From NCBI GenBank assembly GCA_937929805.1, contig CALFUT010000008.1:1-64000 (forward strand): a stretch of 64,000 nucleotides of DNA. The letters are read 5' to 3'. The DNA is from an uncultured Pirellulaceae bacterium. GTDB lineage: Bacteria; Planctomycetota; Planctomycetia; Pirellulales; Pirellulaceae. The position numbers and the translations under genes are program-made. The notes beneath the pieces are model-generated. The model had not been told where the DNA came from and made no database searches. It was given only the letters and a program-made list of their open reading frames with translations. This document shows, one piece after another, positions 1 to 64,000 of the stretch (positions are counted from its first letter, which is position 1; every line of letters begins with the position of its first letter).

Positions 1-36
1 TACTTACCGTTGGCGAAGTTCAGTGACCTCGAACCG

Positions 37-390
37 CTACGGCGCGGTAACTACTTCGGGTCGAGGGAACGCGTCGATGGTGTTCTGGTACTCCGACGTG
101 TCTGTAAGAGTCAAACCGATGAAAAGGCTGACGAACAACACGGACGAAAGGAAGAACAGGATGTTGAAGCCCTTGTCCCACATCATGTGCATGAAGAACG
201 CGCACACTAGAAAGGCTTTCCCGGTTGCAATCAACATCGCAACGGGAAACGCAATCGCGGGTGGAAGTCCAGCGAAGGACACGACCACAGTTAGTATTGT
301 TAAACCAATCAGCGCGAAGAAAACTCCGTAGAGCAACTTCAACGGTGCCGGGTGGTTGAACGAGGGATGGTCAGCGTGATGCTCAGCCAT
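37..390 (-). CDS. ctaF: Cytochrome c oxidase subunit IV (caa3 type)
   Basis: 117-residue membrane protein, last gene seen of the respiratory operon. Three hydrophobic segments are visible, at about residues 19-41, 46-69 and 77-97, with a short His-containing N-terminus and the pattern KAFLVCAFFMHM in the second helix. This is typical of the small prokaryotic subunit IV family, which stabilises the oxidase core and has no redox centre of its own. It starts at an ATG 8 bases after the stop of subunit III, so the two are translationally close. Identity rests on size, topology and position directly after subunit III; the family is poorly conserved in sequence. Confidence 0.88.
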   Translation of the reverse strand: MAEHHADHPSFNHPAPLKLLYGVFFALIGLTILTVVVSFAGLPPAIAFPVAMLIATGKAFLVCAFFMHMMWDKGFNILFFLSSVLFVSLFIGLTLTDTSEYQNTIDAFPRPEVVTAP

Positions 391-398
391 GGTTTGAA

Positions 399-1526
399 CT
401 ACTCAATCAGATACAGCAATGGGAACAGGTAAATCCAGATCAGGTCGACAAGGTGCCAGTACAAACCGACAAAATCAACCGGACCAAAGTAATCGGGTCG
501 CCAGTGAGCGGCCAGAGAACGCCAATACAACCAAGCCAACGCAATGATGCCACCGATAATGTGGATCGCGTGCAGGCCGGTCATGCAATAGTAGATACTA
601 AAGAACGTGCCGATGTCTTTGTCGAACTTCGATGGGTCTGGGCCGTGATCCATTGCATGGGCATCGCCATGATGATCGCCGTCGAGAGCTTCATGCGATT
701 CCCCATCGGCGTGTTCGTGTGAGTGATCATCCGCGTGGTCATGATCATCATGAGCATGCTCTTCGCCATGATCATGATCTTCATCTTCTGAAGCCGTCAT
801 CGCGTGCAGCATCAGCGGTTGGGTTTCCGAAACGTGAGACGCGTGGCTCCCGCCGGTGCCGCCTCCAGTTGCACTCATGTAAACGACGCCACTGCCGGCT
901 CCCAAGAAGAAACCAGCGACGGTAATCGTCATGCCGATCATGAAGCTGCCGAACAAAGCTTTGTTGGTTAGCTTTCCGATCACGGCAGCGACAAGGCAGC
1001 CGACCAGCAACAAAGCTGGGATCGCACATAGTTGAATCAGGTATGGCGACAATCCGAAAAGCCCGGAGGTATCATGCCCGCCGGTGTAATCAAATTGGCT
1101 ACGGACGAAAATGCCCATGTCCCATTTGTGACTGTACTCGACGGCTTTAACGCCCAAGAACATCGCGGCGCAGACCATCGTGATCAGCAAGTAAAGACTG
1201 CATTGCTTGTTCTTGCCTAGCTGAGCACTTCGGACGGCCAATGCCATTGTCAAACTGCTAAACAGTAGGACGACCGTGTTCAAGCCACCGAGGATCTTGT
1301 CGAGGAAGACGTGAGCCTGTTCGAAGACTTCTGGGTGGTGGTTCCGCCAAAGGGTGTAAGCAACGAACAGCCCACTGAAGAACAGAACTTCTGTGACCAG
1401 AAAGATCCAGATTCCTAGCTTTCCCGAATCGAACTGCTGCTCGGGCGAGTCAAAGTGATGAGCGATAAACTCGCCATGGTCGTGGTGGTCATCGTGTGCG
1501 GTGTCGTGTGAATCGGCAACTGCCAT
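399..1526 (-). CDS. ctaE: Cytochrome c oxidase subunit III with large His-rich insertion
   Basis: Subunit III of the haem-copper oxidase, an integral membrane subunit. I start it at the ATG ending at 1526 because GGAG lies about 8 bases upstream; the open frame extends 38 codons further but that stretch does not look like subunit III. The 375 residues are far more than the usual 200 or so. Canonical parts are residues 36-136 (ending with the conserved KAVEYSHKW) and 305-375 (TGLHAIHIIGG, then the last helices). Between them sits an extra block of about 165 residues with two more hydrophobic segments (about 160-185 and 192-218) and a His/Asp-rich stretch at 250-295. The insertion may bind metal, but this is inference. 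Confidence 0.93.
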   Translation of the reverse strand: MAVADSHDTAHDDHHDHGEFIAHHFDSPEQQFDSGKLGIWIFLVTEVLFFSGLFVAYTLWRNHHPEVFEQAHVFLDKILGGLNTVVLLFSSLTMALAVRSAQLGKNKQCSLYLLITMVCAAMFLGVKAVEYSHKWDMGIFVRSQFDYTGGHDTSGLFGLSPYLIQLCAIPALLLVGCLVAAVIGKLTNKALFGSFMIGMTITVAGFFLGAGSGVVYMSATGGGTGGSHASHVSETQPLMLHAMTASEDEDHDHGEEHAHDDHDHADDHSHEHADGESHEALDGDHHGDAHAMDHGPDPSKFDKDIGTFFSIYYCMTGLHAIHIIGGIIALAWLYWRSLAAHWRPDYFGPVDFVGLYWHLVDLIWIYLFPLLYLIE

Positions 1527-1707
1527 CGCAAGGCTCCGAAAAACGGTCTTATAGTCGGACCGGATCAAATTGGAAAAATTGTGTTTCAGTAAACGACAAT
1601 ACGCAGGCACTAAATTGCCTGCGAATTGCCTTAATATCATTGTAAATCTGTTGTCGCTTGCTCGCGAGAGCTGAATATCAGCCTCAGGCGAGAATCGACC
1701 CGCTCAA

Positions 1708-3420
1708 TTAGTTCGCTGCCGGTTGAGGTTCGGCTTCGACGGGCTTGGACGGTTGAGCCAACTCGCGGTGAACGTAGGTGTCTAATTCTTCGTCGTAAAC
1801 TTGCGAGTCATAATCGTAAGGATCGCACATCGCAATTTTGTGAGTGAAGTTATGGAAGTCAGGTGGTGAACTCGACTGCCACTCAAGTGATGCGGCTCGG
1901 AATGGATTGCTACCACAGCGAGGGCCTCGGAAGGCAGCGTATACCAACACAGCGTAAGCCATGACGATACCGATTCCCAGCACGAAGGCACCAATCGTTG
2001 AGTACTGGTGGAAGATTTGGAATTCCGGGTCGTAGGTCGCGTAACGTCGTGGCATCCCGCGAGCACCCATCACAAACTGAGGGAAGAACGTCAGGTTGAA
2101 CCCGGTGAAGACGAGGAAGCAGGAAACGCGACCAAGGAAGTCATTGTACATCCGCCCAAAAATCTTTGGCCACCAGTGGAACACGCCACCCAGCAAGGCG
2201 GTCAACGTTCCGCCCACCATCACGAAGTGGAAGTGAGCCACAACAAAGTAGGTGTCATGAAGGTGAATGTCGGTTGAGAGTGCTCCAAGGAACAAGCCCG
2301 TCAGTCCACCGATACCGAACAGGAAGATGAACGAGAGGGCGAAACACATCGGCGTCGACAATAGGATTGATCCCTTGTACAGCGTCGCCAACCAGTTGAA
2401 CACTTTCACTGCTGACGGAATCGCCACGGTGAACGTGATCGCACTAAAGATCAGCGTCACAACCTGAGACTGACCGCTGGTGAACATGTGATGTCCCCAG
2501 ACTAGGAAGCCCAGCAACGCAATCGCGATACTTGAAAACGCGATAAACGAGTAACCAAAAATCTTCTTCTGGCTGTAAACGGAGATCAATTCACTAATGA
2601 CTCCCATCGCCGGCAGAATCATGATGTAAACGGCCGGGTGGCTGTAGAACCAAAAGAAGTGTTGGAACAGAACCGGGTCACCGCCGTACTTCGGATCAAA
2701 AATACCAATGTGCATGGTCTTTTCGGCGATCAACATCAGCAGCGTGATTCCTAGCACGGGAGTTGCCAACACCTGAATGATCGAAGTCGCATAAAGTGAC
2801 CACAGGAACAGCGGCAGCTTGAACCACGTTTGCCCTTTGGCTCGCATCGTGTTGACCGTGACCAAAAAGTTCAGACCCGTGAAGATCGAGCTAAACCCGA
2901 GAATGAATGCTCCGAAGGTCGCATAGATGACGCCCGTTTCTGTTTCGATACTATAAGGAGTGTAGAACGTCCACCCCGTATCTAGTCCGTGACCGGCGAG
3001 AATCGCAAACAGCAGGCAACCTGTTCCGGCGATCCACAGGTAGAAACTGGCAAGGTTCATGCGAGGGAACGCCACATCTTTGGCACCCAACATCATCGGC
3101 AAAACGATATTCCCAAGAGCCGCAGGAACGCTAGGGATGATGAACGCAAAAACCATGATCGCGCCGTGAAGCGTAAACATCTGGTTGTATTGAGCATTGG
3201 TCAGTTTGACCGGTCCAGTTCCGTCGAACGACCACAAATGGGTTCGCAGGACCAGAGCAAAAACTCCCGCAAGGATCAGCGCGATCGTGACGCCGATCAG
3301 GTACATGATTCCAATGCGCTTGTGATCGAGCGTGAACGCCCACGACTTCCAACCCTTTTCATGGTTCAGAAAGTGTGTTTCAGGAGTGCCGAACGTATTT
3401 CGGATGGCTTCACTTGACAT
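1708..3420 (-). CDS. ctaD: Cytochrome c oxidase subunit I
   Basis: Catalytic subunit of the haem-copper oxidase, reducing O2 to water and pumping protons. All metal ligands are visible in the 570-residue protein counted from the ATG ending at 3420: His85 and His398 for the low-spin haem, His396 for the high-spin haem, and His261, His310 and His311 for CuB, with Tyr265 available for the His-Tyr crosslink. The motif YSHPAVY, with no Glu before the Val, is the signature of A2-type oxidases. The start was chosen because GAGG lies about 10 bases upstream; the longer frame adds 21 residues of no family likeness. It lies between subunits II and III in the operon. Confidence 0.97.
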
Positions 3421-3540
3421 GATTTCAACCTCGTATTTTTGACGGCCCATTGGGCCGATCGGAACGTTGTGAGCCGCCATCAACGTCGGCTCGATATCGT
3501 CTCTAAGTCTGCGTCTTCAACTAACAAGAATCGGGGAAAC

Positions 3541-4692
3541 CTAAGCTTCCGTTTCTGTCTCTTCTTCTGTGCTCTTTTCTCCCGCGACCGGTTCAGTGTC
3601 CGTTGGTTCGTCAGCAGGAGCATTGGCGGCATTCGGATCCTGCAAATGCTTCAGGTAAGCAATGACGTGGTTCACTTGGTCTTGGCTGAGGATTCCCTTG
3701 AACGAATTCATTTTTGATACCGGCCCGTAGCCCTCGACCACTTTCGCTGCGGGGTACCAGATGGACTCAAGGATGTAATTGTCATCGGCTTTAAATGCTT
3801 CGCCCGTGTGTGTCTTGCCTTCGCGGTTCCACGTCAGATTCAACGCAGGACCAGTTGCGGCTTGGCCGTCGATGCGGTGGCATCCTGAGCAGTGAATCTT
3901 GTAGATGCGTTCGCCGTTTTCCCATGGTGCGTGCTCGGACTCGATCCACTGCGTGTTCTCTTTGCGATCTTGGTCGTCGATGTGAACTTCGCAGAGGGTA
4001 CGCATTTTTGAATGTCCTTCACCGCAATATTCGGTGCAAGCCAATCGATACTGCCCAAGTTTTGTTGGCACCATGAATGCGTATGTGTAGCGACCCGGAA
4101 CGATGTCCATTTTCTGGCGAAAGGCAGGAACGTACATGCTGTGCAGAACATCGTTTGACTGCATTTTTAGCGTCACAGGTTTGTCACGAACGAGATGCAG
4201 CTCGGACGAACTGTCGCCATCGGGGTAAGTGAACAACCAGTTGTAACGGCTGGCAGTAACCAAAATTTCTTCTGCATCTTCGGCCGGAATACGAGAATCG
4301 AAGTAGCCTGTGGCTCCCCACCAAAACATTGGCACCAACAAAATGCTCGGCAGAACCGACCAAGCGATCTCGAGATTGGTATTGTGCGAGCTACTTGGCT
4401 CGACCACGATTTCTTTGCCTCGACGTCGATACTTCAGGCACAAGTACACCATTGCGACCACAATCGCGATGAAGAAGACCGTCGAAACCCAAAAGATGAA
4501 CATGTACAGATCGTCCACGCCCTTGGCGAAGGTCGATGCCTGCTCAGGGAACCAGTACGAAACGCCCGTCTCAGGACGTTCGATCGAAGACGCCGGAACG
4601 GTTGTTCCGGGCAACGTCGTTTCCTGAACTCGCTCCAAAACGGTTTTGGCGGTTTCGGTTTGTCCGAACAAAGTTGGGATTTGCCAATTCAT
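3541..4692 (-). CDS. ctaC: Cytochrome c oxidase subunit II fused to cytochrome c (caa3)
   Basis: Electron-entry subunit of the caa3 oxidase. From the ATG ending at 4692 it has 383 residues: two transmembrane helices (about 62-86 and 108-130), a periplasmic cupredoxin domain with the CuA ligands His184, Cys219, Glu221, Cys223, His227 and Met230 (motif CTEYCGEGHSKM), then a C-terminal haem c domain with CSGCH at 268-272. An acidic, proline-rich tail ends the protein. The fused haem makes it a natural electron acceptor for the neighbouring ACIII. The open frame reaches 36 codons upstream but would then overlap the SCO gene by 50 bases, so the internal ATG is preferred. Confidence 0.96.
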   Translation of the reverse strand: MNWQIPTLFGQTETAKTVLERVQETTLPGTTVPASSIERPETGVSYWFPEQASTFAKGVDDLYMFIFWVSTVFFIAIVVAMVYLCLKYRRRGKEIVVEPSSSHNTNLEIAWSVLPSILLVPMFWWGATGYFDSRIPAEDAEEILVTASRYNWLFTYPDGDSSSELHLVRDKPVTLKMQSNDVLHSMYVPAFRQKMDIVPGRYTYAFMVPTKLGQYRLACTEYCGEGHSKMRTLCEVHIDDQDRKENTQWIESEHAPWENGERIYKIHCSGCHRIDGQAATGPALNLTWNREGKTHTGEAFKADDNYILESIWYPAAKVVEGYGPVSKMNSFKGILSQDQVNHVIAYLKHLQDPNAANAPADEPTDTEPVAGEKSTEEETETEA

Positions 4693-4750
4693 GTGAATTA
4701 AGTCGCGTGAAAGTAAATGGGTATATTCTTGGGAGTTGTTCGAGTCTGAT

Positions 4751-5740
4751 CTACAGCTGTTGCGGTACAGCAACCGGTTCTTTGGACGAGTCGGCGGCAC
4801 CCGCTTTCGATTTACTGCGGCTGCTGAAAAACCAATAGGGAGCCAAGCACAGCACCAACAGCCCTGCGGTCAGGCCTCCACCAATTCGCATGATGGTCAT
4901 GGCTTGCATGGTGTACTTACCAGTCGTTTCATCAAACACAAAGCACCCCAGCCCGTAAGCCAGTTGGTTGATGGGAGAACCGATCTTACCCTCGGCCGAT
5001 TCGATCAGAGCGCGTCGCATCGTTACCGGATCGTAGTTCAATCCGTGGATGTATCGAACGATCTTTCCTTTGGGGGAAAGCAGGATGAATACGGGGGGAT
5101 GCGAAAATAGTTTCTGTTCGCGAACGTACTTGTAGCGGAATCCGCACTCGTCGGCCAACGACACGATGTCGTCTCGATCGCCTGTCAGAAAGTGCCAGCC
5201 CGATTCGCTGTCAGGTCGATTGTACTGCCCCATGAATTTTTCGCGGGTGTCTCGGGATCGAGAAGTCTGCTCGTTGGGGTCGATGCTGACCGACACCAGT
5301 TGGAAATCTTTCCCGATCTCAAAGTCGACCTCACGCAGACAGCTAGTCATGTTCTGAAGCTGAACGCTGCACAACTTTGGGCAGTTGGAATAGTTGAACG
5401 ACAACATGACCGGTTGATCGCCATCGAAAAAATGACCGAACCGAACACGGTTATTGTTGTGATCATTGAAAGACTGATCGCCCGAAACAAACTGGCCAAT
5501 GTGATCATCGACTCCAATGCCTTCGGATACTTTGGGCTTCTTGTTGATACCGTAAGGATCGTTCGAGGCCGAATCTTGCGGTGCAACAGTTTGTGTTTCA
5601 GAACTGCCCTGCTCCGTCGCCGTTTCTGCCTTCGCCATGCTGGCGGAAACCAACATCAATGCGATCGCGCAAGCCAAGAACCAGAAGAACGCAATCGAGC
5701 GTTCCTGCAATGAGGTTCTAGTTTTGGTTGCGGATTTCAT
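4751..5740 (-). CDS. sco1: SCO1/SenC copper chaperone for the CuA site
   Basis: Thioredoxin-fold copper chaperone that helps assemble CuA in subunit II. The 329 residues start with an N-terminal hydrophobic segment (about 16-36, signal or anchor). The copper-binding CxxxC is at Cys120-Cys124 (motif NCPKLC) and the distal ligand His214 is in FSHPPVFIL. A second hydrophobic segment near the C-terminus (about 285-308), followed by a basic and Ser-rich tail, probably anchors the protein; this C-terminal anchor is an addition to the classic SCO plan. It lies directly upstream of the subunit II gene, as expected for a dedicated assembly factor. Confidence 0.93.
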   Translation of the reverse strand: MKSATKTRTSLQERSIAFFWFLACAIALMLVSASMAKAETATEQGSSETQTVAPQDSASNDPYGINKKPKVSEGIGVDDHIGQFVSGDQSFNDHNNNRVRFGHFFDGDQPVMLSFNYSNCPKLCSVQLQNMTSCLREVDFEIGKDFQLVSVSIDPNEQTSRSRDTREKFMGQYNRPDSESGWHFLTGDRDDIVSLADECGFRYKYVREQKLFSHPPVFILLSPKGKIVRYIHGLNYDPVTMRRALIESAEGKIGSPINQLAYGLGCFVFDETTGKYTMQAMTIMRIGGGLTAGLLVLCLAPYWFFSSRSKSKAGAADSSKEPVAVPQQL

Positions 5741-5800
5741 GTTTCTTAAAGCAAGTTTTGAACGCTGCCGTAAAACCGGCTAGTTGTTTTGCCCTTGGTT

Positions 5801-6109
5801 TCACTTCCCGTATGAAGAAACGACCTTTGTGATCGCTTCCTCAATCGCGGTGACTCCCTCGCCACCTTCCAACACCTTCTTTTGAGCCTCAACAACTTCG
5901 CGGGACGGCAAGTGGTCCACTTGAGCAGCTCGGTGGCTGGCGTAGCTGTTTTGCAGGTGGTAACAAAGTCCTTGGACAAACATTACCGACAGCAAAGTCA
6001 CGATCGCGCTGATGGCTCCGATCAGAATAATAACCGGCGTGTTGACATCATCGTAACTTGGGCGATTGTCAGCAGCGTCGGCGTTTGTAGATTCGTTTGA
6101 GTGGCTCAT
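5801..6109 (-). CDS. Small one-helix membrane protein of the ACIII operon, unknown
   Basis: Not recognised as a named family. From the ATG ending at 6109 it encodes 102 residues: a polar N-terminus, one hydrophobic helix at about residues 24-46, then an amphipathic, charged tail that includes a run rich in Glu, Lys and Ala. The frame is open 23 codons further upstream, but the shorter start gives a sensible membrane protein. It sits in the same orientation between actF and the SCO gene, so it is probably co-expressed with the complex. It could be an accessory single-helix ACIII subunit (small extra subunits exist in characterised complexes) or an assembly factor; the sequence alone does not decide. 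Confidence 0.75.
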   Translation of the reverse strand: MSHSNESTNADAADNRPSYDDVNTPVIILIGAISAIVTLLSVMFVQGLCYHLQNSYASHRAAQVDHLPSREVVEAQKKVLEGGEGVTAIEEAITKVVSSYGK

Positions 6110-6200
6110 GATCGAGATTGTCAGAAATGAGTCGATGTAAGTAATTTTAGGTGATAATCGCTTTGAGGCATGCGACATTGTGTCTGAATGCCAGCATCGT

Positions 6201-7496
6201 TTAATGAACCGCGTGGTTCAAAGCCTCGCCCAGTCGCGGATCTTTCAGCGGTACCAGTGGTCGGTTCTTCGCCACAAAGCAGAAGATCGCTATGTAAATG
6301 GCAATCATTCCGACGGCACACGGAATGTCGACAAGCGGGTTAAACGTAAATACGTGACCGTAGGCGTCCATTTGAGGCATGATCAACCAGTAGTGATCAA
6401 CCCAGTGCATCACTAGCAGGAAGATCCCGGCGCCAGCAAGGAAGGTGCGGTTGCGTCGAGCCGTTCGGCCCATGATTGCTAGGAACGGAATGAACAAGTG
6501 CCCAACGACCAAGATCAAGGACCAGATTCCCCAACCCGTCGTGTTGATTCGATAGTCGTACCAGAACGTTTCTTCCGGAATGTTGGCGTACCAGATCAGC
6601 AAGAACTGACTGAAGGCAATGTAGCCCCAGAAGACGACGAAACCAAAAGTCAATTTCCCTAGGTCGTGATAGTGCTCCGTCGTGATTTCATCCGTCACGC
6701 GTCCGTTTTTTTGCAGCCACATCGCGGTAAGCGTGATTGTGATCAAGCCGCTCATGAAAGCGCCAGCAAAAAAGTAAACCGGGAACATCGTGCTGAACCA
6801 TAGAGGCGAAAGTGACATCTCGAAATCAAACGAAGAAAACACGATCGTCACGGCGAACAGAATTAGCAACGGAGCCGACAGAGCCTGCATGCGTTTGGTC
6901 AGAATCACATCGCCCGAGTCGTCCTGCTTCAATGAAGTCTTCAGGAAGAATGCACCCATCGCTCCCCAAATCAAGAAGTAGGCGATCGCTCGGATCGAAA
7001 AGAACATCGGGTTCAGGTAAGCGCCCTTCAATTGCTCGATGGGAGGCTTGGCCGCCGCATCAAGAGCCGCGATCTGTTCGGCCTGCTCGATGCTATGAGC
7101 CGACCACCCCGACTGGTTCCATGGATAGACAAAGTCGTAGCCCATCAGCACAGGCAAAAGAATTACTAAGAACAAGATGCCCAGCGGAAACGCACACATG
7201 GCAAATAGTTCCGCCAAACGTCGAACCGTGACGTTCCAACCGGCTCGGGTTAGGTGCGAGATGATCACAAAGAACATGCAGCCTAGTGAAATCGACAGCA
7301 CGAAGCAGAAGTTCACTAGGTAGATGAACGAAAATCGTTCAAAAGCAGATCCGCCCGCTGATGAAAACATCGACAGAATGAACGACGCAAGCAATCCAAT
7401 CACGCCAATGCCCAGCAACAGCGGCATCGCTTTAAGGTGACCGTCGTTGAGCGTGACAACGTCCGAGGTAATTTTTGCAGGTCGAGTTTCGTGCAT
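6201..7496 (-). CDS. actF: ACIII subunit ActF (NrfD-like membrane subunit)
   Basis: Polytopic quinol:cytochrome c oxidoreductase subunit of the PsrC/NrfD superfamily. The 431 residues contain about ten hydrophobic segments, starting at residues 24-45, with short loops. The overall plan resembles ActC encoded upstream, as expected because the two are paralogues. In solved ACIII structures ActC and ActF form two similar helical bundles, one carrying the quinol site. A conserved-looking stretch near GWSAHSIEQAEQ in the periplasmic loop supports the assignment. The gene follows the actDE fusion after 124 bases, and the small unknown gene lies downstream. Confidence 0.9.
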   Translation of the reverse strand: MHETRPAKITSDVVTLNDGHLKAMPLLLGIGVIGLLASFILSMFSSAGGSAFERFSFIYLVNFCFVLSISLGCMFFVIISHLTRAGWNVTVRRLAELFAMCAFPLGILFLVILLPVLMGYDFVYPWNQSGWSAHSIEQAEQIAALDAAAKPPIEQLKGAYLNPMFFSIRAIAYFLIWGAMGAFFLKTSLKQDDSGDVILTKRMQALSAPLLILFAVTIVFSSFDFEMSLSPLWFSTMFPVYFFAGAFMSGLITITLTAMWLQKNGRVTDEITTEHYHDLGKLTFGFVVFWGYIAFSQFLLIWYANIPEETFWYDYRINTTGWGIWSLILVVGHLFIPFLAIMGRTARRNRTFLAGAGIFLLVMHWVDHYWLIMPQMDAYGHVFTFNPLVDIPCAVGMIAIYIAIFCFVAKNRPLVPLKDPRLGEALNHAVH

Positions 7497-7620
7497 GATC
7501 GTGTTCGTTTCGGGGAAAAGTGGTTCCCGCCAGTGGATCAGTTTTTTGGTCTGGTCAGTTTGGAAAGTTCGGACGTTGCTACTTGTACTTTGTCACATCA
7601 ATTTTTCGCTAGACAAAGCA

Positions 7621-9060
7621 CTAGCTGGTCTTCTCTTCCTTGTCCGAGCCGCCATCGGCATCGGTTTGTTTTTCTTCATCCGCGCCGTCCGTTTCAGTCG
7701 AGGCGGTCGCGGGTTGGATGCCGGTTTCCTGCAGAGCTTTCACGTACGCCACAATCGCCCAGCGGTCTTCGGCAGGAATTTGAGCCCCGTATGGACCCAT
7801 GGTGTTGCGGCCGTTGGTGATCGTGTCGAAAATTCGACCTAGCGGATTCTTCGAGTCATCTTTTACCGTCGCGTCGTGCATGGATTTGGCGGCGGTCCAT
7901 TGAGCCTGTCCGTTGGCACCCAACGCCATCGCTCGCTGATTCACCAAGCCGTTCCCATTACCGTCGTAGCCGTGGCATGCCGAGCAGTAAATGTTGAAAC
8001 GCTGTTGGCCGCGTTCGACAAACGCTTGGTCAACGGTGACACCCTCGGGGAACTGCGTCATCCACATCGAAACGTCTTCGGCTTGATCCGCCTGATCGGG
8101 TTCAACCGGTGCGTCTTCTTTGTCTTCAATTGAAGCCGACACCAAGCGAGCGTTTGTCTTGGCAGAGTTCGCTGCAGCCTTGTAGTCTTTTTTGACGCCG
8201 CGATACATTTCCGAGTCAACTTCCAGTTGCCCTCGAGCAATGGATCCATCGACCGGTTTTCGCATGGCTCGTTCGTCGGTGAACAGGTATTCGCCGTTCT
8301 CCATGACCGGGCTAAGCACCTGAGTTTTCTCTTTATGCTGCCAATCCATGTCAGGGACCACATGCAAACGTGGGCTACGACTGGTCATTCCCATGTTGCG
8401 GAAAATCATGACCGGAGGCAGCATCAACAGGAACACACCCAACAACCCAACAAGACGCACCCAAGAAGGAAGTTGATTGTCGGTCAGGTCCTGACGACAT
8501 TCCTCGATCGCCACCGCACCCCACTGATTCAGTTGAGATTCGGTTTCGCTGCGGTTGAAATTTTCATCCTTTGTTTCAATCATCAGGAAGAACTTGTCGT
8601 TCGTCGCTCGCTTGAACCGAGAAATGCGATGCAGCGGATTAGAGAACATCGGTAGCTTGTTCAAGCCCCACATTCCCAAGAATGTCGCAAACGCACTTGA
8701 GAGAACAATGATCTCGAACGTCACGGGAATGTTAGCCGGAAAGCTGAAAAGCGGCTTGCCGCTGATCTTGAATGCGTAGCCCGGAAAGATCGGTGACCAA
8801 TCGGCTGCGTTGGTGTAATACTGCATGCCAAGGCCGGCAAAGCAGGCACCAAAGCCGACGCAGAAAACCAAGAACGGCAGCAAAGATCGTTGAATTCCGA
8901 TCGCCGGATCGATGCCATGCACCGGAAACGGACTGTACGCATCCATCGCTTTGTAGCCGGCCAAGCGAGCTTCATTGCAAGCGCTGATGAGCGAATCCGG
9001 ATCATCAAACTGAGCCAGCAAGCCGACCAGCTTTGAATCTTTGTCGTTTTTATCTGCCAT
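7621..9060 (-). CDS. actDE: ACIII subunits ActD and ActE as one fused protein
   Basis: The 479 residues combine two ACIII subunits that are separate genes in many bacteria. The N-terminal part (about 1-190) matches the ActD/DUF3341 plan: a soluble start with LLAQFDDPDSLI and GYKAMDAYSPFPVHG, followed by two transmembrane helices. A third hydrophobic helix (about 197-216) then leads into a periplasmic monohaem cytochrome c domain equivalent to ActE, with CSACH at 359-363 and a distal Met in GPYGAQIPAEDRWA or nearby. A Glu/Asp/Lys-rich tail ends it. The fusion fixes 1:1 stoichiometry of the two subunits. It lies between actC and actF. Confidence 0.93.
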   Translation of the reverse strand: MADKNDKDSKLVGLLAQFDDPDSLISACNEARLAGYKAMDAYSPFPVHGIDPAIGIQRSLLPFLVFCVGFGACFAGLGMQYYTNAADWSPIFPGYAFKISGKPLFSFPANIPVTFEIIVLSSAFATFLGMWGLNKLPMFSNPLHRISRFKRATNDKFFLMIETKDENFNRSETESQLNQWGAVAIEECRQDLTDNQLPSWVRLVGLLGVFLLMLPPVMIFRNMGMTSRSPRLHVVPDMDWQHKEKTQVLSPVMENGEYLFTDERAMRKPVDGSIARGQLEVDSEMYRGVKKDYKAAANSAKTNARLVSASIEDKEDAPVEPDQADQAEDVSMWMTQFPEGVTVDQAFVERGQQRFNIYCSACHGYDGNGNGLVNQRAMALGANGQAQWTAAKSMHDATVKDDSKNPLGRIFDTITNGRNTMGPYGAQIPAEDRWAIVAYVKALQETGIQPATASTETDGADEEKQTDADGGSDKEEKTS

Positions 9061-9153
9061 AACGTTTATTTCTCGTTGCGGAACAAGTCGCTACACCGAA
9101 GCGTTCCGCAAGGCTTCGGTTTTCGTGTTTTGTGGGATGTCAGTCGATGTCAA

Positions 9154-10551
<1,398 letters not shown>

Positions 10552-10655
10552 TGAGTTATCTCGTTAAAAGTTCGTCGCCAGATTTCTGGTTGGTCCACCG
10601 AAGTGGAACAAAAATTGGTTGGACCGTTTCCGATCCGAAAAAGTCGCCAGCGCCG

Positions 10656-13600
10656 TTAAGCGTCTTTGTCGTGTTCGTCATGATCGTGACCTTCGTGGTC
10701 ATGGTCGTGATCCTTTTCGCCTTCATGATGGTCATGCTGTTCGTTGTGACCGCCATGCAGGTACTGCGGAATTGAATTTCGATCGTCGAATTCCATCAAC
10801 GCCGGATGAACGTTGCGAACGCGAGCCAAGTACTTGGTCCGCGGACGGTTGTTCAGCTCTTCCAGCATCACGTAAGCTCGTGGGTTCGCATGAGCCTTCG
10901 CGACATCACTTTCGGCGTTGTGCAAGTCGCCGAACTTGATTGCCTTGGTCGGACAAGCGTCCTGACAGGCGGTCGTGATTTCGTTGGGACCGATCGGACG
11001 CCGGCCTTCGTTGTTCGCTTGAATTTTGGTGTTCTGGATACGTTGCACGCAGTAGGTGCATTTCTCCATCACGCCCCGAGTTCGGACGGTGACTTCTGGA
11101 TTCATCATCAAGTGCTGCAGGTCACGGTCACCCGGCTGAAGCTTGTCGGCACCCGGATATTTCAGGAACGTCTTCGCGTCTGCATAGTTGAAGAAGTTGA
11201 AGCGGCGAACCTTGTAAGGACAGTTGTTGCCGCAATATCGAGTTCCAATACAACGGTTGTAAACCATGTCGTTCAAGCCCTCACTGCTATGAACGGTGGC
11301 TGCCACCGGGCAAACGGTCTCACACGGAGCGTTTTCGCAATGGTGGCACGTTACCGGTTGATGCACGATCTGTTTGTCACCTTCGTCAGCCGAATCGGTG
11401 TACAAGTTGTCGCCGTAGTAGCGATCGATCCGCATCCAATGCATTTCTCGGCCACGCCAAACATCAGCTTTGCCGACCACTGGAATGTTGTTCTCTGACT
11501 GACAAGCGATTACGCAGCTGTTGCAGCCGGTACACTTGTTCAAGTCGATCGACATGCCCCAAATGTTGGTCGTTGTTGGGTCCTTGCCGTAGTATTTTTT
11601 GGGATCCTCGTTGGCATAGCTTTGACGCACGCCGGGTGTCAGATCGAAAAGCTCGTGGTGCATGTGAAACGCTTCGGGCCACTGCGGAGCATGAGCAGCA
11701 TGCCCATGATCATCGTGATCGCCATGACCATGATCGCCGTGACCTTCGCCGTCGTGCAAATCGCCGTCCCCGTGAGCTTCCTTTGCATCCGCCTCTTCGT
11801 CGGCCGGTCGAGTGAAACTGACTTGGCCGATGACCGGCAACTGTCCTTTTTTCAGCAGCGACGCGTGGCCCTTGTCGCCATCACCATGACCATCGCCATG
11901 GTCTTCATGGATTTCGTCCATTGGGTGCTTGGTCAGAAACTCGCTGTAGCTTTCGAAGGAACCCTCACGCAGCAAGGCACTCCGCTTGGTTTCTGATTTG
12001 TCCGCGTCGCGGAACATGCGAGCCTGAATTTCGTCACGGCCTGTGGCGTCGATGGTCCACGGTTCTTGCACAAGAGCCAACTTGTAACTGGTGCCGGTCG
12101 GCTGAATCACACTCGATTTTAAGCCCGTAGCCAGCAGCCAGTTTTCAACCGAACGCAATGGAGAAACGTCCACACCAATGGATGGGATGTTCTTTGCTTC
12201 ATCACCGCCGACGCGACCGGCAGCCGTGCGACCGTATCCGATTTCAACGCCCACCGAACCGTCAGCCTGACCGGGTTGAATGTTGACCGGCAGTGAAACT
12301 TCAGCGCCATTCAATTTCAGCGTCATCAACTTGCCCTGCTTCAGACCAAGTTTCTTTCCTGTCGCGGGGCTGACACTGACAACATTGTCCCAAGAGATTT
12401 TGGTGAAGAAGTCTGGCAGTTCTTGAAGCCAGCTATTGTTCGCATGGCGACCATCGTAGACCGAGTTGCTGGTCGCGAAGACAATCTCAACGCTTTCGCC
12501 GTCCCAAGGCTTCGCCCAATCGCTGAAGTCTTCAATCGAGTTCTCTTTGTTGGCCGAAGGAGCCGCTGCCTTAGCTGCGGAGTCGGCTATGAAGCCATCA
12601 TGCACCGCCTGCTGCCACTCGGATTCACCAAGCTCATGAGTCTTCTGCACGATCTGCTGACTATCAACTTCTTCAAGACCCATCAACGCCGAAAGTGTTT
12701 CTAAATCCGACTTGCCGCCGAACAGCGGATTGATCAATCGCTGGCCGATCAGCACCGATCCATCGAATGCATACCCGTCCTGCCATGATTCCAGCGGATG
12801 AGCCATTGCGCTGACCCATTGGCATTTAAGGCTGGTCTCGTTGTTGACGGAGGAGATGTGTAGCGAGTGATCCAGTTTGCCGATCAGCGAACCGAAGGCC
12901 AACGAACGCGGAGCGTCATAAACCGGGTTGCCGCCAAGCATGACCAAGCTCTTGATCTGGCCGCCTTCGATCTGATTGGCAAGATCAGTGATCGAGTCCA
13001 ATGTGGAAACGCGATCGGCGTCCGGTAGCTCGCTAAGCAAAACCGTTTCCCCAATGTTGCCCAGCTCTTCGTTTAACTGGTGAACAACGGCGTGAACGAT
13101 CGGTGGCTGACGTTCGCCGGCAACGATTACACCTTTACCCTTGTTCTCGATCAGGTCCGACGCGATCGCGGCAAGCATCTTCTCGCGATACGGCAACGAC
13201 TTGTCGACCTCGGTCTTGCCTGCTCGGACAGCCTCTGCCAACGCACCGACGAACTCGATAATTCGTTGCGACGGCAACGCTAGGCGATGGTCGGCGGCAG
13301 CACCGGTAACTGAAAACTGGCTTTCGATTGAATACAAACGGCTCATGCCGTTACCGCTATCAACATCGCGGCCCATGGCAAAGGTGAAGCTGTTGGCGAT
13401 GCCGGCTGGGTCGAGCCCAAGGATGTCGGCGTCCAATGTCACGATGACTTTGGCCTTGTCCAATGCGTAGGTTGCACGATGAGGCTTTCCAAAAGCCAGC
13501 TTGCTGCCCTCACGCGTGTTATCGTCGGCGACCGCGGCGTAAGTGAACCACGCCCCGCCCTTCTTCATGAACTCGCGTTGCAAACGGAATAGACTTGGCG

Positions 13601-14162
13601 ATGAAGTCGGCTCGGCCAAAATCGCGACACCACTAAGATCGGCCTTTGAGAGAATCTTGCCAAACTCATCCGACAACGATTCCCAAGTTGTTTCAACCTG
13701 TTGATCGCCTTTGCCGGCAGCCTTCAGCGGAGCCCGCAAACGATCGGGATCGTAAAACTCAAGCATGCGAGCCTGAGTAAACGTCGACGAACCACCCATC
13801 GAACCCGGGTGATCTGGGCTGCCGTCCAGCTTGATTGGACGACCGTCGTAATTCGTTGAAATCAGCGGCTGTGCCACGCCACCGTAGTCCAACATCGTAG
13901 CGAATTTGTCGGGAATGCCCGGGATTCGGCCCTGAGGACGAAACGCAAACGGGGCAATCGTTTCTTCTTCGTACCGACAACCGGTCGCACCACCCAGTGC
14001 CAGCGAGGCACCCATCAATTGCAGCCAGCGACGGCGTGAAAGGCCGTCGTCGTGATAGTCGGTGGCGGCACCAAAATCGTGATCAATCGCTTCGTTGAAG
14101 CCGGGCATGTCAGCCAAAGCGTCAGCGTTAAGGTGATTGGCGGTGTTGCGAGGTTTATTCAT
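10656..14162 (-). CDS. actB: ACIII subunit ActB: molybdopterin-oxidoreductase-like domain fused to 4-cluster ferredoxin domain
   Basis: Peripheral iron-sulfur subunit of ACIII, 1168 residues. A twin-arginine signal is visible at about 42-62 (SRRRWLQL, hydrophobic stretch, Cys62), so it is exported folded and may also be lipid-anchored. Residues 65-720 resemble the catalytic subunit of molybdopterin oxidoreductases; ActB proteins are known to lack the cofactor. The C-terminal 300 residues are NrfC-like, with Cys groups [37 protein letters not shown] and CQDACP for four clusters. His/Asp/Gly-rich tracts lie between the domains and at the extreme C-terminus. It follows actA after 87 bases. Confidence 0.96.
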
Positions 14163-14249
14163 TTGAATCGTTATCTTTGAAACTCGTTCCGGTCGGACAG
14201 GAACGACTGGCAGTTGTTGGGTGCAGTCAGCTGTTAATTCAGTTCGGCT

Positions 14250-14945
14250 CTAGCGATGACAGGTCGAGCAATTGATCTTTGGGTTCACTTCAAGCTCTTT
14301 CGCCCACTTTGCGTGGTACTCGTTCGGGTTCTCGAATTCCATATCCAGCTGAGTCACCAAGCTTGGATCGCGAACAGGAAGCAGGCCCTTTTCTGTGTTT
14401 TTGCGGTGACAATCGAGACACCATTTCATGGACAGCGACTCGACCTGAGTCACAACTTCCATCTGATCGACTCGGCCGTGACACAAAACACAGCTGACAC
14501 CTTTGTTGATGTGAGCACTATGATTGAAGTAAACGAAGTCCGGCAGGTCGTGAACTCGCTTCCACGGAACTGGATCGCCTGTTTCTAGACTCTTTCGGAT
14601 CGGCTCAAGGTTTGCGTTCTCGGCGTGGATGACGCCCAGCGTTCGACCATCGGCAGCGGTTCGATTTCCGCCGTGGCAATTGCCGCAAGTCGCCGTTGGA
14701 GGCACGGCCGCATGGCCAGCTTTCTCAACCGTGTTGTGACAGTAACGACAGTCCATTTTCAGCTTGCCCGCGTGCAACTTGTGGCTGAACGGAACCGGTT
14801 GTTTTGGCTGATGGCCCACGTTCACGATCGACGGATGGATCGCCGCGAACAGGCAGGTGGCCAAGTATCCACCCACCGTGAGTGCAGTGATGGCCGCCAA
14901 AGCGGTGAACTTATTAACCCAAGTGGGAAAATGGAACTCTTGCAT
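14250..14945 (-). CDS. actA: ACIII subunit ActA, pentahaem cytochrome c
   Basis: Membrane-anchored pentahaem cytochrome c, first gene of the operon. The 231 residues contain one N-terminal hydrophobic helix (about 14-36) and five haem-binding CxxCH motifs at 66-70, 87-91, 152-156, 176-180 and 226-230, the last at the very C-terminus. Extra His residues (for example in PFSHKLHAG and NHSAHINKG) can act as distal ligands. In ACIII this subunit gathers electrons from ActB and passes them to the haem of ActE or to the oxidase. Upstream is a 538-base gap with a divergent gene, so the operon promoter should lie there. Confidence 0.96.
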   Translation of the reverse strand: MQEFHFPTWVNKFTALAAITALTVGGYLATCLFAAIHPSIVNVGHQPKQPVPFSHKLHAGKLKMDCRYCHNTVEKAGHAAVPPTATCGNCHGGNRTAADGRTLGVIHAENANLEPIRKSLETGDPVPWKRVHDLPDFVYFNHSAHINKGVSCVLCHGRVDQMEVVTQVESLSMKWCLDCHRKNTEKGLLPVRDPSLVTQLDMEFENPNEYHAKWAKELEVNPKINCSTCHR

Positions 14946-15483
14946 CGAGAATCATCCGATCTTCACGGGAGCGAAAATCGGCCTTTGAAACTGGAAAAAC
15001 CGGCATGAAAACGACTTTTTAAGACGGCCGAAATCACTTCTGTCGTCAGGAAACGTCTACATATTCAATCGAAGAATCTAAACCAAAGTAACCGGGCGTT
15101 CGAGGGGCAAAAGTGTCCCACTCAAAAGGGGGGTGGTCAAGTCGGCTCAAGTTGATGTTAACCGGGGAGGATTGGGTCGATTTTGCAGAAGCACACAATT
15201 TGCGCCAGAGAATTGGGCGAGATGCGGCACCTGCTATTCAATAGAGCGATCGGGTTATTCCCTGATGAAAGACGGCAAGTCGCCCTTGATTGCTAAGGCA
15301 CGTTCCGCTCAATGGGCCTATAATGGAGGTGTAAGGCAGAAGGCAAGTTAATACTTACCGCTAAATACATCGAAACCTCGAAGGATTTCCTTCATTTGAC
15401 GGTGGGTTTTATTCTGCCGCTTGCCTCAATCCGAATTTCTCAGTTCTGAATTCACCATTTCCCAGCGTTTGGCTGTCAGATCC
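14946..15483. other. Intergenic region between divergent actA and nucleotidyltransferase-fold gene
   Basis: About 540 bases with no convincing gene. It should hold the promoter of the act-cta operon on the minus strand, but I cannot point to a clean -35/-10 pair. Its right part contains a 93-bp palindromic repeat (listed separately). The plus-strand sequence CCTATAAT just before the repeat (about 15317-15324) resembles a -10 box for the rightward gene but has no good -35 partner. Confidence 0.6.
15334..15426 (+). repeat. 93-bp imperfect palindromic repeat, copy 1
   Basis: The left end AGGCAGAAGGCAAGTT with TACCG is mirrored by a right end whose reverse complement reads AGGCAAGCGGCAGAAT with ACCG, so the whole element can fold into one long hairpin. 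The centre differs from the other copies while both arms and the exact length are kept. It ends inside the open frame of the downstream gene if a TTG start at 15421 is used, which argues for the later ATG start of that gene. Copies 2 and 3 lie at 32613-32705 and 35886-35978. Confidence 0.85.
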
Positions 15484-16257
15484 ATGTCCACCGATGCTTC
15501 GAGAGCAGAATTAATCGCCCGGCGTAACGCCGCGATGGCGGAAATATCGCGAGGCTGGGAGGGACATGACGATCTCGACCCGACAGGACCATCCGGGCAC
15601 GAGTACGGAATTTCCCAGAGCACTCGTCTAACCAGTGATTACCGCCAACAACATCGGAAGGACGCGATGGACATTACTCCGCGGCAAGTCATGGACTGTT
15701 TGATCGACGCGAGGGTCAAAGACTGGGTATTGATGGGGCTGCATGGATACGTTGGCTACCTGCCGATGCCCCGCGCGACTCAAGATGTTGACGTCATGGT
15801 GTCCGCTCGTGAATCCGAAAAAGCAGTAGAGGCGATTCAGGCTCGGTGGCCTACTCTGGAAATTACCCGATTTCCTGTCGTCATTCGTTTTGGTGATCCG
15901 GCCGACCTAGATGCTCACGGCAAAGCGAAGCAGGTGATCGATCTGATGCTGCCCAATAGCCAGTTTCAGAAGACTATCTTGAGCAAGCACGTCAAAATTG
16001 ACGATCAAACCGGTGATCGTTACCCGACGGTAGAGGCGGCGATCGTTTCCAAGTACTCGGCCGTGATCTCTCGCCATCGAAAAATGGGAAAAAAACAGAT
16101 TGACGCAGGTGACCTGTATCATTTGATTCAGGCAAATCAGCCGACGACGCGAACGGATGTTTTGCACAGTCTTGCTGAGGAAATCTGGACTGGAGGCGGA
16201 GACGATATTCTCGATTTCGTTCAACGGGCGCTCAACAACGAGTCTTTCGATGTTTAA
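15484..16257 (+). CDS. Nucleotidyltransferase-fold protein (AbiEii/DUF6036-like), function unknown
   Basis: About 257 residues. An N-terminal polar segment of 60 residues is followed by a domain with a nucleotidyltransferase-like pattern: ITPRQVMDCLIDARVKDWVLMGLHG, then RATQDVDVMV, where the paired Asp residues resemble the metal-binding motif, and later a third acidic region AKQVIDLML. This layout resembles AbiEii-like and DUF6036 proteins, some of which are toxins, but no antitoxin partner is visible beside it. The ATG at 15484 is chosen because the earlier TTG lies in a repeat; an ATG at 15667 is also possible. It converges with regA. Confidence 0.7.
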   Translation: MSTDASRAELIARRNAAMAEISRGWEGHDDLDPTGPSGHEYGISQSTRLTSDYRQQHRKDAMDITPRQVMDCLIDARVKDWVLMGLHGYVGYLPMPRATQDVDVMVSARESEKAVEAIQARWPTLEITRFPVVIRFGDPADLDAHGKAKQVIDLMLPNSQFQKTILSKHVKIDDQTGDRYPTVEAAIVSKYSAVISRHRKMGKKQIDAGDLYHLIQANQPTTRTDVLHSLAEEIWTGGGDDILDFVQRALNNESFDV

Positions 16258-16283
16258 CCCTCGTGGTTCGTCAAACGTTAATG

Positions 16284-16350
16284 TTCGGGTTGGCTCGCTG
16301 AAAACGCCCGGTATTTCAAAGACGAAATCAATTGCCAGCCCGAATTTTTA
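16284..16350 (+). terminator. Hairpin with T-tract after the nucleotidyltransferase-fold gene
   Basis: Arms TTCGGGTTGGC (16284-16294) and GCCAGCCCGAA (16334-16344) pair over 11 positions with one G-T wobble, and TTTTTA follows directly. The 39-base loop is long for a simple intrinsic terminator. Position, 27 bases after the stop codon and between converging genes, supports a terminator role. Confidence 0.45.
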
Positions 16351-16385
16351 TTCATGACAAACCACTCGTTCTTGGTCTAACTTAG

Positions 16386-16452
16386 ATTTTAGGGTTGGTC
16401 ATTCGTTTCAGCTCGACAAACACGTAACGTATCGTATCGGCAACCCTAAAAT
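16386..16452. repeat. Perfect 12-bp inverted repeat between convergent genes
   Basis: ATTTTAGGGTTG at 16386-16397 is exactly mirrored by CAACCCTAAAAT at 16441-16452, with 43 bases between. It lies just before the regA stop on the other strand, so it may terminate regA transcription or be a remnant of a small mobile palindrome. Confidence 0.6.
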
Positions 16453-16469
16453 TAAATCTGGATGAAGCA

Positions 16470-16997
16470 CTAGGGAGCGTTCTTTTTCAGCTTTCGCTGT
16501 AGCGTTCGCCGAGGGATATCAAGCCTTCTGGCCGCCTCGGAAATGTTGCCGCCCGAATCGCGTAAGACTCGTTGGATATGTTCCCACTGCGCTTCTGCAA
16601 GCGATGGAGGAGGAATTTCAGGGGTTGGAAGCGGCCCCGGATTCTCCTCGAATGCCGCCAGAACTTGATCCGCATCGGCGGGCTTGGTCACGTAACCAAC
16701 CGCCCCCAGTTTGACCGCTTCGACGGCGTTGGTGATGCTACCGTAACCCGTCAAAATGACCACTTTCGTCTCGGGAGACTTCTCGCGAATCGACTTCAGC
16801 AATTCCATCCCGGTTTTACCCGGCATCTTCAGATCCAACACCGCCATGTCTGGCTTGTGCCGGGCAGCGATGTCAATCGCCTGTTCATACTCACCGGCGA
16901 TCGTGACGATCAGACCTCGCTTGGAAAATGCTTTCTCCAATCGGTTGCGAAGTACGTCATCGTCATCGACGACAAGAATTGTTTGAGTGGCTTCCAT
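16470..16997 (-). CDS. regA: RegA/PrrA-type redox response regulator
   Basis: Two-domain response regulator of the RegA/ActR/PrrA group. From the ATG ending at 16997 (175 residues) the receiver shows the acidic pocket at 11-14, phospho-acceptor Asp55 in LDLKMPG and Lys105 in VTKPAD. A proline-rich linker (119-131) leads to a Fis-like helix-turn-helix at 149-171 (NISEAARRLDIPRRTLQRKL), close to the invariant RegA HTH. Upstream in-frame ATGs at 17021, 17027 and 17057 would add up to 20 residues. It lies downstream of the sensor gene in the same orientation, and this system commonly controls respiratory and photosynthetic genes; the ACIII/caa3 operon next door is a likely target. Confidence 0.92.
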   Translation of the reverse strand: MEATQTILVVDDDDVLRNRLEKAFSKRGLIVTIAGEYEQAIDIAARHKPDMAVLDLKMPGKTGMELLKSIREKSPETKVVILTGYGSITNAVEAVKLGAVGYVTKPADADQVLAAFEENPGPLPTPEIPPPSLAEAQWEHIQRVLRDSGGNISEAARRLDIPRRTLQRKLKKNAP

Positions 16998-17121
16998 GGT
17001 GGCATCCAAAAATGCATTCATATTCATCACATTTCCAAGCTTCGTCCAAACCAACACTCAGCGGTAGACGACCAATAACAAAATCGCTGACCGACCAACA
17101 TGATTTGAAACGATCCTTATT

Positions 17122-18462
17122 TTAACCGATTGAGTTCCGAGAATCTGCTGGCAGCCTAATGGAGACGCAGGTTCCGCGGCCCGGACTTGATTCAAAACTC
17201 AGATCGCCGCCTAGCCGAGTCAGCACGTTTTGAGCCAGAAACACGCCCAGCCCCATCCCCTTTCCGGGCGGTTTGGTTGTGAAAAACGGTTCACTTACTC
17301 TTTCCAACTGCTCAGCGGACATTCCTGCACCTTGGTCTCGAATCTCCCACGTCCAAACATCGCCCGACGCGTGTCCTTCACGGTCGATATCGACCAGAAC
17401 CGGACGATCCGATGGATCGGCGTCGATCGCATTTTGAATCAAACACCTCAAAGCCTGCGAAAGGCCGTCCAACGGAACGAAAACGCTTAGGTTGTCTGAA
17501 TCGGAGGGCAGTGACACTTGCACTCGACCCGGTTGAGTTAAACCGTCAATCGTGGCGTCAGACAACTGCTCAATTGAGCACTGGCGGAAGGATTCTCCGA
17601 TGGTTTCTCCCGCGTGCCCCGCCATTCGATCAAGAATCACACGGCAGCGAGTCAATTGACTGCGGATCAATTGAACGTCCTCGACGACATCGGCAAACTC
17701 GGGCACGACCGCCGCCTGTTCTTCGACTGCTTGCTCGACATCCTTCGCGACGACCGCAATCGTGCTCAATGGAGTCGCCAGCTCGTGTGCCGCTCCAGCT
17801 GCCAACGTGCCCAACGCTTCGATTTTTTCGCTACGAGCCTGCACGGCTTCCGCCTCGCGGACGGCCTCTTGGTGTTCCGCCAGCTCGCCAGTCAGTCGAG
17901 TCATGAAGTACACGATCACGCCGCTGCAAGTTGAAAACGCCACCAACGCACCAAGGTGCTGTAATTTCAGATCGGAACCTTTTTCGATCGGTAGAAACCC
18001 AAGATCCAGCGGCGGCAAAGGTTGATGATGCAGCAGCAAACCAGCGAAACACAACACCGTCAAACCGTTAATGGCCAGCGTCCAGTTTCGGTCTAACAAT
18101 AAAGCGCACAAACTAAGATTGACAAAGAAGAACAGCTGGAACGGGTTGTTGGGCCCGCCGGTCGAGTACAACAATCCGGTCAGAGACAGCAGGTCGACAA
18201 CCAGCACCAGCCCCAGCATCAGGTTCCACGGATACGTGTGGCCGTCGGCCCGGTTCTTCCAGTTTCGGAACATGACCGTCAGCAAGATATTGGAGATCAC
18301 GGTCAGCAGCACTAAACCGACAACCGTCTTGGCCATCGGGATTTCGATACCAAATAGCCAAACAACTGCGGCACTGGTCACCAGCTGTCCGATCACGGCC
18401 ACCCATCGCAGTTGAATTAGCCATGCGGCGTTTCGTTGATATCGGGTTGAGGGGCTAAACAT
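17122..18462 (-). CDS. regB: RegB/PrrB-type redox sensor histidine kinase
   Basis: Membrane sensor kinase. From the ATG ending at 18462 it has 446 residues: six hydrophobic segments over about 15-190, with the ubiquinone-sensing signature GGPNNPF at 102-108; H-box His226 in GAAHELATPLSTI; and an ATP-binding domain with NAIDAD, DQGAGM and PGKGMGLGVF. Cys273 in TRCRVIL sits where RegB has its redox-active cysteine, so both known redox inputs appear conserved. The open frame runs 35 codons further upstream but would overlap the divergent gene. Only 124 bases separate it from regA, so the pair is probably one transcript. Confidence 0.94.
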   Translation of the reverse strand: MFSPSTRYQRNAAWLIQLRWVAVIGQLVTSAAVVWLFGIEIPMAKTVVGLVLLTVISNILLTVMFRNWKNRADGHTYPWNLMLGLVLVVDLLSLTGLLYSTGGPNNPFQLFFFVNLSLCALLLDRNWTLAINGLTVLCFAGLLLHHQPLPPLDLGFLPIEKGSDLKLQHLGALVAFSTCSGVIVYFMTRLTGELAEHQEAVREAEAVQARSEKIEALGTLAAGAAHELATPLSTIAVVAKDVEQAVEEQAAVVPEFADVVEDVQLIRSQLTRCRVILDRMAGHAGETIGESFRQCSIEQLSDATIDGLTQPGRVQVSLPSDSDNLSVFVPLDGLSQALRCLIQNAIDADPSDRPVLVDIDREGHASGDVWTWEIRDQGAGMSAEQLERVSEPFFTTKPPGKGMGLGVFLAQNVLTRLGGDLSFESSPGRGTCVSIRLPADSRNSIG

Positions 18463-18504
18463 AAAATTAAAACAGCGACGACGGGACAAATCCGAATTCC
18501 TGTT

Positions 18505-18515
18505 ATCATACCACA
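18505..18515 (-). promoter_or_regulatory. Possible extended -10 promoter for regB-regA
   Basis: On the minus strand the intergenic region reads TGTGGTATGAT, which fits an extended -10 element (TG, one base, TATGAT). A weak -35 candidate TTGCGA lies 19 bases upstream, slightly too far. It is about 42 bases before the regB ATG. The assignment rests on pattern only. Confidence 0.3.
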
Positions 18516-18546
18516 TTCGAATTTTCAAATCGCAAGTTTGCGAACG

Positions 18547-19104
18547 ATGACCATGGTTACCACTCAAGAAAAAAATGCGTTAGGCACTACTGGCCACCCC
18601 GCCAGTTCATCTCCGCAGCCCCAGACCGCTGCGCAACTGAAGGCACCTCGCCTGAGCGCCCACGGTTTGACCCTGGCGCTAATTCTAATGACTGCGATTC
18701 CGATCGGCACCGTGCTGGCGATCTGGACCTTTCTGCCTCAGGTCTACGAAGGCCAGTTGCAAGCAGCCGCGACGTCGGAGGGGCTGCCCCCAGCCGATTT
18801 TTACTTGCCGCGATACGATTTGCGTCCGCCATGGTCGGGCGGCGAGTTGATTCTGCACAACAACAGCGAGGACGACTGGAGTCACCTCAACATTCAGGTC
18901 AACGGCTTCTATCAGATTCACGATATCGAACCGATCCCGGCCGGTGAATCGAAAAGTTACAAGCTGGAGAAATTTCTCACGCGCTCGGGCGCTCGCTTCA
19001 AGCTCCAATACAACCAGTTGAAGAAAGTCCGCGTCTACGCCCGCCTCCCCGGCGGCAACCGCGCCACGTTTGCGCATGAATTTGAAACGGTGCCCGAAGG
19101 GTAA
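18547..19104 (+). CDS. Unknown single-helix membrane protein
   Basis: About 185 residues from the ATG at 18547 (a TTG at 18538 is in frame). A polar, Pro/Ser-rich start is followed by one strong hydrophobic helix at about residues 38-62, then a 120-residue periplasmic or luminal part with NNSEDDWSHLNIQVNGFY and a later RSGARFKLQYNQLKKVRVYARLPGG. The soluble part looks like a small beta-sandwich. It may be a planctomycete-restricted protein. It is divergent from regB with about 85 bases between, so both could share a control region. No functional claim is made. Confidence 0.7.
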   Translation: MTMVTTQEKNALGTTGHPASSSPQPQTAAQLKAPRLSAHGLTLALILMTAIPIGTVLAIWTFLPQVYEGQLQAAATSEGLPPADFYLPRYDLRPPWSGGELILHNNSEDDWSHLNIQVNGFYQIHDIEPIPAGESKSYKLEKFLTRSGARFKLQYNQLKKVRVYARLPGGNRATFAHEFETVPEG

Positions 19105-19476
19105 GGCGAACGGAGTTTCAAGTAGCGCACGAATTTTGTTCAGGTTTTGAACGCAGAGACCGCATTTCAAAACAGGGAGGGGAAGGCTCCGTCCGCCCCC
19201 CCGATGAATGATAACGCTCAAGCATACAACGCAACCAAAACAAAACTTAGCTCTCCACAAAAACGAGATTTCAGATTTTAAAACGCAGAGCCGCCGAGAG
19301 CGCAGAAAAGATCCTTGGACCAGAGCGCTGTGTCCACAGTGTTTCGAGATAAGATTTCCGAACAGGCAGGAGAAGGCTCCGGAGGAGTCCTCGTTGGTAG
19401 CTCGGCGGAGGAAGCCCCGAGAACTCTTGTTCCACAAAATGACGGGGCTGTCGAATCTTTCTCACCACAGGCCCAA
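19105..19476. other. Gene-poor stretch with short repeats
   Basis: 372 bases between converging genes. It contains two ACGCAGAG-type words (about 19150 and 19287), the 23-nt repeat CAGGGAGGGGAAGGCTCCGT (continuing CCG) at 19173-19195, and a related GGAGAAGGCTCCGGAGGAG at about 19371. Overlapping short open frames on both strands show no protein-like composition. I see no gene. Confidence 0.6.
19173..19195 (+). repeat. 23-nt GC-rich repeat, left copy
   Basis: Matches the reverse complement of 20649-20671 at 22 of 23 positions. The two copies are in inverted orientation on either side of the AEC permease gene. Similar 'AGGCTCC' words nearby (20557-20577, palindromic GGGCGAGGCTCCGCCCGAGCC) suggest a dispersed intergenic repeat family. 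Confidence 0.65.
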
Positions 19477-20457
19477 CTACGACGCGGCAAACATCTTGAG
19501 TGCCATCGATAATAACAGCGGCGTTAGCACGATACTGAACGCCGAAGAGAGTAAAGCGACTTGAATGGCAACGCTAGGTTTGCCACCGAAGTGCTTGGCC
19601 AACACGATTGGGAAAATGCCAGTCGGCATGGCGGCCTGCACCACCAACACCAAGCTTAACTCGTCCGAGAAAGTGATCCCGTTGGCAATCAACAGAATCA
19701 TGGCAGGTAGGATCGCAAATCGCAAAATTGGGGATGCAATGAGCACTCGCCAATCCAATTGCCATTGCTCACGTTGCACAATTCCACACAACGTGGCACC
19801 GACCAACATCACGGCAATCGGAATCGCGCAGGTGCCCATCATTGTGGTCGCACGTTGGAGCACTTCCACCACCGGCGTCGCGGCGGGCGGGATCAGGGTC
19901 CACGGTTGCGTGAAATTCAAAAACAAACCAACCACGATCGCGATCGAAGGACCGTTGATCAGACGCTTCCAAGCGCCCGATGTCGAACCGCTAAGTAAAA
20001 CAATTCCTAGCGTCCAAATGGCCAGTTCAATGCCTAAATTGTGAACGAACAGGACGCCCAGAATCTGGTCGGCAGTTTCAGGGAAGATGCCTTCGATCAA
20101 CGGAATGGGAATGAAGCCATAGTTTTGTATGCCGGTGGCCACCGAAAACGTTTTGACGCCATCCTCGTTGGTTATCCCGAACAGACGTCCCGTGAGCAAA
20201 CTGATCCCGAAACTGGCGGCGATAATCGCGGCCCCGATTCCCATGGCCGCCGCGACCGTTGAACCATTTTGAAGACTGGGATTCCCCGGGACTTTAGACA
20301 GAATGAAGCATGGTACCAACACCCACACGACCAGCTTCATGATGTTCGCTTCGGTGGGGTCGTCGATGATGCCGACTCGACGTGTGACGAAGCCGATCGC
20401 TGCGATCAGAAAAACGGACAGCGTGGTGGCAACGATGGTTTGAGTTTGAGGATCCAA
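19477..20457 (-). CDS. AEC-family permease (auxin efflux carrier superfamily)
   Basis: Inner-membrane carrier of 326 residues with about ten hydrophobic helices. Features are the N-terminal helix, the typical second element GFVTRRVGIIDDPTEANIMKLVVWVLVPCFIL, a central polar linker, and the C-terminal repeat with VLVVQAAMPTGIFPIVLAKHFGGKP, the most conserved AEC motif. The family moves organic anions such as malate, but the substrate cannot be read from sequence. Translation appears to begin at TTG (20457), since no ATG or GTG precedes the first helix. It is transcribed alone, flanked by repeat-containing spacers. Confidence 0.9.
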   Translation of the reverse strand: MDPQTQTIVATTLSVFLIAAIGFVTRRVGIIDDPTEANIMKLVVWVLVPCFILSKVPGNPSLQNGSTVAAAMGIGAAIIAASFGISLLTGRLFGITNEDGVKTFSVATGIQNYGFIPIPLIEGIFPETADQILGVLFVHNLGIELAIWTLGIVLLSGSTSGAWKRLINGPSIAIVVGLFLNFTQPWTLIPPAATPVVEVLQRATTMMGTCAIPIAVMLVGATLCGIVQREQWQLDWRVLIASPILRFAILPAMILLIANGITFSDELSLVLVVQAAMPTGIFPIVLAKHFGGKPSVAIQVALLSSAFSIVLTPLLLSMALKMFAAS

Positions 20458-20648
20458 GTTTCAATGCGGAAATGGGAATACGGAATTGGAAACGCGATAT
20501 GTTTTGAGACGTGAAACGTTTGGGCCGCGGTTCACGGACGCGAAATATTTTTTGAGAGGGCGAGGCTCCGCCCGAGCCGTGTCTGGATGAATTGTGTTGG
20601 ACGTTGGATGAATTACGTTGTACGAATTACGTTGGGGTGAGATGGGTT

Positions 20649-20671
20649 CGGACGGAGCCTTACCCTCCCTG
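20649..20671 (-). repeat. 23-nt GC-rich repeat, right copy (inverted)
   Basis: Reverse complement reads CAGGGAGGGTAAGGCTCCGT followed by CCG, one base different from the copy at 19173-19195. It lies 23 bases past the end of the methyltransferase gene, where a palindromic transcript end could form. Confidence 0.65.
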
Positions 20672-20694
20672 AGGTGCGAGCGACAAGAGCCACG

Positions 20695-21474
20695 CTATTT
20701 TTTCCTTAGCACATACACAACGTCTTCGGCTGAAGAATCGACTTCGATCGGTTCGTTGATGTCGTACCGGAAATCGTAGACCGCTTCGATTTCCCAATCG
20801 CCCTGCCGATCGATCATCGTCTGGAACTGCCGATAGGTGTAGGAACGCATGACCAGTTCGTCCATGATGCGAAACTGCTTGGTCGGGGTGTAGACGTCGA
20901 AGCGAATACCAAAACGCTCAAGGCGTTTTTTGGGGGCTCGTTCGTTGGTCCACATGTGCGTGTTGACCGTCAGGTGGCCTCGAGATGCAGACCAAGCTTC
21001 CTCGTCCATCGGGTCAATGGTCGTGGGCGTCAGGTGCAGCCCGATCAGATAGATGCCGTCCTTTTTCGTTCCGGCAGCCATGCATGCCAGATGATTTCGA
21101 GCCGCTTTAGGAGTCGTTAGGTGTCGGAAGCTGTTGATCGTATTGAAGGCCAGATCCCACTTGGGTGCGTATCGAAAATCCGACATGTCGGCCACGCGAG
21201 CCGATGGTTTGTATCCTCGCTTTTCGAGTCGCTCATTGGCAAAGTCGACCGCTTTTTCGTTCAAGTCAATGCCAGCGACTTGGTATCCCTTGCGAGCCAG
21301 CGCGAACATCAACCGCCCTGTTCCGCACGCCGGTTCGAACAGCAGCGTCGCTTTCCCGTTCATGTGTTTGGCGTTGACTTCGCAAATGAAGTTCAATTCG
21401 GCCGCGACATCGCTTCCGAAAACCAAGTCGTAATACTTTGGGTGATCATAAATGCTTTCGTTAATTACTTCCAC
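20695..21474 (-). CDS. Class I SAM-dependent methyltransferase
   Basis: 259 residues with a Rossmann methyltransferase core. Motif I is LLFEPACGTGRLMFALARKG at about 43-62, followed by the acidic end of strand 2 in VAGIDLNEKAV, and motif IV-like DLAFNTINSFRHL at about 109-121. The N-terminus YDHPKYYDLVFGSD is typical of this group. The C-terminal half carries extra beta-strands (TVNTHMWTNERAPKKRLERF, then repeated MDELVMRSYTYRQFQTM), suggesting a small-molecule substrate. The methyl acceptor is unknown. The gene stands alone between spacers. Confidence 0.88.
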   Translation of the reverse strand: MEVINESIYDHPKYYDLVFGSDVAAELNFICEVNAKHMNGKATLLFEPACGTGRLMFALARKGYQVAGIDLNEKAVDFANERLEKRGYKPSARVADMSDFRYAPKWDLAFNTINSFRHLTTPKAARNHLACMAAGTKKDGIYLIGLHLTPTTIDPMDEEAWSASRGHLTVNTHMWTNERAPKKRLERFGIRFDVYTPTKQFRIMDELVMRSYTYRQFQTMIDRQGDWEIEAVYDFRYDINEPIEVDSSAEDVVYVLRKK

Positions 21475-21904
21475 GAACGAAAATCCCGGTGAACGTCATG
21501 TTGGATGGTACTTTTGCGTCGCCTGACAGCAAGTCGAGCCCGGCGATCGTGCTCTCGTTTGTTGCTGCCACAAACTTCCACAAACGAAAGAGGACCGAAA
21601 GTATCATCCTGCACCCCGGTTCTAAGCAATGGGACGTGATCGGCGGAATCTTGATCCTCAACCAAGTGATCTACCCGTTTACTCAGTTCAATCGCCAACC
21701 ATTGTTCAGTTTCTTTGGGAGTCCGCTGCCAGTGTAGTTGCCTTTCAACCAAACCAGAGGAAAAATGAGCAGTAGGAAACGATACGTAGGATTTGCCCAG
21801 CAATAAATCACCGAATGCAGATTCAAATCACTCGGGAAAGACTGACGATAAGGCATCTCCGTTAGGTAGCTTGATGATCCGCAGATCCTTCACTGGCAAA
21901 CACC
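21475..21904. other. Intergenic stretch with no supported gene
   Basis: 430 bases between the divergent methyltransferase and receiver-ATPase genes. Short open frames exist on both strands (for example 21465-21803 minus, 21489-21737 plus), but none has recognisable domains, a ribosome site or convincing composition. Promoters of both flanking genes should lie here; I cannot place them. Confidence 0.55.
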
Positions 21905-22786
21905 ATGGCCCGAATTCTAGTTGTTGATGACAGTCCGCTGGATCGCACGCTAATCTCAGGCTTGTTATCCATTCGTTCCGAATGGGCCATCGATTTGGCG
22001 GACGATGGGGTTCAGGCCGTTCAAGCGATTGACTCGAGCGAGCCCGATTTGATTGTCACCGATTTACGTATGCCGGAGATGGACGGCCTACAACTGGTCA
22101 AACACGTGCGTGATCATCACCCTGAAATTCCAGTCGTCCTGACGACCTCGGTGGGCAGCGAGTCGATTGCGATCGAAGCCTTGCGAGCCGGTGCGACCTC
22201 GTTTTCCCCAAAGAGCATGTTGGCGTCGGACCTTGTTCCTAAAGTGAGCGAGGTTTTAGAGCTGTCCCAGCGAATGCGTTACGCTCACACCGTCCGCATC
22301 GAGCCGGCTCCTAAACAGATTGCGTTTGTCCTAGAGAACGACCTTTCCTTGGCAGCGCCGGCGATCGAGCACTTGCAGAACAGCCTACCCGATTGGTCCA
22401 GCCGAGATCGTCTGCAGATCGGCATGGCGTTGGACGAGGCCTTGGTCAACGCGATGCACCACGGCAACCTAGAAGTTGACTCTGCCCTGAAGGAAGAAGA
22501 CTCCGATCGATATCATCAAACCGTTCAACAGCGTCGCCAGCAAGAGCCTTATTGTAAACGGCGGGTAAGGGTTGAGGCGGAGTTTTCTGACCAACACATT
22601 TGCGTTCAGATTTCAGACGAAGGCCCGGGTTTCAATCCCAGAGATGTGCCCGATCCGTGTGACGAGGCGAATCTTCATCGAGTCAGTGGTCGCGGACTAT
22701 TTCTGATTCGATCGTTTATGGATCAGACGGCCCACAATCAGGTGGGCAATCAGATCACGATGACTCGGCTACGAAAAGATTGCTGA
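21905..22786 (+). CDS. Receiver domain fused to RsbW-like HATPase (anti-sigma kinase type)
   Basis: 293 residues with two modules. Residues 1-120 form a CheY-like receiver with the acidic pair in VVDDSPLDR, phospho-acceptor Asp53 in VTDLRMPEMDG and the Lys in SFSPKSML. Residues 135-290 are a GHKL ATPase of the anti-sigma/RsbW type: DEALVNAMHHGN (N-box), DEGPGF (G1) and SGRGLFLIRSFMD (G2). A charged loop (about 200-220) interrupts it. The receiver probably controls a Ser/Thr kinase or binding activity on an anti-anti-sigma partner, as in partner-switching systems, but no partner gene is adjacent. The ATG at 21905 begins directly with the first strand. Confidence 0.9.
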   Translation: MARILVVDDSPLDRTLISGLLSIRSEWAIDLADDGVQAVQAIDSSEPDLIVTDLRMPEMDGLQLVKHVRDHHPEIPVVLTTSVGSESIAIEALRAGATSFSPKSMLASDLVPKVSEVLELSQRMRYAHTVRIEPAPKQIAFVLENDLSLAAPAIEHLQNSLPDWSSRDRLQIGMALDEALVNAMHHGNLEVDSALKEEDSDRYHQTVQQRRQQEPYCKRRVRVEAEFSDQHICVQISDEGPGFNPRDVPDPCDEANLHRVSGRGLFLIRSFMDQTAHNQVGNQITMTRLRKDC

Positions 22787-23050
22787 TGCATTCGCCTCGC
22801 GACGACGGGCGTCAGGCTTTTTCGGGTGTACCGATCGTAGCGAATGCGTGCGACCTGACCGATGGCTCGGTCGTTAAATCTGAAATGAAACGAGCTGCAT
22901 TGTCAGGATTCCGGCGACGGGGGCGAATCTCGCTGGTTTTTCCCATCATTTACGCTGATTAATCGTTTTAGCACTCGCGAAACAGTCACCGCGTGCATTT
23001 ATACGCACGCTCGGAGAAAGCAAGTCTCCGACTATACTCTTTGACGCTCC

Positions 23051-24706
23051 ATGAACTTTTTCCCTTTTGCCTTTGAACCGATTGCCGCCACGACTTGGGG
23101 TTACCTCGCGTCGCTGCTGATGCTTGCGCTGTTTTTCAAGTTCAACCGTTGCTGGGCCATTCGCAATCTGGACCTGTTTCTGATCATCCTGCTGGCACCC
23201 GGTTTGTTGATGATCGATGCGGGGCGGCGGATGGAGATTCGAGCAGCCCTGATGCAGCAAGCCGAGCCGACGATCGAGTCCAACGACTTAGCGAACGTTC
23301 CGGCACAGACGGTTTCATTTGTTCGCTGGCAAGGTGATCCCAATGAGTCACCGCCTGACGGCGGAAGTAGTGTCGTTGCCTCGCGTCCGAATCCAGTCGT
23401 TGCAATGGACTCGTCAAAGGTTCGCACACGGGCGGGTGTGCCGTCGGAATTGTCGACCCGAAGCATCAACTACGCCAGATGGTTACAAAGATCTGGATAC
23501 ATCTGGCTGTTTTCGGTTGGAGGCCTGTTTCTAATTCGGCTGCTGCTGGACCCGCTGCTTGTTCGCCGCCCGTTGTTAGAGCCCAATCTTTCGATTGGAG
23601 GGCTGGTGTTTCTCGCGTGCAGCTTGATGGCGTTTCTGGTTGCGAACATCTTAACGTCGTCACCCACTAATGATGACTTACGCGGGGTGCAGAACGCGCT
23701 GAAAATGGTCCAGCGTGAAGCCGCCAGTGAAGCAGACATTGCACAGTTGCAAAAACGTGGGCCGGGCAACTGGTTATTCAACTTGCTTCCCGCCGTTCCT
23801 TCGTTCGGTGAAGCCGCATTCGAAGAACAAACGCTGCGGAATGAGGGATCGACGATTACGCCATCAATGTCGCCCAGCAACGCGGAAGACGGAGTGGCTC
23901 CAACGCCGATCACGTCGGCAGAGCTTTGGCCGTACGTGGTTGCCGCTCGCTCGCTGGCCATTGCAAGCCAGATTTTTATCGTGCTGGGCCTGATTTTGTT
24001 CTGTCACTATCACTTTGAAAATTTCACCGTGGGCGTCGGGCTGGCGACCATTCACTTAATGCTTCCTTACACGGCGCTCTATAACGGGCACGTGCTGCAT
24101 TCGCTTCCTGCTGCCCTTGTGATTTGGGCGCTGGTGTGTTTTCGATCACCCGTTTGGTCGGGCGTGATGATTGGACTCGCGACGAGCGTTTCCTACTACC
24201 CAATTTTTCTGTTGCCGTTGTGGTGCAGCTACTACTGGGATCGTGGCGTCCGTCGATTTGCGCTTGGAGTAATCGTATCGTTGGCGGTCGGAGTCGTTGG
24301 TTTTATTTTTACATCGGCCGACGTTTCGGATTTCTTCTTCCAGCTGAAGCAGATGTTCGGCATCTTCCAACCGTTGCGAGATGACCTTGAAGGCGTCTGG
24401 GCACTTGGCTGGAACAATTGGAATCGACTGCCGCTGTTGATCGGTTCGGTGATGTTGGCGGTGTCATTTGTTTGGTGGCCTCGGCAGAAAGATATCGGTG
24501 TCCTGATCAGTTATTCTGCGGCGATCATGGTATCGGTTCAGTTCTGGCACGGATTCGGCGGAGGCCTGTACGTCGCGTGGTACGTCCCGCTGGCGTTGTT
24601 GGTGTTCTTCCGCCCTAACGTGGAAGGACGCGTCGCGATTAACGAACTGACGGAACGGACTCGCAAGCGAAAAGCCACTTCCGACGACGTGATGCCCGTC
24701 GCGTAA
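23051..24706 (+). CDS. Polytopic membrane protein, GT87/DUF2029-like (GT-C fold)
   Basis: 551 residues with about ten hydrophobic segments, and a soluble loop at about 75-150 and again at 215-280. The C-terminal half (YTALYNGHVLHSLPAALVIWALV, GVMIGLATSVSYYPIFLLPLW) resembles polyprenol-phosphate-dependent mannosyltransferases of the GT87/DUF2029 type, where such segments follow a lumenal catalytic loop. I do not see a clear catalytic Asp motif in the first loop, so glycosyltransferase activity is a guess. ATG at 23051 follows a 264-base spacer. The next gene lies 178 bases downstream in the same direction. Confidence 0.75.
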   Translation: MNFFPFAFEPIAATTWGYLASLLMLALFFKFNRCWAIRNLDLFLIILLAPGLLMIDAGRRMEIRAALMQQAEPTIESNDLANVPAQTVSFVRWQGDPNESPPDGGSSVVASRPNPVVAMDSSKVRTRAGVPSELSTRSINYARWLQRSGYIWLFSVGGLFLIRLLLDPLLVRRPLLEPNLSIGGLVFLACSLMAFLVANILTSSPTNDDLRGVQNALKMVQREAASEADIAQLQKRGPGNWLFNLLPAVPSFGEAAFEEQTLRNEGSTITPSMSPSNAEDGVAPTPITSAELWPYVVAARSLAIASQIFIVLGLILFCHYHFENFTVGVGLATIHLMLPYTALYNGHVLHSLPAALVIWALVCFRSPVWSGVMIGLATSVSYYPIFLLPLWCSYYWDRGVRRFALGVIVSLAVGVVGFIFTSADVSDFFFQLKQMFGIFQPLRDDLEGVWALGWNNWNRLPLLIGSVMLAVSFVWWPRQKDIGVLISYSAAIMVSVQFWHGFGGGLYVAWYVPLALLVFFRPNVEGRVAINELTERTRKRKATSDDVMPVA

Positions 24707-24884
24707 TGCGAATCAAACGTCGTGACTGCTCTTAACGCGACTCGGTGCCGATGGCGATTCAGTTATGACGACTGGGCAGGCTGCTCGTTCAAAGCTGACT
24801 TCACGACGTCTGCATGCCGATGAATTCTTTGGATGATTTTTCGCCGAATGTCTCGGCCGAATCCTTTCAAGGAGATACCGAATA

Positions 24885-26039
24885 ATGTTCCGGTTTTTAA
24901 AAACATCGCTGTTGCTGTTGGTCGTGATCGCCGGCGTCTGGCTGCTGCTGAACAAGGACCAGATTAGCCAGCCACAGGATGTGATTCGATTGGCTCGGCA
25001 AAAGTTGGAGTCGATGCAAACGGATCCAAGCCAGATCGGTCCGCCCGTGTCGGCACCGTGGTCGTATTCGAATGATCCCAGATCTGCTTGGTCAGGCACG
25101 GGTCAGCCCGGTTCTCGTTCCGTTCAGCCAACTCCGCATCCGTACAACGGCGCGAAGCCACATGCTCAACGCGCACCCATGATTCAGGCGGGGCATCGCA
25201 AGCGGCGAACCAGCATCCGCATTGCATCGATGATGGTTGATTCACCCAACGGTCGCTCGGACGAGTCAGCTAGCCTAATCCTTGCCGACATTTGCCGTCG
25301 TTACGATATCGTTGCATTGCAGGGAATCAAATCGAGCGGCGCAAGTTCAGCGATGTCTTTGGTGGATTCGATGAACTCGATGGAACAATCCCAGAACGCC
25401 GGCCCACGCCCCAGCTATCGCGCTTTGATTGATCAGGCTCAATCGGTTGCCGGTTCCAAGCCAACGCAATTAGCGATTATCTTTGACGAAGCCGCGGTAA
25501 CGCTGGACAACGATCGTTGGTATCAAGTTCGAGATCCCGAAGGCATCTTGGTTCATAAGCCGATGGTGGCTTGGTTTCGAGCCCGTGGCGTTCCGACCGA
25601 TCAAGCGTTTACATTTTCACTCGCTAATGTGCAGCTTGATTCGCGCCGGCCCGATCGCGAGCTGCGATACCTGAGCGAGCTTTTCCGCGCGGTGCGTGAT
25701 GATGGTCGTGGCGAGGACGATGTAATTCTTGCGGGGAACTTCAACTCGGGCGATCGGGGCCTTGCTCCGATTCAAGAGAAATCTGGACTGACTTGGGTGA
25801 TCTCTGGGAAGCCGACCAACACGGATCGGACGGCTCAGTTTGATAACATCGTCTTCAATCCTGCGGCAACGGTTGAGTTCACGCAGCGCGGGGGCGTGTT
25901 CGACTTTATGAAGCACTACAATCTACGGCTGGCCAACGCGCAGCAGATTTCGACTCATCTGCCTGTCTGGGCTGAGTTCAATCTGCGAGAAGGGCAAAGG
26001 GCAAGCTCGGTGGAGTCTGGTCGTACGGCCAGAAAGTAA
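24885..26039 (+). CDS. Exonuclease/endonuclease/phosphatase-fold protein with altered catalytic residues
   Basis: 384 residues: an N-terminal hydrophobic anchor (7-22), a Pro/Ser-rich linker to about 108, then the DNase I-like fold. The conserved positions can be followed by context, but most catalytic residues differ: VALQGIKS has Gly147 where the family has the metal-binding Glu; LANVQLD has Gln250 where His is expected; ILAGNFNSGD has Asn285 for Asp but keeps Asn287; and STHLPVWAEF has Thr357 for Asp but keeps His358. The structural FDNIVF is intact. I infer a folded protein without normal nuclease activity. A GGAG 10 bases before the ATG supports the start. Confidence 0.85.
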   Translation: MFRFLKTSLLLLVVIAGVWLLLNKDQISQPQDVIRLARQKLESMQTDPSQIGPPVSAPWSYSNDPRSAWSGTGQPGSRSVQPTPHPYNGAKPHAQRAPMIQAGHRKRRTSIRIASMMVDSPNGRSDESASLILADICRRYDIVALQGIKSSGASSAMSLVDSMNSMEQSQNAGPRPSYRALIDQAQSVAGSKPTQLAIIFDEAAVTLDNDRWYQVRDPEGILVHKPMVAWFRARGVPTDQAFTFSLANVQLDSRRPDRELRYLSELFRAVRDDGRGEDDVILAGNFNSGDRGLAPIQEKSGLTWVISGKPTNTDRTAQFDNIVFNPAATVEFTQRGGVFDFMKHYNLRLANAQQISTHLPVWAEFNLREGQRASSVESGRTARK

Positions 26040-26162
26040 AGATTCGGTACTCAGATTGTGTCGACTGCCCCAACGTGTTGTTTGTGCAGGGTAAAACCGG
26101 TTTTCGTACAGAGGAACGATCCGTTGGTTGAACGGGTTCGTCCTTTTCCATCGGCATGAATT

Positions 26163-29100
26163 GTGAGCAAAAATTTGCCAAGTCGAACGCAGCAGAACGA
26201 ACCACCAAGCTCAAAGCAACCACAGCGTGGGAGATGGCGGCGTAAGATATTCGCGATCATCGGTTTGCTGTTGTTGGTCGCGGTCGTCGGGTGGTTGCTT
26301 GCTGGTCGCGAGGCGGGTCGTCGAGTGCAGGAGCAATTGGCCGACCTTCATCTTGGTCAAGTGCGGATCGGTCAAACGGCATTGACCATGTCAGGCGTCT
26401 CGGCAGGGAATATTCGATTCACTCGAGACGGCGAAGATGAACCATGGCTAGTGGTTGGCAAACTACAAATCGAAGAACCATTGGGCGAGCTTGCGACGGG
26501 TAGTGAAGACTACGACCGAATCACGCTGAGCGATGTGCAGGTGCTGCTGGACGCCGACGAACTGATCGCTTTGGCGTCCTCCAACGAATCCGCTGGTTTC
26601 GATCTTTCGGTTTTGGAGTTGCCATCGGACATGATCGCGGTGCGAGACGCGTCGATCCGAGTGACTCAACCGGGACGCGAAGATCTGATGATTCGGACGA
26701 TCAACGCCGACATTCTGGCTGACGAAAACGGTGCGATTCAAGTATCGAGCGAGATTGACGGATGGCTAAACGCTGGCTGGACCCTGTCGGCAGAAATACG
26801 CAAGAATCTGAACGAAATCGATCTGATTGGCTCCGCGGGCGGAGTTCAGTTGCCATCAGATTGGCAAAAATTGCCCGGTGTGCCGTCGAACCTAGATCAG
26901 TACTTGGATGTTTCGGGAGTGGTAGATGTTGAGGGCACGCTTGAAGTTCGCGATCAGCAATCGATCAAGTATTTGGTCAACCTGACACCGCAAAACACGG
27001 CGTTGCGATTGCCGGCCTTCGATCTGGATTTGAAAGTCGATGGCGGGACGGCGTTGGTTGCCGATGGGAACGTTGAAGTCGTGCGAATGATTGCCACGGC
27101 GGATGGGACAGAGAAGATTTACCTCGATGGATCAGCCAACGTCGACTCGTTCCCGATGGAAGTCGATTTTGATGCGGACTTTGAAAAGTTGTCTGTCGCT
27201 ACGGTCAGGAAATTGGTTCCTGACATTCCAAACGAGGTCGATGGGCGTGCAACCGGCAGCGCGTCAGGGAAAGTTTCTGTCACTGAAGCGTTTGAAATAT
27301 CGCTTGAGCTGGATGCCAAAGCTGACAACGCTGAAGCGACTTACGGAAAATTACAGGCCGGACGATCAACGACAGAAGTGCAGTTACAACAGATGAAGTT
27401 GGGCAGCGATCTGGAATTGATCGACTTGCGAGGCACCGTTGCTGTGCATGCGGCTCCTGAAAAACAATCGGCCGACGATGTTTTTGAAACTTTCTTACTG
27501 ACCGACCTACAGCGGCAGTTGAATGTACACGCGCTATTTGATGGTGAACTAAATCTCGAAATCCCATTGGCGACCGCAGGCAAGCTGGAAACATGGCGCT
27601 TGGCGGTCGAAGCAGAAGCCGATTCCGGCTCGATTGACGACCAGCCTTTGGAACAAATTCAAGCCAGCGTTCGCATGAAGGACGGGAACTTTCTGTTTGA
27701 TCGATTGACGGCACAAGTGCCCGGCGTCGCTTCCGAGGCTGACGGACAATTGCAGCAGGTAGGCCGGCTTTCGATGAATCTGGACTGGCCCATGACTGCG
27801 AATTCGGGTCATGCCAACCACGGACAACTAACGGTATCGGCCCGCCAATTGCCGGTCAAATGGGCTCTGGCAGTTGGGCAATCGCAGCTTCAAACCGCCA
27901 GCCAGTTGTCGGCGACAAACGATCGGAAACAGAAAACCGGTCGCTCAAAATGTGCGACGATAAAACGAAAAAGCGATCAGCCTTGGATTGCCCCCGCACT
28001 CGTCGACGGGTGGCTCAACGCAGACGCCCAGATAAAAATCGATGCAGCGCAACCCGACAATGCAAAGTTGTGGCAGCTGCAGGGAACGCTCAGCGATTCG
28101 ATGGTGGCGACGGAGATCGAACGACTTGATCAACTGCGGGCTCAAGTTCAGTTAAGCGACGGACAACTGAAAATCGAAGGGCTTGACGGTCAGCTGCAAA
28201 CGGGAAGCTCCGTTCAAGGCGAAGCAAAGTTGGACGTCATGACGGGTGAGCTTTCGGCGGCCGCGTTACGTTCCAAAGCCCTGCCGTTTGCTTGGGTTTT
28301 AGATATGGCTCGGTTGGTCAGTCCCGAGGCGCGACAGCACTTGGAGTCGATTGGAATTCGACCAACTGGGACAGACAGAAATGTCGATGGGCGTCTGGCA
28401 ATCGAAGTCGGGCTGCGAGAAAACGATGCAGCGACGGATGGATGGCAGTTAGATTTTCAGATGGAATCAAAACGTCTGATGGCTGCGAGGCAGGTGCTAG
28501 ATTCGCTGCAGTTATCCGGATCGATAAACGATCAGCGAATCAATCTCGAGAAGTTTTCTGCCAAACCGGGAATCCCTGATACCGACGGCTTGGTCCGTGC
28601 CGCAGGTGAGCTTGCTGCCAATGGGATATGGAGTTTTTCAGGACAGCCCGGCAGTGGTTTGGTCAAATGGAATCGAACGCCCGTTAGTTGGGTTGCTGGC
28701 TGGCTGGGTTCAGGAAACTTACCACTAGCGGGGACAACTTCCGGTTTGCTGGATGTGACAGCAGCGGCCCGCGATCGCGACTTTCCCGCCGAAATCGAGG
28801 GCTTGGTCTCATTCGAACGCGTTGGTTTGGACAACCGTTTTCGCACCAACACCAAGTTACAGATCGAGACTGACGGTGATGCAAATCAGTTGCTGATCCG
28901 ATCCGATGGGCCAGCCAAAGCTTCGAACGGCTTCGACTTCCATGGGCGCGTTTCGCTACAAGCCCCTTATGAATACTCGGGTTCCATGAAGTTTGAATCG
29001 CTGTCGCTGAAGTCGGCTAATGACTCGGACAATCCGGCCGAGCGCATGCTTTTGAACTTGAACCCGGACAAGGTATCGCCGCTGCAGATCGACGGCTTGA

Positions 29101-30923
29101 TGACGGGCGATGTGGATTTCGGTGGTCAGGTCCAGCCTTTCATGTGGAGCACTGGCGGCCAAGTTGCTGTCTCAAGACTTGCTGTTGAAGGTCAGAAGTT
29201 GACGGATGTGGAAGCAAGTTGGAATGTTGATAATCGTGATTTCAGTGCTTCGAAGGCGGATTTAAAGATTCTGGGTGGGCAGGTCAAAATCGTCGAAACA
29301 ACGGTGAATCCCAATCGTATAAGCGTGTCGATTGACGAAGTCAGCGCGAACGAATTGTCAGCGTTAGCAGGGCCTACCTTTCCCGTTTTGGAGGGGCGAT
29401 TGTCGGGAGATGCATCGATCAATGAATGGGATGTGATTGACAAAAGTTGGGCCCAGCTGCGGCTCAGAGGCGCGTCGGCTCGTATCGTTGGCGTTCGATT
29501 GTCCGATTTGGGCGCTGAAGCGGAGTACCGTCAGCAAGAGTTGAAATACAAAGTTTCCGGTCGAGCATTGGATGGGACGATTACGGGCGACGGCTCGACG
29601 AACATTGGCGTTGAAGGACTTGAAGATGGAGAGATTTCATTTCCGCTGGACGTGAACGTAAACGGTGCGGAGCTTCAGCGGTTGGCAGTCGAATCGAATC
29701 GTTACCAGAGCCTAAAACAGTTGCGGGGCGAGTTTTCTGCGAAGCTGCAATTGGCTTATCAAGCTCAAAAAGGTTTTGATGGCGTCGGCAAACTGAGGCT
29801 AGCATCGGTTGCTTGGGGCAACGAGTTACTGACGCGCGTGGCGAGTACTGACGTGCGAGTCAAGTCTGAAGTGGCCGAACTGAGCAACTTGCAGGCTGAT
29901 TTGCGGCGAGGCAAGATCTCGGGGCGAGCAATGATTCCTTTGGCAGGCTCCGCAGCGGGGAATTATCAGGTTGATATCAAGCAATTCGACCTAGCGCGGT
30001 TGCTGGATGTGGCGATGCAGGATCCGATTTCAGTGACGGGGTTGCTTGACGCTCGCTTGACGGGCCAGTTGGGTAAAACGATCACCGGTCGCGGCACTTT
30101 GGGTTTTGATCGAGCAAAATTTTATGGCGTGGCGGCTGATTCATTAAAACTGCCGGTGCAATTTCGTTTTGATCCGGCTCGGTTGACGGGACGAGTCGAA
30201 ATGCGTCAGTCGACCATCCGCGCATTGCATGGTCGAATCACGGGCGAGGCAGCGATCGATTTTGGACGTAGCTTGAACGTCGATGTTGATCTAGGTTTGT
30301 CTCGGATCGACACAGCAGACTTGCTGGTCGCCGTTGATCCGCTGAGAGGCCAAGGCCAAGGGAAATTAAGTGGCCAGTTGGTCGTGCGAGGGCGGTCGGT
30401 GACTCGGTCGCGCGATTTGAAGGGTCGCTTTACAGGCAGCCTTGACCGGGCCCAAGCGTTCCGCGTGCCGCTTCTAAGCGACTTTGCCAACGTGGCTGGA
30501 GGCGGTCAACTGAGCAACGGTTCTTTCGACAGCGAACGCATCGACATTCGATTGGCCAACGATCGAATTTCCGTGATTAACATGCAGCTTGAAAGCTCGC
30601 TGGCAAATGTGTCGATCGGCGGTGACGCTTATTTGGATGGCCGGCTGGACTTGGCGGTCGCCGCAAGAATCGACAACTTCGGGCAACCATCGGGCTTGGA
30701 CCAGTTGGCGGGAATCCCAAGTCCCTTGGTCGCATTGAGGTTGATTCCTGCTGCCCAAGCGGTAGACGCTCTGTCTGGTCGCAACGTTTTCGCGAAGGTG
30801 GGAGGCACTATTTCTCGCCCGATTGTGCGGCTGGATGCAGGCCAGCAGCTACGCGCCGAAGCCGCGCGGTATTTTTTGCGCGGCCGTCAAATTTTACCAA
30901 ACGTCTCTGGCCAGAACGATTGA
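26163..30923 (+). CDS. Giant AsmA/TamB-like envelope protein
   Basis: 1586 residues starting at GTG. A basic N-terminus is followed by one signal-anchor helix at about 28-47, after which the rest is extended, beta-rich repeats with many short 'DG.L..' and 'V.G...' elements, the pattern of AsmA-like and TamB-like proteins. The C-terminal 250 residues (RVEMRQSTIRALHGRITGEAAIDFG, then GGQLSNGSFDSERIDIRLAND) fit the AsmA_2/DUF3971 type end. Such proteins span the periplasm and are implicated in phospholipid transport to, or assembly of, the outer membrane. It precedes a Wza-like lipoprotein by 59 bases, consistent with an envelope role. Confidence 0.82.
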   Translation: MSKNLPSRTQQNEPPSSKQPQRGRWRRKIFAIIGLLLLVAVVGWLLAGREAGRRVQEQLADLHLGQVRIGQTALTMSGVSAGNIRFTRDGEDEPWLVVGKLQIEEPLGELATGSEDYDRITLSDVQVLLDADELIALASSNESAGFDLSVLELPSDMIAVRDASIRVTQPGREDLMIRTINADILADENGAIQVSSEIDGWLNAGWTLSAEIRKNLNEIDLIGSAGGVQLPSDWQKLPGVPSNLDQYLDVSGVVDVEGTLEVRDQQSIKYLVNLTPQNTALRLPAFDLDLKVDGGTALVADGNVEVVRMIATADGTEKIYLDGSANVDSFPMEVDFDADFEKLSVATVRKLVPDIPNEVDGRATGSASGKVSVTEAFEISLELDAKADNAEATYGKLQAGRSTTEVQLQQMKLGSDLELIDLRGTVAVHAAPEKQSADDVFETFLLTDLQRQLNVHALFDGELNLEIPLATAGKLETWRLAVEAEADSGSIDDQPLEQIQASVRMKDGNFLFDRLTAQVPGVASEADGQLQQVGRLSMNLDWPMTANSGHANHGQLTVSARQLPVKWALAVGQSQLQTASQLSATNDRKQKTGRSKCATIKRKSDQPWIAPALVDGWLNADAQIKIDAAQPDNAKLWQLQGTLSDSMVATEIERLDQLRAQVQLSDGQLKIEGLDGQLQTGSSVQGEAKLDVMTGELSAAALRSKALPFAWVLDMARLVSPEARQHLESIGIRPTGTDRNVDGRLAIEVGLRENDAATDGWQLDFQMESKRLMAARQVLDSLQLSGSINDQRINLEKFSAKPGIPDTDGLVRAAGELAANGIWSFSGQPGSGLVKWNRTPVSWVAGWLGSGNLPLAGTTSGLLDVTAAARDRDFPAEIEGLVSFERVGLDNRFRTNTKLQIETDGDANQLLIRSDGPAKASNGFDFHGRVSLQAPYEYSGSMKFESLSLKSANDSDNPAERMLLNLNPDKVSPLQIDGLMTGDVDFGGQVQPFMWSTGGQVAVSRLAVEGQKLTDVEASWNVDNRDFSASKADLKILGGQVKIVETTVNPNRISVSIDEVSANELSALAGPTFPVLEGRLSGDASINEWDVIDKSWAQLRLRGASARIVGVRLSDLGAEAEYRQQELKYKVSGRALDGTITGDGSTNIGVEGLEDGEISFPLDVNVNGAELQRLAVESNRYQSLKQLRGEFSAKLQLAYQAQKGFDGVGKLRLASVAWGNELLTRVASTDVRVKSEVAELSNLQADLRRGKISGRAMIPLAGSAAGNYQVDIKQFDLARLLDVAMQDPISVTGLLDARLTGQLGKTITGRGTLGFDRAKFYGVAADSLKLPVQFRFDPARLTGRVEMRQSTIRALHGRITGEAAIDFGRSLNVDVDLGLSRIDTADLLVAVDPLRGQGQGKLSGQLVVRGRSVTRSRDLKGRFTGSLDRAQAFRVPLLSDFANVAGGGQLSNGSFDSERIDIRLANDRISVINMQLESSLANVSIGGDAYLDGRLDLAVAARIDNFGQPSGLDQLAGIPSPLVALRLIPAAQAVDALSGRNVFAKVGGTISRPIVRLDAGQQLRAEAARYFLRGRQILPNVSGQND

Positions 30924-30982
30924 TTGATTCAGGAGCACTGGGATAACCGAACTAACCAGAAGATTGCGGGAAGAACTAAATC

Positions 30983-32176
30983 ATGCTCCCGCGCAGGGTT
31001 CTTAAATTCGGTTTTCGTATGCCTGAGAAAATGTGGACTGATATCAAGCGGTGCTTCGCGGTTTGCTGCTGCGGTCTGGCTCTGATGCTTGCCGGTTGCA
31101 ACACGCTTGCATCGCTGGGGCTGCCCGTGGGCACATCCAGCAACAAGTTGCTTGAATCTGCAAAGGCGATCAGCAATGCACAGAGTCGTTCGATTGCTCT
31201 TCCGACCGAGCTGGCCGAACAGCCGACGCACGAGCTTACAATTTCGGTAGGCGACACGCTGTTGGTCGAACCTGTCAGCTTCGATTCGACAATTCGTCTT
31301 GCGGGCGACCAGATTGTGAAACCAAATGGGACGATCTCGCTGGGCGAATTTGGCGAGTACCCTGTCGTTGGAAAATCGGTTGAGCAGTTGAAACCGGAGA
31401 TTCAAGCACTCATTGCTGCTCAGCTTCGCGAGCGTTTGCAGGCGGAGCGTGCGAATAAAATTGCGGCAACTAAACGGCTTGAGGCGATCCGATCAACTCG
31501 CGATGATGAGGACGGTGACGCTGACGATCGTTTGAAAGATGACGAACTGGAGAGTCAACGTGTTGCCAAGCAAGAAGCAGAATTCGAATTTGAACAGGCC
31601 GTTGAAAAAACGATTGCACAGAATCGAATTAGCGTCCGTGTGGTCAACATGGCCAGCCAGCGGTTCTATGTTTTGGGCGAAGTGAACTCGCCCGGTTTTT
31701 ATAGTTACACGGGCACGGAAGATGTGCTGTTTGCGATTACCGAAGCTGGAGGGCTGACCTCCAAAGCCGACTCGCACCAGATTGTTTTGGTCAGACCGAC
31801 TGCCTGTGGTAGTTGCAAGATCGTACTACGGACTTGCTACCAACAGATCGTTCAGTTGGGTGATACGTCCACGAATTATCAAATTCTGCCGGGCGACCGA
31901 GTGTTCGTGCCAGCGTTGACTTTTTGTGATGATTTAAAACGTTCTTTGGGCGGAGCGAAGCATGATCGCTGTCCTCGATGTGCGGATTGCCCAGAGAGTT
32001 GTTGTCTGCCGGAAGGCTGTCCCGTCTCGTCCGAGTTATCGCCTAGCGTTGCGGTTGGCTCGCATCCGCATGAGGAAGTGATTTCTATCGCCGAACCAGC
32101 AGCAGATAATGTATCGGTGATTCAGGCGATCCCATCGGAGGTCGTGGCTCCACCTCAGCCAACACTCGAGCCTTGA
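30983..32176 (+). CDS. Wza-like polysaccharide export lipoprotein with Cys-rich tail
   Basis: 397 residues. A lipobox LAGC with the lipidated Cys at 39 follows a hydrophobic stretch; an ATG at 31019 would give a more usual signal length. The Poly_export domain begins at ELTISVGDTLLVEP and ends at RISVRVVNMASQRFYVLGEVNSPGFY. It is split by a highly charged, probably coiled-coil insertion (about 140-205). An SLBB domain follows (about 225-320). Then comes an unusual Cys-rich segment: CGSCKIVLRTC, and later CPRCADCPESCCLPEGCP. The family forms the outer-membrane channel for capsule or exopolysaccharide. No Wzc partner is in the window; the glycan genes at 52-64 kb are the plausible users. Confidence 0.85.
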   Translation: MLPRRVLKFGFRMPEKMWTDIKRCFAVCCCGLALMLAGCNTLASLGLPVGTSSNKLLESAKAISNAQSRSIALPTELAEQPTHELTISVGDTLLVEPVSFDSTIRLAGDQIVKPNGTISLGEFGEYPVVGKSVEQLKPEIQALIAAQLRERLQAERANKIAATKRLEAIRSTRDDEDGDADDRLKDDELESQRVAKQEAEFEFEQAVEKTIAQNRISVRVVNMASQRFYVLGEVNSPGFYSYTGTEDVLFAITEAGGLTSKADSHQIVLVRPTACGSCKIVLRTCYQQIVQLGDTSTNYQILPGDRVFVPALTFCDDLKRSLGGAKHDRCPRCADCPESCCLPEGCPVSSELSPSVAVGSHPHEEVISIAEPAADNVSVIQAIPSEVVAPPQPTLEP

Positions 32177-32773
32177 CGATACAACGATAGAAGTTGATCG
32201 GTGTGTCTGGGCGTTTGCATCGACGAGTAGATGCCATGGACTCGATCGATTCGCAATGCATCTACTGATTCGCATTACGCGTTGGCTTATGTTTGGGATC
32301 GCAGCCGTAGCGGATGTTGATCAGGCTCTCGGGGGCATTTGGTCAGCGAAATCGGCGGCTTGTTAGCACAGGTTTTCCCGCCAATTGAATGGTGAGCAGA
32401 ATCGGTTGAATTTGATTTTCATCTTTGTTTTTGCTCATTTTGGGCGTTTGAGAGTACTTAGGTGGTCAGTCGTTGGCCGAATTGGTCGAAATATCGGCTA
32501 TCTGGTCCGGGTTCCCGAAGTTGAACGCGATTTGCGTTGTTCGTTTAGGTGCTCGTAATTATATTGTTGGGCTGCTTTCAATCGACTTTTTGGCCGACTT
32601 TGATCGGTCCTCAGGCAGAAGGCAAGTTTGAGCCTACCGTTTAGGATTTTGATGACTCAATGAATTTCCTTGGTTGGTCGGTGGGTTTAATTCTGCTACT
32701 TGCCTAGGCAGCCTTCCAGCTGGCGGTTTGTCTCGATTTTTCAAAACACACCAATCGGAATTGCACCGAAACC
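32177..32773. other. Intergenic region upstream of cysD
   Basis: About 600 bases without a convincing gene. It contains a 9-bp inverted repeat (AGTAGATGC at 32226-32234, GCATCTACT at 32258-32266), which could end the Wza-like transcript, and the second copy of the 93-bp palindrome. The cysD promoter should be here. I looked for a riboswitch-like layout before cysD and found none that I could support. Confidence 0.55.
32613..32705 (+). repeat. 93-bp imperfect palindromic repeat, copy 2
   Basis: Same length, orientation and ends as copy 1: begins AGGCAGAAGGCAAGTTT, CCTACCG, and ends GGTGGGTTTAATTCTGC, then TACTTGCCT. The middle 35 or so bases differ from copy 1. It lies 68 bases before the cysD ATG, so it would be in the leader if the promoter is upstream. 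Confidence 0.85.
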
Positions 32774-33700
32774 ATGTCAACTACTTCTTCAATGCCTTCG
32801 TATTCGCTGACTCACCTGAAGCAGCTGGAAGCCGAGAGTATTCACATCATCCGCGAGGTTGCGGCCGAGTTCGACAACCCGGTGATGTTGTACTCGATCG
32901 GGAAAGATTCTTCCGTGATGCTGCACTTGGCGCTGAAGGCTTTCTATCCAGCCAAGCCGCCGTTTCCGTTCATGCACGTTGATACGACTTGGAAGTTCCA
33001 AGAAATGTACAAGTTCCGTGACGAGTACGTGAAGGGTGAACTGGGTTTGGATGTGATCAGTCACGTCAACGAAGAAGGACGAGCTCTTGGTCTCGATCCG
33101 CTGACCAATAGTGGCAAGCACACTCACGTGATGAAAACCGAAGGACTGAAGCAGGCGTTGGACAAGCATCAGTTCGATGCAGCGTTTGGTGGCGGTCGTC
33201 GCGATGAAGAAAAGTCTCGCGCCAAAGAACGTGTCTACAGTTTCCGTGATGAGAACCATCGCTGGGACCCGAAGAACCAACGCCCCGAGCTTTGGAACCT
33301 TTACAACAGTAAGGTGAACAAGGGCGAAAGCATCCGAGTGTTCCCGATTTCCAACTGGACCGAGCTGGACGTTTGGCAATACATCCACATGGAAGAAATT
33401 CCAATCGTGCCACTTTACCGTGCGGCCGTACGGCCAGTGGTCGAACGTAACGGCACATTGATCATGCTAGACGACGATCGCATTCAACTTGAGCCGGGCG
33501 AAAAACCAATGGAGAAGATGGTTCGGTTCCGCACGCTGGGTTGTTACCCGCTGACGGGTGCCGTTGAGTCTCCTGCGACAACGCTGCCCGAGATCATTCA
33601 GGAAATGTTGCTGGCGACGACGTCCGAGCGTCAGGGACGTGTTATCGATAACGACGAAGAAGGATCGATGCAGAAGAAGAAAGAAGAAGGGTACTTTTAA
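32774..33700 (+). CDS. cysD: Sulfate adenylyltransferase subunit 2
   Basis: Small, catalytic subunit of ATP sulfurylase, which forms adenosine 5'-phosphosulfate from ATP and sulfate in the cytoplasm. 308 residues. The PP-loop is [18 protein letters not shown] near residue 41. Other CysD signatures are [31 protein letters not shown], and the C-terminal [27 protein letters not shown], all intact. The protein has normal family length. It is followed after 110 bases by cysNC, the GTPase partner, in the same direction. The product feeds either assimilation or PAPS for sulfated polysaccharides; planctomycetes live in sulfated-glycan-rich sea water. Confidence 0.97.
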
Positions 33701-33701
33701 T

Positions 33702-33802
33702 GCGGAATTGCGAGTGCGGATTGCGGAATATAGATTCCGAATTCGCCTGCCATTGACCGCTTAAGACTGAACGTTCCGCATTCCCCAATCCACATTCCGC
33801 AC
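33702..33802. repeat. Inverted repeat filling the cysD-cysNC spacer
   Basis: GCGGAAT, GCGGATT and GCGGAA on the left (33702-33728) are mirrored by TTCCGCATTCCCCAATCCAC, ATTCCGC on the right (33774-33802), giving an imperfect stem of roughly 28 bp that takes up nearly all the spacer between the two genes. A related word (GCGGAAATGGGAATACGGAA) occurs at about 20465, so this may be a dispersed repeat. Confidence 0.6.
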
Positions 33803-33810
33803 TTAGACAC

Positions 33811-35736
33811 ATGTCTCATCAATCCGACTTAATCGAATCCGATATCAACGAGTACCTCAAGCAGCATGAGCGCAAGGAGCTGTTGCGTTTCTTGACCTGC
33901 GGTAGCGTCGACGATGGCAAAAGTACGCTGATCGGTCGGTTGCTGTACGATTCAAAAATGATCTACGAAGATCAATTGGCCAAGATAGAGAAGGACTCGG
34001 CCGTTCACGGAACCACCGGCGGCGGATTCGATCCAGCGTTGCTGACCGACGGTCTGAAAGAAGAGCGCGAGCAAGGCATCACGATCGACGTGGCGTATCG
34101 TTACTTCTCGACCGCCAAACGAAAATTCATCATTGCCGACACGCCCGGTCACGTGCAGTACACTCGCAACATGGCAACTGGAGCGTCAACGGCCGACCTA
34201 GCAATCATTCTGGTGGATGCTCGACCGGATCACGGCGTCATCGAGCAAACGAAACGACACAGCTTCATTGCGTCGCTGTTGGGCATCAAGCACGTTTTGG
34301 TCGCGGTGAACAAGATGGACTTGGTCGACTTCAGCCAAGAACGTTTTGAGGAAATCAAGCGTGACTACCGAGCGTTTGCTTCACGGTTGGACATTCCTGA
34401 TTTGCACTTCATTCCGATCTCCGCCTTGCACGGCGACAACGTCGTGGACCGCAGCGAGAAGTCACCATGGTACGATGGCCACACGCTGATGAACTTCTTA
34501 GAAACGGTTTACATCGGCTCCGACCGCAACATGCGAGATTTCCGTTTGCCGGTTCAAACTGTGTTGCGACCGAACCTCGATTTCCGCGGCTTCGCTGGAA
34601 CTATTGCCTCGGGCATCGTGCGAGTGGGCGATGAGATCATGACCCTGCCTTCGCGAAAGAAAAGCAAGGTCAAGGAAATCGTGACCTACGATGGCAACAT
34701 CGAAGAAGCCTACGCGCCGATGTCGATTACGCTGACGTTGGAAGATGAAATCGACAGTAGTCGTGGTGACATGATCGTCAAACCGGGCAACGTTCCAAAG
34801 CTGGAGCAAAAGTTCGATGCGATGATCGTTTGGATGGCTGAAGACGCCATGAAACCCGGTAAACAATATCTGTTCAAGCAGACGACTCGTACCGTTGCTG
34901 GCTCGATTTCGACGTTGCGGTACGAAGTTGATGTCAACACGATGCACAGCAAGCCGACACCGACGCTGGAGCTGAATCAAATTGGCCGCGTCGCCGTTTC
35001 GCTCAGTCAGCCGCTGGCGATCGACGGATATCGGCGCAATCGATCGACCGGAGCATTCATTATCATCGACCGGATCACCAACGTCACCGTCGGTGCCGGA
35101 ATGATTTTGGATCGCAAAACGAGCGAAGCCAGCGGCGATCACTGGGACGACGAACCATCCAGTAGCTCGTTGACTCGCGAGATCAGCAATGTCACCGCCG
35201 AGGAACGTGAAGCTCGGTACGGTCAAAAGCCTGTGACCATTCTGTTCACCGGAAATCCGGGAGCGGGCAAGTCGACAACGGCTTACGGGGTCGAGCGAAA
35301 GCTGTTCGATCTGGGTCGAAGTGCGACTGTGCTCGATGGTCAGAATATGCGAATGGGATTGAGCCGCGACCTGCAGTTCAGCCGTGACGATCGCAGCGAA
35401 AACGTTCGTCGTGCCGCTGAAGTTGCTCGACTGATGAATCGATCTGGATTGATTTGCCTGATGTCGTTGATCGCTCCCGACGAAGAAGTCCGTCAACGTG
35501 CCGCGAAAGTGGTCGGTGAAGAGCAGTTCATTGTGGTGCACTTGGACGCTTCCGATGAGGTGTGTGCGTCTCGGAACGAGTCGGCCAAGAAACTGACGAA
35601 AGAAGATGCTCAGGAATCGGCCGTCACGTATCAGGTTCCGGCAAACGCGGATCTGGTGCTCGATACGGAAAAGATGCCCGCTCACGAGTGCATCGACAAA
35701 GTGATCGAGCTGCTCGAGTCACGCGACTTGGTTTAG
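33811..35736 (+). CDS. cysNC: Bifunctional sulfate adenylyltransferase subunit 1 / APS kinase
   Basis: 641 residues. Residues 1-440 are CysN, an EF-Tu-like GTPase: P-loop GSVDDGKST at 31-39, DTPGH, NKMD, and beta-barrel domains. Residues 470-641 are an APS kinase domain that makes PAPS, with P-loop GNPGAGKST near 481-489. That domain is unusual: the conserved DGDN...RHGL region reads DGQNMRMGL, so an acidic and a His residue are lost, and the later loop before the end is shortened ([16 protein letters not shown]). CysN looks fully active; kinase activity is uncertain. It lies downstream of cysD and ends at two tandem terminators. Confidence 0.95.
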
Positions 35737-35737
35737 T

Positions 35738-35760
35738 CGCCAGCGATGGCGGGGTTTTTT
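35738..35760 (+). terminator. Intrinsic terminator after cysNC
   Basis: CGCCA at 35738-35742, a GCGA tetraloop and TGGCG at 35747-35751 form a perfect 5-bp stem, followed by GGG and six T. It starts 1 base after the cysNC stop codon. Confidence 0.8.
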
Positions 35761-35782
35761 AACCTCGAATGAACACCCGAAG

Positions 35783-35814
35783 ACACGAATTCAGAAAACG
35801 GATTCGTGTTTTTT
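35783..35814 (+). terminator. Second intrinsic terminator in tandem
   Basis: ACACGAAT (35783-35790) pairs with ATTCGTGT (35802-35809) over 8 bp, with an 11-base loop, followed by TTTTT. It lies 22 bases after the first terminator, so the operon end is doubly insulated. Confidence 0.75.
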
Positions 35815-35885
35815 CGTGCGCATTGGTAGATTTTCGATCTTGCTGCTTCCGGCCGAGTCTGTTCTTTGTATCCTGCTGGCGCTTA

Positions 35886-35978
35886 AGGCAAGTGGCGGAA
35901 TTACAACCACCGATAAATGAGCCAATTCCGTCACGGTTTTAGTCTCCTTAGCGGTAGGTTTAAATTTGCCTTCCGCCC
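35886..35978 (-). repeat. 93-bp imperfect palindromic repeat, copy 3 (inverted)
   Basis: Read on the minus strand it starts GGGCGGAAGGCAAATTT, CCTACCGCTAA and ends TATCGGTGG, TTCCGCCACTTGCCT, matching both ends of copies 1 and 2 at the same 93-bp length. Its two arms (AGGCAAGTGGCGGAATT and GGGCGGAAGGCAAATTT) are compensated to each other, for example A-to-G changes on both sides, as expected if hairpin structure is under selection. Confidence 0.85.
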
Positions 35979-36098
35979 AATCTTCGCTCGATGGCATGCA
36001 TTCGCTGGAGGTGACAACCTTCGGTAGATTGCGGTACGATACAGTTCTCGCCCCTGCGATTCTTTGAAAAGTTGTGCTACCAGCCAAAGGCACGAAGC

Positions 36099-37196
36099 GT
36101 GTTGAACTCAGACCATCCGCCGTTTATCCCCAGCCGCCGATTTCCCAATGGTCATTTTCAGACCATCGGTGCGTTTCTGGTTCCGGGTCGAATGCCAGAG
36201 TACAAAGCGATCAAGCGTACGGTGCATCTGCCAGACGGCGATCGATTGGTGATCCACGATGACCAACCCCAGCGTTGGATTACGGGCGATCGAATCGTGA
36301 TCATGCTGCATGGTTTATGCGGTTGTCATGGTTCTCCCTACATTCAACGCACAACGCAGAAATTGCGTCGCTTGGGCGTTCGAGTTATTCGTGTGGACAT
36401 GCGAGGCTTTGGTGACAGTGAATTGATCTCACGTTCTCATCTTCACGGTGGCTGCAGCCCAGACTTGCAAAGCGTCGTCGCGTTTGTGCAGAAGTTAAGT
36501 CCGTTGTCAAAAATTAGCCTCGTTGGTTTTTCGCTGGGCGGAAACGTGGTGCTGAAGGCATTGGGCGAGTGGGGGAATCTGGTTGCGCCGGAAATCGATT
36601 CAGCAATTGCGGTGTCTCCTCCGGTTGATTTGATCCACTGCAGTTGGAATCTTCGCCAAGGTGGAAACCGAATCTACGAGAAGTACTTCATGCGTCGATT
36701 GAGGATGCGATTGGCTCGTCGTCGTCGCTTGGTCAAAGACCTAGAGGACAGCGGCGTTAGTCCGATTCCCGATCGGCTGGTTCATTTCGACGACCAGTTT
36801 GTCGCCCCTGTGTTTGGTTTCAGCGGAGCGAGAGACTATTACGAAAGTTGCAGTGCTGGACCGTTACTGCAAAATATTCATGTACCAACGATTATTTTGT
36901 CCGCGAAAGACGATCCCGTGGTTCCTTTCGAGATGTATGATCGATTTGCGATGTCACCGTTTGTCGAGTTAATCGCGACGAACCACGGAGGCCATCTCGG
37001 CTTCATTGGTTCGATGCCAAAACCAAAAGGGCGTCAAAATCGGTTCAGCAAGCAACCGGATGAGCAGGATCTGGATCCTTACTGGATGGATTGGCGGATC
37101 TGTCATTGGGTCACGGCGATTGACGAGGAATCTTTCAAGCACGCCGAGTATCGCGAAAAAATTCAAAAACGAATCCGTGAGCAACGGTACGCTTAG
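36099..37196 (+). CDS. YheT-like alpha/beta hydrolase
   Basis: About 365 residues. The early segment FIPSRRFPNGHFQTI is the family hallmark. The fold then shows MLHGLCGCHGSPYIQ (oxyanion region), RVDMRGFGDSE, the nucleophile elbow GFSLGGN (Ser), an acidic residue after AKDDPVVPF, and the catalytic His in NHGGHLGF. YheT-type proteins are cytoplasmic hydrolases of unsettled substrate. No ATG fits; GTG 36099, TTG 36102 or TTG 36072 could start it. About 121 bases separate it from the repeat upstream, and the next gene follows after 85 bases, so the two may be co-transcribed. Confidence 0.9.
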   Translation: MLNSDHPPFIPSRRFPNGHFQTIGAFLVPGRMPEYKAIKRTVHLPDGDRLVIHDDQPQRWITGDRIVIMLHGLCGCHGSPYIQRTTQKLRRLGVRVIRVDMRGFGDSELISRSHLHGGCSPDLQSVVAFVQKLSPLSKISLVGFSLGGNVVLKALGEWGNLVAPEIDSAIAVSPPVDLIHCSWNLRQGGNRIYEKYFMRRLRMRLARRRRLVKDLEDSGVSPIPDRLVHFDDQFVAPVFGFSGARDYYESCSAGPLLQNIHVPTIILSAKDDPVVPFEMYDRFAMSPFVELIATNHGGHLGFIGSMPKPKGRQNRFSKQPDEQDLDPYWMDWRICHWVTAIDEESFKHAEYREKIQKRIREQRYA

Positions 37197-37281
37197 AGTT
37201 TTTGACGCAGCGGCCTTGGTTCTGCTCGAATATCGGTTCGCGTTTTTGATATCATGGCGGCTTCTTTGTTCAGGAGTCAAC

Positions 37282-38556
37282 ATGTTGCGATCAATCTTCG
37301 CTTTTACCTTGCTGTCCGTATTTTTGGGTTTCGATGCAACATCGCCAGCTCAGCAATGGACGCGATTTCGAGGGCCCAATGGAACGGGTGTTGTCGAAGG
37401 TGCCGATTTGCCGACATCGTTGGAGCAGCCGCTGTGGACGAAGAAACTGGCTGGCGTTGGCAACAGCTCGCCCGTTGCTTGGGGCGATCGGATCTTCGTG
37501 ACCAGTTGCGACATGCAGACGGCTGAGATTCGGCTTCAGTGCCTGTCATCGAAGGATGGAACCGAAAACTGGATCAAACTGTTTGAGTCCACTCCCTATC
37601 ATTTGCACGGTCGGAATACGTTTGCCGCGAGCACTCCTGCCGTCGACCAAGACCATGTCTACATGTGCGTAGCAGGTCTCGGTCATACCGTTTTGGTCGC
37701 GCTTGATCATGAAGGAGACGAAATCTGGCGGCGAGACTTCGGCAGCTTTGCCTCGTCGCATGGATTTGGCGCGTCCCCAATCGTCTATGGCGATCTGGTG
37801 GTCCTTTGCCACTCACAGGCAAAGGAGCAGTTGCCAGCCGGCGTCGCACCGGGGCAAAGCAAATTGATTGCTGTGAGTCGAACGACGGGTGAGGACGGTT
37901 GGTCGCTGGATCTGACGACGGGTCGAGTTTGCTACGGCGTTCCTTGCGTTTGGAAAGACGCGGATGGAAAAGAACAGTTGGTGAACTGCAACACGGGTGA
38001 CGGGTTTTACGGCGTTGATCCGAAAACTGGCATCAAACGTTGGTCAGCACTACCGTTTAAGAAACGAGTCGTAGCGACGCCTTTGGTGACGGGCGATCTG
38101 CTGATCGGAAGTTGTGGTTCGGGTGGCGGTGGAAACTACTTAGTTGCCATGAAGCCTCAGGAAATTGCCGCCATGGCGATTGAAGAAACCGAAAACGTTC
38201 AGCCCCAACCGGAATACACGGTTCGTTCATCCAACTACGTGCCCTGCCCTATTGCGGTTGGTGATTTGTTGTTCATCTTCAACGACAAGGGTGTGGTTCA
38301 ATGCGTCGATTTGAAAACGGGAAAGCCGCACTGGAAGCAGCGAGTGTCAGCAGGATTTTCAGGGTCTCCGGTCGCCAACGGAACGCACGTTTACGCGGCC
38401 GACGAAGAGGGAATCGTGTACGTGATCAAGGTCGGCAAAGCATTCGAGCAAGTAGGTACGTTCTCGCTTGGTGAACCAACGCGAGCTACCCCGATGATCG
38501 CTGGTGACAGGATTTTCTTTCGCACAGCCAGTCAATTGTTCTGCTTTGGAAAATGA
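37282..38556 (+). CDS. Exported PQQ-like beta-propeller protein
   Basis: 425 residues from the ATG at 37282, chosen because CAGGAG lies 5 bases upstream and a Sec signal follows at once (about 1-22, with cleavage near TSPAQQ). Several WD/PQQ-like blades are visible: WTRFRGPNGTGV at the start, then repeated patterns such as LVALDHEGDEIWRRDFG, LVNCNTGDGFYGVDPKTGIKRWSAL and VVQCVDLKTGKPHWKQ. This is the common planctomycetal 'PQQ-binding-like beta-propeller repeat' family, periplasmic, with no known enzymatic activity. No catalytic Asp or Ca site of true PQQ dehydrogenases is evident. The open frame upstream overlaps the YheT-like gene and is not used. Confidence 0.9.
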   Translation: MLRSIFAFTLLSVFLGFDATSPAQQWTRFRGPNGTGVVEGADLPTSLEQPLWTKKLAGVGNSSPVAWGDRIFVTSCDMQTAEIRLQCLSSKDGTENWIKLFESTPYHLHGRNTFAASTPAVDQDHVYMCVAGLGHTVLVALDHEGDEIWRRDFGSFASSHGFGASPIVYGDLVVLCHSQAKEQLPAGVAPGQSKLIAVSRTTGEDGWSLDLTTGRVCYGVPCVWKDADGKEQLVNCNTGDGFYGVDPKTGIKRWSALPFKKRVVATPLVTGDLLIGSCGSGGGGNYLVAMKPQEIAAMAIEETENVQPQPEYTVRSSNYVPCPIAVGDLLFIFNDKGVVQCVDLKTGKPHWKQRVSAGFSGSPVANGTHVYAADEEGIVYVIKVGKAFEQVGTFSLGEPTRATPMIAGDRIFFRTASQLFCFGK

Positions 38557-38590
38557 GAACGCTGATCGTTGCGGCGAAAGTTTGAAAGTC

Positions 38591-41500
38591 ATGTGGCAAT
38601 TCTGGATCGATGTTGGCGGTACCTTCACCGACTGTTTGGCTCAATCGCCCGACGGTCAAATGCATCAGACGAAAGTGCTTAGCTCGGGTGTCTTTAAAGG
38701 ACAGTTGCATCTGTCCGACCTGACGGATGTTGCTCGTGCGAATAACTCGAACGAGCCCACCGGCATGTGGGATGGGGCGGAGGTAACGTTGCTCAATGCC
38801 AAGGGCCAACCAATCTTCACGGCAAACGTTTTGTCCTCGAACGCAGGCGTGTTTAAGCTTGACCGTTCTATCCCGGCGGAGATCTCAAAAGCGAATTCGA
38901 CCATCGCCTACGAGCTGAATCCCCGACTGCACGCTCCGTTGGTGGCGATGCGAGTTATCGCTGGAGTCCCGATTTCTGATCCGTTGCCCGCCTGCACGGT
39001 TCATCTCGGGACGACACGCGGCACCAATGCATTGTTGACGCGATCGGGTGCTCGAACGGCATTGATCACAAGTAAGGGCCTGAGGGATTTTTTGACGATT
39101 GGTGATCAAGCGAGACCAAATTTGTTTCAGCTGGCCATTCAAAAACCTGAGCCGCTGTTTGAGCAGTCAATCGAAATCGAAGAACGTGTTTTGGCGGATG
39201 GAACGGTCGAGTGTCGGCCAGATGAGGCCAAGGTTCGTCAGCAACTGGTGAAATTGAAGGATGCCGGTATCGAATCGATCGCGATTTGCTTGATGCATGG
39301 CTATCGATACTCGCAACATGAACAGAATGTCGGGAAGATCGCAGACGAAATCGGTTTTGATGACGTGCGAGTGTCCCATGAAGTTTCTCCATTGATCAAA
39401 CTGATTCCTCGCGGCGAGACGACGGTTCTGGACGCGTATTTGAATCCGGTGATTGGGAACTACTTGGACGAAATTCAAGCAGGACTGTCGAACGGAAGTC
39501 GTTTGAAGCTGATGACATCCGCTGGCGGACTTGTCTCGCGCGAGCATTTCTCTGGAAAGGATTCGGTTCTGTCCGGACCGGCTGGCGGCGTCGTTGGAGC
39601 GGCTCGGGTGGCAACCAAGTTTGGTTTCGATCGAGTTATTGGGTTCGACATGGGAGGGACCAGCACCGATGTGTCGCGGTATGAATCCGTCGACGGTCTG
39701 GATCGGTTCGAACGAGAATACGAATCTCTAAAGGCGGGCATCCGCATCGTAACGCCGATGATGGCAATCGAAACCGTGGCCGCAGGAGGAGGATCGGTTT
39801 GCTGGTTTGACGGCACGAAGCTTTGTGTTGGCCCCGAAAGCGCTGGAGCCGATCCCGGGCCGACGTGTTATGGAAAAGGCGGGCCGCTCTCGATCACTGA
39901 TGTGAATCTTTTTCTTGGCCGAATCGTTCCGGATCAGTTCCCGTTTCCACTCGACCGCCAAGCAGTTGAGAATCATCTGTCACGAATGTGTAAAAAACTT
40001 GCTGCCGCAGGTTTCCACTATTCGCCGCTGGAACTGGCCGAAGGTTTTGTCAAAATCGCCAACCATAGCATGGCGACCGCGATCACAACCGTCTCGATTG
40101 CTCGTGGTTACGATCCGAATGACCATGTGCTGATGTCTTTTGGTGGTGCCGGAGCACAGCACTGTTGTGGCGTGGCGAACAATTTGGGGATGAGCCAAAT
40201 TCTCGACCACCCTCAAAGTAGCATCCTTAGCGCGGTTGGGATTCAAATGGCGGATCGAACCAGCCACCAGACTCGAGCCGTCCAAGAAATGTGCGATGAG
40301 CAATTGGAACGACGGCTGGATAGTGCGTTCGCTCAAATGGAAAGTCAAGCGACCGACCGACTGGTTTATGGCGACGGCAATTCGGACCAGCCGATCGTTT
40401 TGCGACGAAGGCTAGACATGCGGTACGCGGGAACCAATCAGTTTCTGACGATCGAGAGATCTTCCGGTGAAACGTGGGAGACACTGTTTCACCAACAGCA
40501 TCGCCAATTGTTTGGCTATGTTCAGGATCGGTCGGTTGAAGTGGTCGCGATGCGGGTCGAGGCAATTTTGGAAGGCAATCGGCTGACTCGATGGGCGCCG
40601 GTTTCAGAATTCGAACTGCTAAAACCGACGGATTTTCAGGACATGCACTTTGACGGCAAGACGTACTCTGCCGGGCGATTTCAAAGAGATCAGATCAAAC
40701 CGGGGCATTCCATTGCGGGGCCTGCCATTGTTTTCGATCGCTATTCGACCACGATCGTTGACCCCGGTTGGATCGCGAAAGCGGTCGGTGATGGGGCGTT
40801 TTTGATTGAACAAGCCGTTTCTGTCAATCAATCGGAGCTTCGTGTTACCGATTCTGCATTGAACGCTCCGGATCCTGTGCAGCTAGAGATCTTCAACCGA
40901 TCCTTTGCGACAATCGCCCGACAGATGGGAATTTCCCTGCAAAAAACGTCAATCAGCGTCAACGTGAAAGAGCGTCTCGATTTCAGTTGCGCTATTTTCA
41001 CGTCTCATGGAGATCTGGTTGTTAACGCTCCACACATTCCGGTCCATCTTGGGGCGATGAGCGAAACGGTTCGCGAGGTGATTCGGAGAAACCCAAGGGT
41101 TGTCGCTGGCGACGTGTTCGTCACCAATGACCCTTACGCCGGAGGCTCTCACCTGCCTGACGTCACGGTGGTCTCGCCTGTGTTCGATTCAGGCCAATCG
41201 TCACTACTGTTCTGGGTTGCCAGTCGATCCCATCATGCGGAAATCGGAGGGAAGGCCCCCGGTTCCATGCCGGCCGACGCGAGATTTTTAGCTGAAGAGG
41301 GAGTTCTGATTGACAATTATAAACTTGTCGATGCAGGAACAGAAAGGTTTGGTCAGCTTGAGGAAATCCTTGGAACATCGCCCTATCCTTCACGGAATGT
41401 AAGTGAAAATCTTGCGGACCTAGCCGCTCAAGTTGCCGCAAACCGATCCGGAGCAAAAGATTTACTGGGCTTGGTAAAGCAGCATTCTTTCGAAACGGTC

Positions 41501-42430
41501 CAGCGGTACATGCATTTCATGCGAACGGCCGCGGAAACGAAAGCTCGAGCCGCAATCGGGAAGCTACCTGATCACGAAATGAGATTTTCGGATCAATTGG
41601 ACAACGGCGCTAGAATTGTGGTGTCCATTAAGAAGATGGAGGATGGTCTTGATATCGACTTTGCGGGAACCGATGCGGTAACGCCCGATAACTTGAATGC
41701 CAACCGAGCCATTGTTTGCTCGGCGGTGATGTACGTGATTCGTTGTCTTGTCGATGAAGACATTCCACTCAACGAAGGGTTGCTAAGCCCGGTGACGATT
41801 CGCCTACCCGAATGTTTGCTAAATCCGAAAGCCGGTGGCAATCATCCGCACGACAGCCCAGCCATCGTGGGTGGGAATGTCGAAACATCCCAACGAGTAG
41901 TCGACGTGATTCTAGGCGCATTGGAAGTCGCTGCCGCCAGCCAAGGAACCATGAACAATTGGCTGATCGGTGACGATTCATTTGGCTACTATGAAACCGT
42001 TGGCGGCGGTTCCGGTGCAACTTACAAGGGCCCGGGCGTTGATGCGGTTCATACTCACATGACCAACACACGCCTGACCGATCCGGAGATTCTGGAGACG
42101 CGTTACCCTTGCGTCTTGCGAGAGTTCGCGATCCGGCACGGTAGCGGAGGTGCGGGCGAGAAACCGGGCGGCTGTGGGATCGACCGCGAAATCGAATTTA
42201 CTCGGCCTTTGACGCTGTCACTGCTTACGGGCCGAAGGAAATCTCGGCCTTATGGATTGGATGGTGGAATGGCTGGCCAAACAGGAGTCAATTGGTTGAT
42301 TGATGTTGATCAAACAACTCAGGAACTGCCTTGGCGGTGTGAGATTCCAATCTCACAGGGGCAGCGACTTCGCTTGGAAACGCCCGGCGGAGGTGGCGTT
42401 GGAGCCGGTAACTCAGGTTGCGTCGAGTGA
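38591..42430 (+). CDS. Hydantoinase/5-oxoprolinase, fused HyuA-HyuB
   Basis: 1279 residues from the ATG at 38591. Residues 1-680 are the HyuA (ATP-binding) half: DVGGTFTDC at the start, HLGTTRGTNALL, GFDMGGTSTDVS, GAGAQHCCGVA. Residues 740-1270 are the HyuB half: RSFATIARQMGISLQKTS, RLDFSCAIF, VTNDPYAGGSHLPDVT, then HDSPAIVGGNVETSQRV and a C-terminal GGGGVGAGN. The length matches single-chain 5-oxoprolinases, which hydrolyse 5-oxo-L-proline to glutamate with ATP; other members act on hydantoins or acetone, so the substrate is not certain. The open frame upstream overlaps the propeller gene; the chosen ATG lies 34 bases after its stop. Confidence 0.94.
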   Translation: MWQFWIDVGGTFTDCLAQSPDGQMHQTKVLSSGVFKGQLHLSDLTDVARANNSNEPTGMWDGAEVTLLNAKGQPIFTANVLSSNAGVFKLDRSIPAEISKANSTIAYELNPRLHAPLVAMRVIAGVPISDPLPACTVHLGTTRGTNALLTRSGARTALITSKGLRDFLTIGDQARPNLFQLAIQKPEPLFEQSIEIEERVLADGTVECRPDEAKVRQQLVKLKDAGIESIAICLMHGYRYSQHEQNVGKIADEIGFDDVRVSHEVSPLIKLIPRGETTVLDAYLNPVIGNYLDEIQAGLSNGSRLKLMTSAGGLVSREHFSGKDSVLSGPAGGVVGAARVATKFGFDRVIGFDMGGTSTDVSRYESVDGLDRFEREYESLKAGIRIVTPMMAIETVAAGGGSVCWFDGTKLCVGPESAGADPGPTCYGKGGPLSITDVNLFLGRIVPDQFPFPLDRQAVENHLSRMCKKLAAAGFHYSPLELAEGFVKIANHSMATAITTVSIARGYDPNDHVLMSFGGAGAQHCCGVANNLGMSQILDHPQSSILSAVGIQMADRTSHQTRAVQEMCDEQLERRLDSAFAQMESQATDRLVYGDGNSDQPIVLRRRLDMRYAGTNQFLTIERSSGETWETLFHQQHRQLFGYVQDRSVEVVAMRVEAILEGNRLTRWAPVSEFELLKPTDFQDMHFDGKTYSAGRFQRDQIKPGHSIAGPAIVFDRYSTTIVDPGWIAKAVGDGAFLIEQAVSVNQSELRVTDSALNAPDPVQLEIFNRSFATIARQMGISLQKTSISVNVKERLDFSCAIFTSHGDLVVNAPHIPVHLGAMSETVREVIRRNPRVVAGDVFVTNDPYAGGSHLPDVTVVSPVFDSGQSSLLFWVASRSHHAEIGGKAPGSMPADARFLAEEGVLIDNYKLVDAGTERFGQLEEILGTSPYPSRNVSENLADLAAQVAANRSGAKDLLGLVKQHSFETVQRYMHFMRTAAETKARAAIGKLPDHEMRFSDQLDNGARIVVSIKKMEDGLDIDFAGTDAVTPDNLNANRAIVCSAVMYVIRCLVDEDIPLNEGLLSPVTIRLPECLLNPKAGGNHPHDSPAIVGGNVETSQRVVDVILGALEVAAASQGTMNNWLIGDDSFGYYETVGGGSGATYKGPGVDAVHTHMTNTRLTDPEILETRYPCVLREFAIRHGSGGAGEKPGGCGIDREIEFTRPLTLSLLTGRRKSRPYGLDGGMAGQTGVNWLIDVDQTTQELPWRCEIPISQGQRLRLETPGGGGVGAGNSGCVE

Positions 42431-42495
42431 ACCTTAACGGCAAACAAGAGTGTTGCTCGGATACTTCATCTGTTGAGAATGAAATTGAGCACGAC

Positions 42496-44196
42496 TTAGG
42501 GCTCAGATAGAACTCCATTAGTATCCGAGGCAGGGATTGCGTCCGAACCTGACGATCCCCGCAGAACTCGATCCCGAGCTGCTTGCCGAAATTTCATAAA
42601 TAAATCCGTCAGCGCGGCATCCGTCTCGGGCGTCAATTCTTTAAAATGAGAATGGATCAGTGATACTTGAGTCAAAGGTCCCTCCGCACTTGATTTCGCA
42701 GCGGATAGGCGACCAAAGATGGAGTCACTGGCCGGCGGAGTAACCGGTTTTCCAGCCGCATCGAAGTAACAAAATGCGATCCATTGATTCTCTCCGGTTT
42801 TGCGTGACATGGTGGTCACCACGTATTGCCAAGGGTCCGACGGATCTGCGGGAGTGAAGACGATGCGTTCTTCGTGATCCCATCCCTTAAACTGGTAATG
42901 CTTTGGAAGTTCTGACCACATGTTGAAGGGTTCAGCGATCGATCCGCTTGCGGTAGCGTCTGGTGATTGGTAGACCCAAGTTTCTTTTTGAAAGCCCTGA
43001 ATACCAGAGCCCGTGTACGATTTTGATCGAAACTTGTTTTCGATCGATGCCCAGTCGTCAATCGATTCCGGCATATCGTCACTCGCGAGCGTAACAACAT
43101 CGGCACTGCTTACAGAATCGAACGATCCCCCAGAAAGAAACGACAGAACACCAGCAACCAGAAGTAAGCCTGCCATACCCCAGCGGAATATCATTGAAGG
43201 GGGATCGTTGGTGATCGCTGCTGACGTTTGACCCACCGCCTGACCGGTTTCATCGACAAAAGGTCGTCCAGCGAGGAACGAGTTCCAGAACGCAGTGATA
43301 AAACGACCGAAGTCGTGTGAGCGACCCTCTTCGGGATTAACTGGACTGAATACGAAGTTAAAAAACTCAGCTGTGCTGAAGATCAACAGCGCCGTGCCTA
43401 ACAGCAGAAAAACGCGGAGCATGTTGTCGTTGACAGAGCCAGCTGTAATCTCCATCTCAAGAAAGAAATTCATCACCGGTAACAGCATCAGGTAAGCAGT
43501 GTTCAGTAAAACTGCCCATAGAAAACAGCTTGCTATTAGCAATGCTGTTTGAAATAGCTTTTTTCTTCCAACCGCAACGCAGATCAGTGCGAAAAAAATA
43601 AGTGAAAAAACGGACCCGATTCCAATGAAGGAGTCGGCATAAGGGAATGTTTCTTTGCCAAGAAATTCGAACGCGGAATCGGTTCGCACGTGAATCATTG
43701 CACCGCCCATCAAGGACATAAAGCGACTCGCCAGTTCGGCCGAGTACTCTTGCAACCGCGAACAGATTTCCAAGTCCAAGTTCAATGGTGGACGGATGAA
43801 AGCGACCAGTGGCAATACGGCGTAACCGACGCTGTGAACGCCCTCTCGATGAACGGTCGCGGACAGATAACTTGCGACCAACAACACAACGCTAACGCCA
43901 GTGAACCAAGGTTGTCCCAGAATTCCACCAGCAATGCCCGCAGCAACTGCACAAACGGCAAATAGAATGGACTTGATGGTAGCGCGATGAATGTTCGATT
44001 GACCCCACGGCCATTGCACTGCCGCGATTGCAATAGTTGCCAAAATGCCGATCAGATAAAGACCATAGTGAGGTCTAGAGCCTAGGTCCGTTACGTATTT
44101 GATCAACAAAGGCAGCTGAACCAACACGCCCAGCAAGTAGGGGGCCGCAAAAATCAGCGGAGAAGCTGGCTGGTCGGAAGTTTGAGCAGTTGACAC
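42496..44196 (-). CDS. Exosortase-like paralogue lacking all three catalytic residues
   Basis: 566 residues: about eight transmembrane helices (17-305), then a ninth (around 345-362) and a C-terminal soluble EpsI-like domain. It aligns by eye along its whole length with the exosortase U encoded directly upstream (shared elements such as VVLLVASYLS, LLNTAYLMLLP against FMNTVRIVTIP, and LLIFSTAEFFNFVF against LLLFSTDQLIQFVL). At the three catalytic positions the Cys is replaced by Phe190, the Arg by Tyr235 and the His by Asp257. It therefore cannot be a cysteine transpeptidase. It may assist or regulate the active twin, or bind sorting signals. It starts 68 bases after the stop of the active gene, so they probably form one operon. 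Confidence 0.85.
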   Translation of the reverse strand: MSTAQTSDQPASPLIFAAPYLLGVLVQLPLLIKYVTDLGSRPHYGLYLIGILATIAIAAVQWPWGQSNIHRATIKSILFAVCAVAAGIAGGILGQPWFTGVSVVLLVASYLSATVHREGVHSVGYAVLPLVAFIRPPLNLDLEICSRLQEYSAELASRFMSLMGGAMIHVRTDSAFEFLGKETFPYADSFIGIGSVFSLIFFALICVAVGRKKLFQTALLIASCFLWAVLLNTAYLMLLPVMNFFLEMEITAGSVNDNMLRVFLLLGTALLIFSTAEFFNFVFSPVNPEEGRSHDFGRFITAFWNSFLAGRPFVDETGQAVGQTSAAITNDPPSMIFRWGMAGLLLVAGVLSFLSGGSFDSVSSADVVTLASDDMPESIDDWASIENKFRSKSYTGSGIQGFQKETWVYQSPDATASGSIAEPFNMWSELPKHYQFKGWDHEERIVFTPADPSDPWQYVVTTMSRKTGENQWIAFCYFDAAGKPVTPPASDSIFGRLSAAKSSAEGPLTQVSLIHSHFKELTPETDAALTDLFMKFRQAARDRVLRGSSGSDAIPASDTNGVLSEP

Positions 44197-44264
44197 GTTG
44201 AATTCTTCTGGACTGTAAGAATGTGGATGGTGATCGAATTTTAGCGAGCTAATTTTGCACAGTG

Positions 44265-46172
44265 CTACTGTGGGAAGTTGGAAGCTTCACCTAACAAATC
44301 GTTACTACTGTTTGTGGTTGCTGAGTTCAGCGGTTCGGTAGTAGAGCCGCCAGCAGTCGGCAAGTTTTGCTTTTCAAGGAATCGCTGCCGAATGATCTCG
44401 CGAATGGCTAGATACCGGTCTCGAACTTCGGTTCTAAGATCGTCACTAATTGGGCCGTTGGTCTGAACAAACACTTGATTTTGATAGCACTCGCTCTGGA
44501 ACAATTTGGATCGCCACTGATGGGCCATGCGACCTCTAAGTCGCATAAAGTAAGAACCCACTCCACCCCATGTTGCAGGAGCGTTGAGTGCATCACCTTG
44601 AGCATCGAAAAAGCTGAACAACAAATAAGCGTGTTCGCCAGTTTCCTTTTTGAATGTAGCTTCGATGTAAGGCCACGGACGCTCTCCGCTTTGCGAAACG
44701 GTTTTCGAATTTGATTCGACTCGAGAGCGTTTAATCAGTTTCCAGCCAGCGTTCTTGTAGCATGTCGTCAGTTCGTGCCAAGCGGGAAACGGTTGATCGA
44801 ACGAAACGTAGGGCGAGCAACGCGGAGCACGGAACTGCCAGCCATCCGAACGCAGACCAAAGTCAGCACTTCGATTTCGAATCTCTTTCTTGTAATCAAC
44901 TTTTTGCCAGTTGGCGATCTCGTTTGGAATGTCTCCTTCTTCGAAGGGAATGGTTACATTTGGATCGAAGAAGTGAATTTTGATGTTCGGATTGGCTAGC
45001 GCCTTACCGACTTGACCGACTTGGACAACACCGCATAGGGCCAAGACCACCGCAGAAGTCCAGATTAAACCTTTGCTCGCAGTCGAGATGCTGCGACGCT
45101 TTCGCTTTGATGATTTCTTTTTCTTATTGAGTGACTTCGCCAGCCGAACGAAGATTCCTCCGTCTGGGTCTTGCGGTCCAAGCACGAACTGAATCAGCTG
45201 ATCGGTGCTAAAGAGCAGCAAGATTCCAGCGATCAAGACAGCGTATCCCAATAGTGCGTGGGCAAGACCATGAACCAGATCGATACCAAACCACTGCTGG
45301 GCGATCGGGATCGTTACGATCCGAACCGTGTTCATAAAAATGGACCAGAAAACGGCCGAGGCAATCACCAGAGTGGCTCTGGCCCCCATCAAACCGTACA
45401 GAAGAATTACGGCAGCGATTAGATATAACACAGGAATTGATGCCGCCATTCCAACAACGAAAGTGAACACTGCCAATGCGGCTGCCGCCAGAAACTGGTA
45501 CGTGTTCGTCTGAGCTCTTCGGAAGAATACAATCAACACCACTGCGAAGAAAAACAGCGTAAAGAACGACTGCACTCCACTGCACATCTCTTCAATTCCG
45601 TAGCCTTCGGTGCCCGGAACCCTGATCACGTTTCCTTCTCGATGGTGCTTAAGTCCGACTAGATCCAAAATCATGCTGGTGATACTAGCACTGACTCGCT
45701 GCAACCAGACGATCAGTCGCGTATCTTGACGCATTGGCAGCATCAAACATGTAAAGAAGGGCAGCGAGGCCAGCCCCAGACTTCCGAGTGATTCCCCATC
45801 AATCGTCCGCGTCAATAGGCTGGCCACCAGCAACATGACGCTGAACGCTGCAAACCATTGGGCCTGAAATAGAATACAGACAAGGCCACAGAACAGTCCT
45901 CCCACAAGCAAGATGTTACTCAACCAACTTCGTTGAAATGGGTTTTCTACGTCCCGTGGCCAACGCCAAAACGCGAAGACCGCAGTCGCCAGAACCGAAA
46001 ATGGAAAAAACTGGTAATGAGGCAATCCCGACAAGTCGCGGAAGTACAGCAGTAGCATGGGAAGCTGAGACGCAATCGCAATCGCATAAGGCAACGCAAT
46101 CTTGAACAACCCTTGAGACGAGGATGTCCGGCCGTCATCGGCGGGGTTCAGCGTGGTGGTCGAGGTGGCCAT
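44265..46172 (-). CDS. xrtU: Exosortase U with C-terminal EpsI-like domain
   Basis: 635 residues. Eight or more transmembrane helices span about 22-325 with the exosortase triad in place: Cys197 in GIEEMCSGVQSF, Arg284 in FMNTVRIVTIP, and His305 in HGLAHALLGY. After a basic cytoplasmic loop (about 348-362) and one more helix, residues 400-610 form a soluble EpsI/DUF3485-like domain (PFPAWHELTTCYKNAGW). Exosortases cleave PEP-CTERM-type sorting signals at the cytoplasmic membrane and usually accompany exopolysaccharide genes, as here. It is followed by an inactive paralogue. No substrate with a clear sorting tail is in the window. Confidence 0.9.
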   Translation of the reverse strand: MATSTTTLNPADDGRTSSSQGLFKIALPYAIAIASQLPMLLLYFRDLSGLPHYQFFPFSVLATAVFAFWRWPRDVENPFQRSWLSNILLVGGLFCGLVCILFQAQWFAAFSVMLLVASLLTRTIDGESLGSLGLASLPFFTCLMLPMRQDTRLIVWLQRVSASITSMILDLVGLKHHREGNVIRVPGTEGYGIEEMCSGVQSFFTLFFFAVVLIVFFRRAQTNTYQFLAAAALAVFTFVVGMAASIPVLYLIAAVILLYGLMGARATLVIASAVFWSIFMNTVRIVTIPIAQQWFGIDLVHGLAHALLGYAVLIAGILLLFSTDQLIQFVLGPQDPDGGIFVRLAKSLNKKKKSSKRKRRSISTASKGLIWTSAVVLALCGVVQVGQVGKALANPNIKIHFFDPNVTIPFEEGDIPNEIANWQKVDYKKEIRNRSADFGLRSDGWQFRAPRCSPYVSFDQPFPAWHELTTCYKNAGWKLIKRSRVESNSKTVSQSGERPWPYIEATFKKETGEHAYLLFSFFDAQGDALNAPATWGGVGSYFMRLRGRMAHQWRSKLFQSECYQNQVFVQTNGPISDDLRTEVRDRYLAIREIIRQRFLEKQNLPTAGGSTTEPLNSATTNSSNDLLGEASNFPQ

Positions 46173-46228
46173 TGCTCAAACTTGTGAATTGTGGATCAAC
46201 ACGGAATCGGTAAGAATATTGATCGTCT

Positions 46229-46327
46229 AGAATAGTCGACAATGGTCGGAAAATCAAAGGTCAGCCCAAGGCGGATCCTGCGTTTTGGGTCGCCTAAACC
46301 GCCCTTTCGGAAACTTCCGACTATTCT
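46229..46327. repeat. About 100-bp hairpin-forming element upstream of xrtU
   Basis: AGAATAGTCG at 46229-46238 is mirrored exactly by CGACTATTCT at 46318-46327. Pairing extends inward imperfectly (GGTCGGAAA against TTTCGGAAACTTCC), and an inner GGCG/CGCC pairing is also possible. The element lies 57 bases upstream of the xrtU start and could be a leader structure or a palindromic repeat. Confidence 0.5.
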
Positions 46328-46423
46328 GGAGCGCCTGCCCCGAATCTTCAGATCGGAACAACCTAAAACAAGCCAGCCGGGCCAAAGACGTGCCTGCCCA
46401 AGTAGTGTCGGTCCGACCATCGT

Positions 46424-46880
46424 GTGGACTCCGACCTTGTTTTCAAGATTTCGTTTCATCAAAGGTGCTTAGTCAGCCTTATTTTTGAGCACGAATTTGC
46501 AATCTTAACCACGTTAGTCATCGCGAAAATCGCCAACATCAGTCGCGGCACCCAAGGCTGGACTGTCCGCATGGTTAGCGACGGAATCGAATACTCCCGA
46601 TATTTCCGTTTCACAGATGGTGGCATCCGCAAATCTCTTGCGTCTGTAAAACGTTGGTATGAGAAATTGCTGCGAGATGTCGGCGAACGTCGTAGGACGA
46701 CCGGTCCGCGCAAGAAAGCGGTTAACAAACTCGTCGGGTGTCAACGGAGTCAGTCGGAGCAAATCCAGCCAATGGTTTGCGATTTGGCAAGAACATTGTG
46801 TGCAGCGTTTCAAGGCATTTGCCACCAAACGCGGGGCCATCGCTTACCGTAAACAGCAATTGGCAGGACACGCACGCTAG
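46424..46880 (+). pseudogene. Frame-disrupted AP2-like DNA-binding gene
   Basis: Two neighbouring frames each hold half of what looks like one protein. The first frame (from about 46514) reads IANISRGTQGWTVRM, RYFRFTDGGIRKSL, VKRWYEKLL, GPRKKAVN. Then, near 46715-46735, the match moves to another frame: SSGVNGVSRS, QWFAIWQEHCVQRFKAF, KRGAIAYRKQQ, ending at 46880. Both parts have the Gly-Trp...Phe...Gly-Gly...Leu...Trp rhythm of AP2-type domains, which occur in bacterial and phage-associated proteins. A single indel in a short tract such as GTTAACAAAC would explain it. No ATG lies near the start of domain 1. It is probably decayed; an assembly error is the alternative. Confidence 0.55.
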
Positions 46881-46919
46881 TATCGCTCCTCGCTCTGAAA
46901 ACTCTCCCATCTTGGCAAG

Positions 46920-47318
46920 CTACCAGTAACCGTCGGCTGCATGTTCAGCCCAATCTAACGCGGCAACATGGGGCCGCAATATTTCAGGGATGGGCAAGTT
47001 GAGATCTTTGGCAAACCAGACGGCCGTCAATGATGAGCAATCCGCAGAAGGATCCACCGCGTTGTAGCAAGTGAATCCACAAAAAAAAGTAAGTGGAGGA
47101 TAAGAGTCGCCGGGGCAGTCAAGTGACTCAATGAACACTGCCGAGGTCCCGCGAATCAATTCACGCGCGGTGTCAGCAAGTTCGCCAAGCACTTTTTTAC
47201 GGATGAGTTCAGCGCGGCCCTCAAGGAAGCCGTGATCGAAGGACCGAATGTGGATGGCGTTGAGGAGGATATTGCGACCACATGCAGTTCTGAACCAGCG
47301 TTCGTCACGATTCGTCAT
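46920..47318 (-). CDS. Hypothetical cytoplasmic protein
   Basis: 132 residues from the ATG ending at 47318 (12 more codons are open upstream). I do not recognise a family. The sequence has ordinary protein composition, starting MTNRDERWFRTACGRN, with a central ELADTARELIRGTSAVFIESLDCPGDSYPP and a C-terminus ending DWAEHAADGYW. It contains six Cys residues, three of them in FFCGFTCYNAVDPSADC. No signal peptide or membrane helix is visible. It is transcribed against its neighbours and lies in a region with a decayed gene, so it may belong to accessory DNA. Confidence 0.6.
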   Translation of the reverse strand: MTNRDERWFRTACGRNILLNAIHIRSFDHGFLEGRAELIRKKVLGELADTARELIRGTSAVFIESLDCPGDSYPPLTFFCGFTCYNAVDPSADCSSLTAVWFAKDLNLPIPEILRPHVAALDWAEHAADGYW

Positions 47319-47743
47319 CAGGTAACGCCCACTTATGAGGTTCGATTTAGCCAAAACATCTCAAAGCACAAAGCACTAAATTATCATGATAAGCCCGCAA
47401 AACAAATTTCATTCGCTTTGATTACGGGTTGGAATCGAGTGCCAGTTCGGATGCAATCATTCGAATGGTGTCAGATTGTGCTTGCGTGCCGTGCTGGCAT
47501 GAATCGAATGGGCTGGAGTCACCCTCTTTGGCTCTGGTACCCTCAGCGGCAATATTCGCGGCGAAACACACGAACCGATTCTTGGTTCGGATGGTTTTGA
47601 AGGAAGGCTGAATTGTAACAGGCGGTTGCAACGAGGTTGCCGCAATGACCTTTTGAAAGAGCTGCATGTCCGGACAAGGATGTCCGAAAACGATTGCCTC
47701 TGCCCAGGCAAGTCGTGTTGAAAAAACAGGTGAGTCGAGCGCA
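47319..47743. other. Intergenic stretch before the large secreted protein gene
   Basis: About 425 bases without a supported gene. An AT-rich patch at 47378-47395 (TAAATTATCATGATAAGC) could hold a promoter. TGTCCGGACA at 47667-47676 is a perfect 10-bp palindrome and GATGTCCGA follows 3 bases later, a possible operator; this is pattern only. Short open frames here have no family likeness. Confidence 0.45.
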
Positions 47744-50700
47744 ATGTTTTGCTCGTCCCGTCGGTGGCTATGCGCCTTTCTTGTCGCCACGTTTGCGTTG
47801 ATGATCGGCGGATGGACGCCTGTGGTCGTGGGTCAGAGGTTACTCGAAGCCGAAAGCGCGACCAGTGAGCAAGTAAATCTGCGACTGAGAGTTTCTTTGG
47901 GAGGCGGCACGGCTCGACGATGGGTTGGCACGATCTCAATCGAAGGGTCCGCAAAGTTCTCCAACGAATCGCCACGAGGGTTGTCGGCGGACGCGAATGC
48001 AGCGATGCAGTTGTTGCCGAACAGGATTGAAATTCGCCCAAGTGCTGAGACGAACTACAACGGGATTGATGTTTCGCTGACCGGATCTCCGGCATCGATT
48101 TTGAACGTCGATCTGGCTCCCGCTGATCAACCGGAGCAACGTCGGGCTTATGCGGTTCGCCTGAGCGACCTTGTGCAGACCGGCGACCATCGAGACCTTG
48201 ATCAAACGGGAAACCGTTGTTCGATTGAGCGAGTGCCCGGTGACCGGCTCAAATTTCAGATTGATCGAACCCATTTGATTTTTCATCCCGGTGAGCGGAT
48301 CAATTTTTCGCTGTCCGCGAATCGAACGCCGTTTAAGTCAAGCGCTTGTCGGTATCGCGTCGCGGTTACGAAGGCACGACAGACCAAGAGTCCGATCACA
48401 CCGTGGACGGCGACGGTTGCGTTGAACTGCGACGAGACAGGATCGGCCGCCGCGGTTCCAATTCGCTTAGAAGCTCCGATTGCTGAGGGAGTTTACGACC
48501 TTGCCGTCGAGCTTCAGCCGAGTGCTTTTTCCGCAGGCATGGCTAGACAGCCGAAAGTAACTCGCAAAGTTCAGTTCGTGGTGTTGGCAGATGCAGTGCC
48601 TCGTGAGCCAACATCGATGTTCAAACGAGAAGGTTGGAAACAGCACGCTAGGTTCTCTGCCTCTGAATTAATCGACCCTGGTAATATTGGTTGGTCAAAT
48701 CAGCTAACGAGCTCTATCACTCAGCTAAAGACGGGAGAATTTGGGCTCAAGGGTTCCGCTCATGGGTACGCGAACGCTCGCCGCCAGTTGGTCGATACCG
48801 TTGACGGAGCGGCGTTGCAGTTTGAACCCGGCGGCTGGCAAGCGATTCCTATTTCGGTTCCCGCGAGTAATGGTCCGTGCCTAATCGAAGTAGACTGCGT
48901 GGTCGACGGAGATTCTGCGTTAGGGATCAGCCTGTTGCAATTTGACGTTGCTGGTCAGGTTTCCTCACGGTGCCGAGATTCAGGTCTTATTTCCGAGCGA
49001 TCGATTGTTGAAAACGATTCGATCGCCAAACAAACGTATCGGTTGTACCACTGGCCAAATGAATCGGTGGCGTGGTTGGTGATTGCCAATCGTCACCCAA
49101 GCCAAAATTCAAAAGTTATGGACGTTCGCGTCCTGACGGGCCCGTCTCGGATCCCGATCTTGAACGCGTCGAATGCGAAAGGTTCGAAATCAAGTCAGCC
49201 AGCGTCGGACCTACCTACCAGTTCCAGCGTGGCAAGGCGAGGCATGATGGCATTGGTTGAGTCACCGGCATTCACAGACAATTTCGGCGCAAGCGAGTAC
49301 ATGGATTCATCGATGGGCCAGCCATTGGATGATTGGGTTACGTTCTATCAAGGAGTCGATCGTCTGGTACAGCACTTGAAAGCGCGCAATTTGGCGGGTG
49401 CGTTTGTTGCAGTGGCGGCCGATGGAAGTGGTTTGTATCCGAGCCAAACGTTGCAGCCGGGGCCGCTTTATGACACGGGCTGTTTTCTGGGGAATGGGAA
49501 CGACCCAATTCGTAAGGACGTGGTCGAGTTGATGTTTCGAATGTTTGAACGAGAGCAGTTAAAGCTGGTTCCCGTTTTGTCGCTCAATGGACCACTGCCG
49601 GGAATCAGTTCGACGGGTGAAGCTGAATTGGTTGACTACAACGGACTGTCGTTGCCGCCGGAAGGAGACAATCGATTGCCTCGGCACAACCCGATAGCTC
49701 CCGCGGTTCAAAATTCCGTGGAGCAAGTCGTTGCGGAGCTGGTTGAACGGTATCAACATCATGATTCGTTTCGCGGCGTCGCGATTGCCTGCCGGCCGGA
49801 TACGGTGGCGTTGCTGCCGGGCGAACATTGGGCTTGTGACCAACTGACGATGGAACGTTTTCTGGCGTCGGTCAATATCGATGACGTGGACCGAGACAAC
49901 CTTCAGACTCGTGAGGATATCGCTCGCTTTTTGGCCGGGCCGCAACGTAAACGTTGGTTGGCTTGGCGAGCGGCTCAGATGTCGGATTTTTACCAGCGAT
50001 TGGGAAGTATCGTTAGCGAGAAATTGGCGGCTGGCACACTTTATCTGGCTCCGATTGATTTGTATCGGAACGCGGAGGTTGCTGCTTCGCTGAATCCTGC
50101 CCTGCACTCATCCCCAGATTATCGAAGTGCCATGTTAAAGCTGGGGTTCGACTCATCTTGGTTGTCTGAGGATACAGGAAACCAGTCAATCGTCGTGCTG
50201 AACCCGCACCGCATTTCACCAAGTGATTCACTCGCGTCGCAGCGGGTCGATGCTCACGTGTCACACCTTGATCAGATGAACGATCTGTTTCGACGTCGTA
50301 AGGATTCAGGTGACTTGTTTGTCCATCGCAGCAATTGGGTCCATTTTGCTCAGCTGGAACAAGAGCCACCATTCAAAAATCAGCAAGCACCGTTGATGCG
50401 TCGGCAACAGTTGATGCCCGCAGGGGCTTTGAACGGGCGTCGGTTTGTCGAAAGATTATTTGCGACCGATGCAAAACTGCTGGTCGATAGCAGTTGGGCG
50501 ATTCCGGTCGTCGAAGATGAGCAGCTGACCGAACTGAGTCGAGCATATGTGCAGCTGCCTTCAGTTCCATTTGCAGACGTTGTGGCGGTTGATTCGGATG
50601 GCGTATCAAAAATTCTCAATCGGTCGCTGCCAGTTGTGGTCAGACAGGCCGCAACAAAAGGCGGCGTTTGGTTTTACGCGGTGAACGCTTCGCCGTGGCC

Positions 50701-52051
50701 AATCAACGTTCGTGTTCAATTGGACGGATCGCAGTCTGTCGAAAGAAGGTCTGACGGAGATGCCGACGATCGTGTTGAGTCGTCGTTTGTCTCGCTGTCG
50801 GAAAGTTTAATTGATTCGAAAGCCCTGAAACCGTTCGAAGAAGGCGGCAATCGTTTCGTTGCGTTTATGGTTCCGCCATGGAGCTTGGTCGCCGGGCGAT
50901 CCGATGATGTGAAGGCGGGTTTGAGTAATTACTCGATTGAATTCCCTGTGGATGCCGATCTGCAACTTAAAAAACGAATTTATCGCCTTCAGTCTTTGTT
51001 GGTTCGATCAACGGAAACGCCGCCGCTTGACGTCCTGACCAACTCGGGCTTCGAGACGGAAACGGTAGAAACCGCGTCGCGCGATGGAGTGACGGGCTTG
51101 GCCGCTGGTTCGACGGTAGCCGGTTGGACCAATGGTCCTAATGGTGGCGTGGGACGTGTGGGTCAGGAAAACGGCGGCAAGAGCGTGCAGCTTGAAACGG
51201 CAGATGTGTACGATGGTGATCGAGCGATTCGGCTTACCAACGAATCGAACACGCCGGTTTGGGTTCGAAGTAACGAGTTCTCCGCGCCTGAAACGGGCAG
51301 GCTTTCAGTGTCCGCTTGGTTGAAAATCGATCAGCCAGATCTGCCGCTGCGGATCTCGCTCGAGGGTGAATCGGGCTCTTCGACCTATTATCGATTTGGA
51401 GAAATCGGCGGGCGGGTCTCGGCAGACGATGGCAATCAAGCAGGCTCACAATGGCAGCGATTTGCTGTCCACTTTGACGACTTACCGATTGAGAATTTGG
51501 ATCGGCTGCGAGTCGGATTCGACTTGATGGGGCCGGGTTCGGTGATGATCGATCGCGTCGAGATTTTCGATCGTTGGTTTGACGAGAATGATTCGAAAGC
51601 GATTACGCAGTTACTCGCGACGGCCAGCACTTTGCTGTCGACGCCGGCCACTTACGATCGATGCCGACGGCTGTTGGAAAGCTATTGGCCTCGGTTTCTA
51701 ACCGAACATTTCGAAGATCAATTTGGACAACTCGCGGGTAACGACCAGTCACCGGCATCGGTCGGACAAGAGGTTGGCAAGCAAGGCCAGAAGTTACGTG
51801 CGCGCTCGGTTTCTTGGCCACTGAAAAAGCCCCTGCTTAAAACGCCGTCATTCACAAAGCCCGTCGACGAATCAACCGAGCATGATGGGCAGCCGCCTCG
51901 AAAGGCGATTCAACAATCCATCGAAAAGTCGGAATCGGGTGCCCATTCTGAACGACCAAGGGCTACGGCATCGGGGTCATCAAGCGGCAAACAGAAATTC
52001 CGCTTTCGCAGCGTCTTTGCCCCTCGCGCGCCAGATTCGACCAAGCCGTAG
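47744..52051 (+). CDS. Very large secreted protein, GH10-like/carbohydrate-binding plan, unknown function
   Basis: 1435 residues from the ATG at 47744, chosen because a Sec signal follows (SSRRWLCAFLVATFALMIGG, cleavage near VVVGQ). Residues 30-330 look like beta-sandwich modules. Residues 480-830 resemble a TIM-barrel glycosidase-like domain: WVTFYQGVDRLVQHLKARNLAGAFVAVAADGSGLYPS, FEREQLKLVPVLSLNGPLPG, VEQVVAELVERYQHHDSFRGVAI. Around 1130-1290 a carbohydrate-binding-like module occurs (VLTNSGFETE, AIRLTNESNTPVWVRSNEF, ISLEGESGSSTYYRFGEI). The C-terminus is polar and basic (KQKFRFRSVFAPRAP). Catalytic Glu pairs cannot be assigned. It is transcribed towards the glycan cluster. Confidence 0.8.
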   Translation: MFCSSRRWLCAFLVATFALMIGGWTPVVVGQRLLEAESATSEQVNLRLRVSLGGGTARRWVGTISIEGSAKFSNESPRGLSADANAAMQLLPNRIEIRPSAETNYNGIDVSLTGSPASILNVDLAPADQPEQRRAYAVRLSDLVQTGDHRDLDQTGNRCSIERVPGDRLKFQIDRTHLIFHPGERINFSLSANRTPFKSSACRYRVAVTKARQTKSPITPWTATVALNCDETGSAAAVPIRLEAPIAEGVYDLAVELQPSAFSAGMARQPKVTRKVQFVVLADAVPREPTSMFKREGWKQHARFSASELIDPGNIGWSNQLTSSITQLKTGEFGLKGSAHGYANARRQLVDTVDGAALQFEPGGWQAIPISVPASNGPCLIEVDCVVDGDSALGISLLQFDVAGQVSSRCRDSGLISERSIVENDSIAKQTYRLYHWPNESVAWLVIANRHPSQNSKVMDVRVLTGPSRIPILNASNAKGSKSSQPASDLPTSSSVARRGMMALVESPAFTDNFGASEYMDSSMGQPLDDWVTFYQGVDRLVQHLKARNLAGAFVAVAADGSGLYPSQTLQPGPLYDTGCFLGNGNDPIRKDVVELMFRMFEREQLKLVPVLSLNGPLPGISSTGEAELVDYNGLSLPPEGDNRLPRHNPIAPAVQNSVEQVVAELVERYQHHDSFRGVAIACRPDTVALLPGEHWACDQLTMERFLASVNIDDVDRDNLQTREDIARFLAGPQRKRWLAWRAAQMSDFYQRLGSIVSEKLAAGTLYLAPIDLYRNAEVAASLNPALHSSPDYRSAMLKLGFDSSWLSEDTGNQSIVVLNPHRISPSDSLASQRVDAHVSHLDQMNDLFRRRKDSGDLFVHRSNWVHFAQLEQEPPFKNQQAPLMRRQQLMPAGALNGRRFVERLFATDAKLLVDSSWAIPVVEDEQLTELSRAYVQLPSVPFADVVAVDSDGVSKILNRSLPVVVRQAATKGGVWFYAVNASPWPINVRVQLDGSQSVERRSDGDADDRVESSFVSLSESLIDSKALKPFEEGGNRFVAFMVPPWSLVAGRSDDVKAGLSNYSIEFPVDADLQLKKRIYRLQSLLVRSTETPPLDVLTNSGFETETVETASRDGVTGLAAGSTVAGWTNGPNGGVGRVGQENGGKSVQLETADVYDGDRAIRLTNESNTPVWVRSNEFSAPETGRLSVSAWLKIDQPDLPLRISLEGESGSSTYYRFGEIGGRVSADDGNQAGSQWQRFAVHFDDLPIENLDRLRVGFDLMGPGSVMIDRVEIFDRWFDENDSKAITQLLATASTLLSTPATYDRCRRLLESYWPRFLTEHFEDQFGQLAGNDQSPASVGQEVGKQGQKLRARSVSWPLKKPLLKTPSFTKPVDESTEHDGQPPRKAIQQSIEKSESGAHSERPRATASGSSSGKQKFRFRSVFAPRAPDSTKP

Positions 52052-52129
52052 TGAGAATGGTTTTCGGGAACCACGCCACTGCCGAGTAGACCGATCGATT
52101 AAAGCTTTTAAGCTTCATGCGAAACGCGA

Positions 52130-52885
52130 TCAGCTTTGCCGCAGAAAGTACTGAGGAATCTTTCTGAATGGTTTGGTGAATCTCAAGCCAAACGGAGGTC
52201 TCAAACCATTCTCGATCCACGCGACTTTGTCGGCCGAGTTCGCATTCATGCGGTTTTCGATTGAGGCATTGCTTTCACCACCTACTCGCATTTTCACGGC
52301 GACTTCAGGAATGTAGCCAACACTGATTTGATTACGAACCATTAATCGAACCATGCATTCGTAGTCGGCCGCCGACCCATGATCAATTCGATAGTCACCG
52401 AATTTGTCGTAGATTTCGCGTTTGATATAAACCGTCGGGTGGGGCGGCATCCAGCCGAAGCGGAATTTGCTGACAAAATAATCGCCCGATTTCCAGTAGC
52501 GAATGACGCGATCAAGATCCTCAAAATCGACGTAAGTTAGGTCCGCGTAGACGGCGTCGTAGTCGCCACTTTGAAATTTTTCCTGCACTCGCTGGATTAC
52601 CGACTGGTCCGCAAACAAGTCGTCAGCGTGAAGGAAGCCAACGACATCGCCGGTGGATGCCGCGATTCCTTTATTCAAGGCATCGTAAATCCCGGAATCC
52701 GGCTCCCGAATTGCAATGTCGATCGTGTCGCGATTTGCTTCGATAATGTCAGGGGTGCCATCGGATGACATTCCATCGACCAAGACATGTTCAAGGTCGG
52801 AGCAATCCTGATCGGCGACGCTCTTGATCGCATCGGCAATCGTCGCTTCTCGGTTGTAGACAGCGGTAATGACAGAAATTTTCAA
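52130..52885 (-). CDS. Family 2 glycosyltransferase (WcaE-like)
   Basis: GT-A fold glycosyltransferase, about 251 residues. The start is probably TTG ending at 52885, with GAGG 5 bases before it, giving KISVITAVYNREATI at once; the longer frame would overlap wecB. Nucleotide-sugar motifs are visible: VDGMSSDGTPDII (about 36-48), REPDSGIYDALNKGI, and the DxD-like LHADD at about 84-88. HPTVYIKREIYDKFGDY and HGSAADYECMVRLM are also typical of this group. It is expected to add one sugar to a lipid-linked or surface oligosaccharide at the membrane. It lies directly downstream of wecB. Confidence 0.9.
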   Translation of the reverse strand: MKISVITAVYNREATIADAIKSVADQDCSDLEHVLVDGMSSDGTPDIIEANRDTIDIAIREPDSGIYDALNKGIAASTGDVVGFLHADDLFADQSVIQRVQEKFQSGDYDAVYADLTYVDFEDLDRVIRYWKSGDYFVSKFRFGWMPPHPTVYIKREIYDKFGDYRIDHGSAADYECMVRLMVRNQISVGYIPEVAVKMRVGGESNASIENRMNANSADKVAWIENGLRPPFGLRFTKPFRKIPQYFLRQS

Positions 52886-52907
52886 TGGAGCCTCTTTTGA
52901 TCGCTGG

Positions 52908-54044
52908 CTACTGGAGGAATTCCTTGACGGTATCCGCAATCCGTGTTGCCGCTTTACCATCGCCGTAAGGATTTTTTGCCTGAGCCATCTTTTCGTACGC
53001 TGCCTGATCGTTGATCAGCGTATTGACGTTGGCAATGATGTTGTCGGCGACTGCTCCAACAAGCTGGACCGTTCCCGCATCAACACCTTCTGGTCGCTCG
53101 GTCGTGTCACGCATGACAAGAACTGGCTTGCCAAGCGATGGAGCCTCCTCTTGAACGCCGCCAGAGTCGGTCAGAGCAATTCGACAGTGATTCATCAACA
53201 TCAAGAACTCGGAATATGGTTGAGGCGGAATTAGCTTGATATTGGCAAACTGCCCAAGGGTGTCATAAACCGGTTTTTGAACTTTCGGATTCAGGTGAAC
53301 CGGGTAGACGAACAACCACGTGGGATGAGCTTTTGCCAGTGTCGAAAGCGCCGTGCAAATCTCGTCAAAACCTCCACCAAAGTTCTCGCGTCGATGGCCC
53401 GTTATCAACACGTATGGTTTTTGCGTGAAATCCTCGCCAATTACTTCGATCAGTTTTGCCTTTAGCGGAGCTTGGTTTTCAGCCGACTCTTGGCGAGCGA
53501 TTTCCAGATGCAAGGCATCGATCACCGTGTTGCCCGTGACGTGAACCGTACTTTCATCCACCCGCTCATGTAGCAAGTTCGATTTGCTTTTTTCTGTCGG
53601 CGGGAAGTGCAAGCTGACTAGCGGGCAGGCCAGTTTGCGATTGGCTTCTTCAGGAAACGGGGATCGAATGTTTCCGGTCCGCAACCCTGCTTCGACATGC
53701 CCGACAGGAATGCCCCGATAAAAGCAACAAAGTGCTGCCGCGAAGACAGTTGTCGTGTCACCCTGCACCAGTGCCATATCGGGCTTGGTTTTCTCCAGCA
53801 GTTCATCGATTCGAGTGATCAACCGAGCTGTCAGCGAGGGCAGCGTTTGGTTGGGCTGCATGACTTGGAGATCATGGTCAACCTTGATTTCGAAAAGGTC
53901 CACGACTTGTTGCAGCATCTCTTTATGCTGCCCCGTCGAGATCACGATTGGTTCGAGGCCATCGGCCGCTTCGATGGCTTTCACCACCGGAGCCATCTTG
54001 ATTCCCTCGGGGCGCGTACCCATGAAGATTGCAATTTTTTTCAT
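52908..54044 (-). CDS. wecB: UDP-N-acetylglucosamine 2-epimerase
   Basis: 378 residues, full family length. It interconverts UDP-GlcNAc and UDP-ManNAc, supplying ManNAc for surface polysaccharides. The GT-B-like fold is recognisable from MGTRPEGIKMAPVV at the start, QGDTTTVFAAAL, GHVEAGLRT, FPEEANRKLA, VTGNTVIDAL, the conserved VLITGHRRENFG, LTDSGGVQEEAPSLGKPVLVMRDTTERPEG and a C-terminal NPYGDGKAA. The catalytic Asp, Glu and His positions of the family all appear intact. The two-gene unit with the GT2 downstream has 22 bases between. Confidence 0.97.
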   Translation of the reverse strand: MKKIAIFMGTRPEGIKMAPVVKAIEAADGLEPIVISTGQHKEMLQQVVDLFEIKVDHDLQVMQPNQTLPSLTARLITRIDELLEKTKPDMALVQGDTTTVFAAALCCFYRGIPVGHVEAGLRTGNIRSPFPEEANRKLACPLVSLHFPPTEKSKSNLLHERVDESTVHVTGNTVIDALHLEIARQESAENQAPLKAKLIEVIGEDFTQKPYVLITGHRRENFGGGFDEICTALSTLAKAHPTWLFVYPVHLNPKVQKPVYDTLGQFANIKLIPPQPYSEFLMLMNHCRIALTDSGGVQEEAPSLGKPVLVMRDTTERPEGVDAGTVQLVGAVADNIIANVNTLINDQAAYEKMAQAKNPYGDGKAATRIADTVKEFLQ

Positions 54045-54196
54045 GCTCGGTAAGTGTTTTAAGATTCGCGATAAAGGTTACGTTGGGCCTTCGGCAACTC
54101 AGTTCCCGGCACTCTAACATATAGCCGCGTAGTTGCATAATTCCCTAAAGAACCAAGTGGTTTGCGGTGATACAATAGAAAATTAATTTTCTGAAT

Positions 54197-55615
54197 TTAC
54201 CTTCTGGTGCGAGCAAGTGATTCACCGACCGCAATCGCGTATGCAGCCGAGCTGTTCTCAGTATTCTTGTTCTCCACTTTCAAATAATATTGGCCTGCCG
54301 CCAAGTTGCGGATGTACAAGTGTTCGAGGTTGTCTACTTCGCTGTCGCTTCGTTCGATTAGTAGATCAGGGGCGTCTGGCTGCATTCTGTAGAGCTCTAG
54401 CTTTAAGTCAGCCAATGAAGTTTTTGGTAAAAATTCGCCCGGTGCTTCACTACCGTTGGTCACGGCCAAGTTCCATGTTAATACCACCGACAAAGTTAGG
54501 GGGCGTGTTTTGGGTCGTGATTGAAAAGTGTAAACCCTCGAATCGCCCGGTGGCAGATTGCCATTTCGATCCCAACCGGCCGGGGTGTGACGTATCTTGG
54601 ATTTACCGGCGTTTAGCGTGCCGGGCCAGCGTCCATTTTTTTGAATTTGGTAGCTGTTAAGCAGATTGATTTCGCCGGCGCCATAAACCGTATCAAGCGG
54701 CTGGCTTTCGGAGTGACTCCAAGAGGGGAACTCCTCTTTGGTTGCTCCCGCTAATAAAATTGCTTTCATGGTGGTGGGTTTTACCGCGTCCGTTTTTGCG
54801 CCGGTTTGGTGCAAGACTGCGGCACATGCACTGACGACGCTGGTGGCTCCGCTTGTACTGTGCACACCGGTGGTCACGGGTCTAGGGGCGACGATGTCAA
54901 CGGTGAGCCGTCCTTTGCCGTTGAGGGTGGTCTTGCCGGACGAGTGTTCACCATCGCTGCGGCCAACGCCGATTACGTTGTACGCTTGGATGAGAAGAGC
55001 TGGAACTTTACTGTTCGCTTTGTTGTTTGCGCCGACAACGGTTGTCATTTTGGAGTTTGCGATAACGTAGTCCAGACGCTGCAACGCGTTTTCGGCTAAC
55101 GCTTTCGTAAAGGCATTGGACGTATGGACGATATAGCTGTGGGTTGAAACATCAAAAGGTTGAGGCCTCGGCATCTGGTTTGGGGTTCTGTCACCCGGAT
55201 GGTTTGTTCCCAATTGATTGAAAATCCAGTTGTTCGCACCCGCAATCGCGATAGGCGGGGAGCCGCGTTTGCCAAGTCCATCGGCAATTCCGACACCGTT
55301 GGCGTACATCGCGATTCCTAGAGAGGTCGCGTGCGCGTTCTTGCCCTGGTTCAAAGCAAACGGTGAGACAAATGTTTTCCCTTTGAATTGAGGAGCCTTT
55401 TGATCAGGAGAAAACGAGACACCGCGGCCGATGCTCTTGTCGGTGCGCTCACTTTCGACATGCAAAAATCGGACGCCGGTTCCATTGGTTCGTTGCTTTC
55501 CAGCGATTTTTTGCAGACGCCCTTGTCCAATTGCCACGTTTTGGGCAACTGAAGAATTGGGGGCAGCGAATGCCATGACAAAAAGCAAGGCTGCAAGAAA
55601 ATTGAGGTAGTTCAT
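54197..55615 (-). CDS. Exported subtilase-like (S8) protein with doubtful activity
   Basis: 472 residues with a Sec signal (1-24). The body follows the S8 subtilase plan: His95 in NAHATSLG where HGTH is usual; TTVVGANN (191-198) for the strand ending with the oxyanion Asn; IGVGRSDG, VDIVAP; and Ser259 in SGATSVVSACAAVL for the GTSxAxP motif. The N-terminal Asp motif (VAVIDTG in active enzymes) seems to be GVRFLHVESE, with no Asp. A C-terminal beta domain (about 350-465), ending like a PPC domain, follows. I infer a secreted subtilase relative that may be inactive or use another acid. It stands alone, divergent from the SGNH gene. Confidence 0.7.
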   Translation of the reverse strand: MNYLNFLAALLFVMAFAAPNSSVAQNVAIGQGRLQKIAGKQRTNGTGVRFLHVESERTDKSIGRGVSFSPDQKAPQFKGKTFVSPFALNQGKNAHATSLGIAMYANGVGIADGLGKRGSPPIAIAGANNWIFNQLGTNHPGDRTPNQMPRPQPFDVSTHSYIVHTSNAFTKALAENALQRLDYVIANSKMTTVVGANNKANSKVPALLIQAYNVIGVGRSDGEHSSGKTTLNGKGRLTVDIVAPRPVTTGVHSTSGATSVVSACAAVLHQTGAKTDAVKPTTMKAILLAGATKEEFPSWSHSESQPLDTVYGAGEINLLNSYQIQKNGRWPGTLNAGKSKIRHTPAGWDRNGNLPPGDSRVYTFQSRPKTRPLTLSVVLTWNLAVTNGSEAPGEFLPKTSLADLKLELYRMQPDAPDLLIERSDSEVDNLEHLYIRNLAAGQYYLKVENKNTENSSAAYAIAVGESLARTRR

Positions 55616-55750
55616 AAAAGACGATTAGCTAGACTGAGGCGAACAGTTGTTAAGCAAATGCAGGTTTCGAATTGAGAGCACGTAACGGGTTCATATTTTG
55701 GGAACAGAGCCAGCTGCGAAGCAACCAGCACATTGATTTAGGTTTCGTAT

Positions 55751-56641
55751 ATGCGTTTGAAACGCCGCCATGGATATTTCTTGGTAATCGCTGCGGTGGT
55801 ATCTCTGTTAGGAGCCGAATGGTCAGCTCGGCAATTGTTTGGGTTAGGGAATCCGCCGCTGTACGTCGCCGACCCGAGAATTGAGTACTTGTTGGCACCC
55901 GGAGAATATCGTTTACGCACCCAGCGGGTTAACGTTAATCGTTGGCACATGCGATCAGTCGAAGCTGATAAATTTGACGCTCTGATTATAGGCGATAGTG
56001 TCGTGAACGGTATTCCAGGAATCGATCAATGTGAGCTTGCAAGCTCATGCTTGGCTTTTGCCCATAACTTAGCAGTTGGAAACGTTTCCGCACCTAGTTG
56101 GGGCCCCCAAAACCAGCTTGAGTACGTCCGGAAGTTTGGATTGTTCGATGCAAAGCGAGTGTTCGTCGTGGTGTCCGATCATGATGCCGCAGATATTCCT
56201 ACGTTTGAGCCATTGGTGGGAGTTGATTTTTCATATCCATCAAAACGGCCTGCCTGCGGAATCTCTGATGGGGTAAGTCGATTGGTTCACGCGGTAGAAA
56301 GAAAGTACTTGTCGACGCCGCTCAGTGCCAAAAAGGAACTTGTCGTCGATCCTCTAGCGATTGCAAGTTTTGAATCCTTATTGAAGGAATGTGTTGAGGC
56401 GGGAGCAGAGGTCACCGTTTTTTTTCACCCGACGAGAAACGCCCTGCGGGATAGTTCTTTAGGTCGCTCAGCGCTAGAGGGTGTTGCCAAGAAATTGCAA
56501 TTGCGACGATGCGAGCTGAATTTCGATTCGAATTGCTATGCCGACGGAATCCATCTAAACGCACTCGGTCAGCGCAGACTAGCTGAGCAAATCGCGGATT
56601 CGATTTTCGCCAATACTGAGAAATCAGAAGCAGCTAATTAG
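55751..56641 (+). CDS. SGNH/GDSL-like membrane-anchored hydrolase
   Basis: 296 residues. A basic start and hydrophobic segment (8-22) suggest a signal anchor. The SGNH blocks are recognisable: ALIIGDSVVNG with Ser83 (block I), LAVGNVSAPSWGPQNQLEY with Gly and Asn (blocks II-III), and YADGIHLNALGQRRLAEQI with Asp265 and His268 (block V). This family includes polysaccharide O-acetyl esterases and O-acetyltransferases of the AlgX/AlgJ type. With the acetyltransferases in the same locus, a role in O-acetylation of the surface glycan is likely but inferred. Confidence 0.8.
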   Translation: MRLKRRHGYFLVIAAVVSLLGAEWSARQLFGLGNPPLYVADPRIEYLLAPGEYRLRTQRVNVNRWHMRSVEADKFDALIIGDSVVNGIPGIDQCELASSCLAFAHNLAVGNVSAPSWGPQNQLEYVRKFGLFDAKRVFVVVSDHDAADIPTFEPLVGVDFSYPSKRPACGISDGVSRLVHAVERKYLSTPLSAKKELVVDPLAIASFESLLKECVEAGAEVTVFFHPTRNALRDSSLGRSALEGVAKKLQLRRCELNFDSNCYADGIHLNALGQRRLAEQIADSIFANTEKSEAAN

Positions 56642-56765
56642 TTGGTTTTCGTTAGATTGACAACCAGTGAAAAGTTTGTGCGGTTATAATTTCGTGACTA
56701 AGGCCAACCAGCAACCTCGTTTTCGGTTGGTCATGAATCGTAGAAACCAGCTACTAAGGAATGAA

Positions 56766-57551
56766 ATGAATCCGGTTCGAACTTTCATCGAGAAAATCAG
56801 CAGAGGAAAAACCTTTAAGCGAAAGATACGTGTAAACAGATCAACTCTTCCTTTGTTCGTGTCCCCAGATGCGCAGTTGAAATACCTCAAGCCTGGGTTG
56901 GGAGCATTCGATGCGGATTTGATTGCGGTTGCTGAAAAATACGTAACGACCTCTAGTTGCGTTTGGGACGTCGGCGCGAATGTTGGTGTGTTCACTTTCG
57001 CTGCGGCCGGGATCGCGTCTCAAGGGAGCGTCGTCGCCGTCGAGGCAGATATTTGGCTTGCGAATCTATTGAGGAGAACAGCAAGGCTGGATGATTACTC
57101 CGACCGAAACATTAGCATATTGCCGGCAGCGGCATCTGAGTCTTGTTCCGTTGCTACATTTTTAGTCGCAAAGCGTGGTCGCGCGAGCAATTCGCTGGAG
57201 TCAGCGGGTGGGCGCTCGCAAATGGGTGGGGTTCGTGAAAAACAGTTTGTTCCTACTGTGACTCTAGATTCGCTGCTCGACGTTTTCGATGCTCCGGATT
57301 TCATAAAAATTGACGTGGAAGGCGCCGAGCAGATGGTTCTTAACGGAGCCCCTCGAATCCTCAGCGAATGTCGACCATTGATTTACGTTGAAGTCGGTAG
57401 TGAAGCGGCAGAAGCCGTCCTGAGCATACTCAAATCGGCCGGTTACAGTGTGTTCGATAAAGACTGTAAAACCTTAGAGCATGTCGGCCAATTCGATAAC
57501 TGGTTGTGCTTCCCGTCCGAATCAGAGACAGCTAGGGCTAGGACGAATTGA
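56766..57551 (+). CDS. FkbM-family methyltransferase
   Basis: 261 residues from the ATG at 56766, preferred because AAGGA lies 5 bases upstream; the frame is open from a GTG at 56667. FkbM hallmarks are VWDVGANVGVFTFAAA with SAM motif I, SVVAVEADIWLANLLRRTARL, ILPAAASESCSVATFLV, VPTVTLDSLLD, the signature DFIKIDVEGAEQMVLNG and CRPLIYVEV. Such enzymes O-methylate sugars or polyketides; within this locus a glycan sugar is the likely acceptor. The next gene converges on it. Confidence 0.93.
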   Translation: MNPVRTFIEKISRGKTFKRKIRVNRSTLPLFVSPDAQLKYLKPGLGAFDADLIAVAEKYVTTSSCVWDVGANVGVFTFAAAGIASQGSVVAVEADIWLANLLRRTARLDDYSDRNISILPAAASESCSVATFLVAKRGRASNSLESAGGRSQMGGVREKQFVPTVTLDSLLDVFDAPDFIKIDVEGAEQMVLNGAPRILSECRPLIYVEVGSEAAEAVLSILKSAGYSVFDKDCKTLEHVGQFDNWLCFPSESETARARTN

Positions 57552-57654
57552 GGCGTGTGTTGAGCACCAGCGTGAGGATCGAATCAGCAATGCCCCCTCC
57601 GCCACTCGTGGGCTAACGCAAAACAAAGTTGGCAAACTATGCGCAAGCGGTTTC

Positions 57655-58299
57655 TCAATGAACCAATTCAGCATCGGCACCGACGGGTGCAAAACTGGCG
57701 GCACCGACAGGAGAAAGCAATTGGGGAGATTTCTTAGGCGTCGTTGGCGCAATTGAATTCCTAGTAGAGTCCCCAACCGTCTTGATAAACTTTGCGGGAT
57801 TGCCACCGACAACTGTTTTCGAAGCGACATCTTTGGTAACGACGGCACACGCTGCTACCACTGCCCTATCGGCAATCGAAATTCCGGGACCCACGAATGC
57901 CTTGGCACAGACCCATACCTGTTTGCCGACAAAAATTGGTGACGCAATGAGCGGCATGTGAGGCTGGTTGTAATCGTGGCTACCTGCACACAAATAGGAA
58001 TACTGGGATACCATCGAATTAGAGCCAATCACAATCGGAGCAACGCAATAGAGTTCAACGTGGCAGCCAATGACGGCGTGATCTTTTAGCACTAAGTTTG
58101 GCGGATAAAACACTTTGGCAGTGTTGTAAACGCGTACGTGCTTTCCAATCCGAGCACCAAAGAGCCGAAGGAGTGAGCACCGCCAGCCATGAAATGTGCG
58201 AGGTGAGCACCGGAAAAGGGTGGCCGAGACAATCCCCCAAACTAATCGCAGGACTTTGTGGTTGAATGAGAGTTCGCTTTTGAAATGCTGCAAACGCAT
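57655..58299 (-). CDS. WcaF-like hexapeptide O-acetyltransferase, first copy
   Basis: 214 residues. The protein begins with the N-terminal helix typical of WcaF-like proteins (VLRLVWGIVSATLF, FHGWRCSLLRLFGARIG), then left-handed beta-helix hexapeptide repeats: VYNTAKVFYPPNLVLKDHAVIGCHVELYCVAPIVIGSNSMVSQ, AGSHDYNQPHMPLIASPIFVG and VWVCAKAFVGPGISIADRAVVAACAVVTKDV. The catalytic His is in GSHDY. It uses acetyl-CoA to acetylate a sugar. A 35-residue tail rich in Ala, Pro and Val is extra. It is about 40 percent alike by eye to the gene at 61557-62117. Confidence 0.9.
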   Translation of the reverse strand: MRLQHFKSELSFNHKVLRLVWGIVSATLFRCSPRTFHGWRCSLLRLFGARIGKHVRVYNTAKVFYPPNLVLKDHAVIGCHVELYCVAPIVIGSNSMVSQYSYLCAGSHDYNQPHMPLIASPIFVGKQVWVCAKAFVGPGISIADRAVVAACAVVTKDVASKTVVGGNPAKFIKTVGDSTRNSIAPTTPKKSPQLLSPVGAASFAPVGADAELVH

Positions 58300-58576
58300 G
58301 GACGAATCTCCGGAGTTTCTTGAACGACTACGTCTAAGACGCTGTTTTTTGAACCAGCGTAGAAGAATAGCACCCGCTAGAGCCGGTGCCGAGAAATTCT
58401 TGCCATATTGTCTTGGCGTGCGTCCTGTTTGGCGTTGCTAAGTGCTACGACATGCCTGTTCGGCAAAACGCGTGCAGTTATCCCCCCGAGCTCTAAGCCG
58501 CAAAGGTTCGCTGGCCATTGCAGTCTGGCGTGCTTCAGCCCTACATCCTTCGATCTCCAACGTTCTGGCCAAAAAC

Positions 58577-59449
58577 TCAAGAGCGGCTGTTCTGTTTTCG
58601 TTCGAAAACTTTTGCGCGGACATTGCTGATGTACTGGGATCGAATCTGCGATGCGATCAACCCCCTTCGGCCTTCAAGGAACCCAAGACGAATAAAATAG
58701 TGATAGATGAACCAAGCCCAAGGTTCACATGGGGTTCTCATGGCACAGAGTTTCAAGAACCGTCGCTTCTCTTGAAGGTCTCCAAAAATAGATGGTTTGA
58801 TTTGTTCGCTGTCCGTATTCTCATCGGCCAGTTTCAATCGGATTGCAGCTTCCCATGAAGAGTACCGATTGTGGCGAGCGATATAGGCGTCTAAGCCTTT
58901 GAAATCATCGTGAATCAAAGCGTTTTTCATCTGCCCAATTGAACCATCGATGAGCACACGCTCGTGGACTTCCATGTCGAGTCCGCTCGTTTCTTCAACA
59001 TCGATTCTCTCGAACTTCCCAACCCCAGATTTGAAAAGTAGCACTGCCGAATGCGAAAACCCCCCAAAACGCATTTTGCGCCCCATGAAATGGAAACCCT
59101 TTTTGATCAAGTATGCGTCATGGGATGGCGTTTGTTTGATGGCCGCGCGAATCTCCGCTTCCAATTGTTCCGTAACTTGTTCGTCGGCATCCAGTAGCAT
59201 CGTCCACGGAGTCGTGATGTTGAGATTCTCCAACGCCCACTGACGCTTTTTGGGGTACTCACCTGAGTAACTAAACTGGACGCATTCCGCACCAAGATCA
59301 TCAATCAATTCGATTGAACCATCGGTACTTTGGGAATCAACGACGATGATTCGTTCCATTGATCTAAGCGATTCAATGCACTTTGGCAAATTGACGAATT
59401 CGTTTTTGGCGGCGATCAGCACGGTGATCGGGAGAGTTTGGGCTGTCAT
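58577..59449 (-). CDS. Family 2 glycosyltransferase (WaaE/KdtX-like)
   Basis: 291 residues from the ATG ending at 59449 (the frame is open 25 codons further). The start PITVLIAAKNEFVNLPKCIESL is the GT2 nucleotide site, followed by VVDSQSTDGSIELIDDLGAECVQF, KRQWALENL, and the DxD in MLLDADEQV. A His-rich middle (IKKGFHFMGRKMRFGGFSH) and ALIHDDFKGLDAYIARHNRYSSWEA are typical of the WaaE/lipopolysaccharide branch. The C-terminal aromatic segment (AWFIYHYFIRLGFLEGRRG) lies along the membrane in this group. It transfers a sugar to a lipid-linked glycan. A 277-base gap separates it from the acetyltransferase downstream. Confidence 0.92.
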   Translation of the reverse strand: MTAQTLPITVLIAAKNEFVNLPKCIESLRSMERIIVVDSQSTDGSIELIDDLGAECVQFSYSGEYPKKRQWALENLNITTPWTMLLDADEQVTEQLEAEIRAAIKQTPSHDAYLIKKGFHFMGRKMRFGGFSHSAVLLFKSGVGKFERIDVEETSGLDMEVHERVLIDGSIGQMKNALIHDDFKGLDAYIARHNRYSSWEAAIRLKLADENTDSEQIKPSIFGDLQEKRRFLKLCAMRTPCEPWAWFIYHYFIRLGFLEGRRGLIASQIRSQYISNVRAKVFERKQNSRS

Positions 59450-59557
59450 AGGAATTAATGCATGGGTGGTGTGGCAGGCGAGCGTGAGTCGATTGTCGGT
59501 TCGTTTTCTGATGCAACAAATCACCGGCTGATTGGCAACTTGCTACGGCTTGACTTG

Positions 59558-61498
59558 CTAAGGCTTGGAAAGACTTTGTCTTCTAGGTGAGCGGATCGTT
59601 TCTACCCATGAAGTCAGCAGCTTACCCAAAAGTTGTTCAACACCGTGATTGGTGAAATGGTCGTCGTCTTGGTAAACAGATGCCCCGTCAATCGAAATGA
59701 TCGATTTCCCTTCGTCATCAAAGCAGTAGGGTGAAGGGTCTAGGATGTCCGCATGGCAACTTTGCAAAATTTCTTGGATCGAACGCCGAGTTTCAAGATA
59801 AGCCTGTGACGAAACTCGACTTAAACCGCACAATTTCGGATGGATTCGGTTGACGCCAATGTACGTGCCGTACGCATCTCCGTGTTCTTGGCAAGGAACT
59901 TCAGCCATGATCGTGGAACGCACGCCCAGCACTTCCAGTTGATTGACTAGGGCCGGCAGGGCCAGTTTTATTTGCTTGCTTTGTTCTGACGAAAGCCGGT
60001 TTTCGGTAAGCGGTCGGAAGCTCCAGCTCCACCGCGAAACGAAAAGCACGTGTTTGCAATCCGTTCGCTGGATGAAGCGAAGAATCTCTTTATTCCGGTT
60101 GATCGCACCTTGCTTTGAGGACACGATCTGACCAGCGTATCCATCTTTTGCCACGGTGTGGAATGACCAGCCGTGCTGCTTTCCCATTTTCTCGAGGGAT
60201 ATTTCAAGCATTTTAGCGTGGCTATCGCCCCAAAGTATAAACAATGGGGTGGTGTTGGAGCTACCAAGAACTGGCACTCGATCGTTCTGGATATCGTCCA
60301 AAGTTGCTGCATCGACGCCCGAGTGAACTTCTAATTGACTTAGAAACTGAAGGTCTTCGTCCGAGTAGCGAGCAGGAAATCCAGCATTTTGTTCGATGGC
60401 AATCGATACAATCAGCAAGCCAATAATCGCACATGCGCCGGCACCGTAAGATCGTAAAGTCGTTGACAGAATGGTTTTCGAGCGGAACGGCGTCTCGACA
60501 TATTTCCATGAGAGAATTGCGAAAACGATACTCACCGCAACGGCCGCAAGACGCGCTGGAAGCGTAAAGTTGTCACCCAGCAGATAACGCGGAAAGGCCA
60601 GTAGTGGCCAATGCCAAAGATACCACGAGTATGAAATCAAGCCGACAAACGCAATTGGCTTCCACGAAAGAAGTCGGCTAACAGGATTGTCGATTTTGCC
60701 AGTTGCCAACAGGCAAACAGTGCCTAGGACCGGCAGCACAGTGGCAAAGCCGGGGAATATCGTATCAGCGTCGTACGCGAACCCCGGCACAACAATCATG
60801 GCCAGCCCAGACGCCGCGATCGTGGTTCGTAGCCAGCCAAGACGCTCAGACCCCGATGCACCGACTTTCGGGTTCAACGCCAAAATGCTACCCGCCAATA
60901 GTTCCCACGTTCGCGTTGGCAGTAGAAAAAAATTGGCCGAAGGATATCGAGTGGAAGCAAAAATGCACGTTGCGAAAGAGCCAAAGAAAAGAACCCAGAA
61001 GACAGCGTGCTTCAGGCGGTTTCCCTTTTTGCTGATTAAAAACAGAAGTGAAGGAAAAAAGACATAAAATTGTTCTTCAACCGCAAGAGACCAAGTGTGA
61101 AGAAGAGGTTTCAGCTCGGAAGCTGTAGCAAAGTATCCAGTGTCACGCCAGAAGTAGACGTTCGCTAAAAAAATTGATTGAAAAAGTGAGCATTCACCCA
61201 GTTCGGCTAGGTCTTTGGGCAGCATCAACAGAGTGCCCACCAGCAGGCAGGCGAAGACCATCACGACCAAGGCCGGCATGATTCGCCGAATTCTCCGTTC
61301 CCAAAAATCGATTAGAGAAAAACTGCCAGATTCCAGATCTCGAAGCAAAATTGACGTGATCAAGAAACCAGAGATCACGAAGAACACGTCAACGCCAAGA
61401 TACCCACCGGAAGCCAAAACAGGTACCGCATGGAATACGACAACTAGCGTAACTGCCAGGGCTCTCAGGCCATCAATGTCGTGGCGGTAGCGCTTCAT
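59558..61498 (-). CDS. OafA/YrhL-type acyltransferase with SGNH domain
   Basis: 646 residues. The N-terminal 370 residues are an acyltransferase-3 membrane domain with about ten helices: DIDGLRALAVTLVVVFH (catalytic His region), LGVDVFFVISGFLI, RRIMPALVV, LKPLLHTWSLAVEEQFYVFFP. The periplasmic C-terminus is an SGNH domain with LWGDSHAKML (Ser block I) and DDHFTNHGVEQL (Asp/His block V). This two-part layout is that of O-antigen acetylases, which carry acyl groups across the membrane and place them on sugars. It lies between the WaaE-like GT2 and the second hexapeptide acetyltransferase gene. Confidence 0.95.
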   Translation of the reverse strand: MKRYRHDIDGLRALAVTLVVVFHAVPVLASGGYLGVDVFFVISGFLITSILLRDLESGSFSLIDFWERRIRRIMPALVVMVFACLLVGTLLMLPKDLAELGECSLFQSIFLANVYFWRDTGYFATASELKPLLHTWSLAVEEQFYVFFPSLLFLISKKGNRLKHAVFWVLFFGSFATCIFASTRYPSANFFLLPTRTWELLAGSILALNPKVGASGSERLGWLRTTIAASGLAMIVVPGFAYDADTIFPGFATVLPVLGTVCLLATGKIDNPVSRLLSWKPIAFVGLISYSWYLWHWPLLAFPRYLLGDNFTLPARLAAVAVSIVFAILSWKYVETPFRSKTILSTTLRSYGAGACAIIGLLIVSIAIEQNAGFPARYSDEDLQFLSQLEVHSGVDAATLDDIQNDRVPVLGSSNTTPLFILWGDSHAKMLEISLEKMGKQHGWSFHTVAKDGYAGQIVSSKQGAINRNKEILRFIQRTDCKHVLFVSRWSWSFRPLTENRLSSEQSKQIKLALPALVNQLEVLGVRSTIMAEVPCQEHGDAYGTYIGVNRIHPKLCGLSRVSSQAYLETRRSIQEILQSCHADILDPSPYCFDDEGKSIISIDGASVYQDDDHFTNHGVEQLLGKLLTSWVETIRSPRRQSLSKP

Positions 61499-61556
61499 AG
61501 AGATTCGGTCTTCAGGTATTTATTGAAGAGAGCAATCGACTCGTGGAGGGCGTGGC

Positions 61557-62117
61557 CTATCGTGTTAACTCACGATCTTTGATTTTTTGGGCGGGGTGGC
61601 CAGCAACGATAATTCCCGGCTCTACATTCTTGACAACCACCGAACGGGCAGCAACGATCGCGCCTGCGTGAATCGTGACATTGGGGCCGATGAAAGCGTC
61701 CGCACAAATCCAGACGTTGTCTTCAACGTTGATGGGCAACTTCAGCAGAGACATGTTTGGGTCACGGTAGTCATGTGAACCCCCACAAAGGTGGGCGTAC
61801 TGAGAGATCAGAGCTCCGGAACCAATGGTGACGCCGCCAAGGTTGTAAATGATGGCATGGTTGCCGATGCATGAGTAGTCGCCGACGATGAGTTTCCACG
61901 GTGCAAAAATGTTCGCCGAATTGCTAATGTGAACACCTCGCCCAATTTTGGCCCCAAAACAGCGAAGCATCATGTTCCGCAGTGAATAGAGCGGTCTTGG
62001 CGTCAGGTAAAAAAACAGTTTGACACATCCCCAAATGATACGTGCGATCTGTTCGGAAGCCGGGTAGTTTTTTACTTGTCGAGCAGCCGCCACATGGCTG
62101 TTTTTCGATTGATTCAT
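61557..62117 (-). CDS. WcaF-like hexapeptide O-acetyltransferase, second copy
   Basis: 186 residues from the ATG ending at 62117 (an upstream in-frame ATG at 62159 would overlap the GT4 gene). It shows the same plan as the gene at 57655-58299: an N-terminal helical part (IIWGCVKLFFYLTPRPLYSLRNMMLRCFGAKIG), hexapeptide repeats (ISNSANIFAPWKLIVGDYSCIGN), GGSHDYRDPNMSLLKLP with the catalytic His, and NVWICADAFIGPNVTIHAGAIVAARSVVVKNV. It is a sugar O-acetyltransferase dependent on acetyl-CoA. The 11 bases between it and the GT4 stop suggest coupled translation. Confidence 0.92.
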   Translation of the reverse strand: MNQSKNSHVAAARQVKNYPASEQIARIIWGCVKLFFYLTPRPLYSLRNMMLRCFGAKIGRGVHISNSANIFAPWKLIVGDYSCIGNHAIIYNLGGVTIGSGALISQYAHLCGGSHDYRDPNMSLLKLPINVEDNVWICADAFIGPNVTIHAGAIVAARSVVVKNVEPGIIVAGHPAQKIKDRELTR

Positions 62118-62128
62118 CCGTCCGCAGC

Positions 62129-63235
62129 TCATCCGATTAATCGTTGATAGTGTCGACACATTTTGTCAGCAATGACGTCCCACCCAAAAGTTGATGAAAC
62201 GTAGTTGCGACCAGCCTCACCCATTTTGGCAAGCTCTGTTTTATCCATCAGAGTTGCTTCGCGGAGAGCACTGATCAGATTGAGTTCGCTTAACTCAATG
62301 CACCAGCCGCAGCCTAATTCGTCAAGCTCTGCCCAAGGAGTTCCTGTGGTAGTAATGACTGGAACTCCAGCCCCCAATGCCTCAGCAACGACAATGCCAA
62401 AGTTCTCGCTGTGCGTCGGTAAAACGAACAGACTACTTTGGACATACAGCTGCCACTTCGCTTGATCATCGGTTTCTGGCAGAATCGTCACCGAAGATTC
62501 CAATTCCATCGATTGAATCAATTTTCGGAGCTGTGCAATGTACTGGGCGTCGCCAGGCCCGACGATTTTAAGATCCCATCCGACTGGCGTGAGCTCGCGC
62601 CATGCGGACAGCAATATTTCTATGCCCTTTTTCGGATGAACTCGTGAAAGAAACAGAACGGATGGCTTTGAAGTGACGGGAGACTTTGGTGGAAGTTCGG
62701 GAACGGCAACGCCGTTGGAAACGACAAAGTTTTGTTTGAAGCCCAAGCTTTCGAGTGATGTTTTCTCGCTTTCGGCTGTCACGTGAATACCAGATGATCG
62801 GCGTAGGTCGCTTCGCTGGTAGAGCCACAAGGCCAACTTTTTCTTCAGCCACTTTTGATTCAACGACCAAGGCTCAAGCATCCCGCGCGGTGCGATCACG
62901 TACGGAATACCGTTCTTTTGGCAGTAGGATGCGGCGTGGTGAAGGAAAGGAAGCCAGATTCCATGAATGTGAACCAGCCGAATTGGAGTTTCGTCGTTAA
63001 TCTCCGTCAGGGCTTGATGGACCACCTGCCGGCTTATGGACCCATGCTCGCTCGCGTCAGTAATTTTAACTGATGTAGGCACAGCGACCTTGGGGCGATC
63101 TTGATTGGAAACTAGCAACCGACAAGAGTACTGGCCAGTTTTGTTGATCGCGTCAAGCAGTTGAGTGGACGAACGGGACGGCCCTCCAGATGCGAGTGCA
63201 ACGTCTTCAATGACATGAACAATTGTGTGAGGCAT
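62129..63235 (-). CDS. Family 4 glycosyltransferase
   Basis: 368 residues of GT-B fold. The N-terminal domain begins HTIVHVIEDVALASGGPSRS (acceptor-side Gly-rich loop) and contains VHIHGIWLPF and VIAPRGMLEPWSL. The C-terminal domain has VLFLSRVHPKKGIEILLSAW, LKIVGPGD and the donor-binding E-x7-E region HSENFGIVVAEALGAGVPVITT. It is a retaining glycosyltransferase that probably acts early in building the polysaccharide repeat on the cytoplasmic face. It is followed directly by the hexapeptide acetyltransferase. Confidence 0.95.
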   Translation of the reverse strand: MPHTIVHVIEDVALASGGPSRSSTQLLDAINKTGQYSCRLLVSNQDRPKVAVPTSVKITDASEHGSISRQVVHQALTEINDETPIRLVHIHGIWLPFLHHAASYCQKNGIPYVIAPRGMLEPWSLNQKWLKKKLALWLYQRSDLRRSSGIHVTAESEKTSLESLGFKQNFVVSNGVAVPELPPKSPVTSKPSVLFLSRVHPKKGIEILLSAWRELTPVGWDLKIVGPGDAQYIAQLRKLIQSMELESSVTILPETDDQAKWQLYVQSSLFVLPTHSENFGIVVAEALGAGVPVITTTGTPWAELDELGCGWCIELSELNLISALREATLMDKTELAKMGEAGRNYVSSTFGWDVIADKMCRHYQRLIG

Positions 63236-63353
63236 GGTTAACCGTGGCAGTTAGTAGATTGTCGCAGCCCAACATTGGACGCTCAGGGTTCGCGAAATAC
63301 TGAGCTGCCAGTTTTTGATTTGGAAAACGAGGCATGGCCTCAATTTCCCTCGA

Positions 63354-64000
63354 TCAGCCGGGCAACTTTTTCGCGTGCGAGTCATTGCGAAGAAACCAGT
63401 TTCGAACGTAGATCGTGTTGCGTTCGAAAAGAAGATACAGCACTGTCGCATAGAAGACAGACAGTAGCAGTGCCATGGCAAAAATTGTAACGCTTCGGAG
63501 CGTGAAAGGGAGTTGCTGATTTTCGTATAGAGCGGTGCTCGCGAAGACCAGCAGCGGTACGTGTGCCAGATAGAGTGTGTACGAAATATCCGACAGTGCC
63601 TTAGAAGCCAGCCTGTAAAACGTGGGCCCCCAGTTCCAGTCAAGCACGCTGAGAATCACAGCGGCACATGTCATACCGACCAAATAGTCTTCGATTAGCT
63701 CGGGCACGATAGCTTTTCGGGACAGCAACATCGCAGCCATCAAAGAGCCGGCAGCCGCCAGGCGAAACCAGTTTGTGTTAGCGAACTTCATAATGAGCGT
63801 ATGAGAATGTGCCAGAACCACCCCGTAGCCAAGTACCCAAACAACTCCCAGAAGCAACAGCTTGGCAGGCAGCCAGAACATCAAGGCGACCGCAACAGTC
63901 AAGTGCATCAGTTTGACGAACTTGTTGGATCCAAATACACACAGATATAGACATGGAAACAGCGCGTAGTACCAGAATTCATTTGCCAAGCTCCACAGCG
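63354..64000 (-). CDS. Acyltransferase-3 family membrane protein, C-terminal part (runs off window)
   Basis: At least 211 residues, cut by the right edge; the N-terminus with the catalytic His lies outside the window. What is visible starts with LANEFWYYALFPCLYLCVFG, matching the conserved WSLxxExxFY element of acyltransferase-3, and then seven or so hydrophobic helices, including LSDISYTLYLAHVPLLVF, which is the classic late-family motif. It would transfer an acyl group to a sugar in the periplasm. No SGNH domain follows, unlike the protein at 59558-61498. Confidence 0.88.
   Translation of the reverse strand, partial: LWSLANEFWYYALFPCLYLCVFGSNKFVKLMHLTVAVALMFWLPAKLLLLGVVWVLGYGVVLAHSHTLIMKFANTNWFRLAAAGSLMAAMLLSRKAIVPELIEDYLVGMTCAAVILSVLDWNWGPTFYRLASKALSDISYTLYLAHVPLLVFASTALYENQQLPFTLRSVTIFAMALLLSVFYATVLYLLFERNTIYVRNWFLRNDSHAKKLPG

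Follow-up and report, generated by a model that had tools for sequence, protein, structure and literature searches.

A conserved pseudo-exosortase encoded directly downstream of exosortase U in a planctomycete: a candidate non-catalytic partner

The locus described here raises the question of why a planctomycete would keep, directly behind its exosortase gene, a second full-length exosortase-like gene that has lost the active site. In the window, by which we mean the whole stretch of 64,000 nucleotides that was analysed, xrtU occupies 44265..46172 on the minus strand, which the earlier note had left unstated (635 aa, ATG start, read from 46172 to 44265) and is followed downstream on the same strand by a full-length XrtU paralogue at 42496..44196 (566 aa, GTG start, read from 44196 to 42496), which we call pseudo-exosortase U. 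No terminator-like site was found within the 68 nt between them (44197..44264), and a purine-rich AGAAGAA stands just upstream of the GTG; the layout of the gap fits a single transcript, on which the two genes may well lie. A check of both coordinates and frame showed the paralogue to be intact, as the earlier note had claimed, with a reading frame unbroken over its 566 aa. The pair is convergent with a hydantoinase A/B-type gene (38504..42430, plus strand, assigned by Pfam), a neighbour outside the system whose family (F5 in our map) has a member adjoining xrtU in many members of the genus. Polysaccharide genes, the usual surroundings of exosortases, lie at 52130..61498 on the minus strand with other ORFs of both strands interspersed, and comprise two glycosyltransferases, a UDP-GlcNAc 2-epimerase, a hexapeptide transferase and an acyltransferase-SGNH protein.

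The two proteins align over their whole length, including the C-terminal domain, as had been proposed. BLASTP gave 23% identity over 636 alignment columns (E 6e-48) and profile-profile comparison with hhalign a probability of 100 over 529 columns (E 6e-68). Both exceed the cut-off of 40 bits of the NCBIfam C-terminal equivalog for exosortase U (XrtU_C, NF033780), with 142.9 bits for XrtU and 83.9 for the paralogue, and that of Pfam Exosortase_EpsH (PF09721; 96.8 and 30.3 bits, cut-off 25.7), and they are the only XrtU_C matches in their genome at an E of 0.01 or less. XrtU consists of a membrane exosortase domain and a C-terminal EpsI-like domain (approximately residues 418 to 600), and 9 hydropathy peaks were counted as membrane helices, with 8 in the paralogue. 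While the paralogue shares this two-domain architecture, has a similar length and adjoins a typical XrtU, it differs in lacking the catalytic Cys, Arg and His and any match to the exo_archaeo signature TIGR04178 up to an E of 1, a signature for which XrtU scores 29.3 (cut-off 23). It also lacks a 42-residue two-helix insert that XrtU carries at approximately residues 220 to 261 and that is present in the XrtU of a second genome (G401, locus L121) and in eight other listed XrtU proteins.

Cys, Arg and His are the catalytic residues of exosortases, and XrtU has them as Cys197, Arg284 and His305. BLASTP, MAFFT and hhalign agreed in placing Phe190, Tyr235 and Asp257 of the paralogue in these columns, which supports the assignment in the earlier note and rules out a misaligned triad; none of the three methods located an intact Cys/Arg/His elsewhere in the protein. 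In the orthologue at L121 these columns hold Leu, Tyr and His, so only the losses of Cys and Arg are common to both orthologues. Judged from its sequence, the paralogue cannot perform Cys/Arg/His catalysis, and its F/Y/D columns lead us not to class it as an active exosortase. The equivalog model thus gives the name 'exosortase U' to proteins without a catalytic site, the paralogue being one of those that pass its cut-off.

Conservation was assessed across genomes. The L121 pair occupies the same position, with a gap of 78 nt, and its paralogue is 65% identical in amino acids and contains no stop; the two paralogue genes differ at 36% of nucleotides with the frame intact in both. The pN/pS between the window and L121 was 0.28 for the paralogue and 0.23 for xrtU, so the earlier view that the gene is kept rather than decaying stands, and a random degenerate copy in one strain is ruled out. 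Similar degenerate genes of other types, described below, gave dN/dS values of 0.17 (type II, L130/L146; 0.08 for its xrtU) and 0.11 (type III, L140/L153), and pN/pS values of 0.45 (L130/L136) and 0.54 (L140/L169) for distant pairs in which synonymous sites are saturated. When random mutation was simulated for three degenerates at half or full observed divergence, a mean of 8 to 18 in-frame stops per gene arose (lowest 1), whereas the real genes carry none. The paralogue is an enzyme homologue that has lost the catalytic residues, kept the predicted fold and remained under purifying selection, and is for these reasons a pseudoenzyme.

Genes of this kind recur. Among the matches listed, we collected 26 degenerates in 12 groups, of which 11 have lost all three triad residues, 14 two and 1 one; they are a search collection rather than a random sample, the groups were set by us, 15 members keep one or two triad residues and two are incomplete (L270, L275). 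L272, which has a single substitution in the triad (C/S/H), and a fragment of 155 aa in L275 were excluded. The alignment comprised proteins of at least 240 aa, identical ones once; 100 of its 124 rows carry C/R/H, and 13 of the other 24 are degenerates. Conservation of the triad in active rows was computed here. Not counted as degenerate were pieces at locus ends (L145, L148 and the first genes of L153 and L154), a 248-aa C-terminal piece (L020), the single-substitution proteins L151 and the second gene of L154, and short proteins with only the EpsI-like part (L010, L011, L012, L014). The last, with the weak rows L013 and L015, were the extra weak XrtU-like ORFs of the neighbourhoods; the remaining neighbourhood ORFs matched XrtU at an E of 0.2 or worse. 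A 9-TM gene after xrtU in G404 (L092) had no NCBIfam match and was absent from the XrtU-like rows.

In at least seven further genomes, a different degenerate XrtU-like gene directly follows xrtU. A degenerate stands directly downstream of a triad-bearing xrtU in type I, to which the paralogue belongs (2 genomes), type II (3), g302 (1) and type III (1), and in two more type III genomes it directly follows an xrtU whose triad is lost to the contig end; the gaps in directly adjacent pairs are 3 to 121 nt. The type III protein L140 scores 40.9 with NF033780, and the two type II proteins scanned (L130, L136) matched no NCBIfam model at an E of 0.01 or less. In the genus containing Rubripirellula, 5 of 22 genomes have a degenerate on the same strand 4.3 to 6.6 kb downstream of an active xrtU. 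A named strain, Rubripirellula obstinata CECT 8602, provides at least one related case; its protein of 618 aa has lost His and kept Cys and Arg. By our reading of the neighbourhood map, the second gene is present in 5 of the 22 genomes of the window's genus with a visible region downstream of a Mariniblastus-type xrtU, and the other 17 have xrtU without a partner, which indicates that XrtU does not need one. The earlier suggestion of a two-component exosortase for the U-type system as a whole is therefore too broad: the second component recurs, but as an accessory and not as a constant element.

The losses are not spread evenly over the protein. Across the 26 degenerates, five pocket-flanking columns, triad excluded, were kept in 30 of 130 cells, compared to 243 of 390 for 15 other conserved columns of the membrane domain, with all 12 groups pointing in the same direction (Wilcoxon p 0.0005). 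Degenerates therefore lose the surroundings of the pocket selectively. Asn281, invariant in active proteins, is present in the window's paralogue but kept by only 7 of the 26.

The trees favour several origins of the degenerates. The careful tree requires 4 changes to the degenerate state, 2 of them forced by well-supported branches, and the quick tree 5; a single ancestral duplication is rejected, as a lone change appears in 0 of 200 bootstrap trees. Support for the grouping of types I, II and g302 is weak, and long-branch attraction, of which the tool warned, may account for it. A recent copy of the neighbouring xrtU is probably also to be discarded for the paralogue given the missing 42-residue insert, and the quick tree places it outside 22 Mariniblastus-type active proteins (SH-aLRT 95); the careful tree does not settle that placement, and a recent duplication withstands the AU test (p 0.138).

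AlphaFold2 predicted both proteins in full, with a pLDDT of 84.2 and pTM of 0.82 for XrtU and a confident 88.8 and 0.87 for the paralogue, and the predicted helices come in the same order. We know of no activity for EpsI-like domains. For the C-terminal domain of both models, SciW was the top or tied top match (Z 9.0, near the tool's middling level; 3.8 and 3.7 Å over 120 and 122 residues), at 8 to 9% identity in the best SciW rows, while MOG1, PsbP and DcrB were listed for the paralogue model only (Z 7.1 to 9.0). These are likenesses of predicted fold, which do not show function. According to the title of entry 6xrr, SciW, an Eag chaperone, holds a transmembrane segment. Foldseek returned no PDB match to the paralogue model at an E of 0.001 or less, and a search of the PDB with the XrtU sequence gave nothing relevant (8 rows, E 0.32 to 0.77, SH2 domains and a transposase).

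What could a conserved dead exosortase do? The genome has 27 PEP-CTERM matches (TIGR02595, E of 0.01 or less) and no other exosortase by PF09721 at an E of 0.001 or less, making XrtU its only recognisable active exosortase, and the paralogue is tied to xrtU by gene position. The lost site in a gene that is kept, the recurrence after xrtU, the selective losses around the pocket and the SciW-like predicted fold of the C-terminal domain, a match of middling level, all point the same way. We consider it reasonably probable that the paralogue is a conserved pseudo-exosortase acting as a non-catalytic partner of XrtU in the handling of PEP-CTERM proteins. It would be made together with XrtU and would touch it physically; it might hold the C-terminal transmembrane tail or its acceptor, or alternatively set XrtU activity through a heteromer. 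Several observations count against such a partnership: 17 of the 22 genomes lack the second gene, degenerates evolve faster than their xrtU, with higher ratios in the more distant pairs, and the stretches read around the degenerates L111 and L112 contain no active xrtU. Type I has also lost the C-terminal His466 and Cys471, which 94% and 93% of 93 active proteins retain, and the function of that domain may have shifted as well.

Alternatively, the paralogue may have left protein sorting and use the exosortase fold only as a frame, as a membrane scaffold or binder of lipid-linked sugars in exopolysaccharide assembly or export. Such a role, which we judge unlikely, would agree with the degenerates L111 and L112 that were read without an active xrtU, the polysaccharide genes around the annotated loci (the window, L130, L261, L262, L263), the GalU-like gene adjoining the L130 pair, the Wzc-like and TPR genes that flank the degenerate in all five loci of the Rubripirellula-containing genus and, in g301, the GDP-mannose dehydratase gene preceding it in 3 of 5 loci compared. 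Loci of this kind also harbour active exosortases, so the setting does not separate an exopolysaccharide function from partnership with XrtU, and both the direct succession to xrtU in types I, II, III and g302 and the retention of both domains, EpsI-like included, speak against it. Somewhat less probable still is a decoy or inhibitor, which would compete with XrtU over PEP-CTERM tails or hold it inactive in a heteromer. The accessory distribution would agree with this, as would loss of the site with retention of the fold, the pattern of pseudoproteases such as iRhoms (PMC3149277), but a position immediately after the presumed target is no less expected of a subunit.

Two further readings appear very improbable. 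A decaying or neutral duplicate would explain the faster evolution, the patchy presence in the genus and an AU test that allows duplication of xrtU in the lineage of the window and G401; it is contradicted by the frame intact in two genomes at the divergence and pN/pS given above, the lack of stops where simulation predicts an average of 10 to 18, the selective rather than general loss of conserved columns, the missing insert and partners of the same kind in other genera. Equally improbable is an enzyme that works by another mechanism with replacement residues. Conserved membrane-domain positions outside the pocket do remain (His176 in 18, Asp150 in 16 and Pro146 in 20 of 26 degenerates) and some degenerates keep Cys or Arg (g301, g341), but Gly309 and Ser198 each survive in just 2 of 26, and the site columns differ between types (F/Y/D, I/F/A, G/E/N, N/L/N), leaving no common new site there.

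Our literature searches found no system of an exosortase with a dead partner, and the proposed partnership has its nearest parallels elsewhere. GPI transamidase cuts a C-terminal signal and replaces it with an anchor, and is a complex in which a single catalytic subunit is joined by several membrane subunits that are not catalytic; it is eukaryotic and not homologous, and a complex of XrtU with the paralogue is only proposed. The iRhoms are likewise eukaryotic, with a fold unrelated to that of exosortases, and their clients are known from experiment, whereas those of the paralogue would be hypothetical. As PMC3149277 describes them, iRhoms are conserved membrane proteins related to an intramembrane protease in which key catalytic residues are missing, and the paralogue, too, may act by binding clients or the active enzyme.

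A wider proposal, which we advance tentatively and regard as rather doubtful, is a two-component exosortase: in several planctomycete lineages a duplicated XrtU would have become, more than once, a dead subunit that remains with the active protein and binds the PEP-CTERM tail or the acceptor through the membrane groove it has retained and its SciW-like periplasmic domain. If true, recognition and catalysis would be divided between two homologous proteins. A dead partner beside the sole recognisable active exosortase of a genome would offer a direct handle on two questions about these enzymes, how they choose their tails and what is joined to the C-terminus that cleavage exposes. The recurring dead sisters suggest that the sorting machine sometimes uses a non-enzymatic partner.

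The exosortase U gene xrtU (46172-44265, minus strand) is followed 68 nt downstream on the same strand by a paralogue (44196-42496), and a search of this gap found no terminator-like site. The spacing given in the earlier note was confirmed, as was its description of a full-length relative with Phe190, Tyr235 and Asp257 in place of the catalytic triad: BLASTP (23% identity, E 6e-48, near full length), MAFFT and profile-profile alignment (probability 100, E 6e-68, 529 columns) all match these residues to Cys197, Arg284 and His305 of XrtU. The two proteins are thus homologous and the site is lost. Among 53 aligned XrtU rows, Cys197 and His305 are invariant and Arg284 nearly so, Cys replacing it in one row. 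The paralogue exceeds the thresholds of the NCBIfam exosortase U C-terminal domain (XrtU_C, NF033780; 83.9 bits, cut-off 40) and of Pfam Exosortase_EpsH (PF09721; 30.3 bits, cut-off 25.7), and a profile search found no match to the exo_archaeo signature (TIGR04178). A sequence search of the PDB found no exosortase structure. In confident AlphaFold models (pLDDT 84.2 for XrtU and 88.8 for the paralogue), the first site residue lies just ahead of helix 201-216 in XrtU and 196-210 in the paralogue, the second inside helix 264-295 and 214-246, and the third at the start of helix 302-331 and 255-282, respectively, so that the site residues are predicted to occupy equivalent places in the helix order.

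G401 (L121), an uncultured Pirellulaceae MAG of the window's genus, also carries both genes, xrtU first and the paralogue behind it. The paralogues share 65.0% identity over 565 residues with a pN/pS of 0.28, and the xrtU pair 74.4% with a pN/pS of 0.23; dN/dS is not given for the paralogues because their synonymous sites are saturated. Simulated random mutation to the full observed divergence introduced a mean of 17.8 stops, and to half of it 10.5, while the real gene has none. The paralogue is therefore under selection, as the earlier note had supposed in calling it kept rather than decaying, and it is not a degenerate copy confined to one strain. Since L121 retains His in the third column, Cys and Arg are the losses common to both proteins (type I). 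More distant pairs of degenerates, as we call XrtU-like proteins without one or more triad residues, gave higher ratios of 0.45 and 0.54, at synonymous saturation.

XrtU_C matched in 25 of 28 searched genomes of the window's genus. By eye, on the gene map, 24 of these carry a Mariniblastus-type xrtU, with the downstream region visible in 22, and in five of the 22 a second XrtU-like gene directly follows: the window and G401 (type I), and the Mariniblastus sp. MAGs G396, G402 and G417 (type II; L136, L130 and L146, with T/Y/Q, I/F/A and V/L/T in the triad columns). L130 and L136, the two type II proteins scanned, have no NCBIfam match. Type III comprises L140, L153 and L169 from three genomes of one other genus (G/E/N, G/E/N and N/L/N); in two cases a contig end truncates the xrtU ahead of the degenerate and leaves its triad outside the sequence. 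G469 has a G/H/G degenerate (L252) 7 nt after a triad-bearing xrtU, and searching the four other genomes of its genus with L252 found an active xrtU alone in two and nothing in two.

Degenerates also occur at other positions. In five genomes of a 22-genome genus that includes Rubripirellula obstinata CECT 8602, an active xrtU is followed 4.3-6.6 kb further downstream by a degenerate on its own strand (triad columns CRP, CKS, SRP, NRA and NRP). All five lie between a TPR and a Wzc-like gene; the second name is our label for genes of AAA_31 proteins, and one of the two scanned matched Wzz below threshold. Counted irrespective of an adjacent active xrtU, five proteins of genus g301 (15 genomes) have Cys without Arg or His, and three more there lack two of the three residues. 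L166, from a Verrucomicrobiales MAG, is C/C/R and lies upstream of an active xrtU. G427 and G425 hold L111, L112 and L113, each with a family F3 gene directly behind and TPR matches in those scanned. Members of a single protein family, which carries TPR repeats, directly follow the degenerate at L261 (12286-15710), L262 (10184-13410), L111 (5979-9227) and L112 (7480-10848); the genes overlap by 4 nt at L261 and L262, and the L111 protein weakly resembles the XrtA-system PrsT model.

On a quick tree with 74 proteins, the 13 degenerates imply at least five changes of state. A careful tree of 45 proteins requires four for 12 degenerates, two of them forced by well supported branches, and its bootstraps give three to five, with a single change in 0 of 200 trees. 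The R. obstinata and G578 proteins nest within another XrtU clade (100/99), and types I, II and g302 join weakly (55/82) where long branches meet, so the types near the window's may share a single origin. A 42-residue insert absent from the paralogue is present in the XrtU encoded beside it and in nine further listed XrtU, which counts against a recent copy of xrtU, although the AU test did not reject one (p 0.138). The insert spans about residues 220-261 of the window's XrtU (44265-46172, minus strand), with two extra helices predicted between the Cys and Arg helices; its carriers are the window, L121, L122, L124, L127, L128, L131, L132, L133 and L149, and the other listed Mariniblastus-type XrtU lack it.

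We then scored membrane-domain positions with at least 85% conservation among 117 active proteins, leaving out the triad because it had served to pick the degenerates. Across 26 degenerates, the pocket-flanking columns (A196, S198, G199, N281 and G309) were retained in 30 of 130 cells versus 243 of 390 for the 15 others, and were kept less in 12 of 12 groups (Wilcoxon p 0.0005), the columns and groups being our own choice. All three triad residues are lost in 11, two in 14 and one in 1. Of 20 conserved C-terminal columns, type I retains 12-14, without H466 and C471, and types II and III 6-7. Separately, the XrtU copies L151/L258 and L154/L259 look like ordinary XrtU except for one triad substitution each (His to Gln; Arg to Cys), and share what is probably one genome (G503) with intact copies.

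VIA-align searches with both models, homologous and so not independent, placed SciW with the Rhs1 transmembrane domain top or tied top for the C-terminal domain (Z 9.0, where values below 8 can be chance; 120 and 122 residues at 3.8 and 3.7 Å). MOG1, PsbP and DcrB were listed for the paralogue model only, and Foldseek alone gave no match at E <= 0.001. PEP-CTERM tails include a transmembrane segment, and SciW holds one; the putative fold match of the two C-terminal domains is a lead.

PF09721 matches in the window's own genome are xrtU (in two pieces) and the paralogue, with no others, so for the 27 PEP-CTERM matches of this genome XrtU is the only active exosortase that can be recognised. Type II genomes have one additional exosortase each, elsewhere. 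Two members of the window's genus, G406 and G407, have 30 and 26 PEP-CTERM matches and neither PF09721 nor XrtU_C (completeness 91% and 84%); either contigs are missing or a sorting enzyme has escaped recognition. No Pfam domain was matched at E 0.0001 by a 1461-aa ORF (47666-52051, plus strand) that lies near the pair on the opposite strand. Exosortase-like proteins of 1037-1053 aa (usually 550-700), perhaps fused to another domain, occur at L172 (9155-12265), L176 (9944-13054) and L187 (231-3389), and L010, L011, L012 and L014, from other Planctomycetota families, encode 247-348 aa with a weak EpsI-like match and without the exosortase catalytic columns.

Most likely, the paralogue is a dead homologue working with XrtU. 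It would be transcribed together with xrtU, be inserted into the same membrane, and bind the tail or the acceptor or set XrtU activity. A role in polysaccharide assembly seems unlikely; the Wzc-like genes beside the Rubripirellula-genus degenerates speak for it, the position of the window's copy directly after xrtU against it. That the protein acts as a decoy we find slightly less plausible still. A relic is very improbable for a gene under selection, and we give just as little credence to another enzyme, the pocket surroundings being those least kept.

The open-access literature searched yielded no dead exosortase partner (subscription papers were mostly outside its scope, so absence is no proof) and no joint use of "exosortase" and "pseudoenzyme"; "exosortase U" or "XrtU" appeared in information-theory papers only. 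The two-component U-type system proposed in the earlier note is partly supported, in that the pair is kept and recurs in other genomes, but not as a general arrangement, the partner being found in five of the 22 genomes of the window's genus with the downstream region visible. The reading widens to a recurring class of pseudo-exosortase U proteins, accessory in the window's genus.
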